Positions 1 to 64,000 of a stretch of DNA of 64,000 nucleotides are shown here, one piece after another; position 1 is the first letter of the stretch; each line of letters opens with the position of its first letter. The DNA is from Chthoniobacteraceae bacterium (GTDB lineage Bacteria; Verrucomicrobiota; Verrucomicrobiia; Chthoniobacterales; Chthoniobacteraceae). Both the position numbers and the translations under genes were made by a program. The DNA lies in NCBI GenBank assembly GCA_947449735.1, contig CANFTB010000016.1:21094-85093 (forward strand). Reading direction: 5' to 3'. The notes beneath the pieces were generated by a model, which was not told the DNA's origin, ran no database searches, and worked only from the letters and a program-made list of their open reading frames with translations.

Positions 1-2
1 TG

Positions 3-1106
3 AACGAGCCGGCTGCCGGGGAGAGTCCTCTGGACGTGGACGCGATCCACCGCCAGTTGCGGATACGGCATGTGAGGCGGGAGGAGGGGATTTTAGCCGC
101 GGTTTGGAAGAGGGAGAAGGCGCAGGTTCTGGACAGGAGGAACGAGCGACTGGAGTTTTCGCGGGCTCATGGGGCGGTGGGGGAGCATGTGGCGATTGCA
201 CCGTTGCTCTACGCGGGGCGGAGTTTCGGAGTGCTCGTGCTGGCCCGCGCGCTGGAGGATGATCCGTTTTCGATCGCCGACATGCAGGTGTTTGAAACGC
301 TGGCGGAACAGTCGGCCTTCACGTTGCGCACGGCGGAGGTGTTTTCCGACGCCGCGGATAAGCGCCGGCTGGACCACGATTTGGAGGTGGCTCAAGAAAT
401 TCAGAGGATCCTGCTGCCGTCCAAAGCTCCGGATTTTTGCGGTTTTGAACTCGCCGGCATGAACGTGCCGGCGAGGCATGTGAGCGGGGATTATTACGAT
501 TTTCTTTCGGTGGATCCTCTGCGCTGCGGGGTGGTGATCGCCGACGTGTCTGGCAAGGGGGTCCCGGCGTCCCTGATCATGGCGACCTGCCGGAGCGTTT
601 TGCGGAGCCAGGCGCCTGGGGAGGTTTCCGCGGCGCAAGTGCTCCATAACGTGAACGAAAAGCTGTTCCCCGATATTAAGGAGGACATGTTCATTTCGAT
701 GGCTTATGCCATTTTGGAGCGCGAAAGTTCGAAGGTGACGCTGTGCCGCGCCGGGCATGACGCCCCGTTGTTGTACCGCGCCTCGGACCGGTCCGTGACC
801 AAGGTGAACCCGCCTGGAATGGCGGTCGGCATCGACAGCGGCGAGGCGTTCAACCGGTTCACCCGCGATTTTTCTCTGGAGTTGCATCCCAATGACTGCC
901 TGATCCTTTACACGGATGGCGTGACTGAGGCGCTGGATTCCGAGGGAGAAGAGTTTGGAATGGAACGGATGACTTGCGCTATAGTGGAGAGTGCGCACCT
1001 GGGAGCCGGCGCCATTTTGGACAGGCTCACGAGTGAGCTCAAAAAGTTTGTCGGAGCCGCCCCCCAGCACGACGACATTACTTTAATTGTGATTAGAAAA
1101 AAATGA
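3..1106 (+). CDS. GAF-SpoIIE-type PP2C serine phosphatase (5' end outside window)
   Basis: The reading frame is open to the left edge, so the N-terminus is missing; the GTG at 36 given by the ORF track is probably internal. The first part looks like the end of a GAF-type sensor domain (VAIAPLLYAGRSFGVLVLA), followed by a linker helix (LEVAQEIQRILLPS) typical of RsbU/SpoIIE phosphatases. The PP2C-like domain then shows SGDYYDF, IADVSGKGVPASLIMA, CRAGHDAP, LYTDGVTEA and HDDITLIVI, which hold the metal-binding Asp residues of the family. Proteins of this kind dephosphorylate anti-sigma antagonists in partner-switching pathways. The stop overlaps the grpE start (ATGA), so the two are probably co-translated. 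The partner proteins are not in the window. Confidence 0.88.
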   Translation, partial: NEPAAGESPLDVDAIHRQLRIRHVRREEGILAAVWKREKAQVLDRRNERLEFSRAHGAVGEHVAIAPLLYAGRSFGVLVLARALEDDPFSIADMQVFETLAEQSAFTLRTAEVFSDAADKRRLDHDLEVAQEIQRILLPSKAPDFCGFELAGMNVPARHVSGDYYDFLSVDPLRCGVVIADVSGKGVPASLIMATCRSVLRSQAPGEVSAAQVLHNVNEKLFPDIKEDMFISMAYAILERESSKVTLCRAGHDAPLLYRASDRSVTKVNPPGMAVGIDSGEAFNRFTRDFSLELHPNDCLILYTDGVTEALDSEGEEFGMERMTCAIVESAHLGAGAILDRLTSELKKFVGAAPQHDDITLIVIRKK

Positions 1107-1660
1107 GTACAGAAACACCAAATACTTCGGAACAGATACTTGAAGCGAACCAGGAGCCTTCTGGGGTTGCTCCCGCCGAGGCGTCCTCGGAGGCGACAGC
1201 CGAGAATTCCATGCAGCAGGTTCAGGCAGATTTGGATCGTTTCCGGGACTTGGCGCTGCGGTCCCAGGCGGATTTCGAAAACTATCGCAAGCGTGCCGTG
1301 CGCGAACGGGACGACGCGGTGCGTTACGCAAATTTTTCGCTCGTTGAAAAGATCGTGCCTGTTTTGGACAGCTTTGAACTCGGATTGGCCGCCGCCCGGA
1401 ATTCGGCCGGTGCGGAGTCCCTAGTCTCCGGAATGGAGATGGTGAAGCGCCAGTTGGAGGATGTTCTGAATCAGGCCGGTGTGGAGAGTGTGGATGCGAC
1501 CGGGCAGCCGTTTGACCCGAACCAGCACGAGGCCGTGGCGCAGGAGCCCAGCGCCGACGTGCCCGAGGGATCGGTCGTCCGCCAGCTCCGCAAGGGCTAC
1601 AAGTTGAAGGAGCGTCTCGTGCGGGCGGCGTTGGTGGTCGTTTCGGGAGGGCCCGCCTAG
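1103..1660 (+). CDS. grpE: Nucleotide exchange factor GrpE
   Basis: This 185-residue protein has the GrpE layout: an acidic low-complexity N-terminus, a long coiled coil (DLDRFRDLALRSQADFENYRKRA), and a C-terminal beta domain with FDPNQHEAVAQEP and VVRQLRKGYKLKERLVRAALV. GrpE releases ADP from DnaK in the Hsp70 cycle. The start overlaps the phosphatase stop by 4 bp. dnaJ lies 230 bp downstream but dnaK is not in the window. The length is normal for the family. Confidence 0.96.
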   Translation: MSTETPNTSEQILEANQEPSGVAPAEASSEATAENSMQQVQADLDRFRDLALRSQADFENYRKRAVRERDDAVRYANFSLVEKIVPVLDSFELGLAAARNSAGAESLVSGMEMVKRQLEDVLNQAGVESVDATGQPFDPNQHEAVAQEPSADVPEGSVVRQLRKGYKLKERLVRAALVVVSGGPA

Positions 1661-1844
1661 CATCCGAGTCTAATTCGGAACGGACGGAGACCTCTCGCCG
1701 GCGGACGCTGGCGCGGAGTGTCCGCTGCACGTACCCGGCTCCTACGGCTTTCTCTTTCGAATTGAAGCGCCGTTTGTCGGAGGTGTTCCTTCCTGTCCCC
1801 GGGGCGGTGCGGGTTCTGCGGTGTGCGGTTCCTCCGATTTAAAA

Positions 1845-1858
1845 TTGTTTCAAAACAA
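1845..1858. promoter_or_regulatory. 14-bp palindrome upstream of dnaJ
   Basis: TTGTTTCAAAACAA is a perfect inverted repeat (6-bp arms, CA centre) 32 bp before the dnaJ ATG, in an AT-rich stretch that probably carries the dnaJ promoter. It does not match the longer CIRCE operator. It could be an operator or chance in AT-rich DNA. Confidence 0.25.
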
Positions 1859-1890
1859 CATCGGTTTCTTTATTTTAATCCATCCCATTC

Positions 1891-3066
1891 ATGGCTTCTA
1901 AACGTGATTATTACGAGGTGCTTGGCGTGGCCAAGGATTCCTCAGAGGAAGACATTAAGCGCGCCTACCGCAAGCTGGCTGTCAAATTTCATCCGGACAA
2001 AAACCCCGGGGACGCCTCCGCGGAGGAAAAGTTCAAGGAACTGGGCGAGGCTTACGACGTGTTGTTTGACGAGCAGAAGCGCGCGGCGTACGACCGCTAC
2101 GGGCACGCCGCGTTTACGCAGGGCGGCGGGGGTGGCGGCGGGCGCGGGGGCGGCGGAGGTTTCCATGATCCCTTTGATATCTTCAAGGAGGTCTTCGGCG
2201 GGGGTGGAGGCGGGGGCGGGGATAATATTTTTGAACAATTCTTTGGCGGTGGAGGCGGAGGAGGCGGCGGAGGCGGCGGTCGCGGGGACCGGAACCGCGG
2301 CGACGACATGCGGTACGACCTGCAGATCAGCCTCGAGGAGGCTGCCAGCGGGTGTGAGAAGGAGGTCGAAGTCAGCAAGCGCGAGCGCTGCGACGGTTGC
2401 AAAGGATCGGGAGGAGAGCCCGGATCGAAGCCCGTGGTCTGTCGCGAATGCGGTGGGCGCGGGCAGGTGGTGACTTCGCGCGGCTTTTTCCAAATGGCGC
2501 AGACGTGTCCGCGCTGCCGCGGGACGGGGCAGAGCATCGACAAGCCGTGCAAACGCTGCAGCGGCGACGGGCGCGCGGCGGCGACGACTCAGATCAAGCT
2601 CAAGATTCCCAAGGGTATCGAGGACGGCATGAAGCTGCGTTCCACCGGCCAGGGAGAGGCGGGCGTCCGGGGCGGTCCTCCCGGGGACTTGTACGTGGTG
2701 ATGCACGTCAAGGAACATCCTGTGTTCGACCGGGACGGCAGCGACCTGATGTGCAAGGTTCCGATTTCCTTCACAACGGCCACTTTGGGGGGCGAGGTGA
2801 CGGTGCCGACACTCGGCGGACGCGCCCAGTTCAAGGTGGCGGCGGGCACCCAGAGTGGAACCACTTTCAAACTGCGCGGCAAGGGGATGCCGGAGCTCAA
2901 CAGTTCGCTCTACGGCGACCTGCACGTGCATGTGATCGTCGAGGTGCCCACCAAGCTGGATTCCGAGCAGCGCAAAAAGCTGGAGGAATTTGCGGCGTCG
3001 ATGGGGGAGGACAACTCGCCCATGCATAAGAGTTTCTTTGAGAAAGCCCGGGAGTTTTTCAGCTGA
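1891..3066 (+). CDS. dnaJ: Chaperone protein DnaJ
   Basis: This is a full-length class A J-protein of 391 residues. The N-terminal J domain carries the HPD motif ([10 protein letters not shown]). A very Gly-rich linker holds three runs of 7-12 glycines. Four zinc-binding repeats follow: [24 protein letters not shown] and CKRCSGDG. The substrate-binding beta domains come last. It delivers clients to DnaK and stimulates ATP hydrolysis. No Shine-Dalgarno is visible before the ATG. The uninterrupted Gly runs are longer than in most DnaJ proteins, and their GC-rich repeats cause several shadow ORFs. Confidence 0.97.
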
Positions 3067-3180
3067 TGCTCCCCTTGGGCGGGCGTCTTTCTGTGTTGCG
3101 GTCAGCCAGCTTGTCAGGGTGGCCGGCGGGACGGCACGCCTAGGGGGCCGAATTTTTCACGGCCGCAGCTTATTTAACCT

Positions 3181-3903
3181 ATGTCCCGCTTTTACGCTCC
3201 AAAGGCCCGGTGGTCCGGTGGTCGGGTGTGTCTGGATGAGTTCGAGGGGAGGCACGCCGCGGAGGTTTTGCGGCTGGGGGTGGGCGACGGCGTGAGCATT
3301 TTCGACGGGGAGGGTCGGGTGGCCCGGGCGCGCTTTTCGAGCGTGTCCAAAAAGCGCGTGGAGGCGGAGGTTGTTTCTGAGGAGTGCGAGGCACCTCCCG
3401 CGGGACGGACCACCCTTGTGCAGGCCATTCCGAAGGGCAAACTGTTCGACTGGATCCTAGAAAAAGCGACGGAGTTGGGGGCGGCCCGGATTGTGCCGCT
3501 TTTGAGCGAACGCACGGTGGTGCAGTTGGACGGGGCGGAGCGCGAGCGCAAGCGCGAGAAGTGGCAGCGGGCGGTGGTGGAGGCATGCAAGCAATGCGGC
3601 CAGAACTGGTTGCCCGTGGTGGAGGAGCCTGTGTCGCTGCCCGTTTTTTTGCAAAAGCCCTCCGCGTCGGATGCGTGGGTGGCGTCTTTGCACCCCGGGG
3701 CGGTGCCTGTGCGGGAGGCGTTTTCCGGGCCTGTGGCGGGGGATGTTTCGGTATTTGTGGGGCCGGAGGGGGACTTCTCCCCGCAGGAAATGGAGCGGAT
3801 TGTGGGCTGGGGGGCGCGGCCGGTCAGCCTTGGGAGGATCGTTTTGAGGGTGGAGACAGCGGCGATGTACTCCTTGAGCGTGCTCGCAAGCATGAGGCCT
3901 TAG
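3181..3903 (+). CDS. rsmE: 16S rRNA (uracil-1498-N3)-methyltransferase RsmE
   Basis: This 240-residue protein shows the RsmE features: an N-terminal PUA-like segment, ILEKATELGAARIVPLLSERTV, and the SPOUT knot (VFVGPEGDFSPQEMERIVGWG, then VSLGRIVLRVETAAMYSL) that binds S-adenosylmethionine. It methylates U1498 of 16S rRNA. It lies 114 bp after dnaJ on the same strand. RsmE next to DnaJ is a recurring bacterial arrangement. Confidence 0.93.
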   Translation: MSRFYAPKARWSGGRVCLDEFEGRHAAEVLRLGVGDGVSIFDGEGRVARARFSSVSKKRVEAEVVSEECEAPPAGRTTLVQAIPKGKLFDWILEKATELGAARIVPLLSERTVVQLDGAERERKREKWQRAVVEACKQCGQNWLPVVEEPVSLPVFLQKPSASDAWVASLHPGAVPVREAFSGPVAGDVSVFVGPEGDFSPQEMERIVGWGARPVSLGRIVLRVETAAMYSLSVLASMRP

Positions 3904-4074
3904 CGTGGGCGACTGGGCCCGGGGTTGGCTCGGCGGTGGCGGGGTGGGTGTTTTATAGGCTTAAAAAAGGGCCAAGCTTGGTGTAGTCTCGAGGGCTTCA
4001 AACTTTTGTTGCTCCGGACCCCTCCAAACGGCTTGCAGGAAAGCTGCGGGATGCGAGTCTGGAGGGCTCTCCCA

Positions 4075-7000
4075 ATGGACGCACCCCAATCCGAGTTTCC
4101 GCTGCTGTTAGAATCCCTTGCCCGGCTGAAGGCGTGGGAGGAGGAGGCTGCCGCGCTTCAAAAAGCGGCCCGGGTCAAGGTGCTGCCTTGGGTGCATCCG
4201 AGCCGGAAGGAAAGGGGCTTGCGTGGCCAGATTCGTTCGGAGGGGCTCTCCCTTCATGTGGATTACACGGAGAGGGTGGAGGGGGCTGTTTTCGGGTGTA
4301 GCGAATGCGGCACCGGCGGATGCGGACACGTGCTGCTGATTTTTTCGAACTACTTCAACACCCCGATCGCGGAACTGATGCGCCTGCTTGCCGCGCCTTC
4401 GGTGCAGTCCGGGGGCGCGTCTGCTGCGGCCGGAACGTCCCGTGCCGGAGGAAAGGGCGGCGTTTCGAGCACCGGGGATGCGGATCCGGGTGTCGGGGTC
4501 GGTTTCCGGGCGGAGGTGCTGAAACGGCTCAACAGGCAGTTGAGCGCCATGGAGCGGATTTACGTGGAGGCTGTGGAGGGTTTTTACCGGCGGCACGCCG
4601 GGTCGCGGCTTTTGACGGCGAACGCGCTGGAAGTTTTTCTCGGAAACAAACCTTTAGCGGCATGGGAATTGGTGGAGTTGTGGCCGCGTACCCCCGAGGG
4701 GGACTGGGAGGCCTGGCTTTACCTTTCGGTGTTTTTGAAAAACCGGGGTGTGCAGTTTCCTGAGTTTTTAGAGGCGGTGACAAAGAGCGCCGACACCGCG
4801 CAGCTCGCCGATGATTGGGAGCGCCAGCAGGCGCTCAGGATGTGGGAGGAGGGGTTGGAGAAGATGCTGGCTGAGGATGCCGTCGAAAGCGAAAGGACGC
4901 GCTGGGAGGCACGTTTAGTGATGCGCCCGGAGGCGGTGCACGTGCAGTGGTTGAGGGGAGGGGCATTGGAAGCAGGGGAGCAGGGGGAGTGGCAGGACGC
5001 CGCGGACTTTCCTTTTTCCGACATGGCTGCGTTGCTCGATGCGGGGCGGATTGATTGTTCGGATCAAACCCGGATTTTGGTGGAGATGTTCCTGATGTGC
5101 GGCGGTGCTTCTGGGATGATTTCCTACGGCCGCATGGACGCTCGTGAGGGACTCGCGCGGCTCCTGACGCATCCCATTCTGGAGGAACGAGTGATCGCGG
5201 TCTCTGGTAACCTGCTTTGCCGATCGGCCCGGCGTATGCAATGGAGGCTCAGTCCGGAGGCGGGTTCCAGGGGAGGCGACCTGGGCGCGAATTACGTGCT
5301 CGAGCTTGTGTTTGAAGACGGCCAGAAGCCGCCTGCGCCGCTTTTTTCGGCAGGGGGAAGCGTGAACCTGTATTTTACGACGGACACGGTCTTCCGTACG
5401 GCGCCGCTTCTGAAGGTGGATCCCTCGGTGCCGCTGCGCATTCCGGCGGCGGGCCTGCTTTCTGGGCGTGCGATGCAGTTTCTTGCGGGGCTGGGCGTTC
5501 CGCTGCCCGGGGAGTTGGAAAACCGTGTGTGGGCGCTGGAACCGGAGGTGCGCCTGCGCTGCCGTTTGGAGGAGCGGGGAGGCGAGGAGCGTTTGTGCGT
5601 GCGGGCGTGTGCGCAGGTACGGGCTGCCGAGGGGGACGCCGAGACCGAGCAGCATCCGGGGGGCGGGGAGCAGGTTTACACCCAGCAGGGTTGGATGGTT
5701 TCCAGAGCGATGCCCAAGCGCAAGGACCGTGTACTGGTTTTGAACGATGCGCGCATGAAGCAGGTGCCCCGCCTGCTCAAGGAGATCGGTACCTCTCGTT
5801 TCCGGGTGGAGGATGAAAGCTGGGACCGGTTGATCGGGCGCCGCTTTCCCGAGGAGTTTAGCGCCTGGATGGAGGAGCTGCCGGCGGGAGTGCACGTGGA
5901 TTTGGAGGGGGACCTCGCGAGTCTTAAGGATGCCGTCGTGAGCGGGTCCCTGCATCTGGAGGCTCTGGAAGCGTCTCCCGATTGGTTTGATTTGCACGTG
6001 GCCCTGACCTTGAGCGACACGGAGCTCACTAAGGAGGAGATCCGGATGCTTCTGGAGGCCCGCGGCAAGTTTGTGCGTCTCAAGGACAAGGGCTGGCGCA
6101 AGCTGGAGTTTGAGCTGGACGAGGAACAGGAAGATCAACTTTCGGAGCTTGGGATTAATCCGCTGGAGCTCGGGGGGCCGCCCCAGAGGTACCACGCGCT
6201 GCAGCTCGCCGCCTCTGCGGCAAGCCACCTGATCGAGCAGCAGGTCAGGGAGGGCATACTCAGGCGCGCCACGGAGTTGCAGACGAGCGTCACACCGCCG
6301 GTGCCGGAGGCCGTCCAGGCGACGCTTCGGGCGTATCAGGTGGAGGGTTTTCACTTTCTTTCATACCTCAGCTCCAACCGGTTCGGGGGCATTCTCGCCG
6401 ACGACATGGGGCTCGGGAAAACGCTCCAGACTCTGGCGTGGATTTCGTGGCTTAAAGCCGACCCCGGGTTTGCGGGAAAGACCGTGCTGGTGGTGTGCCC
6501 GAAGTCTGTGGTCCAAAACTGGGTCATAGAATCGGAGCGGTTTGTACCGGGGCTGAGGGCATTGATCTGGCGGGGTGGAGACGCCGCCGCCCTGCGGAAG
6601 ACTCTCAAGGATGTGGATTTGCTAGTGATCAACTACGCCCAGTTGCGGATTTCCGCGGAGGTTGTCACCCGTGTGGAGTGGGGGGCCGTCGTGCTGGATG
6701 AGGCGCAGTACATCAAAAACCCGGCTTCGCAGACGGCCACGGCTGCGTGCGCGCTACAGGGGGCGCACAGGCTTGCGCTGAGCGGCACGCCGATCGAAAA
6801 CCGGCTGCTCGATCTCTGGAGCATCATGCACTTCGCCATGCCCGGATTGCTAGGGCTGCGCGCGCATTTCAACAAGAACTACGACTCCCGCACGGACCCT
6901 CTGGCGCGCCGCCGTCTGGCCGCCCGGATCCGGCCATTCATTCTGAGGCGCACCAAGGGCGAGGTGGCCAAGGACCTGCCGGAGCGCATCGAAGAGGATC

Positions 7001-7701
7001 TGGTGGTGGAGATGGAGGGGACCCAGGCCCAGCTGTACCGCGCGGAGTTGAAGCGCGCCAGGCAGGCGCTCTTGAAGATTAAGAGTTCTAGGGAGTTGGA
7101 CAAGGAGCGCTTCAACGTGCTCACGTCCCTGCTGCGTCTGCGCCAGATTTGCTGTCATCCGGGCTTGGTGAGCGACGAACACGGCCACGCCGACAGTGCC
7201 AAGATGGAGGCGCTGGTGGACCTGCTCGAGCCGCTGGTGGAGAGAGGTCAGAAGGTGCTGGTATTCTCTCAGTTCGTGGAGATGCTGGCGCGCATCGAGC
7301 GGGAGATCGACGCCCGTCAGTGGGACTCTTTCCTGCTGACCGGCGAGACGGAGGATCGCGGAGAGCTGGTCGAGTCCTTCCAAAAGCACGAGGGCGGGGC
7401 CGTGTTTTTGATTTCGCTGCGGGCGGGTGGGATGGGGGTGAACTTGACCTCAGCCTCCTACGTGGTTTTGTTCGACCCTTGGTGGAACCCGGCCGTGGAA
7501 AACCAGGCGATCGACCGGACGCATCGCATCGGACAGACCCAGCAGGTGATCGCGTACCGGCTTGTGGCCAGCGGTTCCGTGGAGGAGAAGATCCGACAGT
7601 TGCAGAGGACCAAGAGCGCTATGGCCGGGGACATTCTCGGGGAAGAGACATTCGCCAAGGCGCTGACCCTCGACGATTTTCAGTTTCTATTGGAGGAATG
7701 A
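4075..7701 (+). CDS. SNF2/SWI2-family DEAD-like helicase
   Basis: A large protein (about 1208 residues from this start) with a C-terminal SNF2 motor: LADDMGLGKTLQT (Walker A, near residue 775), VLDEAQYIKNP (DEAQ box, near 873), LSGTPIENRLLDLWS, LRRTKGEVAKDLP, and the helicase C domain with SLRAGGMGVNLT and DRTHRIGQTQQV. The N-terminus has CSECGTGGCGH, which resembles a SWIM-type zinc finger. These are ATP-driven DNA translocases. The tracked TTG start at 3925 is unlikely because the first 40 codons look non-coding. ATG 4075 has GGAGGG 8-9 bp upstream; ATG 4051 in frame is an alternative. Confidence 0.93.
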   Translation: MDAPQSEFPLLLESLARLKAWEEEAAALQKAARVKVLPWVHPSRKERGLRGQIRSEGLSLHVDYTERVEGAVFGCSECGTGGCGHVLLIFSNYFNTPIAELMRLLAAPSVQSGGASAAAGTSRAGGKGGVSSTGDADPGVGVGFRAEVLKRLNRQLSAMERIYVEAVEGFYRRHAGSRLLTANALEVFLGNKPLAAWELVELWPRTPEGDWEAWLYLSVFLKNRGVQFPEFLEAVTKSADTAQLADDWERQQALRMWEEGLEKMLAEDAVESERTRWEARLVMRPEAVHVQWLRGGALEAGEQGEWQDAADFPFSDMAALLDAGRIDCSDQTRILVEMFLMCGGASGMISYGRMDAREGLARLLTHPILEERVIAVSGNLLCRSARRMQWRLSPEAGSRGGDLGANYVLELVFEDGQKPPAPLFSAGGSVNLYFTTDTVFRTAPLLKVDPSVPLRIPAAGLLSGRAMQFLAGLGVPLPGELENRVWALEPEVRLRCRLEERGGEERLCVRACAQVRAAEGDAETEQHPGGGEQVYTQQGWMVSRAMPKRKDRVLVLNDARMKQVPRLLKEIGTSRFRVEDESWDRLIGRRFPEEFSAWMEELPAGVHVDLEGDLASLKDAVVSGSLHLEALEASPDWFDLHVALTLSDTELTKEEIRMLLEARGKFVRLKDKGWRKLEFELDEEQEDQLSELGINPLELGGPPQRYHALQLAASAASHLIEQQVREGILRRATELQTSVTPPVPEAVQATLRAYQVEGFHFLSYLSSNRFGGILADDMGLGKTLQTLAWISWLKADPGFAGKTVLVVCPKSVVQNWVIESERFVPGLRALIWRGGDAAALRKTLKDVDLLVINYAQLRISAEVVTRVEWGAVVLDEAQYIKNPASQTATAACALQGAHRLALSGTPIENRLLDLWSIMHFAMPGLLGLRAHFNKNYDSRTDPLARRRLAARIRPFILRRTKGEVAKDLPERIEEDLVVEMEGTQAQLYRAELKRARQALLKIKSSRELDKERFNVLTSLLRLRQICCHPGLVSDEHGHADSAKMEALVDLLEPLVERGQKVLVFSQFVEMLARIEREIDARQWDSFLLTGETEDRGELVESFQKHEGGAVFLISLRAGGMGVNLTSASYVVLFDPWWNPAVENQAIDRTHRIGQTQQVIAYRLVASGSVEEKIRQLQRTKSAMAGDILGEETFAKALTLDDFQFLLEE

Positions 7702-7704
7702 CCG

Positions 7705-8409
7705 GTGGGCAGTCCCCAAAGCGCAAAGATCCTGCTTCTCAAGCGGCTCGCGTTTCGGTGGGCCCTGGGGCAGGGGTTTCGCGTCGCGGCGATAGACCTG
7801 CCCCTGCCGCAGCTCAAGATCCGACTGGATGTGGCCGCCTGCAAGCCCGAGCCGCCCCGGAGGGTGCGCGGCAAGACCGTTTTTAAACCCGGGGCGACGG
7901 TGGTTTTTGAATGCAAGACGAGCCGGGCTGAGTTTCTGAAGGAGACCAGGTGCGAGGATTCGATCCAGATCCGGATCGAGGAGCTTCAGGCGCAGCGGCT
8001 GGTTTATGAGGAGTCTTTGCGCAGGAACTTTCCCACGCTGAGGGAGGGAGAGACCCTTTTTCCCGAGTACGACGTATTCAAGTACCGGGATCTGGGTTTG
8101 GAGCCTTACAACCTCCTTATGGACGAGCTTGACGAGCTCACCCGGCGGGTGCGGGCCAATGGAAAGTTCGCAAAACTGATGCGCTGGCGGGCTGCCAGCC
8201 TTCATTACCTGGTGGTGGAGCCCGGGGTTGCGGGCGTCGGGGAGCTGCCCCCCGGCTGGGGCCTGTTGGAACGTGGGGAGGCTTCGCTGGAACTTCTGGT
8301 GCGCGCCGAGTGGAAGGAGAGCACGGACTTGAATCGATGGAACTTCATGAACAGGATAGCGTTGGCTGCAACCTCCGGGCTGGATCGGAGACTGGACGGC
8401 GGGTGGTGA
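7705..8409 (+). CDS. Conserved protein with a possible PD-(D/E)XK nuclease fold
   Basis: This 234-residue protein starts at a GTG with GGAGGA about 7 bp upstream, inside the end of the SNF2 gene, and is probably in one operon with it. The N-terminal half contains IRLDVAACKP, then VVFECKTSRAEFLKE. The spacing of D followed by E-x-K on predicted beta strands resembles a restriction-like nuclease core (compare MmcB-type repair proteins). The rest is charged and helical. No signal peptide or membrane segment is seen. The fold is inferred from the motif only; coupling to a DNA translocase supports a role in DNA processing. Confidence 0.55.
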   Translation: MGSPQSAKILLLKRLAFRWALGQGFRVAAIDLPLPQLKIRLDVAACKPEPPRRVRGKTVFKPGATVVFECKTSRAEFLKETRCEDSIQIRIEELQAQRLVYEESLRRNFPTLREGETLFPEYDVFKYRDLGLEPYNLLMDELDELTRRVRANGKFAKLMRWRAASLHYLVVEPGVAGVGELPPGWGLLERGEASLELLVRAEWKESTDLNRWNFMNRIALAATSGLDRRLDGGW

Positions 8410-8620
8410 GTCCGTTTTCCGCGGGTTTTTTCGGGGGGAGGCTCCGGTTGCGGGCGCGTAAAAATCTCGTTTGATTTAAATTCCTGAAATCGAATACCCT
8501 AATGCCTCGGGCCTGGCTCTTTCAGGGCTTGAACGCGCAGTTTGCGTTGTCATTGTCTGAATCGAAACTAACTTACTGTTCCCTGAGGGGAGAAATCCCC
8601 AATTAGCACCCAATATCTCT

Positions 8621-9223
8621 ATGCATCCATTTTTTGTCTGGTTTCTCTCCATGGCCGTTTGGTGGTTCGTGTCTTCTTTCTTTGAGTGGACGTTGCATCG
8701 GTTCGTGATGCACCGGCCGGTGGGTTCCTTTGACTATCCCTTCAAGGCCCACGCCGTCATACATCATCAGGTTTTCAAGGCGGACCACACTTACCACCTG
8801 ATTAACCCGAGCGACCGCAAGACGATCCCTATGGCGTGGTGGAACGGCCCCGTTCTGGTGTTGATCGCTTCGCTGCCGGTCGTTCCCGTCGCACTCCTGC
8901 TGCAGAACCTCTGGGTTTGGGTGGGCGCCGCGTCTGGCACTGCGATCTACTACTCCATCTACGAGTACATCCATTGGTGCATGCACCTTCCCAAAGACCG
9001 CACGGTGGAGCGTTCCTGGTTGTACCGCCGCCTGAACGGACATCACCTTTTGCACCACAGGTACATGCACAAGAATTTTAACGTGGTGTTTCCCCTGGCC
9101 GATTTTTGCCTGGGAACCCTGATACTGCGTTCCAAGATCCGTTTCGCCCAGCCGACCGGCCCTGCGGTTCCGGACGTGCAGCCAGTCGGGGTACCGTTGG
9201 AAGAGGCGCAAGCCGCCCACTAG
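8621..9223 (+). CDS. Membrane fatty acid hydroxylase / sterol desaturase superfamily protein
   Basis: This 200-residue protein carries the His clusters of the di-iron hydroxylase superfamily: HRFVMH, HHQVFKADHTYH, HWCMH and HHLLHHRYMH, placed around hydrophobic segments (WFLSMAVWWFVSSFF; VLIASLPVVPVALLL). Members hydroxylate or desaturate lipid chains, sterols or carotenoids at the cytoplasmic membrane. The substrate cannot be told from sequence. It is a single gene preceded by about 210 bp of non-coding DNA and followed by a strong terminator. Confidence 0.85.
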   Translation: MHPFFVWFLSMAVWWFVSSFFEWTLHRFVMHRPVGSFDYPFKAHAVIHHQVFKADHTYHLINPSDRKTIPMAWWNGPVLVLIASLPVVPVALLLQNLWVWVGAASGTAIYYSIYEYIHWCMHLPKDRTVERSWLYRRLNGHHLLHHRYMHKNFNVVFPLADFCLGTLILRSKIRFAQPTGPAVPDVQPVGVPLEEAQAAH

Positions 9224-9252
9224 GGGCAAGCGACTTCAAGGTTTTTACATCG

Positions 9253-9282
9253 AAAACCCGCCTTCCAAGAGGCGGGTTTTTT
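9253..9282 (+). terminator. Rho-independent terminator after the hydroxylase gene
   Basis: AAAACCCGCCT and AGGCGGGTTTT form an 11-bp stem with a 6-nt loop, followed by further T residues. It lies 30 bp after the hydroxylase stop. The A-rich 5' arm could also allow some termination in the other direction. Confidence 0.92.
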
Positions 9283-9516
9283 GTGCCCCAGAGAGAGGCT
9301 CCGGGATCCCGGCTCTGCGTTTTCTGGAGTGAGTGGCGGGCCGCTGGGCGGAAGGTGGGTGCACTGGGCCGGTTTTGGCGGAGGTTATTTCTCGTTGAGA
9401 AAAATGGGTGAACCTTTTTGTTTTCTTTTCTGCTGCTGCTTTTTTGAATAAACCTTAACTTATGCCTCCACCAAACCGACTGTTCTGGGTAGGCATGACC
9501 ATTCAATTTTTCGTAC

Positions 9517-10467
9517 ATGAATCCTGAACAAGCTATCTCCTGGTTTCAGAAGGCGTCCGATCTCGGAAGTGCCGACGGCACATGTAGTTTAGGGCTTTGT
9601 TACTATCAGGGACTCGGGGTGGAGAGGGACCTGATCCAGGCCGTCCGTTACTTTAAGAAGGCGGCCGAGGGCGGGAGCGTCAGGGGAATGTTTAACTTTG
9701 GTTTCTGTCTGTATCAGGGGAGCGGTGTCAGGCGCGACTATGAGCAGGCTGCGTCCTGGTACATGCGGGCCGCGGAGATGGGGCATGTTCAGGCCATGTA
9801 CAGCTTGGGGCGCTGCTTCCACACGGGCCATGGGGTTCTTAAGGATGCTCCCGAAGCGGTTTATTGGTTCAAGAAGGCGGCCGAACGGGATGACTTGGAT
9901 GCTATGGTGTCCATCGGAGTTGCCTATTACGAAGGGCACGGCGTCTCGAAAAGTCCGGTGCGTGCCGTGGAGTGGTTCAAAAAGGCTGTGGAACTGGGCA
10001 GCTCTGACGCGATGAACAGCTTGGGTGTGTGTTATTTTTGGGGGCAGGGGGTGGAGGAAAACGCTTCGGAGGCCATAAACTGGTTCAGGAAGGCGGCGGA
10101 GGTGGGGAGTGGCGCCGCCATGGTGAATCTGGGCCACTGCTGCTACTGGGGAACCGGCGCCGAAAAGAGCCTAGAGGAGGCGCAGGGGTGGTATTCGAAG
10201 GCCGCGGACGCGGGCAATGTTTACGGCATGTTTTACGCGGGAAGTTCCCACTGCGAGACGGTGGCGATGCAACCCCGGTCTGATTTGTCCTCCTCGTGGA
10301 AAAGGGAGCAGGGTAAGCAGGAGTTACTTATGGGAGTTTCGGCCTGGGTCCAGCCAACCTCGCGCGTGCTGGCCGAGGGTCCTGAACCGGAGGTTCCTTT
10401 CCTCGAGCTGCCCGAGGAGGCGGCCGGGAAGGTGACCGAAGAAATGGGAATCGATTCCATCCCTTAG
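9517..10467 (+). CDS. Sel1-like repeat protein
   Basis: This 316-residue protein contains about seven tandem Sel1-like (TPR-type) repeats of roughly 36 residues, for example AVRYFKKAAEGGSVRGMFNFG, AVYWFKKAAERDDLDAM and AINWFRKAAEVGSGAAMVNLG, over residues 5-240. The last 80 residues are acidic and not repetitive. Such solenoids act as protein-interaction scaffolds in signalling or envelope assembly. No signal peptide is seen. An ECF sigma factor follows after about 95 bp, but a functional link is only suggested by proximity. Confidence 0.88.
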   Translation: MNPEQAISWFQKASDLGSADGTCSLGLCYYQGLGVERDLIQAVRYFKKAAEGGSVRGMFNFGFCLYQGSGVRRDYEQAASWYMRAAEMGHVQAMYSLGRCFHTGHGVLKDAPEAVYWFKKAAERDDLDAMVSIGVAYYEGHGVSKSPVRAVEWFKKAVELGSSDAMNSLGVCYFWGQGVEENASEAINWFRKAAEVGSGAAMVNLGHCCYWGTGAEKSLEEAQGWYSKAADAGNVYGMFYAGSSHCETVAMQPRSDLSSSWKREQGKQELLMGVSAWVQPTSRVLAEGPEPEVPFLELPEEAAGKVTEEMGIDSIP

Positions 10468-10562
10468 CGTCTGACCTTCCAAAAAAAACGCGATTTTTCC
10501 AAAGAAACAGTTTCCCCCGCGGTATCCCCTCATAGAAGCCCACCCCTTCAACTCCCCAGAAC

Positions 10563-11117
10563 ATGTTTGGATCTAAAAACACAAAAAAAGCAGAGTGGGT
10601 TCAGACTGCGATGCAGCGCTACGAGCGCCCGTTGTTGCAGTATTCTTACAGTATTGTCCGGGATTTGGAACGGGCCCGTGATGTGGTTCAAGACACGTTT
10701 ATGCGTTTGTACAAGCAGGAGCAGGAGGCAATCGAAGGCCATCTTTCGCAGTGGCTTTTCACCGTCTGCCGCAACTGTTCCCTGAAGGTCCTGCGCAGTC
10801 AGGAGCGTTACGTGCACGTCGAGTCTTCTGAGTTTGAAGGCCGCAGTTCCGATGAGCCGTCTCCAGCGTTTGAGCTGGAGCGCAAGGAGCGGGTCGCACG
10901 TTTGATGGAACTGGTGCAGGAATTGACCTCGAATCAGAAAGAGGTGGTCCGGCTTCGTTTTCAAAACTTTCATTCTTATCAGGAGATCAGCGACATCACC
11001 GGCCTGAGTGTCGGAAACGTCGGTTTCATCCTGAATGCGGCCATGCGCAGTCTTCGTGAGAAGATGGAGCGCGACGATCGCGAAGAGAAAATCATTTACC
11101 TTACCAAGACAGCTTGA
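10563..11117 (+). CDS. ECF-type RNA polymerase sigma factor
   Basis: This 184-residue protein has sigma region 2 (SYSIVRDLERARDVVQDTFMRLYKQ, with GHLSQWLFTVCRNC) and region 4 (LTSNQKEVVRLRFQNFHSYQEISDITGLSVGNVGFILNAAMRSLREKM), without regions 1 or 3, as expected for an ECF factor. It probably directs RNA polymerase to a small regulon. It is followed 42 bp later by a membrane protein of the expected anti-sigma type, which supports a sigma/anti-sigma pair. Confidence 0.92.
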   Translation: MFGSKNTKKAEWVQTAMQRYERPLLQYSYSIVRDLERARDVVQDTFMRLYKQEQEAIEGHLSQWLFTVCRNCSLKVLRSQERYVHVESSEFEGRSSDEPSPAFELERKERVARLMELVQELTSNQKEVVRLRFQNFHSYQEISDITGLSVGNVGFILNAAMRSLREKMERDDREEKIIYLTKTA

Positions 11118-11123
11118 GTCCGC

Positions 11124-11139
11124 GGGCTCTTTGGAGCCC
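11124..11139 (+). other. Hairpin between sigma factor and membrane-partner genes
   Basis: GGGCTC-TTTG-GAGCCC is a perfect 6-bp stem with a 4-nt loop, just after the sigma factor stop. There is no T-run, so it is more likely to affect message stability or relative expression than to end transcription. Confidence 0.4.
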
Positions 11140-11159
11140 CTTGAACAACCTTACAGAAT

Positions 11160-11696
11160 ATGAATCGCAGCATCAGTGACAAAGATATAACCGACTACGT
11201 TCTCAACGAGTTGCCTCCTCGTGAAAGATTGTATGTGGAGTCGATGATGCTGGGCTGCGAGCGTTCCCGAGAGGATGTTGTGGTCATGATGGAAATGTCC
11301 CGGCTCTTGGAGGAGGGGATGGAAAACGAGCTTGTAGGAGCTGACTTTAGTTTGGATGAAGAGCGCAGGAATACGATTTACGCTCATTCCTCAAACTTTG
11401 CCTGGAGAGCCGTGCTGCGTGTCGCCGCAACAGTGACTGCGATGGCTGCCTGCGTGGCGTTCTCAGTGGCGGCTCCAGTGATTTCAAAGTTTGCCTTCCG
11501 GACGCCCAACTCCAAGGGAATGGACACGCGCATCGCCTCTTCGGATAGCTCTGATGTGGTGGATCCCGCCGCCTTTCCGGTGGTGCTTCTCGAGAGCGAA
11601 GAGTCGGACGAGTTCCCCACCCACGTATTGCTGCCCACCGGTGCCGTCAATCTGGGGGAAATGCCTCTGCCGTACATCGGCTCGGACGCCAACTAG
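11160..11696 (+). CDS. Putative membrane-anchored anti-sigma factor
   Basis: This 178-residue protein follows the ECF sigma gene. The first ~80 residues are cytoplasmic in character and resemble the N-terminal helical part of anti-sigma proteins (ISDKDITDYVLNELPPRERLYVESMML). One membrane segment follows (VAATVTAMAACVAFSVAAPVI), then an extracytoplasmic tail of about 75 residues. Function is inferred from position, size and topology; no zinc-binding HxxxCxxC motif is seen, so it is not a ZAS-type protein. Confidence 0.7.
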   Translation: MNRSISDKDITDYVLNELPPRERLYVESMMLGCERSREDVVVMMEMSRLLEEGMENELVGADFSLDEERRNTIYAHSSNFAWRAVLRVAATVTAMAACVAFSVAAPVISKFAFRTPNSKGMDTRIASSDSSDVVDPAAFPVVLLESEESDEFPTHVLLPTGAVNLGEMPLPYIGSDAN

Positions 11697-11763
11697 TCTT
11701 GTCTTTCAAAAGGGGGGTAACCCTGTCTTTTGAGGCCTTTCAGCCATACGCGAATTCTTTAAT

Positions 11764-11798
11764 AAGGGCCGGTCTCCATCATGGGGCCGGCCTTTTTT
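11764..11798 (+). terminator. Rho-independent terminator after the sigma/partner genes
   Basis: GGCCGG pairs with CCGGCC, extended by weaker inner pairs around CATCAT, and a run of six T follows. It closes the plus-strand sigma factor operon. Confidence 0.85.
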
Positions 11799-11827
11799 AT
11801 TCGAACTGCTCGCCCTGCTTCTGGCTC

Positions 11828-11861
11828 AAAAAAAACCGGCCACCCTTGGGGGGCGGCCGGT
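11828..11861 (-). terminator. Rho-independent terminator of citrate synthase
   Basis: Read on the minus strand, ACCGGCC and GGCCGGT form a 7-bp stem followed by eight T. It lies just past the gltA stop and faces the plus-strand terminator 30 bp away, insulating the two convergent operons. Confidence 0.88.
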
Positions 11862-11886
11862 CTTCTTGCCTTTTTTGCCAGGCGGT

Positions 11887-13002
11887 TTAGCGGTCGGGGA
11901 TCGGCTTGACGACCTTGCCAACTGCAGGGCCCGTGTATTCGCTCAAAGGACGGTAGAGGCGGTTGTCCGCGAGCTGCTCGAGGACGTGGGCCGTCCAACC
12001 TGCCGTGCGTGAGATCGCAAAAATCGGAGTGAACAGGTCCGTTGGGATGCCGAGGGAGTAGTAGACGGTCGCGGAGTAGAAATCCACGTTGGCATTAAGA
12101 TGCTTCTTCTCGCGCATCACCTCTGCGATGCGCTCGCTCATGCGGATCCACTTTGGCTCGCCCAGCTGCTGGGTCAGTTTGATTGCCATGTTCCGCAGAT
12201 GCGGCGCGCGAGGATCGAGCACCTTGTACACGCGGTGACCGATGCCCATGATCTTGGCCTTCTTTACAAACTGTTCCTCCAGCCAGGGATCCACGCGCTC
12301 CTCGGAACCGATCTCCTGGAGCATGTGGATGACACCTTCGTTGGCGCCGCCGTGGAGCGGCCCCTTCAGCGTACCGATGGCCGAGGTGATCGCAGAGAAC
12401 ACATCGCTGAGCGTGGCAACTGTCACGCGCGCGGAGAAGGTGCTCGCGTTCATTCCGTGGTCGGCGTGGAGGACGTAGGCAACATCGAGGGTATCGGCTG
12501 CCTCTTTGGTGGGCACCTCGCCGTTGATCAGGTAGAGGAAGTGGGCGGCTTCACTCAGGTCCGTGCGCACGGGGGGGAGGTCTTTGCCCTGGCGGATGCG
12601 GTGGAAGTACGCGGCGATCAGGCCGATCTTGGCGGTAATCGCAATGGAGCGCTCGTAGTTGGCGTTCTCTCCGGTGGCTGTGTCAAAAACGCCCAGCATT
12701 GAAACGCCGGTGCGGATCACATCCATCGGGCCTGCGTTCTTCGGTGCGGACTTGAGGAAAGCGATGATTTCCTCGGGAAGCGAACGAGCCGCGCGCAGCT
12801 TGGAGGTCAGCTCGGCGAGTTGCTCCTGATTGGGCAACTCCCCGTGCCAGAGGAGGTAAATGACCTCCTCGAAGCTCACCTTTCCCGCAAGTTCGTTGAT
12901 GTCGTAGCCCGCGTAGATGAGCTGTCCGATATCTCCGAGCACGTCGGAGATGGCGGTGGTGTTTGCAACAATTCCTTCGAGTCCTTTGGCGACGAGCGGC
13001 AT
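11887..13002 (-). CDS. gltA: Citrate synthase
   Basis: This 371-residue protein condenses oxaloacetate and acetyl-CoA. Family signatures seen are LHADHGMNASTFSARV (with the catalytic His), GALHGGAN-like GPLHGGANEGV, GIGHRVYKVLDPRA and NVDFYSATVYYSLGIP. The length fits the shorter citZ/type I-like group rather than the longer hexameric enzyme with an N-terminal extension. It is the last gene of a minus-strand block with sucCD, 42 bp after sucD, and ends in a strong terminator. Confidence 0.95.
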   Translation of the reverse strand: MPLVAKGLEGIVANTTAISDVLGDIGQLIYAGYDINELAGKVSFEEVIYLLWHGELPNQEQLAELTSKLRAARSLPEEIIAFLKSAPKNAGPMDVIRTGVSMLGVFDTATGENANYERSIAITAKIGLIAAYFHRIRQGKDLPPVRTDLSEAAHFLYLINGEVPTKEAADTLDVAYVLHADHGMNASTFSARVTVATLSDVFSAITSAIGTLKGPLHGGANEGVIHMLQEIGSEERVDPWLEEQFVKKAKIMGIGHRVYKVLDPRAPHLRNMAIKLTQQLGEPKWIRMSERIAEVMREKKHLNANVDFYSATVYYSLGIPTDLFTPIFAISRTAGWTAHVLEQLADNRLYRPLSEYTGPAVGKVVKPIPDR

Positions 13003-13044
13003 AAGTTCAGGGTGCTTGGCTTTTAATCGGCGTTCAAGTGGAGA

Positions 13045-13953
13045 CTAAACTTTCCCCCACAACTTCAGCAGGGTTTCTGCCATGACTGACGGGGTTTCCG
13101 CAACTGCGATTCCTGCGGCCCTCATCGCGGCAATCTTTCCTTCCGCGGTTCCTTTGCCGCCCGAAACGATGGCTCCCGCATGGCCCATCCGGCGTCCGGG
13201 AGGCGCGGTGGTCCCCGCGATGAAACCAGCGATTGGCTTCTTGCAGTGGGCTCCGGCCCATTCAGCGGCCTCTTCCTCGGCCGTTCCACCGATTTCGCCG
13301 ATCATGATAATCGCCTCGGTTTCCGGGTCTTCGTTGAACATTCGGAGCACGTCCAGGTGCGAGGTTCCGTTCACGGGATCGCCCCCGATTCCGACGCATG
13401 TGGATTGGCCGTATCCACGCGAGGTGAGCTGCCACACCGCTTCGTAGGTCAGCGTGCCCGAGCGGGACACCACGCCGACGTTTCCTTTTTTGTGAATATG
13501 CCCGGGAGCGATGCCGATGCGGCAACCGCCGTGGGAATCCTTGCCTTCGCCCGGGGTCACTAGTCCGGGACAGTTTGGCCCGATCAAGCGCATGCTGCCC
13601 CCGTGGATCTTGGCTTTGACCCGGATCATGTCGTTGATCGGGATGCCTTCGGTGATCGCTACGGTCAGGGCGAGTCCCGCATCAGAGCATTCGAGGATGG
13701 CGTCCGCAGCGAAGGGAGGGGGAACGAACACCACGGAGACGGTGGCCCCTGTTTCGCGTGCCGCCTCTTCAACCGTGTCGAACACGGGCACTTTGTAGCC
13801 GGCGTGTTCAAAAAACTGGCCGCCCTTTCCGGGGGTGACCCCGGCCACGATCTGGGTGCCGTAGTCCAGCGACAACTGGGCGTGTTTGGCGCCGAAGCTG
13901 CCGGTGATGCCCTGTACCAGAACGCGGGTTTTGGAGTTTACGAGAATAGACAT
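13045..13953 (-). CDS. sucD: Succinyl-CoA ligase, alpha subunit
   Basis: This 302-residue protein has the CoA-binding Rossmann start ([18 protein letters not shown]), [25 protein letters not shown] and the phospho-histidine loop [17 protein letters not shown]. With SucC it interconverts succinyl-CoA and succinate with nucleotide phosphorylation in the TCA cycle. It lies 20 bp after sucC, certainly in the same transcript, and 42 bp before gltA. Confidence 0.96.
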
Positions 13954-13973
13954 GATGAATGATCCGGTGGGGA

Positions 13974-15161
13974 TTAGGCCGCGTGAACCGAGGCGACGAT
14001 TTTGTCGGCGGCGTCCGCCATGGTGGAGGCGCTCTGCAGCTTCAGGCCGCTTTCCGCGAGCGTTTTCTTGCCGGCAGGGCCGTTGTTTCCTTCAAGCCGC
14101 ACCACAAGGGGAAGGCTCAACCCCGTTTCCTTTGCCGCGTCGACGATCCCGTGGGCGATGACATCGCAATCCATGATGCCGCCGAAAATATTCACCAAGA
14201 TGCCCTTAACTGCCTTGTCGCCAAGGATGATGTTGAAGGCGGCCGTGACCTGCTCCTTGGTGGCGCCGCCGCCCACGTCGAGGAAGTTGGCTGGTTTGCC
14301 TCCGGCGTGCTGGATGATGTCCATGGTGGCCATGGCGAGTCCGGCGCCGTTCACCAGGCAGGCGATGTTTCCGTCCAGACCGATGTAGTTCAGGTTGAAC
14401 TCGCTGGCGGCCACTTCGCGGGGGTCCTCCTCGGACTTGTCGCGGAGCGCCGCGACTCCCGGCTGGCGGTAGAGGGCGTTGTCGTCGAAATTAAACTTTG
14501 CGTCGAGCGCGAGCAGCCGGTTGTCCGGGGTTACGACCAGCGGATTGACTTCCACCAGCGTGCAGTCCGTTTCCGTGTAGGTGCGGTAGAGGGCCGTGAA
14601 GAGCTTTGTGGCCTGGGTCATCAAGCTGCCGCGCAGTCCAAGTGCGGCGGCGATCTTTCGGGTCTGGTAAGGCTGCAGACCAATGAGGGGATCTACTGAA
14701 ACACGGATGATCTTCTCGGGTGTGTGTTCCGCCACTGCCTCGATGTCCATTCCACCTTCGGTGCTCGCGATGACCATCGGAGCCGAGGTGGTCCGGTCGA
14801 AGAGGATCGCGAAATACAGTTCCTTCGCAATGTCCACCGCTTCAGCAACAAGCAGCGTAGAAACGAGTTTTCCTTCCGGTCCAGTCTGGTGGGTGATCAG
14901 CGCGTGCCCCAGCATTTGTTCGGCGAGATGCCGTGCTTCCGCCGGCGTCTTGCAGAGATGAACTCCGCCTTTGAACCCGTTGTCAAAAGTTCCTTTGCCG
15001 CGTCCGCCCGCGTGGATCTGAGCCTTGACCACGATCTGGCTTGCTCCGAGGGAAGTGGCCGCCTGTTCGGCTTCCTCGGGCGTGAATGCGGCTTTCCCTT
15101 TGGGAGATGCGACACCGAATTTCTGGAACAGTTCGCGGGCTTGGTACTCGTGGATATTCAT
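13974..15161 (-). CDS. sucC: Succinyl-CoA ligase, beta subunit
   Basis: This 395-residue protein shows the ATP-grasp layout of Suc[18 protein letters not shown] at the start, [33 protein letters not shown] for metal and nucleotide binding, and a C-terminal ligase domain with [30 protein letters not shown] and [13 protein letters not shown]. It forms succinyl-CoA synthetase with SucD, encoded next. The 312 bp upstream (to the E2 gene) probably hold its promoter. Confidence 0.96.
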
Positions 15162-15473
15162 GAACGGATTTAATGCAGACGCCAGTCTGCCTCACGCGCC
15201 GGCAGAGAGATTTCCTGAGGGAAAATGTTTCCTTGGCACAGTGGCGGACACAATAGCGGAGGGCTTTTCTAGAGGACTATTCCCTCGGGAAGCAAGGGAA
15301 GGTTTGCAGGAAGTCCTGAAATTTTCAGGAGGGGGCGACTTGCGGCGCAATACGCACCGTAGGCAACATGTGCCATCTTACCCGTTTGGGTGCGATTTCG
15401 GATCGTCTCCCCAGACGTTTGCCGATCGAGCGCTGGATGCCGGCTCGTTCCTCAATGGACTTTTAATGCGTCC
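15162..15473. other. Intergenic stretch between E2 and sucC genes
   Basis: These 312 bp contain no convincing gene. The stretch lies between two minus-strand blocks, so it probably carries the end of the dehydrogenase transcript and the sucCD-gltA promoter. No clear terminator hairpin was seen. Confidence 0.5.
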
Positions 15474-16721
15474 TTAGAGCTCCTCGGGCTTAGCTAAAAG
15501 TTCGGCGATGCGCGTCAGCAGACGGCCGGCTCCGCCGCCATCGAGCACGCGGTGGTCGAAGGATAGCGTAAAATGCGCCTCCGTAGCCGGGCGGAACTCT
15601 TCAGTTGAGGGATCCCATTTGGGGACAACGCGGCCGGCGCCCATTCCCAGAACCAGCGTTTGTTCCGGGAGGGGAATCGGGGTGGCCCATTCCAGCCCAA
15701 ACGTGCCAAAATTTGTCACCGTGGCGATGGATCCCCCCGTGGCGTCGGCAGGCAGGCGGCGCCGCCTCGCGAGATCGACAAGGTCGTTGTAACGGACCAG
15801 CAGATCCCGCAGCTTGGTCTGGTCGGCATTACGAAGCACGGGAACGAGCACGCCGTCCTCCGCCTCCACCGCGAACCCGACGTCGATGGAGCGGGGGTGT
15901 ACGATTTTATCACCGATGAGCCTGCCGGCGAGGGCGCTGTTTTCTCCGAGGGCCATCGCCAGGGCTCTGAGGGCGTAGAGCGCGGGGCCCGCCTTCGGGC
16001 TGGAGGCCTTCCGATGGGACAGCAGAGGGTCGATGACGACCGGCGTTCCCACGGTTGCGATCGGTCGGGTCCAGGAGCGGCGCATCGCGTCCGCGACGGC
16101 GACCCGCATGCTCGAGGCTTGCGAGAGGTGCTGCTGGTCGAGTTGGGCCAGAAACTTCTCGAAGTCCTCGATGGTCAGCCTGCCTGCTGCGCCGCTTCCG
16201 GCGATCCCTGCCAGGTCGGCCGCGTGCAGTCCGAGCTCCGCCATGCGCGCCTTAAGCCTCGGCGAGAGGAAGCTTGCGCCCGAGGCGTGGGCGGGGACAG
16301 GCAGTCCCCTCAGGGTTGGCGCGACGTTACTGGAGGACTTCGACTGGGACGGTGCCGTCGAGAAGGGCGAAATGGAGGTCTCCCCCGGGGAATATCCGTG
16401 GGGAAGCGCTTCCGGGCGAACTTCGGCAAATTCCGGCGCCGGCGCGTCTACGATCAGCCCGAGCCTGTTGGCCTCCTCTTCAGAACATTCCACGTACCCC
16501 AGAATCTCTCCAACCGCGTAGCTGCCCTGGGCCTCTGCGGTCCACTCTTGAATCGTACCGGAGCAGGGGGAGGTGACTCCCATGACCGCTTTTTGCGTTT
16601 CCACTTCCAAAACTTCCTGGTCCCCATGGACTTCGCTCCCAACGGTCGCATTGAAGGCGACGATGGTGGCTTCGGCAATGGACTCGCCCAGTTGGGGCAT
16701 GACGATTGGAATGCGAGGCAT
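15474..16721 (-). CDS. 2-oxoacid dehydrogenase E2 (dihydrolipoamide acyltransferase)
   Basis: This 415-residue protein has three parts. An N-terminal lipoyl domain (residues 1-80) carries the lipoylated Lys in VETQKAVM. A peripheral subunit-binding domain lies near residues 150-190 (LSPRLKARMAELGL, GSGAAGRLTIEDF). The C-terminal acyltransferase domain ends with SFDHRVLDGGGAGRLL, holding the catalytic His and Asp. It transfers the acyl group from E1 to CoA. It follows E1alpha and E1beta. The acyl group cannot be fixed from sequence; neighbouring citrate synthase favours acetyl but branched-chain acyl is possible. Confidence 0.9.
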   Translation of the reverse strand: MPRIPIVMPQLGESIAEATIVAFNATVGSEVHGDQEVLEVETQKAVMGVTSPCSGTIQEWTAEAQGSYAVGEILGYVECSEEEANRLGLIVDAPAPEFAEVRPEALPHGYSPGETSISPFSTAPSQSKSSSNVAPTLRGLPVPAHASGASFLSPRLKARMAELGLHAADLAGIAGSGAAGRLTIEDFEKFLAQLDQQHLSQASSMRVAVADAMRRSWTRPIATVGTPVVIDPLLSHRKASSPKAGPALYALRALAMALGENSALAGRLIGDKIVHPRSIDVGFAVEAEDGVLVPVLRNADQTKLRDLLVRYNDLVDLARRRRLPADATGGSIATVTNFGTFGLEWATPIPLPEQTLVLGMGAGRVVPKWDPSTEEFRPATEAHFTLSFDHRVLDGGGAGRLLTRIAELLAKPEEL

Positions 16722-16761
16722 AGAAAAAAGGTGTTGGGCGTGTCCGGCAGGACTTTATTCC

Positions 16762-17724
16762 TCAAAGCCGCAGCAGATCTCGCAGGGCGCTGACGATGGT
16801 TTGGGCGGTGGGACGGTGGGTTCCCCACAGGTTAGGATGGAAGGGTACCGGTGTGTCTTTACTGTTGAGGCGCATCGGCGGCGCATCCAGGAGGTTGAAT
16901 CCGTCGGTGGCGACACGCGCCAAAACTTCGGCCGTCACCCCGCCCCAAGGCCAGGCTTCGCCCACCGCCAGAATGCGGCCGGTGCGGGCCACCGATGCCA
17001 GTACGGTGTCGGTGTCCAGCGGTTTGATCGAGCGCAGGTCGATGACCTCAATCTCCCAGCCCTGCGTGGAGAGTTCCTCCGCCGCCGACAGCGCCTCATG
17101 AACCATCGCGCTGTAGGTCACCACGGTGGCGTCGCGCCCCGCGCGGGCGATCCTCGCCCTGCCGACGGGAAGAGCTTCACTCGGAAGTGACTCCGCCTTC
17201 AGGTGAAAATAGAGGTACTTGTGTTCACAGAAAATGACGGGATCATCCAGCGCCACCGCCTCCAGAAGCATGGAATAAGCGTCCTCAACCGTCGCCGGTG
17301 TCATCAGGATGAGGCCCGGGTAGTGGGCGTAGAGGGCCTCAAGGTTCTGGGAGTGGAAAGGGCCGCTTCCGGGGGTTCCGCCGCTTGGGAGGCGAATCGT
17401 GATCGGGCAGGGGACCCCGGTGCGCCAGAACATCGTGGCCGCCTGATTTACGATCTGATTGAACCCGACGGTCGAGAAGTCCGCGAACTGCATCTCCACG
17501 ATCGGCCGCATCCCCTGGAGGGACGCGCCGATGGCAGACCCCACCATCGCGTCCTCGCTGATCGGCGAGTCCAGCACCCGGCCGGGAAACGACTGGGCCA
17601 GATTTTTGGTCGCTTTGAACGCGCCGCCGAAGGCTCCGATGTCCTGGCCATAGATGTAAACGCGAGGGTCGTTTTCCAACGCCTGTCTTTGGGCTTCGCG
17701 GATGGCTTCGAGGTAGGTGATCAA
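16762..17724 (-). CDS. 2-oxoacid dehydrogenase E1, beta subunit
   Basis: This 320-residue protein matches the E1beta family: MITYLEAIREAQRQAL start, VYIYGQDIGAFGGAFKATKNL, DSPISEDAMVGSAIGASLQGMRPIVEMQF and the C-terminal transketolase domain (EVIDLRSIKPLDTDTVLASVARTGR). With E1alpha it decarboxylates a 2-oxoacid using thiamine diphosphate. It sits between E1alpha (69 bp upstream) and E2 (40 bp downstream) on the same strand. Confidence 0.92.
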   Translation of the reverse strand: MITYLEAIREAQRQALENDPRVYIYGQDIGAFGGAFKATKNLAQSFPGRVLDSPISEDAMVGSAIGASLQGMRPIVEMQFADFSTVGFNQIVNQAATMFWRTGVPCPITIRLPSGGTPGSGPFHSQNLEALYAHYPGLILMTPATVEDAYSMLLEAVALDDPVIFCEHKYLYFHLKAESLPSEALPVGRARIARAGRDATVVTYSAMVHEALSAAEELSTQGWEIEVIDLRSIKPLDTDTVLASVARTGRILAVGEAWPWGGVTAEVLARVATDGFNLLDAPPMRLNSKDTPVPFHPNLWGTHRPTAQTIVSALRDLLRL

Positions 17725-17793
17725 AGGAGAAAGGGTTTTGGGTCTTCGATTCTATCGGATATCCCGGTTTAAAAATTCAAAGAAGTCAACGTG

Positions 17794-18843
17794 TTAACCT
17801 CTCGAACCATTCGAGGACAGGCCCTCCGCCAGGTGCCGGGAGGACAGGGCGCACCAGTCTTCCGTAGCAGGGTCGGGGGAGGGTTCCCTGAGGCTGTGGG
17901 CGATCGCTTTTTCGACCTGACTGATCGAATCCCTTGTCCAGCCTTCGATGGTTTCGGAGTCCGCCCAGGCGTTTTGGAGCAATTCGGCCTCCGCCACCGC
18001 GAGCGAGTCTCTGCCGAGCGGCATTTCTTTCAGGTGCGGCGCGATGTAGTGAGCGTCGTCGTGTTCCCCGTGGCCGACCAGACGGAGGTTGGTCGCCACC
18101 ACCAACTGAGGCCCCTCGCCTTGCCTGGCCAGTTCCACTGCGGAACCGATCACGCGAAGGCAGGCGCCAAGGTCGGTTCCGTCGACAGAATGGCCGCGGA
18201 TTCCGTAGCCAATCGCCTTGTCGACCAAATCGGCACAGGCGAACTGGCGGTCATTTGGAGTCGAGTAGGCGTACTGGTTGTTGGTGACGACAAGCACCAG
18301 GGGAAGATTTTCCACTGCGGCTTGGTTGATGGATTCGTGAAAGGCTCCGGTCGAGGTGGCTCCATCCCCCAGGCTGGCCGCGCCAACGGTGTTCTTCTTT
18401 CCCTGAAACCGGTGCGCCATGAGCATTCCATTGACCACGGAAATCATGGCACCCAGATGCGAGATCATTGGAAGCAAACCTTCCAATGGGCGGCCTCGGT
18501 GCACGTTGCCATCGCGGCCGCGCATCGGCCCCGAACGCGCCCCAAGGTAGGTCAAGGTGCAGTCCAGAAGACTTTCTCCAAAGGCGAGCCTGCCTGCCTG
18601 GTCCCGGATTAACGGCGCGAAAATGTCTCCATTGCGCAGCGCAATGCCCGTCGCCACGCTGATGGCCTCCTGTCCCTTGCCCAGAAAGACGCCGCCGGTG
18701 ATTTTTCCGCCGCTCCGGAAGACGCTTGCGATCTTTTCCTCGGTGGTGCGGGCCAGAAGCATCCAGCGGAACGCCCGCCTGTAGGTTTCAGAAAAATCCG
18801 ACGCCTTGACAGTGTGGCGCGGCATCTCGGCGGATTGCAACAT
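17794..18843 (-). CDS. 2-oxoacid dehydrogenase E1, alpha subunit
   Basis: This 349-residue protein carries the thiamine diphosphate motif (LGDGATSTGAFHESINQAAVENLPLVLVV...) and FRSGGKITGGVFLGKGQEAISV, typical of E1alpha of pyruvate, acetoin or branched-chain dehydrogenases. It is the first gene of the E1alpha-E1beta-E2 block. An internal ATG 6 codons in (MPRHTV) is an alternative start. The serine-rich C-terminus is not conserved. No E3 (dihydrolipoamide dehydrogenase) gene is present in the window. Confidence 0.9.
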   Translation of the reverse strand: MLQSAEMPRHTVKASDFSETYRRAFRWMLLARTTEEKIASVFRSGGKITGGVFLGKGQEAISVATGIALRNGDIFAPLIRDQAGRLAFGESLLDCTLTYLGARSGPMRGRDGNVHRGRPLEGLLPMISHLGAMISVVNGMLMAHRFQGKKNTVGAASLGDGATSTGAFHESINQAAVENLPLVLVVTNNQYAYSTPNDRQFACADLVDKAIGYGIRGHSVDGTDLGACLRVIGSAVELARQGEGPQLVVATNLRLVGHGEHDDAHYIAPHLKEMPLGRDSLAVAEAELLQNAWADSETIEGWTRDSISQVEKAIAHSLREPSPDPATEDWCALSSRHLAEGLSSNGSRG

Positions 18844-19335
18844 GGGGACGAGTCTAGTGAGGCGCCCCAGCGTGGCGCAAGGGTTCTTGGTGGCCGGCGG
18901 GTCACAAACGTGCGGCAGGGTTTCGCTGGGCTGGGAAAAACGCTGATGTTTGATAGGTGCCCGCCCGGGCCCGTTCTGCGCGGTTTACGGATTGGAGATC
19001 CGAATCGCGGCCTTTTTTTTGGCAAAGGCAGCCGCCCCTGAGATGTGCATTTTTTCCGTTTTGGCAGAGGCATTTTCTTCGCGATGGTCCTCCTGCCATT
19101 GGCGGGAGTCACAAAACGACTTTTTTGAAAGTTCTCAGTAAGAGCACAAAGACCCGAGCGCAAAATGTTTTGTTTCAGTGGGATTTTACCCGGGTGAACA
19201 ATAGGGAAGAAGCTTAGCCAGCCAGACTCCCTGCCGGCATCACGTCTTTCTTTCTGGTGAAGGATGCCCCCATGAACGCGTTTCCGCCGGCGCGTTCTCT
19301 GTCCCTGCTGCAAATGTGGAACCTATTCGTGCCGC
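18844..19335. other. Non-coding stretch upstream of the E1alpha gene
   Basis: About 490 bp without a convincing gene. ORFs in the track are short and low in coding character. It includes a T-rich run near 19010 and probably the promoter of the dehydrogenase operon, read on the minus strand. Confidence 0.5.
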
Positions 19336-21204
19336 CTACTTCGCCGCGCCGGCTGGCGCTTGCGAAGCCACGCCCTCGGGATTCGTGGAAAGCCTCCATT
19401 CCAGGCGTTCCAACTTCGGCGGTGCTCCCGTCCAAACGGCTGCTTCAGCTGATTTCGGAGCGTCCCTGAATTCGAACTTTCCGCAGAACCCCAGCTCGTC
19501 GACCTGCTTCCAGTTTGCAAGGGACTTGCCCTCGGCGTCCTTGAAGTCGGCCGCCAAGATCACCAGCTTCTGCGAAGCAAGGCTGCCGTTCACCGGTATG
19601 CGGCATACATACGTGTTCTTCTTGCCGCGGTAGCTGCGCCACGTGTTTTCCTCCGCCACGATGTTCAGGGTGTTGGATTGGGGCACGGTGAGGGAGACCT
19701 GGAGTTTGGCGCCGGCCGGTCCGCGCCATTTGGCCGCCGTAACCTTCCTTGTCCAGTACTGCCAGACGTTTGGGTTTTCGGGGTTGAGCCGGTACCAGTC
19801 CTGCCATCCGCGACTGAAATCTTCGATGAGCAGCGTGGCTTTGTCGGCGGAGCGCACGCCCGCGGCGGCGAGTTCGGCCGGGGTTGCGCTGTGCAAAAGA
19901 CTGCTGATGCAGACCTCCGTTACGGGCTTAGCGTGGGGGATGATTTCCGGCTTCGGCAGGGTGTAATAGACGTTCGCAAACGCGAAGAGCGGCGCGCCTG
20001 GATCGAGCACTGGCAGCTTTGCCACCCAGGCGGCGCCCTCTCTTTTCGCTCCGGCGTCCTGCCAGAATCTGGCTCGGGGATCCGGGTCGGCGCTGTAGTA
20101 CAGGTCGACGTGATGCACCGGCATTGTGCTTTGCGCAGGAGTGACTCGCAGAACCGGAGTACCGTCGGCCGTCTTCAGCGTCCATTCGGAGCCGGGTGTC
20201 TCCGGGAGCGCCGGGCCGCCCTTTAAGAAATGTTCGAGCCACAGGGGGCGGGTGACTTCCACCTCGGGAATGAAGCGGTGGTTCAGGTGGGGAGCAAAAG
20301 CGTAGCGCAGCGGTTGGCCTTTGATCAGAGCGTTGGTACGGTACACGTCATCCATCCAGCCGTGGAAATCGTTGGTTCCGCTCAGATGCAGCACCGGGCA
20401 GTGGATCAGGGGAGCGTAGCTTTCAAACCCAAGGGTGCGGTTGAACAGTCCGACGTCGCCGGCGATGTTTTCCATCTGGCCTTTACCCTCCAGCATGGTG
20501 TGCGGTTCGGTGCGCCAGCCCTGGCCTCCGACGCTTGGGGCGGCCGCCTTGACCCGGGCGTCCGTGCCGGCCACGTACATGGTCAGGTTACCGCCCATGG
20601 AGTGTCCGAATATGCCGATGCGCTTCGGATCCACCTCGGGTTGCTGCTCCAAAAACGTGAGGCCCCTGCTGCACCCTAGCGTCAGCAGGTACCAGTTGCA
20701 GTTTTTGGGTGACTCGTGGTCGACGAGAAACTTTTCGCCGGGACGCAGGTTGAAGTAGCCGGGAACATTCTTTTGCGTGGGGTCGACAAGCCCCCAGTCG
20801 GTGTTCGGATCGCCAGGCTTGGAGTCCTCCATTTCGCGTCCCCCCCAGTTTACGGAAAGCGCCGCAAAGCCACGGGAGACGTAAGCCTTTACCTCCTCCA
20901 TGAACGCCCGCTGGCCTCCTCCGTGCATGTGCAGCACCGCCGGCACCGGTGCTTTCGTCCCCTCTGGAAAGCCGTAGAACGCCGCCATCCGGGCGGGTTG
21001 ACCCTTGAACGTGCCGATTCGATATCGGACGTAGCGGTAGACGCCGCCGCCCTCTTTCCATTCGCGGACGAGCTCCACTTCGAGCGGTTCCTTGCGGGGA
21101 TCAAAGTCGGCCCAGAGCTCGGCGACGGTTTGGGGCGGTTGGGCGGCGTGCACTGCCGGCTCGAGAATCGGAGCGCAGGCGAGCAGGAGGGCGAGACGTT
21201 TCAT
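19336..21204 (-). CDS. Exported alpha/beta-hydrolase (acetyl esterase / dienelactone hydrolase-like)
   Basis: About 622 residues from the ATG at 21204, which gives a clean signal peptide (MKRLALLLACAPILEPAVHA); the tracked start 18 codons upstream is less likely. The catalytic core has LHMHGGGQRAFM (oxyanion region), LSVNWGG and the nucleophile elbow GIFGHSMGGNLTMYVAG near residue 202. LNHRFIPEVEVTRPLWLEHF may hold the catalytic His. The C-terminal ~250 residues look like a beta-rich accessory domain. It resembles acetyl-xylan-esterase or PhoPQ-type hydrolases of polysaccharide degraders. The substrate is unknown. Confidence 0.78.
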   Translation of the reverse strand: MKRLALLLACAPILEPAVHAAQPPQTVAELWADFDPRKEPLEVELVREWKEGGGVYRYVRYRIGTFKGQPARMAAFYGFPEGTKAPVPAVLHMHGGGQRAFMEEVKAYVSRGFAALSVNWGGREMEDSKPGDPNTDWGLVDPTQKNVPGYFNLRPGEKFLVDHESPKNCNWYLLTLGCSRGLTFLEQQPEVDPKRIGIFGHSMGGNLTMYVAGTDARVKAAAPSVGGQGWRTEPHTMLEGKGQMENIAGDVGLFNRTLGFESYAPLIHCPVLHLSGTNDFHGWMDDVYRTNALIKGQPLRYAFAPHLNHRFIPEVEVTRPLWLEHFLKGGPALPETPGSEWTLKTADGTPVLRVTPAQSTMPVHHVDLYYSADPDPRARFWQDAGAKREGAAWVAKLPVLDPGAPLFAFANVYYTLPKPEIIPHAKPVTEVCISSLLHSATPAELAAAGVRSADKATLLIEDFSRGWQDWYRLNPENPNVWQYWTRKVTAAKWRGPAGAKLQVSLTVPQSNTLNIVAEENTWRSYRGKKNTYVCRIPVNGSLASQKLVILAADFKDAEGKSLANWKQVDELGFCGKFEFRDAPKSAEAAVWTGAPPKLERLEWRLSTNPEGVASQAPAGAAK

Positions 21205-21300
21205 GGCGATGGTTTTTGGACTGTTCTTGAGGGGGGGAGTGAAGGGTGCTGTTCTCACGAGGAACAGGCCCTGGCGCGACGGGTGCTCCGACTTGGTTTT

Positions 21301-22203
21301 TTAGGGGGTGGTTGAAAACTGGACAGAGTGTATCTCTGTACCCCCGACGGGCACATTGAAAGTCTGGCTCCATGTGTTTGTCTCCGGATGAAAATCCGTC
21401 TGCCAAAAATCTTTGCCGTGAACGCTCTGGTTTACAAGGCGGCCATCAACGAAAAGCTTGCCGCCTTTGGCGGAGCCGAGGCCGCTGAACACAAACGGCA
21501 CATAGCCCAAGCCGTGGCGGATACTGAACTCCGCGTTGCCGCCGTCGGTTGCGACGGCGACGGCTGGCTGTGTTCCTAGAAGCTTGCCGCGCTTCATTTC
21601 AATCACCCTGGCATTGCCGACCGCCTCCCGGTGCACCATGCGCCACGTGTTTTCGTCGCGCGCAAGGGCCTCCTTCAACTCCGTATTTGGCCCGTAGTAG
21701 TCCCTCGCAAACTGGGGGACGACGACGTATTCGATGGTCGCTTCGACAAAGTCTCCGGGCTCGAGCCGTGTCACTCCGGGCGGCGGTATGAGGTCCAAGA
21801 CGGACGAATCCTCGGTGTGCACGGTGATTCCGTGCTCCACGAACCAGGGAGCGGCCCGCTTCCCTCCCAAGCGCGCCTTCCACGACCGGAGGATGAGTCC
21901 CCGGTTTGCCGCGGCGCCGTCTTCCTGCGGACCTTTCATTTCGGCCGCATGCAGGGAAACCCACGGGAGGACGCCACCCGCCTCAAAAGGCGCCGAGCGG
22001 TCCGCGTTGCCCCCGGATTGGGCGTCCCATTCTTTGCCGAGTCCGGCTTCGGAACCGAACGCCAGCTTGCGGACACGGGAGGAGTTGTAGGTGTCGGCTC
22101 CGATTTGGAACAAAACAAACCGCGAGAAAGGCGTCGCGGCTTTTACATCGAAACGCAGTTGGTGCACGGTGCGGACGATGTCGTCGGTGCGCGAGAGGCT
22201 CAC
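21301..22203 (-). CDS. Uncharacterized protein, probably the 3' part of a frameshifted gene
   Basis: The tracked ORF (300 residues, GTG start) has no signal peptide and starts abruptly inside what looks like a beta-rich domain (SLSRTDDIVRTVHQLRFDVK). It includes FVLFQIGADTYNSS and ends with LFVDGRLVNQSVHGKDFWQTDFHPETNTWSQTFNVPVGG. I do not recognise the family. Directly upstream, another minus-strand frame reads PERWNLIGCAVNLTLG then TGA at 22200-22202, so the two look like one broken gene. A related C-terminal fragment occurs at 52744-52915. It may be an exported carbohydrate-related protein, by context only. Confidence 0.5.
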   Translation of the reverse strand: MSLSRTDDIVRTVHQLRFDVKAATPFSRFVLFQIGADTYNSSRVRKLAFGSEAGLGKEWDAQSGGNADRSAPFEAGGVLPWVSLHAAEMKGPQEDGAAANRGLILRSWKARLGGKRAAPWFVEHGITVHTEDSSVLDLIPPPGVTRLEPGDFVEATIEYVVVPQFARDYYGPNTELKEALARDENTWRMVHREAVGNARVIEMKRGKLLGTQPAVAVATDGGNAEFSIRHGLGYVPFVFSGLGSAKGGKLFVDGRLVNQSVHGKDFWQTDFHPETNTWSQTFNVPVGGTEIHSVQFSTTP

Positions 22204-22316
22204 CCGAGCGTCAGATTAACCGCGCAGCCGATGAGGTTCCAGCGCTCTGGAGTGGATTTAATCAGGGAAGGCAAATAGGAATGCCCTGCGATGGTTAAAA
22301 ATGAGCCGTGCGATGG
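22200..22316 (-). pseudogene. Upstream remnant of the broken gene at 21301-22203
   Basis: A short open stretch in the frame shifted from the downstream ORF reads FLTIAGHSYLPSLIKSTPERWNLIGCAVNLTLG before a TGA. It has coding-like composition and continues into VSLSRTDDIV of the next ORF after a shift near 22203. Beyond it, the frame is closed at 22317-22319, and the plus-strand gene at 22401 begins, so the 5' end of the ancestral gene is missing. Confidence 0.4.
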
Positions 22317-22400
22317 CTAAAGACTGCTCGGGATCGGGGTTGTCTATGGGCTGGATTCCTTATAGCGAAACACTTTGAGTTTTAGATTCGGCGCCAAACC

Positions 22401-24800
22401 ATGAACCTTTCTTCCTTAACGCTTCATTCGGTCCCGGAGCACCCTGGTGCATTCCTCCTGCGCCGCGGCGCGCTCGTCCTGTCCGTTCTGGGCCTTGGCT
22501 CCTTTTCGCCGGCCGGCGCGGCAACGGTTGCGGAGGTGCAGTTCAACCGGGATGTCCGCCCCATTCTCTCTGACCAGTGCTATGCCTGCCATGGGTTCGA
22601 CCCTAAGCATCGCGAGGCGGGGCTGCGCTTGGACACTTTCGAGGGCGCCACGGCCGAACACGACGGCTCCCGGGCGATCGTCCCCGGCGACCTGTCCAAG
22701 TCCGAAGCGTGGAAACGCATCCTGAGCACGGATCCCGACGAGGTCATGCCGCCGCCCAAGGCGCACAAGCCGCCGCTCACGGCCGCGCAGCGCGAGGTGC
22801 TCAGGCGCTGGATCGAATCGGGGGCGCGCTACGAGAAGCACTGGGCCTTTGTCCCGCCCGCCCGGGTGGAACCTGCCGTAACGGGCGGCCCGGCTCACCC
22901 TGTCGACCGGTTCATCGAAGCGGGCCTGGCCGACCCTCAGCTCAAGCTGCCGCCCTCCCCGAAGGCGGACCCCGTGACGCTGATCCGCAGGGCTTCTCTG
23001 GATCTCACCGGGCTTCTGCCCTCGCCCGCGGAAGTGGACGCCTTCGTGCTAGCCTCCGCGAAGGACCCGGATGCCGCTTACAAGGAGCTTGTGGAAAAGC
23101 TCCTCGCGAGCCCGCATTACGGCGAGAGGTGGGGCCGCTGGTGGCTTGACCAGGCCCGTTATGCCGACAGCAACGGCTATTCCATCGATGCGCCCCGCCA
23201 GATCTGGAAGTTCCGGGACTGGGTGGTTCAGGCGCTCAACCAGGACATGCCGTTTGACCGTTTTACGATCGAACAGCTCGCCGGCGACCTCCTGCCGGGG
23301 GCCACGGACGACCAGAAAATCGCCACCGGTTTTCACCGGAACACCCAGATCAACCAGGAGGGCGGCATCGACCGCGAGCAGTTCCGGATCGACAGTGTTT
23401 TCGACCGAGTCGCCACCACCGGAACCGTCTGGCTCGGGCTGTCCGTCGGGTGCGCTCAGTGCCACGACCACAAGTTCGATCCGATCGAGCAGAAGGAGTA
23501 CTACAGGCTCTTCGCTTTTTTGAACAACCAGGACGAACCCACCATGAAGGTGTTCGACGCCTCGGTGGATGTCTCCGGGTTGACCGGTGAGTTCAACGCC
23601 CTCGAAAAGAAGCTCAAGGACTACATGAGCGAACACGCGTCCGACCTTGCGGCGTGGGAGGCGGGGCTGACTCCCGCGACCAAAAAGAGCCTTTCCGGCG
23701 CCTTGTTGAAAACCCTCGAGGTCCCCAAGGAAAAGCGGACCTTCGTTCAAAACCGTTCGCTCTTTGCCGCTAGCATCGGCGGGGTCGGGCCCTTCCGCGA
23801 GGCCAACGACCGTTACAACGAGTTGGACACGCTCCTGAATCAGGGAGTGACGACGCTGGTCCTCAAGGAATTGCCCAAGCCGCGCAAGACGACCGTCTTC
23901 ATCAAGGGCGACTTCACCCGCCCGGCCGACGAGGTGACGCCGGGCACGCCCAGGGTGCTGCATCCTCTCGAGGCGGCCTCAGAGCAGCCCACGCGGCTGG
24001 ACCTGGCTCGGTGGATCGTCAGCCCCAAGAACCCGCTCACAGGCCGGGTCATTGCGAACCGGGTGTGGCAGCAGTATTTCGGGCGCGGAATCGTGGAAAC
24101 CGAGAATGACTTCGGCATGCAGGGCACGTCCCCTTCGCATCCCGAACTGCTGGACTGGCTGGCGACCGAGTTCGTCCAAAAGGGGTGGAGCCTCAAAGAA
24201 CTCCACCGGACGATCGTGATGTCGCACACCTACCGTCAAAGTTCCCGGGAGCGCGAGGATGTGCGGGAGAAGGATCCCAACAATGTCATGCTGGCCCGGC
24301 AGCAGCGTCTCCGCCTGGACGCTGAGGTGGTGCGCGATGTGGCCCTCGGTGCCAGCGGACTGCTTTCGACCAAGCTCGGCGGTCCGCCTGTGTATCCGCC
24401 GATCCCGGACGGAGTCATGGGCCAGGGGCAGGTCAAGCGCGTCTGGAGTGTGAGCAAGGGGGAGGACCGCTACAGGCGCGGTCTTTACACCTTTATCTAC
24501 CGCGGCTCGCCGCCGCCTTCGCTCACGGTATTCGACGCTCCCGAGGGGTTCAGCACGTGCACCCGGCGGATTCGCAGCAACACGCCGCTGCAGGCGCTCA
24601 CACTGATGAACGACGCCGGGTTCTTTGAGTTCGCCCGGAGTCTGGAGACGATCATTCAGAAGGAGGGGCTGGAGGCCGCCTTCCGCCGGTGTGTCAGCCG
24701 CAAGCCGCACCCCGAAGAACTCGCCGTCCTCCAGCGACTCGGTCCGCTCAACGCTGCCCGCACGCTCCTGAACCTCGACGAGACCGTTACCCGCGAATAA
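22401..24800 (+). CDS. PSCyt1/DUF1549/DUF1553 'planctomycete cytochrome' protein
   Basis: This 799-residue protein has a signal-like N-terminus (GALVLSVLGLGSFSPAGAA). A cytochrome c-like PSCyt1 domain follows (VRPILSDQCYACHGFDPKHREAGLRLD, heme motif CYACH) with VMPPPKAHKPPLT. Then come DUF1549 (IRRASLDLTGLLPSPAEVDAF, WLDQARYADSNGYSIDAPR, and a second heme-type motif CAQCHDHKFDPI) and DUF1553 (PKNPLTGRVIANRVWQQYFGRGIVETENDFG, RLRLDAEVVRDVAL). The family is abundant in Planctomycetes and Verrucomicrobia and tied to polysaccharide breakdown, with no fixed biochemical role. It overlaps the DUF1501 partner operon (4-bp gap). Confidence 0.88.
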   Translation: MNLSSLTLHSVPEHPGAFLLRRGALVLSVLGLGSFSPAGAATVAEVQFNRDVRPILSDQCYACHGFDPKHREAGLRLDTFEGATAEHDGSRAIVPGDLSKSEAWKRILSTDPDEVMPPPKAHKPPLTAAQREVLRRWIESGARYEKHWAFVPPARVEPAVTGGPAHPVDRFIEAGLADPQLKLPPSPKADPVTLIRRASLDLTGLLPSPAEVDAFVLASAKDPDAAYKELVEKLLASPHYGERWGRWWLDQARYADSNGYSIDAPRQIWKFRDWVVQALNQDMPFDRFTIEQLAGDLLPGATDDQKIATGFHRNTQINQEGGIDREQFRIDSVFDRVATTGTVWLGLSVGCAQCHDHKFDPIEQKEYYRLFAFLNNQDEPTMKVFDASVDVSGLTGEFNALEKKLKDYMSEHASDLAAWEAGLTPATKKSLSGALLKTLEVPKEKRTFVQNRSLFAASIGGVGPFREANDRYNELDTLLNQGVTTLVLKELPKPRKTTVFIKGDFTRPADEVTPGTPRVLHPLEAASEQPTRLDLARWIVSPKNPLTGRVIANRVWQQYFGRGIVETENDFGMQGTSPSHPELLDWLATEFVQKGWSLKELHRTIVMSHTYRQSSREREDVREKDPNNVMLARQQRLRLDAEVVRDVALGASGLLSTKLGGPPVYPPIPDGVMGQGQVKRVWSVSKGEDRYRRGLYTFIYRGSPPPSLTVFDAPEGFSTCTRRIRSNTPLQALTLMNDAGFFEFARSLETIIQKEGLEAAFRRCVSRKPHPEELAVLQRLGPLNAARTLLNLDETVTRE

Positions 24801-24804
24801 TTCC

Positions 24805-26247
24805 ATGAACCTGCAACATCTCACCCGCCGGCATTTGTTCAGCCGCTGTTCGGTAGGCCTCGGATCCATCGCGCTCGCCTCGCTCATGAGCGAGCGCGGG
24901 CTTGGGGCGGCCCTGCAAAAGCCCAAGATGCAGAACCCGCTCGAGCCCAAGCAGACTCATTTTCCCGCGAAGGCCAAGAACGTCATCTTCCTGTTCATGG
25001 CCGGCGGCCCCTCGCAGCTGGACCTGTTCGAGCACAAACCGCAGCTAAACTCCCTCAACGGCCAGCCCATCCCGGACAGCTACACCGCGGGGAAGCGCTT
25101 TGCCTTCATGGACAGCTCGCACCGTTCGAATCTGCTGGGGACTAAGTTCGCGTTCGGCCAGCACGGCCAGTCCGGCGCGTGGGTGAGCGAACTGCTGCCC
25201 CACACTTCGGGCATCGTGGACGACCTTACCTTCGTGACGAGCTGCAAAACCGACCTTTTTAACCACGCCCCGGCCAAGCTCTACATGAACACCGGCAGCG
25301 GCCTCTTCGGGCGACCCAGCATGGGGTCGTGGATCACCTACGGCCTTGGCAGCGAATGCGAGAATCTCCCGGGTTTTGTCGTCCTGCAAAGTGGCCCAAG
25401 GGGTCCGCGCGGGGGAGCGGTGCTCTGGGGCAGCGGCGTGCTTCCCACCACTTTCCAGGGCGTGCCGCTGCGCGCCCAGGGCGACCCGATCGTGAACCTC
25501 TCCACGCCGGAAGCCATTTCCGCCACCCAACAGCGCCAGCTGGTCGACGCGGTCGGCGAACTCAACCTTCGGCGCCTGGTGGAAACCGGCGACCAGGAGA
25601 TCGCCACGCGCATCAACGCCTACGAGATGGCCTACAAGATGCAGACCAGCGCCCCCGAGTTGATGGATATCCAGGGCGAGTCTCAGAAAACCCTCGATCT
25701 CTACGGAATCAAGGACACCCGCGAGACCACGTTCGCTCGCAACTGCCTCCTGGCCCGCCGACTGGTCGAACGCGGGGTGCGCTTCATCCAGCTCTACGAC
25801 ACGAACTGGGACCATCACGGCGGCCCGACCGAGAACCTCGAAAAACACCTGCCGATGAAGAGCCAGGACATCGACAAGGCCTGCGCGGCCCTGGTGCGCG
25901 ACCTAAAACAGCGGGGCCTTTTGGATTCCACGATCGTCGTCTGGGGCGGTGAATTCGGCCGCACCCCGATGGGCGAGGTTCGCGAGTCCACCGGTCGCAA
26001 CCACCACATCGACGCCTTTACCATGTGGTTCGCAGGCGGCGGCTTCAAGCCGGGCACGATTTACGGAAAGACCGACGAGTTCGGCTTCGGCCCCGTGGAA
26101 AACCCGGTCCACGTGCACGACATCCACGCGACCCTGCTGCACCAGCTCGGACTGGACCACCGGAAGCTGAGCGTCCGCTCTCAGGGGTTGGACTTCCGGC
26201 TCACGGGAGTCGACCCCGCCCGCGTGGTGAAGGATATTCTGGCGTGA
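24805..26247 (+). CDS. DUF1501 family protein (sulfatase-like fold), Tat-type signal
   Basis: This 480-residue protein starts with a twin-arginine-like signal (TRRHLFSRCSVGLGSIALASL). The body has VIFLFMAGGPSQLDLFEHKP, GPRGGAVLWGSG, TTFARNCLLARRLVERGVRFIQLYDTNWDHHGG, IVVWGGEFGRTPMGE and DIHATLLHQLGLDHRKL, the DUF1501 signature. DUF1501 is related to alkaline phosphatase/sulfatase-type folds. It starts 4 bp after the DUF1549/DUF1553 gene, the standard operon partner. Export suggests a periplasmic role. Confidence 0.9.
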   Translation: MNLQHLTRRHLFSRCSVGLGSIALASLMSERGLGAALQKPKMQNPLEPKQTHFPAKAKNVIFLFMAGGPSQLDLFEHKPQLNSLNGQPIPDSYTAGKRFAFMDSSHRSNLLGTKFAFGQHGQSGAWVSELLPHTSGIVDDLTFVTSCKTDLFNHAPAKLYMNTGSGLFGRPSMGSWITYGLGSECENLPGFVVLQSGPRGPRGGAVLWGSGVLPTTFQGVPLRAQGDPIVNLSTPEAISATQQRQLVDAVGELNLRRLVETGDQEIATRINAYEMAYKMQTSAPELMDIQGESQKTLDLYGIKDTRETTFARNCLLARRLVERGVRFIQLYDTNWDHHGGPTENLEKHLPMKSQDIDKACAALVRDLKQRGLLDSTIVVWGGEFGRTPMGEVRESTGRNHHIDAFTMWFAGGGFKPGTIYGKTDEFGFGPVENPVHVHDIHATLLHQLGLDHRKLSVRSQGLDFRLTGVDPARVVKDILA

Positions 26248-26300
26248 GCCGGACCGCGGGGAGGGTGGGCTTGTGCAGGGATCTAGTCGGGTCCTACGCC

Positions 26301-27737
26301 TCAGGCGAGCAGGTCGCGGATAATTTTGCAGGGCTCGACTCCGGTGAGTTTGAAGTCGAGTCCCGCAGAGCGGTAGGTGAGTTGTTCGTGGTCGATGCCT
26401 AGGCAGTGGAGGATGGTGGCCTGGAGGTCCGCCACGTGGACTTCGTTTTCCACCACGTTGAACCCCATTTCGTCCGTGGCTCCGTAGGTGATGCCGCCCC
26501 GGATGCCGCCGCCGGTCATCAAGGTGGTGAACGCCTGGGGATGGTGGTCGCGCCCCTGGCTTCTTCCCAGGGAGACGCTGGCCTCCACCATCGGGGTGCG
26601 GCCGAACTCGCCGCCCCAGACTACGAGCGTGCTGTCGAGCATGCCGCGTTGTTTGAGGTCGCGGATCAGGGCTGCGGAGGCACGGTCGGTGGTCTCGGCG
26701 TTCTTTTTGACGTTGCCGGCCACGTCGCTGTGGGCATCCCACCCTTCGTGGTAGATGTTGATGAAGCGCACGCCGCGCTCGACCATCCGCCGGGCGAGGA
26801 GGCAGGCCCGGGCAAAGGAGGGGGTGGCGGGGTTGCAGCCGTACATCTCGAGAGTCGCCGGGGTTTCTTGGGAAAGGTCCATGAGCTCCGGGGCGGAAGA
26901 CTGCAGACGGTATGCCATCTCGTAGTTGGCGATCCGGGTGGCGATTTCACCGTCTCCGTCGAGTTGGAGGCGGCGCTGGTTCATCGAGTTGATGAGCCCG
27001 ATGGTGTCCTGTTGCGTGCGGGGGTCGACTCCCTGGGGCGTGCTGACGTTGAGTATGGGGTCGCCGGTGTTGCGGAAACGCGTGCCGGAATGGACGCTGG
27101 GCAGGAAGCCGCTGCTCCAGCAGGCGGCGCCCCCGCTGATGCCGCCGCCGGTGCTCATGACGACGAAGGAAGGAAGATCCTGCGTTTCGGCACCGAGCCC
27201 GTAGGTGACCCAGGAGCCCATCGAAGGGCGGCCCGGCTGGGAGAAGCCGGTGTTCATGAATATCTGCGCCGGGGCATGGTTGAACTGCGTGGTTCGGCAC
27301 GACTTGATGATGGCGAGCTCGTCTGCGACGGAAGCGAGGTTCGGGAGCACTTCCGAAAATTCGGCGCCGCTCTGGCCGTGTTTTTTGAAGGCGAAACGGG
27401 GGCCGAGCACGGCGGCGTCGGGCCGGATGAAAGCGTAGCGCTGGCCTCCGATGACCGAGGGGGGCAGGGGCTTGCCCTCGTACTTTGAGAGCACCGGCTT
27501 GTGGTCGAAGAGTTCCAGCTGAGAGGGGGCGCCTGCCATGAACAGGTGGATCACGGCCTTGGCCTTCGGGGCATGGTGGGGGGCGGAAAGCACCCCGCGG
27601 GTGAGCTGCTTTTCCGTAACCAAGGCCGCGGCTGCGGACGGCCGGTTCTGGACGAGGAGCGAGGCCAGGGCGACCTTGCCCACGCCGATTCCGCAGTCCT
27701 GGAAAAAGTGGCGGCGGGTGATGTTCGGTGTGCTCAT
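26301..27737 (-). CDS. DUF1501 family protein (second copy), Tat-type signal
   Basis: This 478-residue paralogue of the 24805 gene has NITRRHFFQDCGIGVGKVALASLL (twin-arginine-like signal), VIHLFMAGAPSQLELFDHKP, VERGVRFINIYHEGWDAH, LVVWGGEFGRTPMVE and DLQATILHCLGIDHEQL. It is downstream of the 1005-residue DUF1549/DUF1553 gene on the minus strand with a 5-bp gap, and converges on the 24805 gene with only 53 bp between the stops. Confidence 0.9.
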   Translation of the reverse strand: MSTPNITRRHFFQDCGIGVGKVALASLLVQNRPSAAAALVTEKQLTRGVLSAPHHAPKAKAVIHLFMAGAPSQLELFDHKPVLSKYEGKPLPPSVIGGQRYAFIRPDAAVLGPRFAFKKHGQSGAEFSEVLPNLASVADELAIIKSCRTTQFNHAPAQIFMNTGFSQPGRPSMGSWVTYGLGAETQDLPSFVVMSTGGGISGGAACWSSGFLPSVHSGTRFRNTGDPILNVSTPQGVDPRTQQDTIGLINSMNQRRLQLDGDGEIATRIANYEMAYRLQSSAPELMDLSQETPATLEMYGCNPATPSFARACLLARRMVERGVRFINIYHEGWDAHSDVAGNVKKNAETTDRASAALIRDLKQRGMLDSTLVVWGGEFGRTPMVEASVSLGRSQGRDHHPQAFTTLMTGGGIRGGITYGATDEMGFNVVENEVHVADLQATILHCLGIDHEQLTYRSAGLDFKLTGVEPCKIIRDLLA

Positions 27738-27742
27738 GGTGC

Positions 27743-30700
27743 TTATGGGTGAGTGATGGTTTCGTCGAGGTTCAGCGCGGCGCGGGCGACGGCGGTCCAG
27801 AGTTGGGCGTCGTCCGGATTGAGAGCGCGTTGTTTGTTGAGAAAGGAACGGAGGAGCGTCATTTCGTCCGGGGTGGCGGGGCGGGTGACACAGTGGCGGA
27901 AAAGCCCTTGGAGGCGTGCGTCGTCGGACTGGGCTTCGGCGAGGGTTCGCTTGGCGAGCGCTTGTGCGGCCTCGAGAAACATCGTGTCGTTCAGCAGGGT
28001 GAGCGCCTGGAGCGGACTGTTGGAAACGTCGCGTTTTGCCAGGCAGGCTTCGCCGGTGGGGGCGTCAAAGGTGGTGGCCATCGCAAACGGGGCGGTGCGC
28101 TTGATGAAGGTGTAGAGGCTGCGCCGGTAGCGGTCCTCGCCATCGCTCGTCTTCCAGTCGACCTTTCCGTAGGTGCCCTCGGTGGTGATGCTGGCTGGTT
28201 GCGGCGGGTAGACGCCCGGCCCGCCCATTTTGGCCGAGAGCAGTCCGGCGGCCCGGAGCGCGCCGTCGCGGATGATTTCGGCGTCGAGGCGGAAACGCGA
28301 ACTTCTCGCGAGTGTGAGGTTTTTCGGATCCTTTTGGAGGTGTTCCGGGGTGATCTTGGAGGACTGCTTGTAGGTGGCGCTCGTGACGATGAGCCTGTGG
28401 AGCTTTTTCATCGACCATTCTTCCCGCACGAGTTCCGTCGCCAGCCAGTCAAGCAGCTCCGGGTGGGTCGGGGGATCGCTCTGATAGCCGAGGTCTTCAA
28501 GCGACGCGACGAGGCCCCTGCCGAAAAAGGCCTGCCACTGACGATTCACGGTGACGCGCGCGGTGAGCGGGTTTTGCGGGGAAAAGAGCCACTGCGCAAA
28601 TGCCAGGCGGTTCTGGGGGGCGTCCTTCGGGAGTTGCGGGAGAAAGGCGGGCACTGCTGGGGACACGGGGTCGCGCGGTTGCAGGTATTCACCCCGGTGG
28701 TGGAGGCGCGTTTCGCGGGGATTCGAGGCGGCGCGCTCCTCCATGACGAGCGTTGCCAGGCCGCGGGGCGGGTTTTTACGCGCATTCAAAAGCGGGGCGA
28801 CATGCTCCTTCATTTCGGGCGCGGTTTCCAAGAAGCGAAGGAGGAGTGCCGGGGTGTCCTGGCTTGCGCGGCCGCTCGCGAGCAGTTCCTCCAGTTCCGC
28901 CAGATGTCCGGTGGCGGCTGGATGGTCGGAGGTGGTGAAGGACACCCGGAAATGCCCGAGGGAACAGGCGAAATGTTTTTCAAAAAGCATCTTCAACTCG
29001 AGGCCCCCGGCGAGGTCCAGAGGCTGCTCGAATTCAAAAACGGCGCTGTGGTAGACCGCGGCGCCACCCAAGACCTGCCAGCCCGAGGACATCTCGCCGT
29101 CGATAGCGGAGGACGCATTGTTCTTCTTTTTCGCGGGAGCCTTGTTCTCAGCCGGCTTGGCCTTGGGTTTTGCGGCGGCGTCGCTGATGCGGTCCTCCTC
29201 TTCGTCGTTGCTGGCCGAGGCCTTCGAGAAGGCAAGGCGCTGGCCGTTTTGGAAGGCCTGCAGTTCGCTTAGAAAGAAGCCTCCGATGGGGCCCTCGTAG
29301 TGGGTGAGTCCGGGGCCGTTGTTGGGGAGGCTTGGATGCGAGGCGACCTCGAAGCGGATGGCGCGGACGTTTTTGAGGGGCTTGCGGAAGCGCAGCGTGT
29401 AGGTGTCGCTCTTGGTGATGTCCCCGCTGCCGAGGAGATAGCCGTCGGGCTGGGGAGCCAAGTGGGGGAGGTTGGTCTCGAACTCGGCGGGGGAAAGGGT
29501 CTCCCAGTGGGAGGCTTTGGCGGATTCAGCGGCGGCCCATTCCGCGAAGCGTGCGTCTAGGGCGTCTTTGCCTCCCGGGAAGAGGCCGGGTAGGGCGGCC
29601 TCGAGTTTGGCGATCTTTTCGGCGTGGGCTTTCTGGATCTGATCGGAGTTGGAGGCGGGGATGTAATAGGTGGGCTCGCTCGCGTTGTTCAGCAGGGCCA
29701 TGAGGCTGTAGTAGTCCTTGTGCAGGATGGGGTCGTACTTGTGGGTGTGGCACTGCGCGCAGTGGAGGGTGAGCCCCATCCACGTCGTGCCCGTGACTCC
29801 GACGCGGTCGACCATCGAGTAGAAGCGGTATTCGAGCGGGTCGATGCCGCCCTCCTCGTTGAGCATGGAGTTTCTGTGGAAACCGGTGGCGATTTTGTCG
29901 GCGGGGGTGGCGTCCGCAAGGAGGTCGCCCGCGAGTTGGCGGATGCTGAACCGGTCGAAGGGCATGTCCTCATTCAGGGCGTCGACGACCCAGTCGCGGT
30001 AGGGCCAGATGGAGCGGGGGCGGTCCTTTTCGTAGCCGTTGGTGTCGGCGTAGCGCGCGAGGTCCAGCCAGCGCCGGGCCCAGCGCTCGCCGTAATGCTT
30101 CGAGGCGAGGAGCGAATCGACCAGGGTTTCGTAGGCGTTCGGGGCGTTGTTTGCGAGGAAGGCGTCCGCCTCGGCTGGGGTGGGGGGCAGGCCGATGAGG
30201 TCCAGATAAACGCGGCGCACCAGGGTGAGCCTGTCCGCTTCAGGCGAGGGGGCGAGGCCCTCTTTTTTGAGGCGGTCGCGCACGAAGGCATCGATCGGGT
30301 GTGTGGCTGCGGAAGGGAGTGCTGGGCGGACGGGCGGGGTGTAGGCCCAGTGGGGTTGGTAGTTTGCGCCTTGGGCGATCCAGGCCTTGAGGGTGGCTTT
30401 GGCCGCCTCGGGCAGGACGGACTTGGTACTGGGGGGCGGCATGATCTCGTCCTTGTCCCCGGAGTGGATGCGTTTGAGGAGTTCGCTGACGTCGGGTTTG
30501 CCGGGGACGATGGCGGTCTCGCCGGACTTTCCCTTTCCAACGGCGTTTTCGCGGAGATCGAGCCGCAGTTCGCCCTTGCGGCCGTGTTCGTCCATGCCGT
30601 GGCACTTGAAACAGTACTGGGCGAGGATGGGGCGGACTTCGCGGTTGAAGTCGACGGCCGCGGGCTGCCCGGTGGTGGTTGCTGTTGCGGCATGGGCGGC

Positions 30701-30760
30701 TGCGGGGGCGAGCAGCGCGAGGCAAAGGCCGGTGGAGGAAGAGCGGAGGGAGGAGCGCAT
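27743..30760 (-). CDS. PSCyt1/DUF1549/DUF1553 'planctomycete cytochrome' protein (large form)
   Basis: This 1005-residue protein has a signal peptide (LCLALLAPAAAHA), a PSCyt1 domain (VRPILAQYCFKCHGMDEHGRKGELRLDL, heme motif CFKCH), DUF1549 with a second heme-type motif (CAQCHTHKYDPI) and DUF1553 (PQNPLTARVTVNRQWQAFFGRGLVASLEDLG). It is about 200 residues longer than the 22401 copy because of an insertion near residues 390-640 containing beta-rich and charged linker sequence (PKAKPAENKAPAKKKNN). It is the first gene of the pair with the 26301 gene. Confidence 0.88.
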   Translation of the reverse strand: MRSSLRSSSTGLCLALLAPAAAHAATATTTGQPAAVDFNREVRPILAQYCFKCHGMDEHGRKGELRLDLRENAVGKGKSGETAIVPGKPDVSELLKRIHSGDKDEIMPPPSTKSVLPEAAKATLKAWIAQGANYQPHWAYTPPVRPALPSAATHPIDAFVRDRLKKEGLAPSPEADRLTLVRRVYLDLIGLPPTPAEADAFLANNAPNAYETLVDSLLASKHYGERWARRWLDLARYADTNGYEKDRPRSIWPYRDWVVDALNEDMPFDRFSIRQLAGDLLADATPADKIATGFHRNSMLNEEGGIDPLEYRFYSMVDRVGVTGTTWMGLTLHCAQCHTHKYDPILHKDYYSLMALLNNASEPTYYIPASNSDQIQKAHAEKIAKLEAALPGLFPGGKDALDARFAEWAAAESAKASHWETLSPAEFETNLPHLAPQPDGYLLGSGDITKSDTYTLRFRKPLKNVRAIRFEVASHPSLPNNGPGLTHYEGPIGGFFLSELQAFQNGQRLAFSKASASNDEEEDRISDAAAKPKAKPAENKAPAKKKNNASSAIDGEMSSGWQVLGGAAVYHSAVFEFEQPLDLAGGLELKMLFEKHFACSLGHFRVSFTTSDHPAATGHLAELEELLASGRASQDTPALLLRFLETAPEMKEHVAPLLNARKNPPRGLATLVMEERAASNPRETRLHHRGEYLQPRDPVSPAVPAFLPQLPKDAPQNRLAFAQWLFSPQNPLTARVTVNRQWQAFFGRGLVASLEDLGYQSDPPTHPELLDWLATELVREEWSMKKLHRLIVTSATYKQSSKITPEHLQKDPKNLTLARSSRFRLDAEIIRDGALRAAGLLSAKMGGPGVYPPQPASITTEGTYGKVDWKTSDGEDRYRRSLYTFIKRTAPFAMATTFDAPTGEACLAKRDVSNSPLQALTLLNDTMFLEAAQALAKRTLAEAQSDDARLQGLFRHCVTRPATPDEMTLLRSFLNKQRALNPDDAQLWTAVARAALNLDETITHP

Positions 30761-31094
30761 TCGCGTGAAAGTGGAAAAAGTGTGGAGGTATGGTGGCCGG
30801 GGCGCGGGTCTGCAGCGGTGTTTTTAGAAAGATCCCGGCCCGTTTGGAAGCGTCTTGCCTACAGAGCGAAGTGCCATTCCGCGGTAAATATTAGGTCGAA
30901 AAGGCTCCCGGGATTTCGGCTGTTGGCGGGGGAGATTGCTTGTTCAAACAACGGATGCGCGGAACCGAATCGTTCTGGCTGGGGGTCCTGGGAGACGGTC
31001 ATGGGTTGGCTACAGCATAGCCTCGGGATCCAGCGTCTTTTGCCGAACTATTTTCACCTTTTTTACGGAGAGACCCCTGTGTAGGGAAGGAGGC
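30761..31094. other. Intergenic stretch between two divergent genes
   Basis: About 330 bp between the divergent DUF1549/DUF1553 gene and the beta-helix gene. It must hold promoters for both. No RNA gene, repeat or terminator was recognised, and the ORF segments crossing it lack coding character. Confidence 0.5.
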
Positions 31095-32564
31095 GTGAAA
31101 TGCCCGCCCCCCCGTTCAGCGAACCCTTGCAGATTTAGAAGTGCGGTTCTGCAACACGCCTCGTTGCTCAAAATTTGCAAAACGGGAGGCCTTTGGGCCG
31201 CGGCGCTCGCCGGCCTCTTGCTCTCTCGCCAGCCCGCCACCGCTCGTGACATTCACGTCGACCCCGATTCAGGCCGGGACACGCCAGCGGACCCGCAGGT
31301 TCCCCTGAAGACGATCGCCGCGGCTATCCGGATCGCAAAGCCGGGTGACACGATCCACCTCAAACCGGGGCGTTATTCGCAGAGCGCCGATTTCCTTACC
31401 AAGAACGGCGAGCCCGGAAACCCCATCGTACTCGATGGTCACGGAGCCGTTCTCGACGGGAGCGAACCGGTGCTCGCCGCGGATTGGGAGAAGCTGGGAG
31501 GCGGGTTGTTCCGGAAGACGAAGCTGATACCCAAGATGGACAAGGCGATGCTGGGGCGCTGGTTTTTTCTGTGGAACGGCAGGATGAACCTGATGGGCCG
31601 CACCTCCAAGGGGCCGAGTGCTCCCTTGAAACCGGTGGCCGAACTCAAAGAAAACGAGTGGACCTACGTGGAGGCCGAGGACGCCTTCTACCTGCGACTT
31701 CCCGAGGGAATGGATTTGGACGCCGCTGGCATTCGTTATCCGGCGCGACCGAACGGCGTGGCCATGGGGGGCAGGGGTTCCCACATTGTGGTCAGAAACA
31801 TCACCTCCACCCATGTGTACAACGACGGGTTTAACATCCATGGCACCCAGCGCGGGCTGGTCTTTGAAAACATCGCCGCCATCGATTGCGGGGACGACGG
31901 GTTCAGCGCCCATGAAGACGCCGAATGCCGGGTGGACGGTTTCGTGAGTACCGGCAATTCCACCGGACTTTGCGACACCGTCTCCAGCGTGACGCACTAC
32001 CGCAACGTCTACATCCGCGACTGTCACGCGTTTGATGTGTATTTCATCGGGGACTCTCCGCATTCGATGGAGAACGTGCTGGTGGAAAGCACCGCGTTCC
32101 GGACGCTCGAAGTCTCGCAGCACAGCGACCGCCCCCAGAACGGGCCGAGCGCGGTGCATCTCAAAAACGCGTTGTTCCGCCGTATGTCGGGCACCCCTGG
32201 CGAGGCCAGATTTTCGCGCAACGCGCTGGTCACGCTCGAGAAGTGCAGTTTTTACGGGGTGAACCTGAGCGCGTCGCCCGGTTCGGAGGCGCGCGTGAGC
32301 GACTGTGTGTTCGGGGGCGATCCTCCGCCCAGTTTGTGGATCCAGCGTGGCGCGCTCTGGAAGGGGGAGCGCAACGGCTACCGTTTGGGCTCCCTCCGTT
32401 TTGAGGACGCGTCCTTTAGCGGGGACACCTTTGAGGGTTTTTGCAAGGCCGTCGGAGGAGAGACCGGGTCGCGGTGGGGCAAAAATCCGGAGGACCTCCA
32501 AATCGGCGGCGCGACGGAGAGCCTGCTTCAAAAGTTGCGTGATGTTGGACGCAGTGCTTTTTGA
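31095..32564 (+). CDS. Exported right-handed beta-helix protein
   Basis: The mature protein (RDIHVDPDSGRDTPADPQVPLKTIAAAIRIAKPGDTIHLKPGRY) matches the start of pectate-lyase-like right-handed beta-helix proteins, with helical rungs such as GSHIVVRNITSTHVYNDGFNIHG and AIDCGDDGFSAHEDAECRVDGF. A hydrophobic signal segment is WAAALAGLLLSRQPATA. The tracked TTG at 30936 is not supported. The real start is unclear: GTG 31095 is in frame but only 1 bp from AAGGAGG; TTG 31164 just precedes the signal segment; ATG 31100 is better spaced but out of frame by a C7 tract. Carbohydrate binding or cleavage is likely. Confidence 0.72.
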   Translation: MKCPPPRSANPCRFRSAVLQHASLLKICKTGGLWAAALAGLLLSRQPATARDIHVDPDSGRDTPADPQVPLKTIAAAIRIAKPGDTIHLKPGRYSQSADFLTKNGEPGNPIVLDGHGAVLDGSEPVLAADWEKLGGGLFRKTKLIPKMDKAMLGRWFFLWNGRMNLMGRTSKGPSAPLKPVAELKENEWTYVEAEDAFYLRLPEGMDLDAAGIRYPARPNGVAMGGRGSHIVVRNITSTHVYNDGFNIHGTQRGLVFENIAAIDCGDDGFSAHEDAECRVDGFVSTGNSTGLCDTVSSVTHYRNVYIRDCHAFDVYFIGDSPHSMENVLVESTAFRTLEVSQHSDRPQNGPSAVHLKNALFRRMSGTPGEARFSRNALVTLEKCSFYGVNLSASPGSEARVSDCVFGGDPPPSLWIQRGALWKGERNGYRLGSLRFEDASFSGDTFEGFCKAVGGETGSRWGKNPEDLQIGGATESLLQKLRDVGRSAF

Positions 32565-32751
32565 AGTCGCCGGCGCCTTCAATCCGGCTGCGTGACCGGG
32601 CTCGCAATCCTTCGCAAACCTCTCAGGTTCGGCCCGCGCCGTGTCGTCCGGAACAATATTGGCACTGCCAATTTGACTCAATCCCCTCATCGTAAAACTT
32701 CCGGACGCTCGCACGCTCGGTATTAGCGCGGGGCGCGCTCATTTACACATA

Positions 32752-32832
32752 CTTGCCGAGAAGAAACTGGCTTTGGTGTGCGCGATGCTTCACGACCCTG
32801 AGTGGTTGATTTTGGACGAGCCGACCAACGCG
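32752..32832 (+). pseudogene. Relic of an ABC-transporter ATPase gene
   Basis: Twenty-seven codons read LAEKKLALVCAMLHDPEWLILDEPTNA, a good match to the segment between the ABC signature and Walker B of ABC ATPases (usual form: LALARALLHDPEVLLLDEPTN). No Walker A or other ABC sequence was seen around it. It is a short dead fragment in the 289-bp gap between the beta-helix gene and the small exported protein at 32854. Confidence 0.6.
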
Positions 32833-32853
32833 ACGCGCATCCTCCACGCTTCC

Positions 32854-33204
32854 TTACTTCAGCCGTTTCGCATCCCAGGTCCTGCCGGGCTTGCTTTCCC
32901 ATTCCCATCTATCCTTGGAGGAGAAAGCGATCCCGACATTCACGCTCTGCCCCTCGGTATCAATGAGCGTTAATGTTTTGTCCGAGATTCTCCATCTACC
33001 GGTTTCCTGAACGTTGGATTCCGACACCGCCCCCATTCCGTAAGTGCCGTTCTTCTTGAACTCGTAGATCGTGTTGCGGATCTCCCACTTTCCGATGATG
33101 GCTTTTGCATACTTCTCGACCGGGACCGTGGCGGGAGCTGCAGAAACAGCGGCGGCCGGCAGGACAAAGACGATGGCGCACAGGGTGGCGAGTTTGTGAA
33201 TCAT
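32854..33204 (-). CDS. Small exported protein with one GKW-type beta domain
   Basis: This 116-residue protein has a signal peptide (LATLCAIVFVLPAAAVSAAPA) and one compact beta-rich domain: IIGKWEIRNTIYEFKKNGTYGMG, ETGRWRISDKTLTLIDTEGQSV, DRWEWESKPGRTWDAKRL. The GKW start with a later GRW strand resembles lipocalin-like stress proteins. I do not assign a function. It is related in pattern to both halves of the neighbouring 240-residue protein, so this looks like a small local family. Confidence 0.65.
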   Translation of the reverse strand: MIHKLATLCAIVFVLPAAAVSAAPATVPVEKYAKAIIGKWEIRNTIYEFKKNGTYGMGAVSESNVQETGRWRISDKTLTLIDTEGQSVNVGIAFSSKDRWEWESKPGRTWDAKRLK

Positions 33205-33308
33205 GGGTGGGGGCGCTACGGGGTATTTCTAGCGGCCGGCAAACCGCTGGCAAGCAGGCAGGCAACAGAGAGAAATGCACACGATCTCTGGATGGCGGGC
33301 GGATATGG

Positions 33309-34022
33309 TCAATTGCCGTCCCCGGATATCTTTTTTCCGATCATAGTTCCGGCCTTGGTTCCGTGAATGAAAAGTTTATCTGGATTGGTGGTCAAGTTCA
33401 CTCCCACTCCTCGCGTTTCGCCGCCCCATTTGATCTCGTATCTACGGGGATTCAGCGCACCTTGTTCCAACTTCCATACTCCTCTTTGCCAGGCTCCTAA
33501 AGCTTTTCCCCAGTTGTGTTTGGCTGATCCGTCCTGAGACATGGTCCAAATCTCCCGCCCATTGGGACCGTCCGGGAACTGCCACTTGCCGACGATCGGA
33601 TCGGGGTCACCGCTGGGTGGAGTCAGGCTAGCCTGCGGGCGATCCACTCTTTCGGCCGACATCCCGTTGATGGAGTCGATAACCAGTTTTTCGGGTGATT
33701 TCAGTAGGTGGGCACGGTCGGTTGTCCCGATGCTCCATTTGATCTCGTACTTCACAGAAGCGTCTAAAACACTGACGCGATTCCACTTTCCAACCCGTCT
33801 TGGCGCCTCGCCGTTGGATTCAAACAATTTGGCGTCTCCGTTAGGGTACAACTCCCAGAATTTTGTTCCGTCCTTAAATCGCCATCTTCCGACAACAGGG
33901 TCCGTTTGAGCTTGAGTTTCAGTTGCGGCGGTTTTTGCACCGGGCTGAGGCTCCTGCGAAAAGGTCGGCGCGGGCGCTACAGCCGTCAGGAACGCCAAGC
34001 AAAAAAAGAGACGAAAGTTCAT
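33309..34022 (-). CDS. Exported protein with two tandem GRW/GKW-type beta domains
   Basis: About 237 residues after the signal peptide (RLFFCLAFLTAVAPAPTFS; ATG at 34022 preferred over 34031). The two halves are repeats: VVGRWRFKDGTKFWELYPNGDAKL with KYEIKWSI and KLVIDS, and then IVGKWQFPDGPNGREIWTMSQDGSAK with RYEIKWGG and KLFIHG. The same start (GKW, repeating strands) occurs once in the 32854 protein. This suggests duplication of a small extracytoplasmic beta domain. No catalytic residues are evident. Function unknown. Confidence 0.65.
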   Translation of the reverse strand: MNFRLFFCLAFLTAVAPAPTFSQEPQPGAKTAATETQAQTDPVVGRWRFKDGTKFWELYPNGDAKLFESNGEAPRRVGKWNRVSVLDASVKYEIKWSIGTTDRAHLLKSPEKLVIDSINGMSAERVDRPQASLTPPSGDPDPIVGKWQFPDGPNGREIWTMSQDGSAKHNWGKALGAWQRGVWKLEQGALNPRRYEIKWGGETRGVGVNLTTNPDKLFIHGTKAGTMIGKKISGDGN

Positions 34023-34031
34023 TGGAAACAA

Positions 34032-34340
34032 GGATGGTGCAGATTAAACGGTGTGGGGTTGTTGACTCCGACAGGGGCCAAACCCACCCCGCGGATTGGC
34101 ATATTAGTTTTATCACAAGCCGAGAAGTAAAATCCCTGTTCTTTAGCATCCACGGTTTGTCCTTCGGGTCATGACGTGTAAGACTAGGCGGTCAGGGCAT
34201 TTTTGTTTCGAACGCTGGTGGAGTTCTGCTTGTAATACCCAAAAATGGCGTTGGATCGGACGCTGTGTTACATGGCCAGCGATTAGTACTTTACAGGAGG
34301 AGGAGTGCACACTAGTTTGCTCCGCTCAACTTATCACTTT
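34032..34340. other. Non-coding stretch upstream of the small basic protein
   Basis: About 310 bp without a supported gene. It carries the divergent promoters for the 33309 gene (minus) and the small basic protein (plus). A GGAGGAGGAG run lies about 50 bp before the small protein ATG, too far for a ribosome binding site. Confidence 0.45.
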
Positions 34341-34496
34341 ATGTCCCAGCATCGCAGTCTCAAGGGGGCCAGTACCATTACGGCCAAACGCAACGTACTC
34401 AAGCGCTTCGAACGTGTTGAGCTTCTCACAAAACGCGGCCAGTTCAAGGCTGGCGACAAGGTCCTCGGCCTGCGCAAGACGATGCCCGAGGCGTAG
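34341..34496 (+). CDS. Chlamydia/Verrucomicrobia small basic protein
   Basis: A 51-residue, strongly basic protein: MSQHRSLKGASTITAKRNVLKRFERVELLTKRGQFKAGDKVLGLRKTMPEA. It matches the small basic protein family restricted to the Chlamydiae/Verrucomicrobia lineage (TIGR04137), thought to be associated with ribosomes. ATG 34341 is chosen because the family starts with MSQHxSL; the tracked start at 34305 adds unrelated residues. It is a single gene with its own terminator 35 bp after the stop. Confidence 0.88.
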   Translation: MSQHRSLKGASTITAKRNVLKRFERVELLTKRGQFKAGDKVLGLRKTMPEA

Positions 34497-34530
34497 TTCT
34501 TCGCTGTAAGATTTCTGATCTTTCAATAGA

Positions 34531-34560
34531 AAAGTCCGCGGCTCATTCCGCGGACTTTTT
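34531..34560 (+). terminator. Rho-independent terminator of the small basic protein gene
   Basis: AAAGTCCGCGG pairs with CCGCGGACTTT (11-bp stem, 6-nt loop), followed by T-rich sequence (TTCTTTTC). It ends the small basic protein transcript. Confidence 0.9.
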
Positions 34561-34765
34561 CTTTTCTAGGGGGTGAGTCGGGAACTCCAGCCTCTACTCG
34601 GCGGAGTTGCGCCGCCTTCGTCAGAACCGGGTCCTTCACGCGAACCGCCCGGTTCCAGCCGAGCCCGCTGAAGCCGTTTTCCGTTTTCTACTTTAAGAAG
34701 CCCCCTTGATAGGATTCCCTGTCGATTCCTCCGACAGCTTTCCTTCCGTTGCAGACCTTTTTCCC

Positions 34766-35170
34766 ATGGACATCGCCAACTCACTCATCGAGCAAAAAAC
34801 CCGCGAACTTTGCGATGCGATCGTCGCCTATCCCGGGTTCGGAGAGATGTTCCGCAAAATGGACAATTTCATGAACGATGAAATGGCCAAGTTTGAGTTC
34901 CAGATGGTGAACGATCGCGCGAGTCTTTTGCACCAAAAGCAGTCGGCCGGCATCCCCATCACCCCCGAGGAACTCTCAGACTTTGAGGCTCTCCGGGATT
35001 CGGTATTGAACAAGCCCGTCGCAAAGGACTTTTTGGAAGCGCAGCTGCAGATGCAGGTTTTGCAGAAGCTGTTTTATCCCATGCTCAGCAAGACATTCGA
35101 GATAGGGCGCGTGCCGACCCCCGAAGACTTTCTCAACGACAATTGTTCCGAGGGGTGCGGCCTGCACTAG
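34766..35170 (+). CDS. YlbF/YmcA-family protein with C-terminal Cys motif
   Basis: A 134-residue helical protein from ATG 34766 (MDIANSLIEQKTRELCDAI); the tracked start adds an unlikely N-terminus. LLHQKQSAGIPITPEELSDFEALRDSV and LEAQLQMQVLQKLFYPML fit the Com_YlbF/YmcA (DUF964) fold. The C-terminus ends in DNCSEGCGLH, a CxxxC cluster. In Bacillus, YlbF and YmcA form an iron-sulfur complex with YaaT that affects RNase Y; whether this bacterium has a similar complex is unknown. Confidence 0.75.
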   Translation: MDIANSLIEQKTRELCDAIVAYPGFGEMFRKMDNFMNDEMAKFEFQMVNDRASLLHQKQSAGIPITPEELSDFEALRDSVLNKPVAKDFLEAQLQMQVLQKLFYPMLSKTFEIGRVPTPEDFLNDNCSEGCGLH

Positions 35171-35279
35171 CGGGCGGAAACCATTGAAGCGAGTGCTGCC
35201 CTCTGCGGAGGAGTTCGCGCACTTGCTCCTGTGAACGCGAGAATGTTTAGCGCTTTACTGCGAGGGCTCTGAGAAGACT

Positions 35280-36197
35280 CTAGACCCACCAACTGCGCAG
35301 GGTGGCCAGATCCTTGCGGGTGGCCTCGATTGCCGCTTCGAGGTAGCCGGGGTCCTTCGATTTGCCTTTTAGATGCTCGATATGAAGACATACCGGACCT
35401 GCGTACCCGAGCGATTTAAGCTGGTCCACATAGGCTTTTCCTACGACGCCTTCGCCTAGGGGGGCCGGTTTGTGGCCCTTGCCTTCCCATGAGAAATTTT
35501 TGAAAAAAGCCATGCCGATCCGGTCGGCGACGAGGGCCACCTCTGTCGGCCAGGAAGTGCTGCCCTCAATTGTGGCGTGCATGATGTCGAAGGCCCAGGC
35601 CAGGTCTTCCTTCGGGTACTCGCGCATGAGGAGCGCGATGTCCCAGATCCCCGCTCCCATGAGCTTTGCTCCAGAGTGGTTCTGGTAGCAGGGGAGGATG
35701 CCGATCTCCTTGCTCAGCGTTACAAGGTCCTTGAGCTGAGGCCTGACTTCGTCGAGCTGGGGCCAGACTGGTTTCTTGTTGTCGTAGTTGTACCAGTTCA
35801 TCCGGAACCGGGGGATGCCGAGCTTTTTCGCGGTTCTGAGGACGGCCTCCGTGTGGGTGGCGCTGCTCACGGAGTTGATGCCCGAGGTCAGCATTGTGAT
35901 CTTCACTCCGTAGGGTTTGAGTGTTTCAACGAACTTGGGCAGTTCATCCTCGACCTTTGCGGGTTCCACATGGCCGCCGGGACGGATGGGCGCCTCGATG
36001 CCGTTGACCCCGAGCCCCGCCAGAATTTCACCCATTTGCTCGGTGGGAATGCCGAGGAAATGCTTCGAAAAGACGCTGAACTCCGGGCCCTTGGCGGCAG
36101 TTGTGCCGGCGGCGGATGCGACATTTGTAATGGGTTGCAGAACCGAGCAGGAAAGAAGTGCAGCGGAATTTTGGAGGAATGAGCGGCGCGAGATCAT
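35280..36197 (-). CDS. Tat-type sugar phosphate isomerase/epimerase (TIM-barrel) protein
   Basis: This 305-residue protein starts with a twin-arginine-like signal (MISRRSFLQNSAALLSCSVL). The body is an AP-endonuclease-2/xylose-isomerase-type TIM barrel: LGVNGIEAPIRPGGHVEP, KITMLTSGINSV, RFRMNWYNYDN, LPCYQNHSGAKLMG, LAWAFDIMHATIEG and GPVCLHIEHLKGKSKDPG, which hold probable metal-binding Glu, His and Asp. Family members act on sugars or sugar phosphates. Export by Tat is common in Verrucomicrobia and Planctomycetes. The substrate is unknown. Confidence 0.85.
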   Translation of the reverse strand: MISRRSFLQNSAALLSCSVLQPITNVASAAGTTAAKGPEFSVFSKHFLGIPTEQMGEILAGLGVNGIEAPIRPGGHVEPAKVEDELPKFVETLKPYGVKITMLTSGINSVSSATHTEAVLRTAKKLGIPRFRMNWYNYDNKKPVWPQLDEVRPQLKDLVTLSKEIGILPCYQNHSGAKLMGAGIWDIALLMREYPKEDLAWAFDIMHATIEGSTSWPTEVALVADRIGMAFFKNFSWEGKGHKPAPLGEGVVGKAYVDQLKSLGYAGPVCLHIEHLKGKSKDPGYLEAAIEATRKDLATLRSWWV

Positions 36198-36441
36198 GGG
36201 GAGGTGGACAAGAGTCTACGAGGGTGACGGCTTAAAATTTGAGTCTCAATCAAGGGGCTGTCCACATTGGATTCCGGATCCTGCAGGCGGACAGGCCGAG
36301 GGGCCGAGAAGCAGCGGGCTATTTCCTAATGTTTCGGCACGGTTAGGAGATCAGGAGGAGATTTTTTGCGGAGCGGCAGAGGTTCCCTGCGTTTTTCTTA
36401 AGTCCTTTTCTGTGCCGTTTCCGTAGCGCTTATTGAAAGAT

Positions 36442-36849
36442 ATGATCACTTCTCGCTCAAACACATTGCGTCTGTCCACCGCGGTGGTTGTCGGGGTTTT
36501 GACGGGGCTGGCGTGGCAGCCAGCCAGCGGACGGGGTTTCGGAGGCTCGATTTCCAGTGCCGATGGTGCGTTCGGCGGATTCGAGTTCGGAAGACTTGGG
36601 GGAGGGCCGGCTTCAAAGCTGGGGTCTCACAATGGTCCGTTCGCCTCCTTTGACGGACGGGAGGTGCTTTGGCGGGAGAGGGGAGGAAACATAGTGGTGC
36701 TCTCTCCTGTGGGGGGACGGACGAAGCACAAGGCGAGTCGGGAAGAAACGAGTCGTTCGTCTACGGATTTCTGCTTCGGATATGGGGACGCGATCGGGAT
36801 CGCATTGCGGCGCGCGCCCGCGGGGGCGGTGCGTTCAGACGGAAGATGA
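36442..36849 (+). CDS. Small putative exported Gly-rich protein
   Basis: About 135 residues from ATG 36442. The N-terminus looks like a signal peptide (STAVVVGVLTGLAWQPASG), followed by a Gly/Ser/Phe-rich stretch (GFGGSISSADGAFGGFEFG). The C-terminal part is charged and of low coding quality (KHKASREETSRSS). It converges on the large exoprotein gene. It may be real but small and unrelated to known families; I cannot assign a function. Confidence 0.4.
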   Translation: MITSRSNTLRLSTAVVVGVLTGLAWQPASGRGFGGSISSADGAFGGFEFGRLGGGPASKLGSHNGPFASFDGREVLWRERGGNIVVLSPVGGRTKHKASREETSRSSTDFCFGYGDAIGIALRRAPAGAVRSDGR

Positions 36850-36900
36850 TTTCCATCCCCCAGAGACTTTGTCGTTTGGAGACTGGGAGCGAAATTGCCG

Positions 36901-39900
36901 CTAGGGCGCCAGAAACCAGGTTTCTGTGAAGCCCAGGCCTGGAATTGAACTGGGGGCTAGAGGCCACCGACCGTTGATTTCAAGCGAATGGTGCACCCAG
37001 ATTCCATGCTTCAGAGCGTGTTCTCGAGGAACCCGAGGGAGATTCGCGTCGAACGGGATGTCCGTGGGCTGTTGTTGGCGGCTTTGAGTGATGAACTTCG
37101 AGTACCTCAACCGGGCGGATTGATCTTGATCGGCTAGGTCGTCGGGAGCGGGTGCCGGAGCGGGTGCCGGAGCGGGTGCCGGAGCAGGTGCCGGAGCAGG
37201 TGCCGGAGCAGGTGCCGGAGCAGGTGCCGGAGCAGGTGCCGGGGCGGGTGCCGGGGGGAGAATTGCCAGAGGTTGCAGCTTGAACCCGCTTGAATTCCTC
37301 AGCCCAAATTGCGATCGCATTTCCAGCGCCGCCGCCAGAATCACGCCCTCTAAGCTAGAGTGGTTGTGGTTGCCTGTGATCAAACCATCGGTTGTGTTTA
37401 GATAAACATTTGAAATGCCGCTGGAGGATGGCTGAACAGTCAGGTGTCCGTTGATCTCAATCGTTGGGGCGACCAAGCCAAGTCCGATGTCATGCTGCGT
37501 TACGCCGGCACCCGGTTCCGGGGCTCTTGCTAAAAGAGTCAGATTCTCGAGGTTTAACGTGATCGATTGGAATGCAGCCACGTCCCCCAGTACGACATTC
37601 TTGGCCGCAATCAAGAGTGCGCCCTGATCAACGACAAGCTTATGTCCGACTCCCATGGAGACTTGTTCTGCGCGGATCGTTAGGTTGCCGTTCTCTTTGA
37701 CAATGGTCGATTGTCCCCGGGGAGCCTGGGATCCCAAGGTGTTGAGCTGTATGCGCTTGGTGGCTTCCAGTAAAGTCGCTTTCACAAGAATCTCTTCGGT
37801 TGCGTCCAGAGAAAGCGCATTGGCCACCGAGGTGTTTTGAATCTGGATCCTGCCTGCCGAAGCCGTCAGATCTTGAAGTCGACGAACCGAGCCTGTCTGT
37901 CCTTCCAATGTGACCTGTCCCGAGGTGAACAATGTTAGCGCACCGGGACCGTCGAGGGACTTTTTAATAACGATGCTCCCATTGCCGGAACTGCGTAAAC
38001 GGACCGCAGCCAAGACTTCTACGGAGTTCCGGTACAACTGGTCCCCGGTGGTGGAGACGTCTCCGGAGATGCGGGTCGTTCCCTCGGCTCCAGTAGCGAG
38101 GCTTGTGAGAGCGAACGGACCGGACAAAGAGGTGATGCCCGCCGTGCTGGTTTCGAGGCGGAAGGGCCCCTCGGCTCCATTGCTCAATTCAATGGCGCCG
38201 CCGGAGGAACTCCGCAGCAGTGTGTCTTGGTTGAGGACAATACCTCCGGAAAAAGTCTGGGCACCGCTTGTTACTATCGAACCGCCGAGCCAGATCCCGT
38301 CCTTTGCGCGCACACTGAGGGAGGCGATGTCGTAATCGCCGAGGAGGTCTGCCTTGCCTCCCGTGTATACAGACAGGTTAAACGCACCGTCGGCGCCGCC
38401 CTTCAGGGCGATGTTCCCGGCCGGACCGGCGCTCAGAGTCGTCGCACTTTGGAGGTGCACGACGCCGGAAAACGTTTGGTCTCCCGAGGTGGCGACGATC
38501 CCGCCCTCAAAGTTGAGCGGGCCTTCGATCTGGATCGATTGCAGTCCCGTGAGGGCGCCCTGAAGGGTGGTGTCGCCTTTGATGCTCAGCGCCTGCTCGT
38601 TTCCAAGAACTGCACCGACCACATTGACTCGGGCTCCAGAGAGAGTCACGGAACCTTCCATGGACAGGTTGTTGTGAAAGGTCTGGGCTCCGCTGGTTAT
38701 GACGTTCGTTGAGAGAAAAAGGGCGCCGCCCAAATCTGTTTCAAGGCTGAGGATGGGCCGAGCGGAACCTACTTGTCCGTCCAGTCGCGCAGCGCCCCGG
38801 GTGAGGAGCGTGAGTGAGCCCGGACCGTCGAGGGTCCCCTTGAAGACAAGGTCCCCGGCAGCCGAACTTTCCAAACGGACTGCACCCAAGATTTCGACGG
38901 AGTTCCGGTACAACTGCCCCCCGGTGGTGGAGACGTCTCCGGAGATGCGGGTCGTTCCCTCTGCTGCCGTGGCGAGGCTTGTGAGAGCGAACGGACCGGA
39001 CAAAGTGGTGATGCCCGCCGTGCTGGTTTCGAGGTTGAAGGGGCCCTGAACGCCGCTGGTCAAATTAATGGAGCTGCCCGCGGAACTGCGTAGAACCGAG
39101 TCGCTTTTGAGCCAAATGCCGCTCGCGTACGTCTGAACTCCGGTTGTGACAATGGAGCCGCCAATCCAGGTTTCGCCCTCGGCGAGAACCTTGAGGGAGG
39201 CGATGCTGTAGTTGCCGAGAATTGCCGCTCTACCTCCCGAGGATACAACCATTTCAAAGGGGCCTTCGGCACCAGCTCCCAAGGAAATGTCTCCTGCAGG
39301 ACCGCTAATCAGAGAGGTCTCATTTTGGAGGCGCAGAGTGCCGGTGTAGTTCTGGTATCCCGAGCTGGCGATCAATCCACCCTTGAAAATGAGGGGGCCT
39401 TCTACCCATAGGGACTTCAGGCCAGTCGCAGAACCTTGGAGCGTAGATTCTCCGTTAATGCGCAATGACTGGTCGTTTCCGGTGATATCGCCGTTTATTA
39501 TGACAGTTGAGCCGGTCAGAGTTGCCGGTCCTGCAAGGGCAATGGCATCGTTAAATGTTTGTGCGCCAGTAGTGCGTATGTTTGCGGACAGGACAGTCGT
39601 GCCTCCAAAATCGGTTTCGAGTCTGTTGGTCGATACATTCCCGGCGATCAGCGTGGCTCCTGATGTCTTGAGGTTCAGTCCGAACTCGCCGGTTGCGCCT
39701 GCTGCTAGGCGGATGTCGCCTCCTCCGGTGCTGTAAAGTGTCGTAGGAGCAGCGATTTCGAGGGCGTCTCCGTAGGTCTGGGGCCCGGTCGTTTGCACCG
39801 AGCCGTGCAGGAGACGTGTTTTTCCGCCGGCGTCTGTGTAAAGGCTTTCTGCAGCTAAGGAATTTTGAAACGTGACGGTGCCCAGTGACGAAATGGAAAT

Positions 39901-42900
39901 GTTTTTGACCTTGAGCCCTGCTCCGATCGCTCCGGCGAAAAATATGTCTCCACTCGAGGTCTGCAGCGTCAGGTCTTGTGTGCCGTTGATCTGTTTCTCA
40001 ACTTGGATCGGACCGATGCCGGACACAAAGCTGGTGGGCACCAGTAGATTCATGTCTTCCTTTACGGAAATTGCACCTGCACCAGTGGGGCGCCCGAGGG
40101 TCAAAGAGCGAAAGCCTGCGATTGAAAAAGCCGAGAGCTTGCTCTGGTTGAGGTCAAGTTGCCCCGGCGTGTCCGTTGAGGCTGCAGAGTTGATTGCTAC
40201 GGGGGTCATTGCGTTGCCTTGGCCAAGGGTCAGTGCGCCGGTTCCCGTGATGCTGTTTTTTGTCGCGCTTACGAACAGTTCGTCTGCGTAAAGGAGAAGG
40301 GGGTTGGCGCCGGCTTTCAATGATCTGGCTAACGTTAGCTTGCCGCCCGCCTCGAACGTCGTTGCCTGCAAGAGCTCGACGTCTTCGGAGAAGATTTGAT
40401 CTTGGGTTGTCCGGATCTGAACTGCCGCGCCGTTCAGATCCTCGATGACTGTTTTCTCTCCTGTTTTAGCGCTGTAGTTTACTGTGACTCCTTTGAGGGG
40501 TGTTTCGGAACCGAGCGATGCTGAAATTTGTGTGATTCCGCCCGCGCTGATGGTGAGCAGGCTTTGTCCGTCGACTTTTGCTTGCACGATAACGTTCGCA
40601 TTGGTCACCAGGGTTGTATCGGTCGGAAGTTGGATTGGACCGGCAATCACCACGTGTGCGGTGCTGTCCGCTCTTCCGATGACCAGCTTTTGGACGGTGT
40701 TTCCAATGGTCGAGAAGGAGGCGGGGCCGACTACCAGTGCTTCGGCATTCGGCGCCGGGTCCGCAATTCTGGTGCTGACGCTTAGCGCGAATGGTTGGAT
40801 CGTAAGGACGTTGACGTTTGAGATCGAGCCGGGGCCTCCATTCAAAGACAGGTTGCTGTCGCAGATCAGACTCAGGCTGTAACCTCCTCCGTCGACGGCT
40901 CCTTTCAACGTGATAGAACCATACACAGGCGTTGGAGCCGGGGTAGATGTGCTTACGGTGAAAATCTGATTCGAGCTGCGGAGTTCCGTGCTTGCCGTGA
41001 GCTGCCATCCGGCTTGGACCTCGATGGGTACGTTTGAGGTCGCTCCAGTGCCACGGGCATAGCTTTGACCGTCGAAGCCTATCACAAGGGATCCGATCGT
41101 TTTGCCGTCCAGAAAATTCAGATCAGAACGAGTCAGGTCCATTGAGAGGTCTGTGGTTGGCCGGGTCGTGTCTTCGGTCGCGCCGTTTACGATGATTTTC
41201 CGGCCGCCGCCTTGGCCGTTGGGAATCACGTTGATCTGCAACGCCGTGAGATCACGCATGGGCTGGCGGATGTCCACCTCCAAGGCACGGATCCAAAGCG
41301 TCTTGTTGAGCCCGTCCGACGCCAGGGAGCCTCCAAGCGAGGCGTTTATTCTGACTGTAGAATAGGACTGAAGCTCTGTAGTCGCCTTTAGTGCGATGGG
41401 TGTGCCACTGAACGTCAGGTCTCCGGTCATGTCGGAGCGTCCGAGAAGGATCCGGTTGAAAGTGCCGCCGAGTGCCCGGTATTCGCCTGCGGTGATGGTG
41501 AGGGCGGAGGGGTTGTTTGAGGTCTCTCCAATAATCATTCCGCGGGCGACCGGGTTGATGCTCTGGTTGCCGTTGTTGACGGGCTGAATCACGAGGGTTC
41601 CAAGGCCCGACACGCTGGCGGAGGAGGGGTCGATGTCGATTTCCCTGCCTTGGAGCGTAATGCCCTGCAGAACACCAGAGCTGCTGAGGCCCGTTTGAAT
41701 GGGGCTGTTAATAATGAGGGTGTCGGACGCAGTCAGGCTCAGGCCGTTTACTCTTTTGCCCGTAAGATTTACGGCAGCATTGATTCGAATGTTTCCTCCG
41801 ATCATTGCGCCGGCTCTACCGAGGGTCAATGTACCCGGGAAGTTTGTCGCAAAGCTTGAGAGCTCGTCGATGTGGAGTTTGAGGAAATCACCGGCCGGGG
41901 CAGATGTGCCGGAGTATACTTCCATGTCGCGGACAGCGTTGCTTCCGGAGGGGCCATATGCCGGTCCGATGCTGATGTTTCCCGAACCCTTGATTTGAGC
42001 GAGCACACCGGGACTGAATTGCAGGCCGTTTGAGGCCAGGGAAAGTCCCTTGAGTCCGGTATCGATAGGCGCCTCAAAAACAAGCTGGCCTCCGCATCGC
42101 AGGGTAAGCGTGCCGCCCTTTCCTCCGGCTGCCGAGTTCAAAGTCACGGCCTCCTTGACCGTAAGGCTTGTCGAGGTGGTGGTGCCCTCGTTTCCAATCG
42201 CGAGCCCGAGGCTGTTATCGGCCAGACTTTTCACCGCGAGGGGTGAAATTCTGTAGATTCCCGATGCTGGCGCGGCCGAGGTGATTTCCATCGAAATGTG
42301 TCCGATGCCGAGAGCTGCAACCCATCCGGATGGAACGGCGATGGTTTGTTTCAGATCGATGTTGCCTCCGTACAGCTCCAGGTAGGACGTGTTGAGGAGC
42401 TGGACTGACGCGTGGTTCGCAAATCCCAGTGCACCCGATCGGAGCCGCAAAAAGGTGCCCACTCCGCTTCCCCTGTCCATGGACAGCGACTGGTTTGCGC
42501 TTGGGTCGCCGATTTGAAAGAGGGCGGTACTGTCTATGCGTCCCATGTAAAGCGCGATAAAATCCGAGCTGATCGCCTGCAGGTCTTGTGCGGTGAAATC
42601 AAGACGGCGGGAAGTGGAGTCGTCGGCTGACAATAGCTTCACACCGGTCGCTGCGTTGGCCTGTACGAAGTTCAGTGCACCGCTTCCTTTCAGCGAGTTT
42701 ATGCCTCCGGTCAGGTTGATTTCATCCGCCGTGATTGAAACGGTGCCGAGACCTCCGGTCGTTACCCGGTCTTGGCCCAGTTCGATTGAAACGGCGCCTA
42801 TAGCGATGACTCCGGTGGTGTTTGTCCCGAGCAGTTGAATGTTCGATACGTTGCGGTTGAATTGTGTGGTGGAAATTCGGGTGTCGATGTTTCCAAGAAT

Positions 42901-44481
42901 CTCGATGCCGTCCGAACTTGCGTTTGCGAGATGATCAACGAGGAGCGAGATGGTGTTTCCCGCTGTTTTCAAGGAGGCTGCCGTGGAAAGTTTGAGCCAT
43001 CCAGTGCCGTCCTTGTCGGAGTCGGCCGTCAGCGAGATCGCGCCATTTTTTGTGGCGATCGCCGCGTTCACAAAGAGGTTTCGCCCTGCGCTGAAGACGA
43101 TCCCTGCTCCGGTGGAGGTGAGGGAAATGGGCTGGTTTATCGTGATGTCTTGTGTGGCACTGAGGGTGATCGTGGCCGCGGAGCCGTTGATCGCCGAACT
43201 ATCCACGATTTGCTCACCTGTGCCGTTGATGGTGCCCTTTCCCCCGCTTTGAATGGTTAGATTCACCGGGTCGAGGAGCCAGGTGCCGGTTCGGCCGTCT
43301 GGGGTTCTGGTGTCGACCCGACCGCTCGAACCTATGGCGAGTTGAAGTCTTCCCGAGGTTTCGACATTGCCGCCTCTAGCATTTGCACCCAAGCCTAGCG
43401 CCTGAATGGACCCATCGAAGCGCGTGGACCCATTGGACCAGATGACGACATTTCCACCGTCCCCGGCATGTGTTGCGTTTGCAGCGATGGTGCTCTGGGA
43501 GTCTACGAAGGTGGCCTCTGATTGTAAAAGCGAGGGGCCTCCCTGGTAGGCGCCGCCTATCAGTATGTCTCCGCCGCCAATGGGCCCGCTGGCGTTGATC
43601 TTCGCTTTTTTGAGTGAGACAGATCGTCCTGTAACCTCAACCCGGCCTCCCTTCGCGCGCGGGTCTTTTGAGGTTGCTTCTACGAGCCCGGAGATCTCGA
43701 CGCTTCCGCGATTTCCCCCGGCGACCTGCACGACTGAGGCGTGGATCTCGCCTGCTTGCCTGATCAGGGAGGCGTAGCCGTCTCCTGCTCTCAGTGTGAC
43801 TTGCCTGGCCTTTATCGAGCCCTCATTGGTGATTACATAAGGGTGCGTCTGGCCGTATCCGTTTGAGCTGCCTTGGCTCGATACGAAAATGTTCTGCTGT
43901 TTATAACCAGTGTAAATCTGGTTTCCGACAAGCAGGCTGACCTCTCCTTCGGTGGATTCGAGGCGGCCGGAGTTTTCGATGCTTTGTCCGATCAGTTGGA
44001 TGTCGGCCTGCGAGCTGAGTCGTCCCGAGTTGGCGATCCTGCCATTCACCTCCGTGAAACGGTGCCGGCCCGAGTTAAAGTCCGAGTCGCTGATGTTGCC
44101 CGCTGCGGCCACGAGTGCGCCGACGTTGATGACTGAACCCCGGTTGAACATGATTCCCGCTGGGTTCACCAACATCACGTTACCGTTGGCGTTTATTCTT
44201 CCCGATATTTGAGTGGGATTCGGGTCTTTAATGCGATTTAAAACCCACGAGTTCTGGGTTGGCTGCCGAAAGTTGACGGATTCGTTCCTGGCGATGTCGA
44301 AACTCCGGTATTCCACGACCGCCCGGTCGGAAACCTTGATGTTCATCTGGCTTCCGGTTCGGCTGAATGATGCGGCGCCGCTGACTACGGTTTCCCCTGT
44401 TGGAAGCGCATTAGCAGTGGTCGCTGGAAGCGCAAAAAGCAGAGCCTCGCAGACGAAAAGAAAAGTCAGGTCGTGTTTCAT
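36901..44481 (-). CDS. Large two-partner secretion exoprotein (filamentous haemagglutinin-type, TpsA)
   Basis: About 2526 residues from ATG 44481, which gives a signal peptide (MKHDLTFLFVCEALLFALPATTANA); the tracked start adds 32 unlikely codons. Residues ~25-180 form the TPS secretion domain (VEYRSFDIARNESVNFRQP, ISGRINANGNVMLVNPAGIMFNRGSVINVGALVAAA). A long beta-helix of imperfect repeats follows. Two almost identical 292-residue blocks lie near residues 1630-2210. An Ala-Pro repeat covers ~2408-2443, and the C-terminus ends with FTETWFLAP after NGRWPLAPSS. It is probably a secreted adhesin or matrix protein, exported by the TpsB encoded 49 bp upstream. Confidence 0.9.
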   Translation of the reverse strand: MKHDLTFLFVCEALLFALPATTANALPTGETVVSGAASFSRTGSQMNIKVSDRAVVEYRSFDIARNESVNFRQPTQNSWVLNRIKDPNPTQISGRINANGNVMLVNPAGIMFNRGSVINVGALVAAAGNISDSDFNSGRHRFTEVNGRIANSGRLSSQADIQLIGQSIENSGRLESTEGEVSLLVGNQIYTGYKQQNIFVSSQGSSNGYGQTHPYVITNEGSIKARQVTLRAGDGYASLIRQAGEIHASVVQVAGGNRGSVEISGLVEATSKDPRAKGGRVEVTGRSVSLKKAKINASGPIGGGDILIGGAYQGGPSLLQSEATFVDSQSTIAANATHAGDGGNVVIWSNGSTRFDGSIQALGLGANARGGNVETSGRLQLAIGSSGRVDTRTPDGRTGTWLLDPVNLTIQSGGKGTINGTGEQIVDSSAINGSAATITLSATQDITINQPISLTSTGAGIVFSAGRNLFVNAAIATKNGAISLTADSDKDGTGWLKLSTAASLKTAGNTISLLVDHLANASSDGIEILGNIDTRISTTQFNRNVSNIQLLGTNTTGVIAIGAVSIELGQDRVTTGGLGTVSITADEINLTGGINSLKGSGALNFVQANAATGVKLLSADDSTSRRLDFTAQDLQAISSDFIALYMGRIDSTALFQIGDPSANQSLSMDRGSGVGTFLRLRSGALGFANHASVQLLNTSYLELYGGNIDLKQTIAVPSGWVAALGIGHISMEITSAAPASGIYRISPLAVKSLADNSLGLAIGNEGTTTSTSLTVKEAVTLNSAAGGKGGTLTLRCGGQLVFEAPIDTGLKGLSLASNGLQFSPGVLAQIKGSGNISIGPAYGPSGSNAVRDMEVYSGTSAPAGDFLKLHIDELSSFATNFPGTLTLGRAGAMIGGNIRINAAVNLTGKRVNGLSLTASDTLIINSPIQTGLSSSGVLQGITLQGREIDIDPSSASVSGLGTLVIQPVNNGNQSINPVARGMIIGETSNNPSALTITAGEYRALGGTFNRILLGRSDMTGDLTFSGTPIALKATTELQSYSTVRINASLGGSLASDGLNKTLWIRALEVDIRQPMRDLTALQINVIPNGQGGGRKIIVNGATEDTTRPTTDLSMDLTRSDLNFLDGKTIGSLVIGFDGQSYARGTGATSNVPIEVQAGWQLTASTELRSSNQIFTVSTSTPAPTPVYGSITLKGAVDGGGYSLSLICDSNLSLNGGPGSISNVNVLTIQPFALSVSTRIADPAPNAEALVVGPASFSTIGNTVQKLVIGRADSTAHVVIAGPIQLPTDTTLVTNANVIVQAKVDGQSLLTISAGGITQISASLGSETPLKGVTVNYSAKTGEKTVIEDLNGAAVQIRTTQDQIFSEDVELLQATTFEAGGKLTLARSLKAGANPLLLYADELFVSATKNSITGTGALTLGQGNAMTPVAINSAASTDTPGQLDLNQSKLSAFSIAGFRSLTLGRPTGAGAISVKEDMNLLVPTSFVSGIGPIQVEKQINGTQDLTLQTSSGDIFFAGAIGAGLKVKNISISSLGTVTFQNSLAAESLYTDAGGKTRLLHGSVQTTGPQTYGDALEIAAPTTLYSTGGGDIRLAAGATGEFGLNLKTSGATLIAGNVSTNRLETDFGGTTVLSANIRTTGAQTFNDAIALAGPATLTGSTVIINGDITGNDQSLRINGESTLQGSATGLKSLWVEGPLIFKGGLIASSGYQNYTGTLRLQNETSLISGPAGDISLGAGAEGPFEMVVSSGGRAAILGNYSIASLKVLAEGETWIGGSIVTTGVQTYASGIWLKSDSVLRSSAGSSINLTSGVQGPFNLETSTAGITTLSGPFALTSLATAAEGTTRISGDVSTTGGQLYRNSVEILGAVRLESSAAGDLVFKGTLDGPGSLTLLTRGAARLDGQVGSARPILSLETDLGGALFLSTNVITSGAQTFHNNLSMEGSVTLSGARVNVVGAVLGNEQALSIKGDTTLQGALTGLQSIQIEGPLNFEGGIVATSGDQTFSGVVHLQSATTLSAGPAGNIALKGGADGAFNLSVYTGGKADLLGDYDIASLSVRAKDGIWLGGSIVTSGAQTFSGGIVLNQDTLLRSSSGGAIELSNGAEGPFRLETSTAGITSLSGPFALTSLATGAEGTTRISGDVSTTGDQLYRNSVEVLAAVRLRSSGNGSIVIKKSLDGPGALTLFTSGQVTLEGQTGSVRRLQDLTASAGRIQIQNTSVANALSLDATEEILVKATLLEATKRIQLNTLGSQAPRGQSTIVKENGNLTIRAEQVSMGVGHKLVVDQGALLIAAKNVVLGDVAAFQSITLNLENLTLLARAPEPGAGVTQHDIGLGLVAPTIEINGHLTVQPSSSGISNVYLNTTDGLITGNHNHSSLEGVILAAALEMRSQFGLRNSSGFKLQPLAILPPAPAPAPAPAPAPAPAPAPAPAPAPAPAPAPAPAPAPDDLADQDQSARLRYSKFITQSRQQQPTDIPFDANLPRVPREHALKHGIWVHHSLEINGRWPLAPSSIPGLGFTETWFLAP
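37151..37258. repeat. 12-bp minisatellite encoding Ala-Pro repeats
   Basis: Nine head-to-tail 12-bp units of GGTGCCGGAGCG/A (the last two degenerate, with GGGG) occur in the exoprotein gene. On the coding strand each unit encodes Ala-Pro-Ala-Pro. The array is followed by DDLADQDQSARL. Such tracts change length easily by replication slippage and would alter the length of an extended linker near the C-terminus. Confidence 0.93.
37850..38725 (-). repeat. Second copy of an 876-bp tandem duplication in the exoprotein gene (bounds approximate)
   Basis: This copy repeats the 38726-39601 copy at a constant offset of 876 bp (292 codons); for example CCGGTGGTGGAGACGTCTCC occurs at 38045 and 38921. It encodes FALTSLATGAEGTTRISGDVSTTGDQLYRNSVEVL, matching FALTSLATAAEGTTRISGDVSTTGGQLYRNSVEIL. 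Within each copy the protein shows smaller units of about 73 residues with a TTGxQTF-like motif. Confidence 0.85.
38726..39601 (-). repeat. First copy of the 876-bp tandem duplication (bounds approximate)
   Basis: In protein order this is the upstream copy (residues about 1630-1920). Stretches of near-perfect nucleotide identity with the next copy alternate with divergent stretches, as expected after a not very old duplication or gene conversion. A weaker third copy of the small unit lies just before it (SVQTTGPQTYGDALEI). Confidence 0.82.
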
Positions 44482-44530
44482 AAAGTGATAAAAATGAGGG
44501 TGTTTGTCCAACGCAGCAGCGTGGTCTCGT

Positions 44531-46546
44531 TTACCAGGCGAGGGTTGCGCCGATGTGGAGCCGTGCGTCACCCGCACGCACTGAGTGGCTTGTGAACCGT
44601 GTGTCGTCCTTCAGGGCGAACCCTATGTCAGCCCGGACTGAGAAATAGGTCGGCTTGTACGTGACAAGTTCAATGCCGAAGCCGGCTCCCAAAAGGGTCT
44701 TGTTTGCTTCGACTCCCGCTACGGGCCGGGTGTTGTATGTGTGTGCCCCGTCGACAAAGGTGCGCAGAATCAAGTCCCAGTCCGGCACCTCGCCGACACG
44801 GCTTGGTCTTGCGGCGAAGCTTTGGGGTGTGCGGATGCCGCCGGACTCGACCCCGCTATCGGGTCTCTGGACATTTGAGCCCTCGACCGTTTTAGCGTCC
44901 TTTAACGACGCAGGCTTGAGGAACCTACGGGCGAGGTGGAAGCGGTATTCCAATCCGGCCAGAACAGCGCCGTCCGCGGCCGTTGTTGCCTCCGGGTAGC
45001 CTCGAACCGAATCGAGTCCCCCCACAACTGCTTCCATTTGCGGCACCAGCCTTCCACTTCCCAGGGCTGCCTGTCCTCTAAAAGTGCCGGCGAGCTCTTG
45101 GGACTTGAGGCATTTCCACCACTCAGTTTGGGACTCCCAAGCCCTGCCGTAAATCAACGGATCCAGCCAGAGCGAGCCCTGCATGTTCCATCTCAGAATC
45201 GAGAAAACGGGATCCGTATCCGTCCGTCCAAGAGCAGTGAGGCCATCAGCCGATGTGCCCGCAATACGAGGCAGGTTGCGCTCGACCTGTGCGTTGAGCG
45301 CCAGCGTGTATAGTTCTTTGATGCGTTCCGTTCCAATGCCTATGTAGGGAATGAAAAAGTTCTCATCACCAGAAATGAGCGCCGGTCGGTTGTCGACCGA
45401 AGCGTTCATCCAGTAGGCGCCTGCGGTGAAGTCGATAGGCCATCCCTTCCAGTCGCAAGGTGTCCAGGTCAGTTGCGTGCCAATAGAGCCCTGGTTTGAA
45501 TCGAAGGTCCCGAGGTTCTGTCCAAGGTCTTCTGAAGTAGACTGGGCGTAGGATCCGTAAATGCGGCCTTTAAGGTAGTCCGGGGAAACAAGCGCGAAGG
45601 TGTAAGAGGCGTTCGCGCTGTTGGATGATTTAAAATCGTTCGTTGCGTATCCAACGCGGAGAACGTCGTCGATTCCCGTAGGGTGTCGGTACTCGAGTCC
45701 GATTTGGGACCGCCATTTGGGTGACGGACCCGCCCCCGTGTTGGACACGTCGTAGTGGACAAAGATCGGACGCTCTTCCCGGATGAGGTAGTTGAGGTCG
45801 AAGCCCGGGGATTCGTGCTCCGGGGCGCTTAGCGCGGTGTCGACGCGTCTGCCGGGAAACCGGTTGAGCCTGTCGAGGTACGTTTGGAGGGCCTCTTTTT
45901 TCAGCAGGCTGCCGGTAGTGACCGGGCTGTGGCTTGCGATCCATCGGTCCCCAGGTTTGTTAACCGTTGCTGTATCGGGGTGCGCGACTGGAAGTTGGAT
46001 ACGGGTGGTTTTGACACTGCCCGCCTCGGCGACGCTTACTTGGAGGATAAGTGGTTCGTTAGACTTTCGAAGATCAAAAAGGCGGCCATCGATAAGGCTG
46101 ATCTGGTTGGGGTGAACGCTTACGTAAATCCCGTATATGCATTGATCATTAAAGAGCTTCACCACGGCTTGGAAGATCTCGATTAGCGCGGCTGGGCTGA
46201 ACTTCCGTGTCTGAGAGTTGTCCCCTATTGCGAAGGACTCGGTCGGTCCCAGCTCCCCGGTGGGCTCCGCGGGGCGGTACACGCGTCCATCGAACCGGAG
46301 CGCGACGTTGACGGCCTTAAGCATTGATGGCGAGGGAAGGCTTGGATGCCGCTGGTTGAGTCCCCGCTCGTACTGGACGTGAAAGCCACGGGTCTCGACT
46401 GCATCGGTGGCTGTTTTCGTTTGCGCATGCAGCGCCATCTGGGGCGCGCTCTTTTGTGGGACCTGTGCCGCACATGTCGTAGCGGCGATGACGAGCTGCA
46501 ATGCTATCCAGGTGGCGCTTTTTTTCGGGACGGATGGATAAGGCAT
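44531..46546 (-). CDS. Two-partner secretion outer-membrane transporter (FhaC/ShlB, TpsB)
   Basis: About 671 residues from ATG 46546 (MPYPSVPKKSATWIALQLVIAATTCAA, signal-like); a TTG 11 codons earlier is an alternative. The N-terminal half has POTRA-like periplasmic sequence (LIEIFQAVVKLFNDQCIYGIYVSVHPNQISLI). The C-terminal Omp85-type barrel includes RSQIGLEYRHPTGIDDVLRVGY, VGGLDSVRGYPEATTAADGAVLAGLEYRF (the VRGY motif of FhaC) and ends in IGATLAW with a terminal aromatic. It exports the exoprotein encoded 49 bp downstream. Confidence 0.9.
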   Translation of the reverse strand: MPYPSVPKKSATWIALQLVIAATTCAAQVPQKSAPQMALHAQTKTATDAVETRGFHVQYERGLNQRHPSLPSPSMLKAVNVALRFDGRVYRPAEPTGELGPTESFAIGDNSQTRKFSPAALIEIFQAVVKLFNDQCIYGIYVSVHPNQISLIDGRLFDLRKSNEPLILQVSVAEAGSVKTTRIQLPVAHPDTATVNKPGDRWIASHSPVTTGSLLKKEALQTYLDRLNRFPGRRVDTALSAPEHESPGFDLNYLIREERPIFVHYDVSNTGAGPSPKWRSQIGLEYRHPTGIDDVLRVGYATNDFKSSNSANASYTFALVSPDYLKGRIYGSYAQSTSEDLGQNLGTFDSNQGSIGTQLTWTPCDWKGWPIDFTAGAYWMNASVDNRPALISGDENFFIPYIGIGTERIKELYTLALNAQVERNLPRIAGTSADGLTALGRTDTDPVFSILRWNMQGSLWLDPLIYGRAWESQTEWWKCLKSQELAGTFRGQAALGSGRLVPQMEAVVGGLDSVRGYPEATTAADGAVLAGLEYRFHLARRFLKPASLKDAKTVEGSNVQRPDSGVESGGIRTPQSFAARPSRVGEVPDWDLILRTFVDGAHTYNTRPVAGVEANKTLLGAGFGIELVTYKPTYFSVRADIGFALKDDTRFTSHSVRAGDARLHIGATLAW

Positions 46547-46997
46547 AGGGTGCGCAATTTTTTGGGGACCAAACTCCAAGGTTCCCGTCGGTGAGATGGG
46601 ATCGCGAGAGACGGTTACGGTGACAGGCTTCGTGGAGGCTCCTCGAAGGCCCCTTGGGTTAGTACAAGGGCGGGGTGCTGAATCTCCTGCTTTGCCTTGT
46701 GAGGAATCCGCCTAGTCGGGGCAGTGATGCCCTCACCAAATAGAAACGCTTCTCCCTATTTGATTGGATGCACGAATGATTAGCCGTCGAGTTTAGGTGT
46801 TCGGGAAACGTGCATGAATTCCAGAAAATACCTGTATACTAACGTATTGCGTCTTGAATCCGGCGCATGGAGGTCGTCATCTCACCGGAGGATCCTGTTC
46901 TCGGAGGTCCAAAAGATGCGGGTGGCCATTGTCTGCCTTCTGCCTGGATGAGAAAGGAATCTCGATTTTGTCACTCGAGCGCCGCCGTACCGAGGGC
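46547..46997. other. Intergenic stretch upstream of the two-partner secretion operon
   Basis: About 450 bp between the cytochrome b gene end and the tpsB start, all in a minus-strand run. It should contain the tpsBA promoter (reading leftward). ORFs in the track here are shadows. An AT-rich patch near 46830-46850 (ATACCTGTATACTAACG) is the only obvious compositional change. Confidence 0.45.
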
Positions 46998-47693
46998 TTA
47001 CCCTTTTTGAATCACGGGAAAAGTGATTTCTGGAAGAAAGGGGATGCTGAGCACAGAAGCAGACAGGTCGAAGTATTTGATGACGGCCGCCGTGATCGCC
47101 AAGCTGAGAAGCAGCAGGATGACACCGCCTGCGAGGTTTTCGCTTACACCCGGACGGTTCTGTGGGCTGGGGCCTCTGCCGTGCACCATCTCGAGTGGTG
47201 TCAGAGCGCGATGGCGCATCGCATGTAGGGTGAGCCCCAGAAGATGCACTGCGATGGCGGCTACCGTGAAACCGGCGATACGCACGTGCCAGGTTTCTGC
47301 GAGGTCCGCGACAAAGCCCGTATAGATCAGGGCAGCGAGTGCGGCGTAGACCGAGACGGCAAACAATGACGATCCCGGATTCAGGCCGGCGTAGGCCGTG
47401 CGTTTGCCTGAGAGGGCGTGAATGAAGTAGAGAACGATCGCCTTCGGAGAGTGGAAGAAACCGCTCCACGTCATCGGAAGGGAGCCGAAGAAACCGAGGA
47501 AGATTCGCACCGCAAGAAACCAGCAGCACAGGACGCTCGCCAGAATGTGGTATTTGAAGGGGTCGCTTTCCGGTTCGTACTGGTACGCGAAGAAGATCGA
47601 AGAAAGAAGGCTTATGGAAAAGCCCCAGTGGCTGACCCGTGCTGGGAGGTTCCAGCGAATGAGCTTGGTATCACGGTCGCTGGTCTCACTCAT
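46998..47693 (-). CDS. Cytochrome b561-like di-heme membrane protein
   Basis: A 231-residue protein from ATG 47693 (MSETSDRDTKLIRWNLPARVSHWGFS); the tracked start is inside the upstream gene. Four to five membrane spans carry conserved His: RVSHWGFS in the first, FKYHILASVLCC in the second, and ETWHVRIAGFTVAAIAVHLLGLTLHAMRHRAL in the fourth. This is the pattern of b-type cytochromes (Ni-hydrogenase/b561 type) that move electrons across or along the membrane. It overlaps the FAD oxidoreductase stop by 4 bp, which points to translational coupling and a common function. Confidence 0.85.
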   Translation of the reverse strand: MSETSDRDTKLIRWNLPARVSHWGFSISLLSSIFFAYQYEPESDPFKYHILASVLCCWFLAVRIFLGFFGSLPMTWSGFFHSPKAIVLYFIHALSGKRTAYAGLNPGSSLFAVSVYAALAALIYTGFVADLAETWHVRIAGFTVAAIAVHLLGLTLHAMRHRALTPLEMVHGRGPSPQNRPGVSENLAGGVILLLLSLAITAAVIKYFDLSASVLSIPFLPEITFPVIQKG

Positions 47694-50600
47694 GCGAATC
47701 GCTTGGTAAGAGGATTCAGGGAAAGGTGGCCGCCATTGTTTTGGAGCCATTTTCGCCAAGCGTCCGCGGCAAAGTGGAAATCCATTCCAGTGGCGATGGC
47801 GAGTTCTGAGCGAGCGGCTCTGGCGAGGCAGAGCCTCGCCTCGTCGAGGAAATCGCAAAGGTTGATCGCGCCCTCCGGATCGCCGCAACGGAGGAGTGCT
47901 CGGTTCAGTGCCATTCGCAGGTAGGCGATGCGCTCGCCTTGTGTGTTGCTACAGGCGCGCATGTCACCGGTGCGTTTCACCGGCGTTTCATCGAGAAATT
48001 TGGACGCCAGTAGTTCCTTGAGCGGCTTGCGGGCTTCCGGCACGGGAAGTCGCTCGAAGCCGCACGCTATCGTGTAGAAGTATCCCCAGGCAGATCTCAG
48101 GTCTCCGCCATCCTGCACAAGTTTGGCCGCCAGTTCGACGAGTTGCGGAATGGCACGCCTGTCTCCGCTTTGAATCAGGCTGCCCAGCATCAGCGCGGAA
48201 ACCGGCGCGTATCCCTGGTCCGGCATCATGTGTTTTGTGGCCGTCCCTCCGAACAACTCGCTGCTAAGCGCGGGCTCTGCTAGCGCCTTTTGGATGTCGC
48301 TCAGGTAGGCGTCCGTTCCCCGTTTGTCCCCGAGGAATGCCAGCACCCGGTGGACGGCGTCGTTTGGTTTTCCTGCGTGTGGCTCGAGCGTTTCAATCGC
48401 CTTGTGCCGAGGCAACAGGCACAGCATGGCGGAGATGGACAGCGTGTCGTCCAGATTCGACTTTGAGACAATTTTCTTTCCGATTTCCTCGGGCGTGTAT
48501 TTGAACCCCAAGTCGTCCGGCGAGATGTCTTCGGGCTTGAGCATCTCTTTTGCAATCAATGTGGACTGGAGTTCGCCGACTGGGATGTCGCGAAGCAGGG
48601 TGGCCTTGTTTTTCGCGAGGCGTAAAGCGTGGGCAGCCACCATGCCCATAACGCAGAGATCCCGCTGCATTCGCGCTGCGGAGAGTGCGTCGTGGGTCGC
48701 CGAGTAGGCCTTGCCCGCGATGATGACGTTGTCCAGCGTCAGCGGGATCATCGCCGGGTAGGGCACGGTCGCCTGGTAAACCGCCCTCCAGTTTGTGGGG
48801 ATAAAGCCGGCTTTTGCCGCGTCACTCGTCGCCAGTCCCTTGATGTCGGGGTTGGATTCAACCCGGAAGACGCCGTCCTTAAACCTGCGCCCCGCAAGCA
48901 GGTCGAGAAAGGTCAGCGTCTTTCCTCCCGTGATGTGACGGGACTCGCGCGGTGCGAGGTAGAAGGGCGGGGGAATGTGCTTTTGCTCGAGCGTGATTTT
49001 ACTGTTTCGCCGCATCGATAGGATGAAGCGTGTTGTGTCCGTTGGACTGCGTTCATCGCAAGGCGAAAGAAACGGGCGCATGGCCTCGGGACGGCCGGGC
49101 TTGTAGCCGGCGAAAGAGGCCCAGAGCGTCAGTTCATCGTGTTCCCCTCCGAAGGTGTATGCGGCTCCGGCCCAGGCGGCGACGGCTCCGTCCCCGGTGG
49201 CGTCTATGATGTGGGGCGCCTCGATGGCGGTGAGGCCGGAGGGCGTAGTCACGTAAATACGGACCACGTCGCGACCCTTGCAGGCAACCCCGGTGACGGC
49301 GCATCCGAACAGGACATTGCCGCCGGCCTTTTTAACGCCCTTGTAGAAGCCTGGCGCATTGAGTCCGTCGTTTTTGGCGTCCATCGCGGCATAGTAATCC
49401 TCGAACGCCTTGGTGCGCTTTCCGTACCAGAGGTTGGTGACGCCACCGACCGTGTTTGTGCCCCCGAGTTCGTATCCGCGTTCGAGACACACGGTGCGCA
49501 TTCCGAGTTGGGCGGAGGCGTAGGTTGCCGCGTTTCCGCTGGTGCCGCCGCCGATGACAAGCGCCTCGGATTGCATTGCGGATATCGGAGCGTCGAACTT
49601 GACCCTCGCCGGGGTGGTGTCTGGTTCATCAAAGCCGTGGTCTTGAAAGCTGTGTGCGATCTCTTTTGACGCGGATGGCCTGCTTTGGATTCCGCGGTTC
49701 CAGAACTCGTACGAAGCGTCCGGCGTGTTTGGATGGACCTGGCGGGAGGCAACGCGCTCAACGGCATTCGGAAACGCCACGAACAATGCCTTCCAGTTTT
49801 TCAAAACTAGAGAGCCGTCAGTGTTCCCCTGAATGCCGTGGGGGCCGAATACGAAAAGGCTTTCGAAGCCCTCGACCGCACCTTCGTTCGAATCGAGTTT
49901 GTCCGGGCCGCTTGCCAGGACGGCATCTGCTCCGCGAAAACGCTTTTCCGAGCCCGTCCAGGGAGCCTGCAGGGAGGCTGCGTAGACTGTGTTGAAGTCT
50001 TCGGAAAATGCGAAAGGACCGGATGTTTTGGAGTCGAAGGTGATATCGAACCCAGCGAAGTAGTGGTGCACCTCAAGGGACACAGACGCACCTTGAGCGG
50101 ATTTGTAGGCGGCAGTGCGCGGCTCAACAGGAGTTGAAAGATCGACTGCGTAGTGGAACCGCCGGGGGCCATTCTGCGGCGTGAAGTTTGCGCCTGCAGC
50201 CCTTGCAACGGTGGCGTCCAGGGTGGCGTCAATGATGGTTCCTGCCGTGATTCCAAAGAACCCGGTCTTTCCGCCGAAAACCACACCTGTGAGTTTGCCA
50301 TCCTGAGCAAGGGCGCCTGCCACCGATGCATTGTAAAGAAAGCGCACCCCCGCCTCGGTGAGGCGGTCTTCGATCTCAAGGGCCGCCTTTGAGGCGTTGA
50401 AGTAGATCCGGCCGTTCTTGGTTTCGCAGGTCGTCGGATCGAGGACTCCCCGGACAACGGTTGGAAAGGCGTTTGCGTCCTCTTCAGAAATCCAAGGGCG
50501 CAGACACGCGATGCCTTCCAAAAAGGGATTCACCCGGTCCATGACGAGGACCGCCTTCAGCCCCTTTGCCGCGATCTCCATGGCCAGTTGGCACGCAAAC

Positions 50601-50788
50601 AGGGTGCTCCCACAAATCAGTACGTCCGAGTGTTTGTGCAGCGCGACGCCGATCGTGCCCTCGGAACTGAAGCTTGGCGGGGCGGCTTCGGCGGCACCGT
50701 ACAACAGTTTGGGCGTCATTGCCGTGGCTGCCAGCGCTCCACCGACCGTTTGAAGAAAGGTTCTGCGGCCGACTGGAGGGGGTGTCAT
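47690..50788 (-). CDS. Tat-exported FAD-dependent oxidoreductase with a helical C-terminal domain
   Basis: About 1032 residues from ATG 50788 (MTPPPVGRRTFLQTVGGALAATAM), a twin-arginine signal; the tracked start lies in the divergent promoter region. Two Rossmann-type regions occur: a degenerate first (HSDVLICGSTLFACQLAMEIAAKGLKAVLV) and a classical second (SEALVIGGGTSGNAATYASAQLGMRTVCLERGYELGGTNTVGGV). PHIIDATGDGAVAAWAG and VIIAGKAYSATHDALSAARMQRDLCVMG fit the FAD_oxidored family. The last ~200 residues are helical and HEAT-like. The membrane cytochrome b downstream is the probable electron partner. The substrate is unknown. Confidence 0.85.
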   Translation of the reverse strand: MTPPPVGRRTFLQTVGGALAATAMTPKLLYGAAEAAPPSFSSEGTIGVALHKHSDVLICGSTLFACQLAMEIAAKGLKAVLVMDRVNPFLEGIACLRPWISEEDANAFPTVVRGVLDPTTCETKNGRIYFNASKAALEIEDRLTEAGVRFLYNASVAGALAQDGKLTGVVFGGKTGFFGITAGTIIDATLDATVARAAGANFTPQNGPRRFHYAVDLSTPVEPRTAAYKSAQGASVSLEVHHYFAGFDITFDSKTSGPFAFSEDFNTVYAASLQAPWTGSEKRFRGADAVLASGPDKLDSNEGAVEGFESLFVFGPHGIQGNTDGSLVLKNWKALFVAFPNAVERVASRQVHPNTPDASYEFWNRGIQSRPSASKEIAHSFQDHGFDEPDTTPARVKFDAPISAMQSEALVIGGGTSGNAATYASAQLGMRTVCLERGYELGGTNTVGGVTNLWYGKRTKAFEDYYAAMDAKNDGLNAPGFYKGVKKAGGNVLFGCAVTGVACKGRDVVRIYVTTPSGLTAIEAPHIIDATGDGAVAAWAGAAYTFGGEHDELTLWASFAGYKPGRPEAMRPFLSPCDERSPTDTTRFILSMRRNSKITLEQKHIPPPFYLAPRESRHITGGKTLTFLDLLAGRRFKDGVFRVESNPDIKGLATSDAAKAGFIPTNWRAVYQATVPYPAMIPLTLDNVIIAGKAYSATHDALSAARMQRDLCVMGMVAAHALRLAKNKATLLRDIPVGELQSTLIAKEMLKPEDISPDDLGFKYTPEEIGKKIVSKSNLDDTLSISAMLCLLPRHKAIETLEPHAGKPNDAVHRVLAFLGDKRGTDAYLSDIQKALAEPALSSELFGGTATKHMMPDQGYAPVSALMLGSLIQSGDRRAIPQLVELAAKLVQDGGDLRSAWGYFYTIACGFERLPVPEARKPLKELLASKFLDETPVKRTGDMRACSNTQGERIAYLRMALNRALLRCGDPEGAINLCDFLDEARLCLARAARSELAIATGMDFHFAADAWRKWLQNNGGHLSLNPLTKRFA

Positions 50789-50941
50789 CAGTTTAGGCAA
50801 ACAAGAGATAGGCTGGGGTGTCAATGACTGGAGCGGGGTATGTTTGAGTGGATACCCCCTTAGCCGCCACCCACCTGCGGAAGCGAGTGTCATGTCCATC
50901 CCGCTGTTGACTTCACCCTGACTATCGGGAGGCTGAGTGAC
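50789..50941. promoter_or_regulatory. Divergent promoter region of the FAD oxidoreductase and phosphoesterase genes
   Basis: The 153 bp between two divergent start codons must contain both promoters. No clear palindromic operator was found by eye. The tracked N-terminal extension of the FAD gene through this region is not supported. Confidence 0.5.
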
Positions 50942-51919
50942 ATGCCCATCCACCTCGATTCAGCGCCGGTATCCAGACGAAGGTTTGTCTCCTCTGTGCT
51001 CGCCATGTCTGGCGCCGCAGGTGGATTGTTCGGGCGATTCGGTGCGTTGTCGGCTGTCTCTGAGTCCGGACAGGATGCCGCGGAGGTCTGGGCGCTATTT
51101 TCCGATACTCATATTGCCGCGGATCCCGAGTTCAACGCCCGCGGGATTAACATGGCCGCGCATCTGCGCCAGGGCTTGTCCGAGGCGGTGTCCGCGCACG
51201 CCCGCAAGCCGATGCAGGGGCTTCTGATTAACGGAGACTGCGCCTATCTCGACGGGCAGGCCGGGGATTACGCCACACTGGGGAGCCTGTTGGTGCCTGT
51301 GGTTGAAAAAGGGATTCCGATCCATGTGACGCTGGGCAATCACGACGAGCGCGAGCGTATCCAACAGGGACTGGGTTCCGTATTTGGGTCCGGGGGGCAG
51401 GCGGCAGGGAAGGGCTCCGGCCGGGTGAGGGCGGAGTTGTCCGACAAACTGGCATCCTGCGTGCAAGGACGGTTTTGCGACTGGTACCTGCTGGATTCAT
51501 TGGCCGCCACAAACAAGACGCCCGGTCGTGTGGGTGAGGCGCAGCTCGCTTGGCTGTCGGCGTGCTTGAAGGCTGCGCCTGACCGCCCGGCGCTCGTGAT
51601 GGTGCACCATAACCCGCAGCCGAAGTTTATCGAAAAAGTGAGCGGGTTGGAGGACACCGACGCGCTTCTCGACCTGTTACTACCTCTGAAGCAGGTGAAA
51701 GCGCTGTTTTTTGGCCACACGCACGTGAATCTGACGCTGGCAGTGGAAGGACTTCACTTGGTGAACCTTCCCGCCTGCGCTTACCGGTTCAGACCGGAGC
51801 AGCCGACGGGGTGGACCTCGGCCCTCGTGGATGCGCGCGGCTGCTCGCTCACGTTGTTTGACACTGAAAAGAGCCACGAATTGCACCAGAAAGAGGTGCG
51901 TTTGGACTGGCGGAGTTGA
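50942..51919 (+). CDS. Exported calcineurin-type metallophosphoesterase
   Basis: This 325-residue protein has a twin-arginine-like signal (PVSRRRFVSSVLAMSGAAGGLFG). All five metallophosphoesterase motifs are present: ALFSDTHI, NGDCAYLDG, TLGNHDERE, MVHHNPQP and FFGHTHVNLTL, providing the di-metal ligands. It probably cleaves a phosphate ester or phosphodiester in the periplasm. It is divergent from the FAD oxidoreductase and 75 bp upstream of a membrane TVP38-type protein. Confidence 0.9.
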   Translation: MPIHLDSAPVSRRRFVSSVLAMSGAAGGLFGRFGALSAVSESGQDAAEVWALFSDTHIAADPEFNARGINMAAHLRQGLSEAVSAHARKPMQGLLINGDCAYLDGQAGDYATLGSLLVPVVEKGIPIHVTLGNHDERERIQQGLGSVFGSGGQAAGKGSGRVRAELSDKLASCVQGRFCDWYLLDSLAATNKTPGRVGEAQLAWLSACLKAAPDRPALVMVHHNPQPKFIEKVSGLEDTDALLDLLLPLKQVKALFFGHTHVNLTLAVEGLHLVNLPACAYRFRPEQPTGWTSALVDARGCSLTLFDTEKSHELHQKEVRLDWRS

Positions 51920-51994
51920 TCGGATGCACTGCGCTCCTTTGGGGGGGGCGTTTTCCAAGGGGACAGGCGCCTTGTTCTTGGGTACGGTGTCTGG

Positions 51995-52675
51995 ATGCCT
52001 TTGGAGGAAAAAAGCGCAACGAGGAAGGAGACCGTCCGTCTGGTCGGGGCAGCGCTTGTCGTGGCGGGGTTGATCGCGGCGCTGCATTTCACCCCGTTAA
52101 AGCACTGGTTGAATGAGGCCCAGAACCTCAAGGCCCGTGTGGATGAGTACGGCTGGAAGGCCGATGTTGTTTTCGTTTTCGGGAGCATGCTAGGCATCGC
52201 GCTTGGCGTGCCGCGGCTTGCGCTGTGTGGTTTGGCGGGTGTGCTGTTTGGATTTGCAGAGGGTTTTTTGGTGTCCCAGATCGGCGGCGTCCTTGGCGCT
52301 TACATCACGTTTTTTGTGACACGGCTTCTGGGGCCGAAGGAGTGGGTGCGGCGCAAGTTGGAAAACAGCGGGGCCCTTCGGAGCATTTTGGGCGAGCCCA
52401 GCATCGGCACGATTTTCGTCGCCCGTCAGATGCCCGTGCCCGGAATCGTGCCGAACGTTCTGCTTGGGGTGCTCCAGACCCGGCATGTGACGTTTCTGGC
52501 GGGTACCTTCATCGGCTATTTGCCAAGTAATATTCCCGTCGCGCTGGCCGGGAGCAGCATGGCGAAGGAGTCTTTGGCCAAGGCGATTGCGCAGGTCTCG
52601 CTGAGCATGGTCGCGCTTGGAGTGTTCAGCGCCCTGATTCTTGTCGTGCGCCGCAAGTTCAAAGTGCAGGACTGA
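51995..52675 (+). CDS. TVP38/TMEM64 family (VTT-domain) membrane protein
   Basis: This 226-residue protein begins with a cytoplasmic tail (MPLEEKSATRKETVR) and a first membrane span, then the VTT/SNARE-associated core: LGIALGVPRLALCGLAGVLFGFAEGFLVSQIGGVLGAYITFFVTRLLG, FVARQMPVPGIVPNVLLGVLQTRHVTFLAGTFIGYLPSNIPVALAG. The family includes DedA-related and bacterial YdjX/YdjZ proteins with roles in lipid transport or envelope balance. It may be co-transcribed with the phosphoesterase. The gene ends 2675-type TGA with a weak hairpin and T-run behind it. Confidence 0.85.
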   Translation: MPLEEKSATRKETVRLVGAALVVAGLIAALHFTPLKHWLNEAQNLKARVDEYGWKADVVFVFGSMLGIALGVPRLALCGLAGVLFGFAEGFLVSQIGGVLGAYITFFVTRLLGPKEWVRRKLENSGALRSILGEPSIGTIFVARQMPVPGIVPNVLLGVLQTRHVTFLAGTFIGYLPSNIPVALAGSSMAKESLAKAIAQVSLSMVALGVFSALILVVRRKFKVQD

Positions 52676-52743
52676 CGCCGGTCTTTTTTGTAAAAGGGGG
52701 ATGTCCTCTTCGCGGGCTGGCCTTCGTTCGACTTTAAGGTTGG

Positions 52744-52915
52744 TTCCGCAGGGTTCGGCTGAAAACTTGATAGAAGTGGAGGCTCTGCCCCAAACGGGCA
52801 AATGGAAAGTCTGGCTCCGCATGTTTGCTTCCGGATGAAAATCCGTTCCTTAGAAATCATTCCCGTGATCAGCCGAAATTCAAAACGCCTTCTCGACGAG
52901 AATGAGTCCAGTCTC
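52744..52915 (-). pseudogene. Dead C-terminal fragment related to the 21301-22203 gene
   Basis: On the minus strand the fragment reads DFHPEANMRSQTFHLPVWGRASTSIKFSAEP, against DFHPETNTWSQTFNVPVGGTEIHSVQFSTTP at the end of the 21301 gene. The DNA shares long identical words, for example CTTCCGGATGAAAATCCG here and GTCTCCGGATGAAAATCCG there. No intact reading frame surrounds it, so it is a relic of a duplicated or transferred gene. The remaining 52916-53190 holds nothing recognisable. Confidence 0.65.
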
Positions 52916-53167
52916 TTAGACAGAATCCAAGTGGCCTCAGGAAGCCATTCTCAAGTCTTTGAAGCCTTCCCGATGAGCGAGAAGTTGTAACTATACAAAC
53001 CGTGCCAGTCGCCTGTTTTGAGCTTGGCAAAAATGCGGAGACATTTGTCAGGAAAACCTGGAGTGCAAAAATGACAGCAAAAGTGATGGCTGCCCTCGCC
53101 TCTGTTCCGAGACGGCACCGGGTGAAATCACGGTTCCACTTTGCTTGCTTTGCTTCCCGCCCTCCTT

Positions 53168-53191
53168 CGCTCGGAGGCCAACGCCCGAGCG
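53168..53191 (-). other. Hairpin directly downstream of the YqjD/YqjE-type operon
   Basis: CGCTCGG and CCGAGCG form a 7-bp stem with a 10-nt loop immediately after the last stop codon of the minus-strand operon. No T-run follows, so it is at most a weak terminator or a message-stabilising structure. Confidence 0.35.
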
Positions 53192-53192
53192 T

Positions 53193-53648
53193 CTAACCCG
53201 GCGGCGCCCCGTTTGTAGCGCCCCCGGGGTGGGAGGCGTGTTTTCGGCCGCGGGCAACCGCAATCCCCGTCGCCTTGCGGGCAAACCACTCAGATGCGAT
53301 GTCCGCAAGCTGCGGCCGCAGCACCTCGAAGCCGATTTTTGCCAGCGCTAGGATCCACCCGGTGGAGGATGCAGCCCCTCCCACTGAGGGGCGCGCGGGG
53401 GCGGTGTTGGACCCTGCTTTTCTCTCGGACGGGCTCGCAGAAAGGCCCGCGCGAAAAAGCTTTGAGAGGACCCACCCCCCCAGGGCGGCTCCCGGAAGCC
53501 AGTACTTCAGGTTTGACGCAACGTTACGACGCACGTGCGAAACCAAGTCCAGGCTCTCTTCACAGTCACGCACGGCCTTGCGCATTTCGCCACGGGAAAT
53601 TTCCAGCTCGGCGATCAGGGCCGCCTTGCGGTTGTCGATTTCAACCAT
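53193..53648 (-). CDS. Uncharacterized membrane-associated protein of a YqjD/YqjE-type operon
   Basis: This 151-residue protein starts with a basic helical coil (IDNRKAALIAELEISRGEMRKAVRDCEESLDLVSHVRRNV) and has two hydrophobic segments (LKYWLPGAALGGWVLSKLF; GWILALAKIGFEVL). The C-terminus is Gly/Pro/Ser-rich. Its start overlaps the end of the YqjE-like gene by 34 bp. It occupies the place of E. coli yqjK and has a similar size, but clear identity is not shown. Function unknown, probably envelope-associated. Confidence 0.65.
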   Translation of the reverse strand: MVEIDNRKAALIAELEISRGEMRKAVRDCEESLDLVSHVRRNVASNLKYWLPGAALGGWVLSKLFRAGLSASPSERKAGSNTAPARPSVGGAASSTGWILALAKIGFEVLRPQLADIASEWFARKATGIAVARGRKHASHPGGATNGAPPG

Positions 53649-54028
53649 GCGTCATCCTTTCGAAATTCTTCCAGAGTTGATGCAAACATAGGCTTTCGCA
53701 GCCAGTCCCTCGCCGCCACCAGAATCGCCCAGGCCCCGATCAGGTGCAGGGCCCCGACCCCCCCGGATATTGCAATCCAAGAGTGTTCGCTTCCAATAAG
53801 CCGAGCCACGCCGAACACCAAGGCAAGGCACAGCAGCAGGTACCCGGCAATGGAGAGCGTCACCGCGATGGCCGCAAGAAGCAGGACCCCGCAAACCCGA
53901 GTGAGGGCATCCTTGCCCTCCAGTCCGGCTAGCTCAAAGCGGGCCCGGAGGTAGCTCAGGGCCGCCAGCGCCATGTCGCGCAGCGGTCCCCTGAGCCCCT
54001 CGCTTGAACTGGCGTTCTCGTCTTTCAT
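53615..54028 (-). CDS. YqjE-like phage-holin-family membrane protein (DUF1469)
   Basis: About 137 residues from ATG 54028 (MKDENASSSEGLRGPLRDMALAALSYLRARFELAGLEGKDALTRV); the tracked start adds an unlikely 39 residues. Two membrane spans (VCGVLLLAAIAVTLSIAGYLLLCLALVFGVA and WIAISGGVGALHLIGAWAILVAARDWL) and the amphipathic start fit the Phage_holin_3_6/YqjE family. These are envelope proteins, not true holins, commonly encoded after a YqjD-type protein, as here. Confidence 0.78.
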   Translation of the reverse strand: MKDENASSSEGLRGPLRDMALAALSYLRARFELAGLEGKDALTRVCGVLLLAAIAVTLSIAGYLLLCLALVFGVARLIGSEHSWIAISGGVGALHLIGAWAILVAARDWLRKPMFASTLEEFRKDDAWLKSTTARRP

Positions 54029-54093
54029 GCTTCTTTGCAGCCGACGCGACCCAGGGGCGTTAGTGCCTTCCCGGACGCGGAACAAGCGGCACC

Positions 54094-54438
54094 CTACCGG
54101 CGCGCCAGCATTCCAATTACGAAGCCCGCCCCGAGTGCGATGCACACCGAGGTAAGCGGGTGCTCCTTCACGTAGACTTCCGTTTCCTTCCGGATTTCCT
54201 GCGCCTTTTGCTTTACGTCCGAGTAAACGTGCTCGGCCTTTGCCTTGATCTCGGCCGCCTTGTCGTCGGCGGCGTGAAGTAGTTCCCTGCCCTTCGCCTC
54301 CACCGCAGCTTTTAACTCCTCCGCGGCTTGCGTTGCGTGGGTCCTTGTCGCCTGGATGTTCCGGTTGAACTCCCCGTGAAGGCCCATCTCCCCGATGTGT
54401 TCCTCGTCTGCGAGGTGCATGTTTGCTTCAGTGCTCAT
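54094..54438 (-). CDS. YqjD/ElaB-type protein (DUF883)
   Basis: This 114-residue protein has a long helical region (ATQAAEELKAAVEAKGRELLHAADDKAAEIKAKAEHVYSDVKQKAQEI) and a C-terminal membrane anchor (LTSVCIALGAGFVIGMLARR) after YVKEHPLTS, the signature of the DUF883/ElaB-YqjD family. In E. coli YqjD binds ribosomes at the inner membrane in stationary phase. It is the first gene of the three-gene operon with the YqjE-like protein. Confidence 0.88.
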   Translation of the reverse strand: MSTEANMHLADEEHIGEMGLHGEFNRNIQATRTHATQAAEELKAAVEAKGRELLHAADDKAAEIKAKAEHVYSDVKQKAQEIRKETEVYVKEHPLTSVCIALGAGFVIGMLARR

Positions 54439-54765
54439 GGTGTTGATTAGGTTATCATTTCTCCAACTTCGACTCCGACAATTGGATCTCCGCTTTCCTG
54501 TCGCCTTTTGCAGGACGCCGTCTTCTGTCCCGGGCCCGGACTACCCCCTTTTCTCAGAGCTCGCTTCCGCCGGCCATCAAACCGCCAAAGGCCTGTCTGG
54601 TTTGGAAGCGGAAGGGCGGGCAGAGCCTGGGAAGAGCGGGGATCGGCGGGCGCCGGAGAATCGAACGGGTCTTGCGGACGCTAGAAATGGTTCACTTTTC
54701 GTCGGGTGTCTTCAATCCATGCTACGGAGTAATATCCTGCCGCAGGGGTAGAAATCTGATCAAAA
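54439..54765. other. Intergenic stretch between the YqjD-type gene and infA
   Basis: About 330 bp with no supported gene. It contains the end of the infA transcript and the promoter of the YqjD operon, both read on the minus strand. No clear terminator was recognised. Confidence 0.45.
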
Positions 54766-54984
54766 TTATTTCGCGCGAAACGTGATCCTCGCTTTGGTCA
54801 GGTCGTAAGGCGACAACTCCACCTCCACGTTGTCTCCCGGCACGATCCGGATAAAATGTTTCCGCATTTTCCCTGAAATGTGGGCCAGCACAATCGCGCC
54901 GTTAGAGAGCTGTACCCGGAACATCGTGCCAGGCAAAACTTCCTTCACCACGCCTTGTGTCTTAATTGCTTCCTCTTTACCCAT
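54766..54984 (-). CDS. infA: Translation initiation factor IF-1
   Basis: This 72-residue protein is the complete IF-1 S1-like OB-fold: [68 protein letters not shown]-1 binds the A site of the 30S subunit and assists initiation. It is a stand-alone gene divergent from the MBL-like gene at 55153, not within a ribosomal protein operon here. Confidence 0.97.
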
Positions 54985-55152
54985 AGGACGAGATTCTGCC
55001 TGCTGGTCCGACGGACATCAAGCATTGCTGTGTTTTGTCAAAAATCACTGCCTGCGCCGCCCCCCCGCGGGGGTAGCCGTCTAAAAGCTCCCTTTTAATG
55101 GCCCTCTGAGTCGCGCGTTGCTACCCGCCCCTAATTCCTCTAATATCACGGC

Positions 55153-55764
55153 ATGGCGAAGGCCACTTTCACCGCTGAAGTGCTGGATGGAGTCCGAATC
55201 TGGAACGTTTACGAAGAGTCTGTCAAAACGGACCTCTACGGCACCGCCGTGCGGGCGGAGGAGGGTTGGGTGTTTGTGGATCCCGTGGACTTGGCGGCGG
55301 AGGCGATGAACTTTTTTAAAAAGCGCGGACCAGTGACCGCAATTGTCCTCACTAACTCCAACCACTGGCGAGCAGCCTCCCTCTTTCGGGAATGGTTCAG
55401 CGCGCCGGTGTTCGTTCACCCTGAAGCGGTCGGCGAACTTCTTGAGACTCCCGATGGAGTTCTGGCTCCCGGTCGAATGGTCGGGGGGAGTCTCAGCGTG
55501 GTGGAGCTTCCGGGTGCCGGACCGGGCGAGATCGCCCTGTTTGACCCGAGGGGGAGGCTGCATGTTGGCGACGCATTGGTTAATTTGGATTCCACCGGGC
55601 TTGCCATGCTGCCCGAAAAGTATTGTCAGAACCGCGGTCTGCTGGGCCGTTCCTTGCGGAGGATCTTGGAGCTTCCCGTGAATTTTGTGACTTTCGCGCA
55701 CGGCCTTCCTCTGGATACTGACGTCTCTCATCGCTTGGGCATGGCGCTTGCAAGAGGCCTATGA
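55153..55764 (+). CDS. Metallo-beta-lactamase-fold protein lacking the metal-binding motif
   Basis: This 203-residue protein has MBL-fold architecture: EEGWVFVDPVD, ITAIVLTN-like IVLTNSNHWRAASLFREWFSAPVFVHPEAV, GRLHVGDALVNLD and FVTFAHGLPL. The canonical HxHxDH is replaced by NSNHWR, so at least three metal ligands are missing, while the GD and terminal His positions are kept. It may be an inactive or one-metal member. It is divergent from infA. Function unknown. Confidence 0.7.
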   Translation: MAKATFTAEVLDGVRIWNVYEESVKTDLYGTAVRAEEGWVFVDPVDLAAEAMNFFKKRGPVTAIVLTNSNHWRAASLFREWFSAPVFVHPEAVGELLETPDGVLAPGRMVGGSLSVVELPGAGPGEIALFDPRGRLHVGDALVNLDSTGLAMLPEKYCQNRGLLGRSLRRILELPVNFVTFAHGLPLDTDVSHRLGMALARGL

Positions 55765-56151
55765 CATAAACCTCAAGCTTGGTCTCAGAAATGCCCCAAA
55801 GCTCTTCAGGAACTTTGAGGCCACCCACTTGAAGCCCGAGCAATGTTAGCAAGAGCGACGCAGGGCGTGTTTAAGGACGTATATTTTTCGTGGCTGGCTG
55901 GGCGAATGCGATGCAAGGATTTTTAACGGTCCCTCGCTTTTGGATTATCCGCTGGCCACGACAACCTCAATCTGGTTTAATCTAGGTCGAATTGGATGTA
56001 CTGGCAGAAGCCTCCTGCGAGTCGCTTGAATTCGCTCTGATTACTTGTTGTGATTTTTGCGTTTAAGTGACTGGAAACAGTGGGCGGTGTAAACCAGTCT
56101 TTCAAACGGGTAGCCGGCATATGACACGGAGGGTTGGTTTACTCTAGAAGA
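55765..56151. other. Non-coding stretch upstream of tRNA-Val
   Basis: About 390 bp without a supported gene. The tRNA promoter should lie near its end. AT content is higher than in neighbouring genes between 55,920 and 56,100. Confidence 0.45.
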
Positions 56152-56226
56152 GGGCAGTTAGCTCAGCGGTAGAGCGGCTCGTTTACACCGAGTTGGTCGG
56201 GGGTTCGATTCCCTCACTGCCCACCA
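56152..56226 (+). tRNA. tRNA-Val (anticodon UAC)
   Basis: A cloverleaf can be drawn: acceptor GGGCAGT with ACTGCCC; D-arm GCTCAGCGGTAGAGC; anticodon arm around TTTACAC, giving UAC (Val); T-arm GGGGGTTCGATTCCC. CCA is encoded. It stands alone, not in a tRNA cluster. Confidence 0.95.
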
Positions 56227-56334
56227 CTTTAATTTTGAGGGACTTACGGGTCTACGGGTCTACGCCAAAGTTTGGGGAGGGGTGTGGGTCGATGCCTCCG
56301 GCATCGGATCCGTTACTTGAGCTGATTCGGGGTC

Positions 56335-59040
56335 CTATCCTCGGCCGCCGGGTGCGAGGTCTCCCGATTGTGCTCCCCGCAGGAGGGATTCGCGGCGGTC
56401 GCGCACGAGGTTGACAATCAGTGAGGTCCAGCCCGTCTGGTGCGAGGCGCCGATGCCTTCGCCGGTTTCGGCGTGGAAATACTCGTGGAATAAAAGCAGT
56501 CCCTTCCAGTCGTCGACGTCGCTGTAGCGTTTCGCCGCACCAAAACAGGGGCGGTACCCGGCCTCATCCGGCACGAAAAGCGAGACCAGCCTGTCGCACA
56601 GATCCAGGGCAATCTCCCGCAGGGTCGCCATCTTTCCGGAACCCGTGGGGTACTCGATCGTGAAGGTGTCCCCGTAAAAATAGGCGTACCGTTCGAGGGC
56701 CTCGATGATGAGGAAGTTGATCGGAAACCAGATCGGCCCGCGCCAGTTGGAGTTTCCCCCGAACATCTCCGTCGTGGCCTCCCCCGGGGCGTAGGCCACC
56801 TCGTGCTTCTGGCCTTCGTGGAAAAAGGTGAACGGGGTCTCGTCATGCGCCTTGCTGAGGGAGCGGATTCCAAAGCTGGAGAGAAACTCCTTCTCGTCCA
56901 GCATGTACTGCAGACTCCTGCGCAGCCGCGCCTCGCTGGGAATGGCCAGCAGACAGCGCCCCGGATTCTTCCCCGTCGCCCGCCGGACGGTGATGTATTT
57001 GAGCAGGTCGGGCCGGTTGATCAGAAACCAGTCCATGCGTTTCCGGAAGTTCGGTAGGGCGTCGATGGTCTTCTGTTTGAGCACGGTGACCGCGCACATG
57101 GGAAGAAGCCCCACCAGCGAGCGGATCCTCAGAGGAATGGGATCCTTGTGGTTGATGATCAGCTGATCGTAGTAGAACCCGTCGGTGCTGTCCCACAGGC
57201 CGGTGCCGCCCAGCGCGTTGATGGCGTCGCAGATATTGACGAAATGCTCGAAAAACTTCGACGCGATGTCCTCGTACACCGGTTTTTCAAGCGCGAGCTC
57301 CAGCGAGATGGAGAGCATCGTCAGGCAGTACGAGGCCATCCACGCGGTCCCGTCAGCCTGGTTGAGGCGTCCCCCACCGGGCAGCGGCTGGGAGCGGTCA
57401 AACACCCCGATGTTGTCCAAGCCGAGGAAGCCGCCGCCGAAAACATGGCGTCCCTCGACATCCTTGCGGTTGACCCACCAGGTGAAGTTCAGGAGCAGTT
57501 TCTGGAAAGCCCGCTCCAGAAAGAAGATGTCGCGGCTGCCTTTTTTGTCCGAGATCTTGTAGACCCGCCACACCGCCCAGGCGTGCACCGGGGGGTTCAC
57601 ATCCGAGAAGTTCCACTCATAGGCGGGCAGCTGCCCGTTGGGGTGCATGTACCACTCGCGCAGCAGCAGCAGAAGCTGGTCCTTGGCGAAGTCCGGATCT
57701 ACCGCCGCAAACGGCAGCATGTGAAAAGCGGTGTCCCAGGCGGCGAACCACGGGTACTCCCACTTGTCCGGCATGGACAAAATGTCCTTGGCGAAAAAAT
57801 TGGGCCAGTCCGCGTTGCGCCCCTTCAGACGGAACTCTGGAGGGGGGGCGTCCTTGTCGCATTTGAGCCAATCCTCGACAACGTAGTAGAAGAACTGCTT
57901 GGTCCACAGCAGGCCCGCGTAGCCTTGGCGGCAGATCATCCGCTCCTCTTCTGTGACCCCGGAGGGAATCAGGCCGCCGTAAAACGCCTCGGTCTCGGCG
58001 ATGCGCTGTGCGAAGACTTCCTCGAAGCCGTCCAGGCCCCGCACCAAGTGGGCTTCACTCTGGAGCACGAGGCGGCAGCGCACCCTGACGCTCCCGCCCG
58101 CGGGCACCATGAACTGGAAGTGCGCAGCCGCCTTGGTGCCCCGGGGCTCCTGCGAAACCGCGCTCTGCTCGCCATGGATGATGTGCCGGTGGAAGGCGTC
58201 TTTCACGAAAGGGACGGGATTCTCCGCGCCCGAAAAACTGTGGAAATTTGTGTCGTTGTTGGTGAACAGCCAGTCTGGCGCGCCGTCCGCCCCCGCGTGC
58301 GGGGAGTCCGCATAAAACTCGTATTGTCCCAACGTTTCGTGTTGGGCGACGAGCTTCCCGTCCACCCCGGTGATCCCCGGCATCGTGATGGGGGACTCCC
58401 TGTTGTTTCCCCAGCTCCACACGTTCCGCAACCAAAGTGTCGGCAGCACGTGGAGCGGCGCGGCCTCCGGCCCGTGGTTGGTTATGGTGATCTGCCACAA
58501 CAGGTCCTCCGGCGTGCGCTTGGCGACCTCCTGCAAAACATCAAAGTAGCGGCCCTCCTCGAACATCCCCATGTCCGCCAGCTCCATCTCGGGACCGAGC
58601 CTTCCGAGTCGCTGGTTTTCGAGCCGCAGTTCGGTGTAGGGGTACTTGGCCTGGGGATACTTGTAGAGCGCCTTGGTGTACGAGTGCGTCGGAGTGGAAT
58701 CCAAGTAGTAGTAACACTCTTTGACGTCCTCCCCGTGGTTGCCTTCGTTGCCGTCGAGGCCGAAGAGCCGTTCCTTGAGGATGGTGTCGTTCGTGTTCCA
58801 GAGCGCGGGGGCGAAACACAGACGGCATTGCCGGTCCGTCCAGCCCTGCAGCCCGTCCTCACCCCAACGGTAGGCCCGGCGCCGGGCGTGGTCATGCGGG
58901 AACGAGTCCCAACTGTTGCCATGGTCCGAATAGTCTTCGCGGACAGTCCCCCACTGGCGTTCGCTGAGAAAGGGTCCCCAGCGACGCCATTGCTTCGAAC
59001 CGTCCCTTGCTTCAGTGAGGCGTTGGATTTCCCGCTCCAT
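56335..59040 (-). CDS. GH63-type glucosidase
   Basis: About 901 residues from ATG 59040 (MEREIQRLTEARDGSKQWRRWGPFLSERQWGTVREDYS); the tracked TTG start adds 25 codons. The sequence matches bacterial GH63-type glucosidases: WDSFPHDHARRRAYRWGEDGLQGWTD, FFAKDILSMPDKWEYPWFAAWDTAFHMLP, NWRGPIWFPINFLIIEAL and GEGIGASHQTGWTSLIVNLV. Such enzymes hydrolyse alpha-glucosides, and some act on mannosylglycerate or glucosylglycerate. It is divergent from a GH13 enzyme, suggesting shared turnover of a storage or compatible-solute glucoside. Confidence 0.88.
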   Translation of the reverse strand: MEREIQRLTEARDGSKQWRRWGPFLSERQWGTVREDYSDHGNSWDSFPHDHARRRAYRWGEDGLQGWTDRQCRLCFAPALWNTNDTILKERLFGLDGNEGNHGEDVKECYYYLDSTPTHSYTKALYKYPQAKYPYTELRLENQRLGRLGPEMELADMGMFEEGRYFDVLQEVAKRTPEDLLWQITITNHGPEAAPLHVLPTLWLRNVWSWGNNRESPITMPGITGVDGKLVAQHETLGQYEFYADSPHAGADGAPDWLFTNNDTNFHSFSGAENPVPFVKDAFHRHIIHGEQSAVSQEPRGTKAAAHFQFMVPAGGSVRVRCRLVLQSEAHLVRGLDGFEEVFAQRIAETEAFYGGLIPSGVTEEERMICRQGYAGLLWTKQFFYYVVEDWLKCDKDAPPPEFRLKGRNADWPNFFAKDILSMPDKWEYPWFAAWDTAFHMLPFAAVDPDFAKDQLLLLLREWYMHPNGQLPAYEWNFSDVNPPVHAWAVWRVYKISDKKGSRDIFFLERAFQKLLLNFTWWVNRKDVEGRHVFGGGFLGLDNIGVFDRSQPLPGGGRLNQADGTAWMASYCLTMLSISLELALEKPVYEDIASKFFEHFVNICDAINALGGTGLWDSTDGFYYDQLIINHKDPIPLRIRSLVGLLPMCAVTVLKQKTIDALPNFRKRMDWFLINRPDLLKYITVRRATGKNPGRCLLAIPSEARLRRSLQYMLDEKEFLSSFGIRSLSKAHDETPFTFFHEGQKHEVAYAPGEATTEMFGGNSNWRGPIWFPINFLIIEALERYAYFYGDTFTIEYPTGSGKMATLREIALDLCDRLVSLFVPDEAGYRPCFGAAKRYSDVDDWKGLLLFHEYFHAETGEGIGASHQTGWTSLIVNLVRDRRESLLRGAQSGDLAPGGRG

Positions 59041-59201
59041 TTCCCGTATCTGTATCAGGTATTTTATCAGATAGGAAATCGTTAGGGCTCCTTTGTTTTG
59101 CTGTTTGAAACGCAAATGCGGCTCCGGCCACCAACCGGCCGCCCGCTACCGGCAGGTCTTCGCTGCTTGAGCGGCGTAGGATCCGGTGTTAATTCCGCCC
59201 A

Positions 59202-60686
59202 ATGGACCACCCGCTTTTGTACGAGATCAACGCCCGCCACTGGATTTCCGCGCTGCGCAAAAAATATGCGGACCAGACGACGCTGAGTCTCGGTTCCGTG
59301 CCCGAAGCTGAGCTAGAGGCGCTTGCGGAAAAGGGGTTTACCCACCTCTGGCTGATGGGGGTCTGGCCGATTGGTCCGAAGTCCCGGGCGCAGGCGCTCG
59401 ACCACGCGGATCTGCGCCGGGAGTACGGCAACGCCCTGCCGGGTTGGACCGATGCGGATGTCCTGGGCTCGCCTTACGCGGTCGCCGCCTTGCAGGTGTC
59501 GCCCCTCCTCGGCGGGGACGCCGCGCTGGCCCTCCTGCGCAAGCGTCTGGCAAAACGTGGCATTAAACTGATTCTGGACTTCGTACCCAATCATCTGGGG
59601 CTCGACCACGAATGGGTCCTGACTCATCCCGAATATTTCGTTGGCCAGGCCCATTTCTTCCCGGACTCATTTCCGGTGGAAACCGCTTCTGGAAAGCGCT
59701 TTCTGGCGCACGGAAAGGACCCCTACTTCCCCGGCTGGACCGACACGGTGCAGTTGGATTACCGACGTCCCGAAACCCGCGAGGCGATGGCCGGTCTGCT
59801 TGAAGGCATTGCGCAAAAGTGCGACGGAGTCCGCTGCGACATGGCGATGCTGCTGCTCGAGGAGGTGCTCCACCGGACTTGGAGCCATGTCCCGGTGGAC
59901 TTCGAACCGGCGCGGGGCGAGTTTTGGCAGGCGGCCACCGCGCGGGTGAAGGCGGCCCAGCCCGGCTTCTTGTTTCTGGCCGAGGCCTACTGGGACTTGG
60001 AGGGTCGTCTCTGCGAGCTGGGGTTCGACTACGCCTACGACAAAAGGCTGTACGATTTTATCGAACACGACCGCCCCTGGGATATGCAGCCGCACCTGCT
60101 CGGACTCGGCACCGCCAACGCGCACCGGGCCCACTTTTTGGAAAACCACGACGAGCCGCGGATTGCCGGAAGTGTCGGATTGGAGCTGCACCGGGCGGCC
60201 GCAGTTTTGGCGCTGGGGCTTCCGGGAATGCGGTTTCTGCACGAGGGCCAGTTTGAAGGGGCGCGCCGTTTTGCGCGCGTGCAGCTGGCGCGCCGCGCGG
60301 AGGAGCCGCTCGACGGCGTCGTCGCGCAACTGTACGGCGGCCTGTTGCCGGCGTTCAAGCAGAGCGGTGTGGGCCGCGGGGACTATGAATTGCTCGTCCC
60401 CGGCCGCGCTTGGGATGACAATCCCACCTCGCAATGTATAAATATCATTCAATGGCAGCGGACTGGACAGGAGGAGTTTGACCTCGTGGTGGTGAACCTC
60501 GCTCCCCATCGCGCGCAATGCCGAGTGAGGCTTACCGCCAGGGGGCTTGCGGGCCACGGTTGGATTCTGTCCGACCGCCTTGGGGAGGAACGCTGGGAGC
60601 GGGACGGCACAGAGCTCGTGACCACGGGCCTCTACCTGGATCTGGAGGCCCGCGGAGCCCGCTTGTTCTCGGTGAGTCCATGCTGA
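59202..60686 (+). CDS. GH13 alpha-amylase-family glycosidase
   Basis: This 494-residue protein has the four GH13 regions: LILDFVPNHLG (I), GVRCDMAML (II, with the nucleophile Asp), FLFLAEAYWDLE (III, acid/base Glu) and FLENHDEPR (IV). The start MDHPLLYEINARHW places an early (beta/alpha)8 barrel without an N-terminal accessory domain. A C-terminal beta domain follows. No signal peptide, so it acts in the cytoplasm. It is divergent from the GH63 gene with a 161-bp shared promoter region. Confidence 0.9.
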   Translation: MDHPLLYEINARHWISALRKKYADQTTLSLGSVPEAELEALAEKGFTHLWLMGVWPIGPKSRAQALDHADLRREYGNALPGWTDADVLGSPYAVAALQVSPLLGGDAALALLRKRLAKRGIKLILDFVPNHLGLDHEWVLTHPEYFVGQAHFFPDSFPVETASGKRFLAHGKDPYFPGWTDTVQLDYRRPETREAMAGLLEGIAQKCDGVRCDMAMLLLEEVLHRTWSHVPVDFEPARGEFWQAATARVKAAQPGFLFLAEAYWDLEGRLCELGFDYAYDKRLYDFIEHDRPWDMQPHLLGLGTANAHRAHFLENHDEPRIAGSVGLELHRAAAVLALGLPGMRFLHEGQFEGARRFARVQLARRAEEPLDGVVAQLYGGLLPAFKQSGVGRGDYELLVPGRAWDDNPTSQCINIIQWQRTGQEEFDLVVVNLAPHRAQCRVRLTARGLAGHGWILSDRLGEERWERDGTELVTTGLYLDLEARGARLFSVSPC

Positions 60687-60693
60687 GCGCGCC

Positions 60694-60710
60694 GCGCGAT
60701 CAAATCGCGC
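60694..60710 (+). other. Hairpin after the GH13 gene
   Basis: GCGCGAT-CAA-ATCGCGC is a perfect 7-bp stem with a 3-nt loop, 8 bp after the GH13 stop. It lacks a T-run, so Rho-independent termination is weak or absent. Confidence 0.4.
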
Positions 60711-60752
60711 CCGCAAACTGCGAAAACGGGGCGAAAGTAATTTCGTATCAAT

Positions 60753-61037
60753 TTAGGGCTTTGCAACCTTGTCCAATTTTCCATTCAAACGCTCAAGATT
60801 CTCGTTCGCCGAGATCACGGTGGAGACAAAACCGACGACGAGCACGTATGCGACTGCGAATACGAAAAGGACGAAGCCGACGATTTCAGGCGGCACATTG
60901 TTTTGATGCATTGATTCCCTCAACGTTTTTCCGTTCTCCCCGAAAAACGCCACCGACGTCAGGCATAGCGCCCCGAGGGCAAAAAAGTGGATGAAGCCGA
61001 TGATCGAGGCGAAGATTTTTGCGATAAGCCTATTCAT
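60753..61037 (-). CDS. Small integral membrane protein of unknown function
   Basis: About 94 residues from ATG 61037 (MNRLIAKIFASIIGFIHFFALGALCLTSVAFFG); the tracked TTG start adds 10 codons. Two membrane spans enclose a short loop (GKTLRESMHQNNVPPEI), and the C-terminus is polar and charged (SANENLERLNGKLDKVAKP). Both ends probably face the cytoplasm. I do not recognise a family. It faces the GH13 gene. Confidence 0.6.
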   Translation of the reverse strand: MNRLIAKIFASIIGFIHFFALGALCLTSVAFFGENGKTLRESMHQNNVPPEIVGFVLFVFAVAYVLVVGFVSTVISANENLERLNGKLDKVAKP

Positions 61038-61285
61038 AAGAAAGCGGGAGCGGAGCTTGCCTTTCAACGTCAGTATGCGTTTTCAGGTGAGACTTTGAGC
61101 ATGTCAAACGTTGGATAAGTCTTCGCCGGCTTCATAGCAAGCTTACGGGGTAGGGGATGGACTTTAGAAAGCGACCGACGAGGCGGTTCTGTTGCCCGAG
61201 TGAGGGCACTAGGATCGGGTGGCCACAGCTGCAAACGATAAGCTTCAGCGTTAAGGGAAGCCTCTCGAGGCACAAAAACTCTATG

Positions 61286-62302
61286 TTACAACACTGGAAC
61301 GTTTCGGATCAGCGAGACCTGAATGTCTTCCAGAAACTGCCCGGGAAATTCAACCGCTGTTTCTCCATAAATACGCTCCCCTTCACGAGCGGCTTTCGCA
61401 TCCATAATATGAAAACGGAGCAGCAGATACTTCGTTCCCGGTGGAACACGTAACTCCAAACGGGCCTTTTGCCATCCGCCCCCATTCGGGCTGAACTTAA
61501 ATCCCCGTTGTGCGGAGGCCGGTATAAAGCTCCCCGCAAGTTCCTCGCCACTCGGAGAGCTGCGATCCACCTGCTTTCGGTGAATCTTAGAAACGCCACT
61601 GGTGGGCAACGCGTCCAATGCGTCCAGCGCCAAATTAAACGCATATTCGTTTGGTGGCTGAAACGGTATCCCCTGAAAACTCGCATCCACCGTTACCAGC
61701 GCTTTTCCATCCACTAGATCCGCCTCATGTCCCCGCAAATCAAGGATCCGATAGAGATCCCCCGAATAACTAAACTGCGGTGGTTTCCCCTCATAATCGG
61801 CGCGCAGAATTTGCAGCATCTTCTTTCCACTCGCAGGTTTTATCCCCTGTGACCCACCCACGATCGTTGTGTAATCCCCGCTCCAATAGCCTGGACTACT
61901 GGGCATGCCTGTGACCCCGGGAAAAGCGCCCACCTCAAAGCTCTCCAATAAAAGCGAAATCGCCTTTCCTCCCGTGGCGGACACATATGCAAACACCATC
62001 GACGCACTAAAGAGCCCTATCACCAACCCAGCTGCTGCCGCTGCCAGCGGCCTCCATTGGGACGCGCCTCTTCCCGAATTCCGTTGGGGCGCAAATTCCA
62101 CCTCCAGCATGCCAGGCAAATTCGAGGCGCCTTTCGTGCCAGCCCCCAATTCCGTGAGCCGCGTATCGACCGTGGCAAGCGTCCGCAAGAGGGCCCGCGC
62201 CTCCGGACTTTCCCGCAACAACGCCTGGAGCCGCGGAAACTCAGCCTCCAAAATCGTGCCGTCCAAATACCCGTGCACCAGTGCTATTTCCTTCGTTGTC
62301 AT
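61286..62302 (-). CDS. Putative membrane-anchored anti-sigma factor with an extracytoplasmic beta domain
   Basis: This 338-residue protein starts in the end of the upstream ECF sigma gene (ATGA-type 4-bp overlap). Residues 1-85 are cytoplasmic (IALVHGYLDGTILEAEFPRLQALLRESPEARALLRTL), one membrane span follows (LAAAAAGLVIGLFSASMVFAYV), and a 220-residue extracytoplasmic part (LESFEVGAFPGVTGMP, LELRVPPGTKYLLLRFHIMD) looks like a jelly-roll or carbohydrate-binding module. This is the plan of the FecR/anti-sigma partners found in Planctomycetes and Verrucomicrobia. Function is inferred from arrangement. Confidence 0.75.
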   Translation of the reverse strand: MTTKEIALVHGYLDGTILEAEFPRLQALLRESPEARALLRTLATVDTRLTELGAGTKGASNLPGMLEVEFAPQRNSGRGASQWRPLAAAAAGLVIGLFSASMVFAYVSATGGKAISLLLESFEVGAFPGVTGMPSSPGYWSGDYTTIVGGSQGIKPASGKKMLQILRADYEGKPPQFSYSGDLYRILDLRGHEADLVDGKALVTVDASFQGIPFQPPNEYAFNLALDALDALPTSGVSKIHRKQVDRSSPSGEELAGSFIPASAQRGFKFSPNGGGWQKARLELRVPPGTKYLLLRFHIMDAKAAREGERIYGETAVEFPGQFLEDIQVSLIRNVPVL

Positions 62303-62850
62303 CCTATGGCCTCTCCTTCAGCGAGTGTCTTTTCCACACAAACACATAATTCCTGCCTGATTCTCGCAATCAGTTGGTAAAGCGAGCCCTCCGTGCGTCC
62401 GAGCTGCGCCGCCAAATCCTTCATGGAGGCCCCGGGACTATACGCCGCCAGCGCCAATGTCCGGCGCTCCACGGGCAACTTTGCCACACATCCGTCCAGC
62501 GCCTCCAGCTGCCGGTGCCTGAGCGGCAGCTCTTCCGCACCTTCCTCCGCGAGCTTTGCCACGATATCCTCGTCCAAAACGAGCCTCTCGCGCGCAAAGC
62601 GGCGCCGAGCCATCAAAATCTCGTACCGCGCAATCATCGCCACCCAAGCACCGAACTTCGCGTGTTCATTGAGCATCGAGAACTTCTGCCAGGCGACGAC
62701 ACTCACCGACTGCATAATCTCGTCCACCTCACAAGTTCTTGGCACACACGAGCGAACCAGTGCCCGCAGCGCCTGCTCATGCTGGGTCCACAGGCGCAAA
62801 AAACCGGCATTTAGGTCGAGTGGGGCAGGGATGGGGATATCGACTTCCAT
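62299..62850 (-). CDS. ECF-type sigma factor (Planctomycetes/Verrucomicrobia type)
   Basis: This 183-residue protein has region 2 (EQALRALVRSCVPRTCEVDEIMQSVSVVAWQKF, FGAWVAMIARYEILMARRRFARE) and region 4 (LDGCVAKLPVERRTLALAAYSPGASMKDLAAQLGRTEGSLYQLIARIRQEL). The spacing resembles the 'Rhodopirellula/Verrucomicrobium' ECF family. The stop overlaps the start of the membrane partner by 4 bp, which points to coupled translation of a sigma/anti-sigma pair. Confidence 0.9.
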   Translation of the reverse strand: MEVDIPIPAPLDLNAGFLRLWTQHEQALRALVRSCVPRTCEVDEIMQSVSVVAWQKFSMLNEHAKFGAWVAMIARYEILMARRRFARERLVLDEDIVAKLAEEGAEELPLRHRQLEALDGCVAKLPVERRTLALAAYSPGASMKDLAAQLGRTEGSLYQLIARIRQELCVCVEKTLAEGEAIG

Positions 62851-62997
62851 AGGTCTACGGTTCGGTTTCGCGGATTAGCTGCCGCGACGCCTCTGATTTA
62901 ACGAAATTTCTTTCGTTTACTTAAGGCTTCTTCAGCAAATCCAGCGAGCCGATTTCAAGACGAGCAACCCAAGGCGAGGTGCCGTCTGCGGTCGGCA

Positions 62998-63774
62998 TTA
63001 CTCAATTTCCCAGAGCTTAATGTTGTCGTAATCCACGGAGCGGCCCACCTCTTCGATCGCATAAAAGTAAGGCGTCTTCTTGGGGGCGCTAGCCTCGACG
63101 CAGGTCGCCTGAAGGGTCTGACCGTTACTGAGTTGGACGGACACCTGTTCCCCTCGAATCTCTACAAGCACCCGAGTCCATTCCGTAGGGTCGATTTTCA
63201 GTGGAACAGCCGCCTGCACCGCCGCAAACTTGGACACGTCTTTGATCACCAGACGCGGCTCCTTGTACCGCTTTTTGGAGCCGACCAACTCAAACACCAC
63301 CGAAAAGGCGGGCGGGAAAAGCATCGCCCCCTTGCCTATCCCGGGAAACGAACCCGCTGGATAGGAAATCCCGCCCTTTTCCGGAACAGGTTGTCCCGGG
63401 AAGATACCACCTGCCTTCCGGTTAAACTCCACATGCACGTAGTCGGCCTGATCGGTGCGGAAATCAAACTGGAGGATGCAGCCCTTGAGCTCGAAAGCAC
63501 GCTCCGCCGCCACATCAAGGCCGAGCATCTGGGTGAATCCAAGCACCGGGTTGTGATCCTGCCCCTCCTTTTGTTGCTGGCGCAGAGAACCGTCCTTCAC
63601 GGTGTAGTCCCCAAACCCTTTTAAAGTCGCTTCTGCAGGAGGCCGTTCAAACTCAGCTGAAGCGATTAATTTGCCTCGTTTTCCCAAGATGGGCTGGAGC
63701 TCTGGAAGATCCCCCCCAAAAGCAGGCCTGCACAGGGTGAAGAAACTCAGAACCAGAACAATAGAATGATTCAT
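62998..63774 (-). CDS. Exported lectin-like (LamG/DUF1080-type) protein
   Basis: About 258 residues from ATG 63774, giving a signal peptide (MNHSIVLVLSFFTLCRPAFG); ATG 63807 is an alternative with an AGGG nearby. The body resembles a concanavalin-like lectin domain: LIASAEFERPPAEATLKGFGDYTVKDGSLRQQ, GCILQFDFRTDQADYVHVEFNRKAGG, WTRVLVEIRGEQVSVQLSNGQTLQATCVEA. Such domains bind or cleave sugars. It lies upstream of the ECF sigma/anti-sigma pair on the same strand, with 147 bp between. Confidence 0.65.
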   Translation of the reverse strand: MNHSIVLVLSFFTLCRPAFGGDLPELQPILGKRGKLIASAEFERPPAEATLKGFGDYTVKDGSLRQQQKEGQDHNPVLGFTQMLGLDVAAERAFELKGCILQFDFRTDQADYVHVEFNRKAGGIFPGQPVPEKGGISYPAGSFPGIGKGAMLFPPAFSVVFELVGSKKRYKEPRLVIKDVSKFAAVQAAVPLKIDPTEWTRVLVEIRGEQVSVQLSNGQTLQATCVEASAPKKTPYFYAIEEVGRSVDYDNIKLWEIE

Positions 63775-63949
63775 AACGGTTTTTGTTTTGTTTATTATTT
63801 TATTCATAACCCTGATTCCGTCCGAAATGTGGTGTGGCTGTTAAGGCGGCACCCACCGGCTCCGAGAGCCTCGCCTTCAACGACCTAATAGAGTTCTTTG
63901 AGCTGGATATTCACGACAGTGCACTTCGAAGCCCATTTCCCACAGACTC

Positions 63950-64000
63950 TTACTTAAATACCACAGTCTTGGGCATCGCCGTCTTGAGACGCTCAACACA
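63950..64000 (-). CDS. Possible 3' end of a further minus-strand gene (truncated by window)
   Basis: The frame ending in TAA at 63950-63952 is open to the right edge and reads ...VERLKTAMPKTVVFK. Sixteen codons are too few to identify a family; coding-like composition and the gap to the next gene make a real gene plausible. Confidence 0.3.
   Translation of the reverse strand, partial: CVERLKTAMPKTVVFK

Follow-up and report, generated by a model that had tools for sequence, protein, structure and literature searches.

Introduction

Gluconate and fructose dehydrogenases and flavocytochrome c are flavin enzymes that lie outside the membrane and feed the respiratory chain. HyaC of E. coli hydrogenase 1 and FdnI of formate dehydrogenase N are dihaem anchors of the PF01292 type, and the partner of each is a Tat-exported dehydrogenase. 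MsrP is a molybdenum enzyme whose reaction is a reduction, and MsrQ belongs to a different family from the cytochrome described here. MsrP is reduced by the membrane cytochrome MsrQ (PMC7759655), and a bacterial b561 of the four-helix fold can be a superoxide oxidase, H158 of one such protein, CybB, being a quinone-site residue (PMC11869295).

Here we describe a pair of genes in a window of 64,000 nucleotides (the whole stretch of DNA that was analysed) in which a large flavoprotein with a twin-arginine motif is coupled to a membrane cytochrome (Table 1). The original prediction knew of no named system with this exact composition, and we likewise found none in the open-access literature.

Table 1. 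Positions of the genes, domains and residues discussed, in window coordinates.
Feature	Position	Strand	Basis
Tandem FAD_oxidored flavoprotein gene, Tat-type, 1032 aa	47690-50788	-	ORF with ATG start and translation; PF12831 E 5.5e-57
Predicted twin-arginine signal region, residues 1-33, GRRTFLQTVGGALAATAMTPKLLYGAAE	50690-50788	-	RRxFL invariant in 7 complete orthologues
N-terminal FAD_oxidored-like domain, residues 46-400	49589-50653	-	PF12831 E 2.1e-12, this half alone
Degenerate dinucleotide motif CGSTLFA, first domain	50594-50611	-	motif comparison
Second FAD_oxidored domain, intact, residues 401-745	48554-49588	-	PF12831 stretches; family-wide conservation
Intact Rossmann motif GGGTSG, second domain	49535-49552	-	invariant in orthologues
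Family motifs RESRHI and HDALSAARMQRD	in second FAD domain (48554-49588)	-	family-wide conservation
C-terminal helical, weakly HEAT-like region, residues 746-1032	47693-48553	-	HEAT_PBS and alphaRep profile matches
ATGA stop/start overlap of the two genes, 4 bp	47690-47693	-	sequence
b-type cytochrome gene, 231 aa, four-helix PF01292 core and fifth helix	46998-47693	-	ATG start; PF01292 39.3 bits, cut-off 30.1
His22, predicted ligand of cytoplasmic-side haem, paired with His150	47628-47630	-	conserved in every cytochrome compared (9 coupled, 6 stand-alone); aligned to HyaC 4gd3
His49, predicted ligand of periplasmic-side haem, paired with His136	47547-47549	-	invariant; aligned to HyaC 4gd3 and CybB 5oc0
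His136, predicted ligand of periplasmic-side haem	47286-47288	-	invariant; aligned to 4gd3
His150, predicted ligand of cytoplasmic-side haem	47244-47246	-	invariant; aligned to 4gd3
His157, counterpart of CybB His158 (quinone site)	47223-47225	-	alignment to 5oc0; invariant in 9 coupled cytochromes
C-terminal tail, residues 216-231, SIPFLPEITFPVIQKG, predicted periplasmic	47001-47048	-	conserved in coupled cytochromes

A conserved two-gene unit

Both open reading frames, and the overlap between them, lie where the original prediction had put them, and the coupling that it proposed is maintained in other genomes. The FAD subfamily is present in nine of the 213 genomes of the order, the cytochrome in the same nine, and the two genes are adjacent in every one, with full-length flavoprotein orthologues that are 53-67% identical. 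Eight of the nine orthologous pairs keep the ATGA overlap, the ninth having TAA-T-ATG, and the supported nodes of the trees of the two genes agree. Its retention in nine independent genomes, together with purifying selection on both genes (dN of about 0.06-0.20 versus dS of 0.4-1.7 for close pairs), shows that the two-gene unit is real and not a product of chance; since the flanking genes differ between clades, the unit consists of the FAD and cytochrome genes alone. Four near-complete genomes in the host's genus lack the pair, which is thus accessory. The host bacteria are uncultured Verrucomicrobia, and lake metagenomes are the source of two of their nearest named relatives.

Sampling of the class and phylum, with the FAD profile in 384-388 genomes and the cytochrome profile in 289, did not reveal the pairing in relatives beyond the nine genomes, and a plasmid search returned short FAD-motif matches only.

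The flavoprotein

The 1032-residue protein belongs to FAD_oxidored, scoring 194.4 bits against PF12831 with a curated cut-off of 27. Its N-terminal half is homologous to its second half (profile-profile probability 99.1), and the predicted combination of one degenerate and one intact Rossmann motif is found, the first in the N-terminal domain and the second in the domain that follows. Scanning of the whole protein identified no CxxC or CxxCH, and there is therefore no classical c-haem or Fe-S relay; nor, with no CxxCH, is the protein a member of flavocytochrome c or of the c-haem-linked flavin dehydrogenases. A HEAT-like C-terminal domain had also been proposed, and this is sustained in part: there is a single HEAT_PBS match below the cut-off (E 0.0032), the family profile matches designed HEAT-like alphaRep proteins (4xl5, E 2e-8; also 6ft5), and helices appear at the C-terminus of a low-confidence model built from five sequences (pLDDT 42.6). 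The region is thus weakly indicated to be HEAT-like, with no match above the cut-off.

The N-terminus carries a GRRTFLQ motif, of which RRxFL is kept in all seven complete orthologues while the remainder of the N-terminus varies, and TatC is encoded in the host's own genome (E 6.5e-54). Judged by motif and conservation, a conserved twin-arginine signal and a translocase in the same genome make the flavoprotein a putative Tat substrate, in agreement with its previously noted exported appearance. The protein might instead be a cytoplasmic or inactive scaffold, with an incidental RR motif and neither domain catalytic, as the degenerate first domain and the very long branch of the coupled FAD subfamily (2.3 changes per column) would allow. 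The invariance of RRxFL within an otherwise variable N-terminus argues against this, as do the full retention of the second Rossmann motif and the family motifs and the strong purifying selection, and we consider such a scaffold very improbable.

The cytochrome and its C-terminal tail

The second gene encodes a b-type cytochrome, as proposed. Its product exceeds the cut-off of PF01292 (prokaryotic cytochrome b561 / Ni_hydr_CYTB), with H22, H49, H136 and H150 in helices 1, 2 and 4, and this dihaem pattern agrees with that of known anchors linked to quinone. Helices are predicted at residues 16-38, 44-69, 106-127, 129-161 and 187-207 in a model of moderate quality (pLDDT 67). A profile of the coupled cytochromes alone matched no solved relative; with stand-alone relatives added it matched CybB and HyaC (4gd3, E 1.6e-6). 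The best fold match of the low-confidence model is FdnI (1kqf_C, prob 0.99, E 0.07), and the fold matches, all with E above 0.06, are used as support only.

The loop charges obey the positive-inside rule, with the N-terminus inside and the C-terminus outside, which would place the C-terminal tail on the Tat side of the membrane and hence on that of the FAD protein. A tail of the type IPxLPEIxFPxIQKG is present in all nine coupled cytochromes, with QKG invariant and with variants in three (VP for FP in L006 and L007; LPSL in L009). Six stand-alone relatives, in which the haem histidines are kept and the FAD gene is absent, lack this tail and have acidic/His or other tails instead. On sequence grounds, the tail is a likely candidate for an element that docks the FAD protein.

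That these six relatives have no FAD partner of any kind, and that a superoxide oxidase role is known for this fold (PMC11869295), could mean that the two genes share only an operon, with an oxygen-using flavin oxidase beside an independent b561 that removes superoxide or keeps membrane redox in balance. We regard this as improbable, given that in nine genomes the two genes always occur together and side by side, that the tail is confined to the coupled form, and that the superoxide site is not retained. The cationic cluster of CybB (R30, R35, R38, R108, K134), compared at K134 and in the first periplasmic (TM1-2) loop, is not found here: K134 aligns with an invariant E133, and the loop is acidic and without Arg.

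Distant relatives and genomic context

The original prediction regarded the composition as unusual, and this applies to the Tat export and the cytochrome but not to the tandem FAD and HEAT-like architecture, which is widespread in the phylum with over 50 distant relatives. The novelty lies in the pairing of Tat export with a cytochrome; the FAD+FAD+HEAT-like architecture is already known. The distant relatives that were inspected have no twin-arginine signal and no neighbouring PF01292 gene; among the others there is one isolated regular-expression match to the RR motif, in L076.

A hydropathy screen flagged membrane-protein neighbours of the distant genes L083, L093, L098, L100 and L059; on inspection, the sequences for L083 and L093 showed no resemblance to a b561. 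Another distant tandem-FAD gene, L066, is followed after 3 bp by one whose 333-aa product has membrane helices at its N-terminus, a histidine-bearing helix and no Pfam match; this product was initially considered as a possible additional haem partner, independent of the cytochrome.

In most genomes the flanking genes provide no clue to the substrate. In G013 two genes lie shortly after the pair on the same strand, one for a beta-helix protein and the other for a DUF4838/CBM9 protein, and the nearest relatives (25% identical) adjoin a sulfatase or GH95-like gene. From this context, that of one orthologue and of relatives at 25% identity, we would guess that the substrate is a sugar or sugar derivative.

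Discussion

We favour, as fairly probable, a dehydrogenase that is exported by Tat and hands its electrons to quinone by way of a dihaem anchor of the HyaC/FdnI type, without a c-haem or Fe-S relay. The flavoprotein would fold and bind FAD in the cytoplasm and then be exported by Tat to the outer side of the cytoplasmic membrane, where the periplasmic tail of the cytochrome would dock it. The second domain would bind FAD and oxidise a small organic molecule, perhaps a sugar or one of its derivatives, and the first, a degenerate duplicate, probably no longer binds FAD and may have a structural or substrate-binding role. The reduced flavin would pass electrons directly to the periplasm-side haem (His49/His136) of the five-helix cytochrome, from which they would move on to the haem on the cytoplasmic side (His22/His150) and reach quinone near His157. 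The membrane cytochrome probably feeds the electrons of the exported enzyme into respiration.

The same complex could run in reverse, with quinol reducing the cytochrome and the cytochrome in turn reducing an exported flavoprotein that works as a reductase in the periplasm, much like MsrPQ or the periplasmic flavin fumarate reductases. Dihaem anchors of this class can run either way, the feeding of MsrP by the membrane cytochrome MsrQ is a precedent (PMC7759655), and short FAD-motif stretches of the family profile match flavocytochrome c3 fumarate reductases. However, these matches reflect the FAD motif and not membership, the cytochrome is nearer to HyaC, whose partner oxidises its substrate, and carbohydrate-degradation genes surround the distant relatives, a setting in which oxidation would be more natural; we thus think the reverse direction unlikely.

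More tentatively, the proposed dehydrogenase and its cytochrome may represent an unnamed class of flavin dehydrogenase linked to the membrane. In this reading a PF12831 enzyme, of whose two FAD domains one is live and the other dead, would descend from glycan-associated ancestors that were cytosolic or exported by Sec, and would have gained Tat export and a dedicated dihaem cytochrome with a purpose-made docking tail, such that electrons pass straight from flavin to haem to quinone without an Fe-S or c-haem relay. If the dehydrogenase reading is right, a very large and biochemically almost unstudied flavoprotein family of polysaccharide-degrading Verrucomicrobiota would be linked to respiration, and the pair would illustrate the conversion of one of its soluble members to a dehydrogenase tied to the membrane. 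With a co-conserved partner and a diagnostic tail, the family is open to experiment, with haem or quinone reduction as the read-out of a substrate screen.

Among known systems, the tandem-FAD PF12831 proteins of Verrucomicrobiota share the domain order, a length of about 900-1150 aa and the motifs G-G-G-T, SRExRxI and RMQxD, but are about 25% identical, have a Sec-type or no signal and no neighbouring PF01292 gene, and mostly have an intact first Rossmann motif. Gluconate and fructose dehydrogenases and flavocytochrome c employ GMC-type flavoproteins and c-haems, in contrast to the PF12831 protein without CxxCH described here. MsrPQ differs in having a reducing molybdenum enzyme and in the family of MsrQ. 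It resembles the present pair in combining a Tat-exported redox enzyme that lacks a membrane anchor of its own with a dedicated quinone-linked membrane haem protein (PMC7759655). CybB (5oc0) shares the b561 four-helix fold, and its H137, H151 and H158 align with H136, H150 and H157, but its cationic superoxide site is absent here and the present cytochrome has a dedicated protein partner. No hydrogenase or formate dehydrogenase genes lie near the pair, and the FAD gene is the only constant neighbour of the cytochrome; the [NiFe] hydrogenase or formate dehydrogenase subunits that accompany HyaC and FdnI in their respiratory complexes are not encoded with it. Those two proteins provide the top fold matches and aligned histidines, and both are PF01292-type dihaem anchors of Tat-exported dehydrogenases; the present system departs from them in that the partner is a flavoprotein without an Fe-S subunit and in the invariant QKG tail that closes the fifth helix.

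A conserved gene pair

Two open reading frames, lying where the original prediction had placed them, encode a large flavoprotein with a PF12831 match (E 5.5e-57) and a cytochrome whose match to PF01292 (39.3 bits, cut-off 30.1) agrees with the proposed b-type assignment; the flavoprotein stop and the cytochrome start overlap as ATGA, in line with the 4-bp overlap that had also been noticed. The draft host genome (4.18 Mb, 67 contigs) has one good match to each gene, a second FAD match being a short stretch of 27% identity. A two-partner secretion pair adjoins the two genes, and on their other side lies a metallophosphoesterase that has a twin-arginine-like SRRRF motif at its N-terminus and that was not found to neighbor the pair in any other genome carrying the two genes.

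The gene pair and its neighbors; coordinates are window positions
Feature	Position	Strand	Details
Exoprotein, TPS secretion domain	36901-44577	-	2558 aa; PF05860, E 6e-27
ShlB/FhaC-like transporter, precedes exoprotein	44531-46579	-	PF03865, just over cut-off
Cytochrome	46998-47693	-	ATG at 47693; 231 aa
Flavoprotein	47690-50788	-	ATG at 50788, stop ending at 47690; 1032 aa
Metallophosphoesterase, divergent from pair	50942-51919	+	PF00149

The genome-neighborhood search suggested with the original prediction finds the pair to be conserved. Of 213 genomes in the order, nine match the flavoprotein profile, eight belonging to the same genus and one to another genus of the family, and the cytochrome profile matches exactly these nine. 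In every one of these genomes, which are related and so do not represent nine independent events, the genes sit side by side on one strand; eight pairs share the ATGA overlap, and in the remaining pair a single base separates the two. The orthologous contigs come from metagenome-assembled genomes. Four more members of the genus, 93-97% complete, carry neither gene, and samples of 384 class genomes and 388 phylum genomes yielded no further flavoprotein orthologues. Because the flanking genes vary between clades and are common only within the two closest pairs, the two-gene unit is what is kept. Close pairs show dN of 0.06-0.20 against dS of 0.4-1.7, and the two gene trees are in agreement wherever their nodes are supported. 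In the flavoprotein tree the single out-of-genus copy clusters with the window copy, which may reflect transfer.

Architecture and predicted export of the flavoprotein

The flavoprotein begins with MTPPPVGRRTFLQTVGG, in which the RRxFL motif is invariant across all seven complete orthologues amid a variable N-terminus, and TatC is encoded in the host genome. It is this motif and its conservation, rather than a trained predictor, that argue for the Tat export originally proposed. The one degenerate and one intact Rossmann motif that had been noticed are both present (CGSTLFA first, GGGTSG second). PF12831 also matches the N-terminal half by itself (E 2.1e-12), and a profile comparison shows this half to be a homologue of the second (probability 99.1): the domain was duplicated in tandem, and its first copy is the degenerate one. 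Weak evidence marks the last 290 residues as helical and HEAT-like, in line with the HEAT-like C-terminal domain originally proposed. That the flavoprotein is inactive or internal appears very improbable. A search for CxxC and CxxCH motifs in it found none, so that any flavin-to-haem transfer would be direct or would pass through an unrecognised center.

The same domain order recurs in over 50 proteins, 800-1600 aa long, of the phylum sample (E <= 1e-25). They mostly retain an intact first Rossmann motif. Their signals, where there are any, look Sec-type, and one protein (L076) gave a match to a simple RR pattern. No PF01292-like gene of this subfamily was found in the surrounding sequence, which was searched with the cytochrome profile at the first 20 loci and screened only for adjacent multi-helix ORFs at the others. 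The window's subfamily forms a single clade whose stem is 2.3 changes per column long; the closest tree neighbors of this clade, at a join flagged as a possible long-branch effect, are the proteins of loci L057 and L058, which appear to begin without a signal and adjoin a sulfatase and a GH95-like/TonB locus. At the locus of another, distant relative, L066, a 333-aa protein (L066:5705-6706, -) starts 3 bp after the tandem-FAD gene (L066:6710-9745, -); it has membrane helices at its N-terminus, matches no Pfam family and is possibly an independent membrane partner.

The cytochrome and its tail

Six stand-alone relatives of the cytochrome occur in a separate phylum sample (n = 289 genomes), with no member of the flavoprotein's FAD family within about 6 kb. 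Coupled and stand-alone cytochromes have in common a fifth helix and the predicted haem ligands H22, H49, H136 and H150. All nine coupled proteins end in QKG, inside a pattern close to IPxLPEIxFPxIQKG, whereas the stand-alone ones run on into acidic, histidine-rich or other tails; those of L116, L117, L119, L120 and L121 are acidic and mostly His-containing in place of QKG. At L121 a long ORF lies directly downstream of the cytochrome, with a response regulator adjacent. Loops 2-3 and 4-5 and the N-terminus carry positive charges and loops 1-2 and 3-4 carry none, a distribution that would leave the N-terminus facing inward and the tail outward, on the same side as the exported flavoprotein. 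We infer, as a prediction, a docking role for the tail.

A profile built from coupled and stand-alone cytochromes matches HyaC, the cytochrome of E. coli hydrogenase 1 (4gd3, E 1.6e-6), whose helix 1 and 2 histidines align with H22 and H49, and weakly matches the superoxide oxidase CybB (5oc0, E 4.8), whose H137, H151 and H158 align with H136, H150 and H157. In superoxide oxidase, H158 is part of the cytoplasmic-side quinone site and K134 of the periplasmic-side superoxide-collecting cluster (PMC11869295). Since H157 is invariant across the nine coupled cytochromes and the K134 position is instead an invariant Glu, a quinone site would be plausible in these proteins and a superoxide site not. 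A structural model of the cytochrome (pLDDT 67) has FdnI, the formate dehydrogenase N cytochrome, as its best fold match, with a poor E-value.

Proposed function and relation to known systems

We consider it probable, and the likeliest reading, that the Tat-exported flavoprotein would act as a dehydrogenase whose electrons would reach quinone through the cytochrome; flow in the reverse direction is unlikely, and that the two proteins are without functional coupling we regard as quite improbable. For the substrate of such a dehydrogenase, the best clue to a carbohydrate is a co-directional run in one pair-carrying genome, G013 (L051:3298-13892, -), comprising genes for an FG-GAP protein, the FAD protein, the cytochrome, a NosD-like beta-helix protein (16 bp after the pair) and, without a gap, a DUF4838/CBM9 protein. 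This one orthologous locus and the surroundings of the distant relatives suggest a carbohydrate, and a sugar-type substrate can be put forward tentatively at most. Elsewhere in the window, some 6-10 kb away from the pair, are genes for a GH63/MGH1-like glycosidase and a member of the alpha-amylase family (56335-60686).

In the literature searched, no name turned up for the combination of PF12831 flavoprotein and PF01292 cytochrome, in keeping with the original prediction, or for the diagnostic tail. The families of both proteins are known, and hydrogenase 1 and formate dehydrogenase N already exemplify the principle of an exported enzyme with a PF01292 dihaem anchor.
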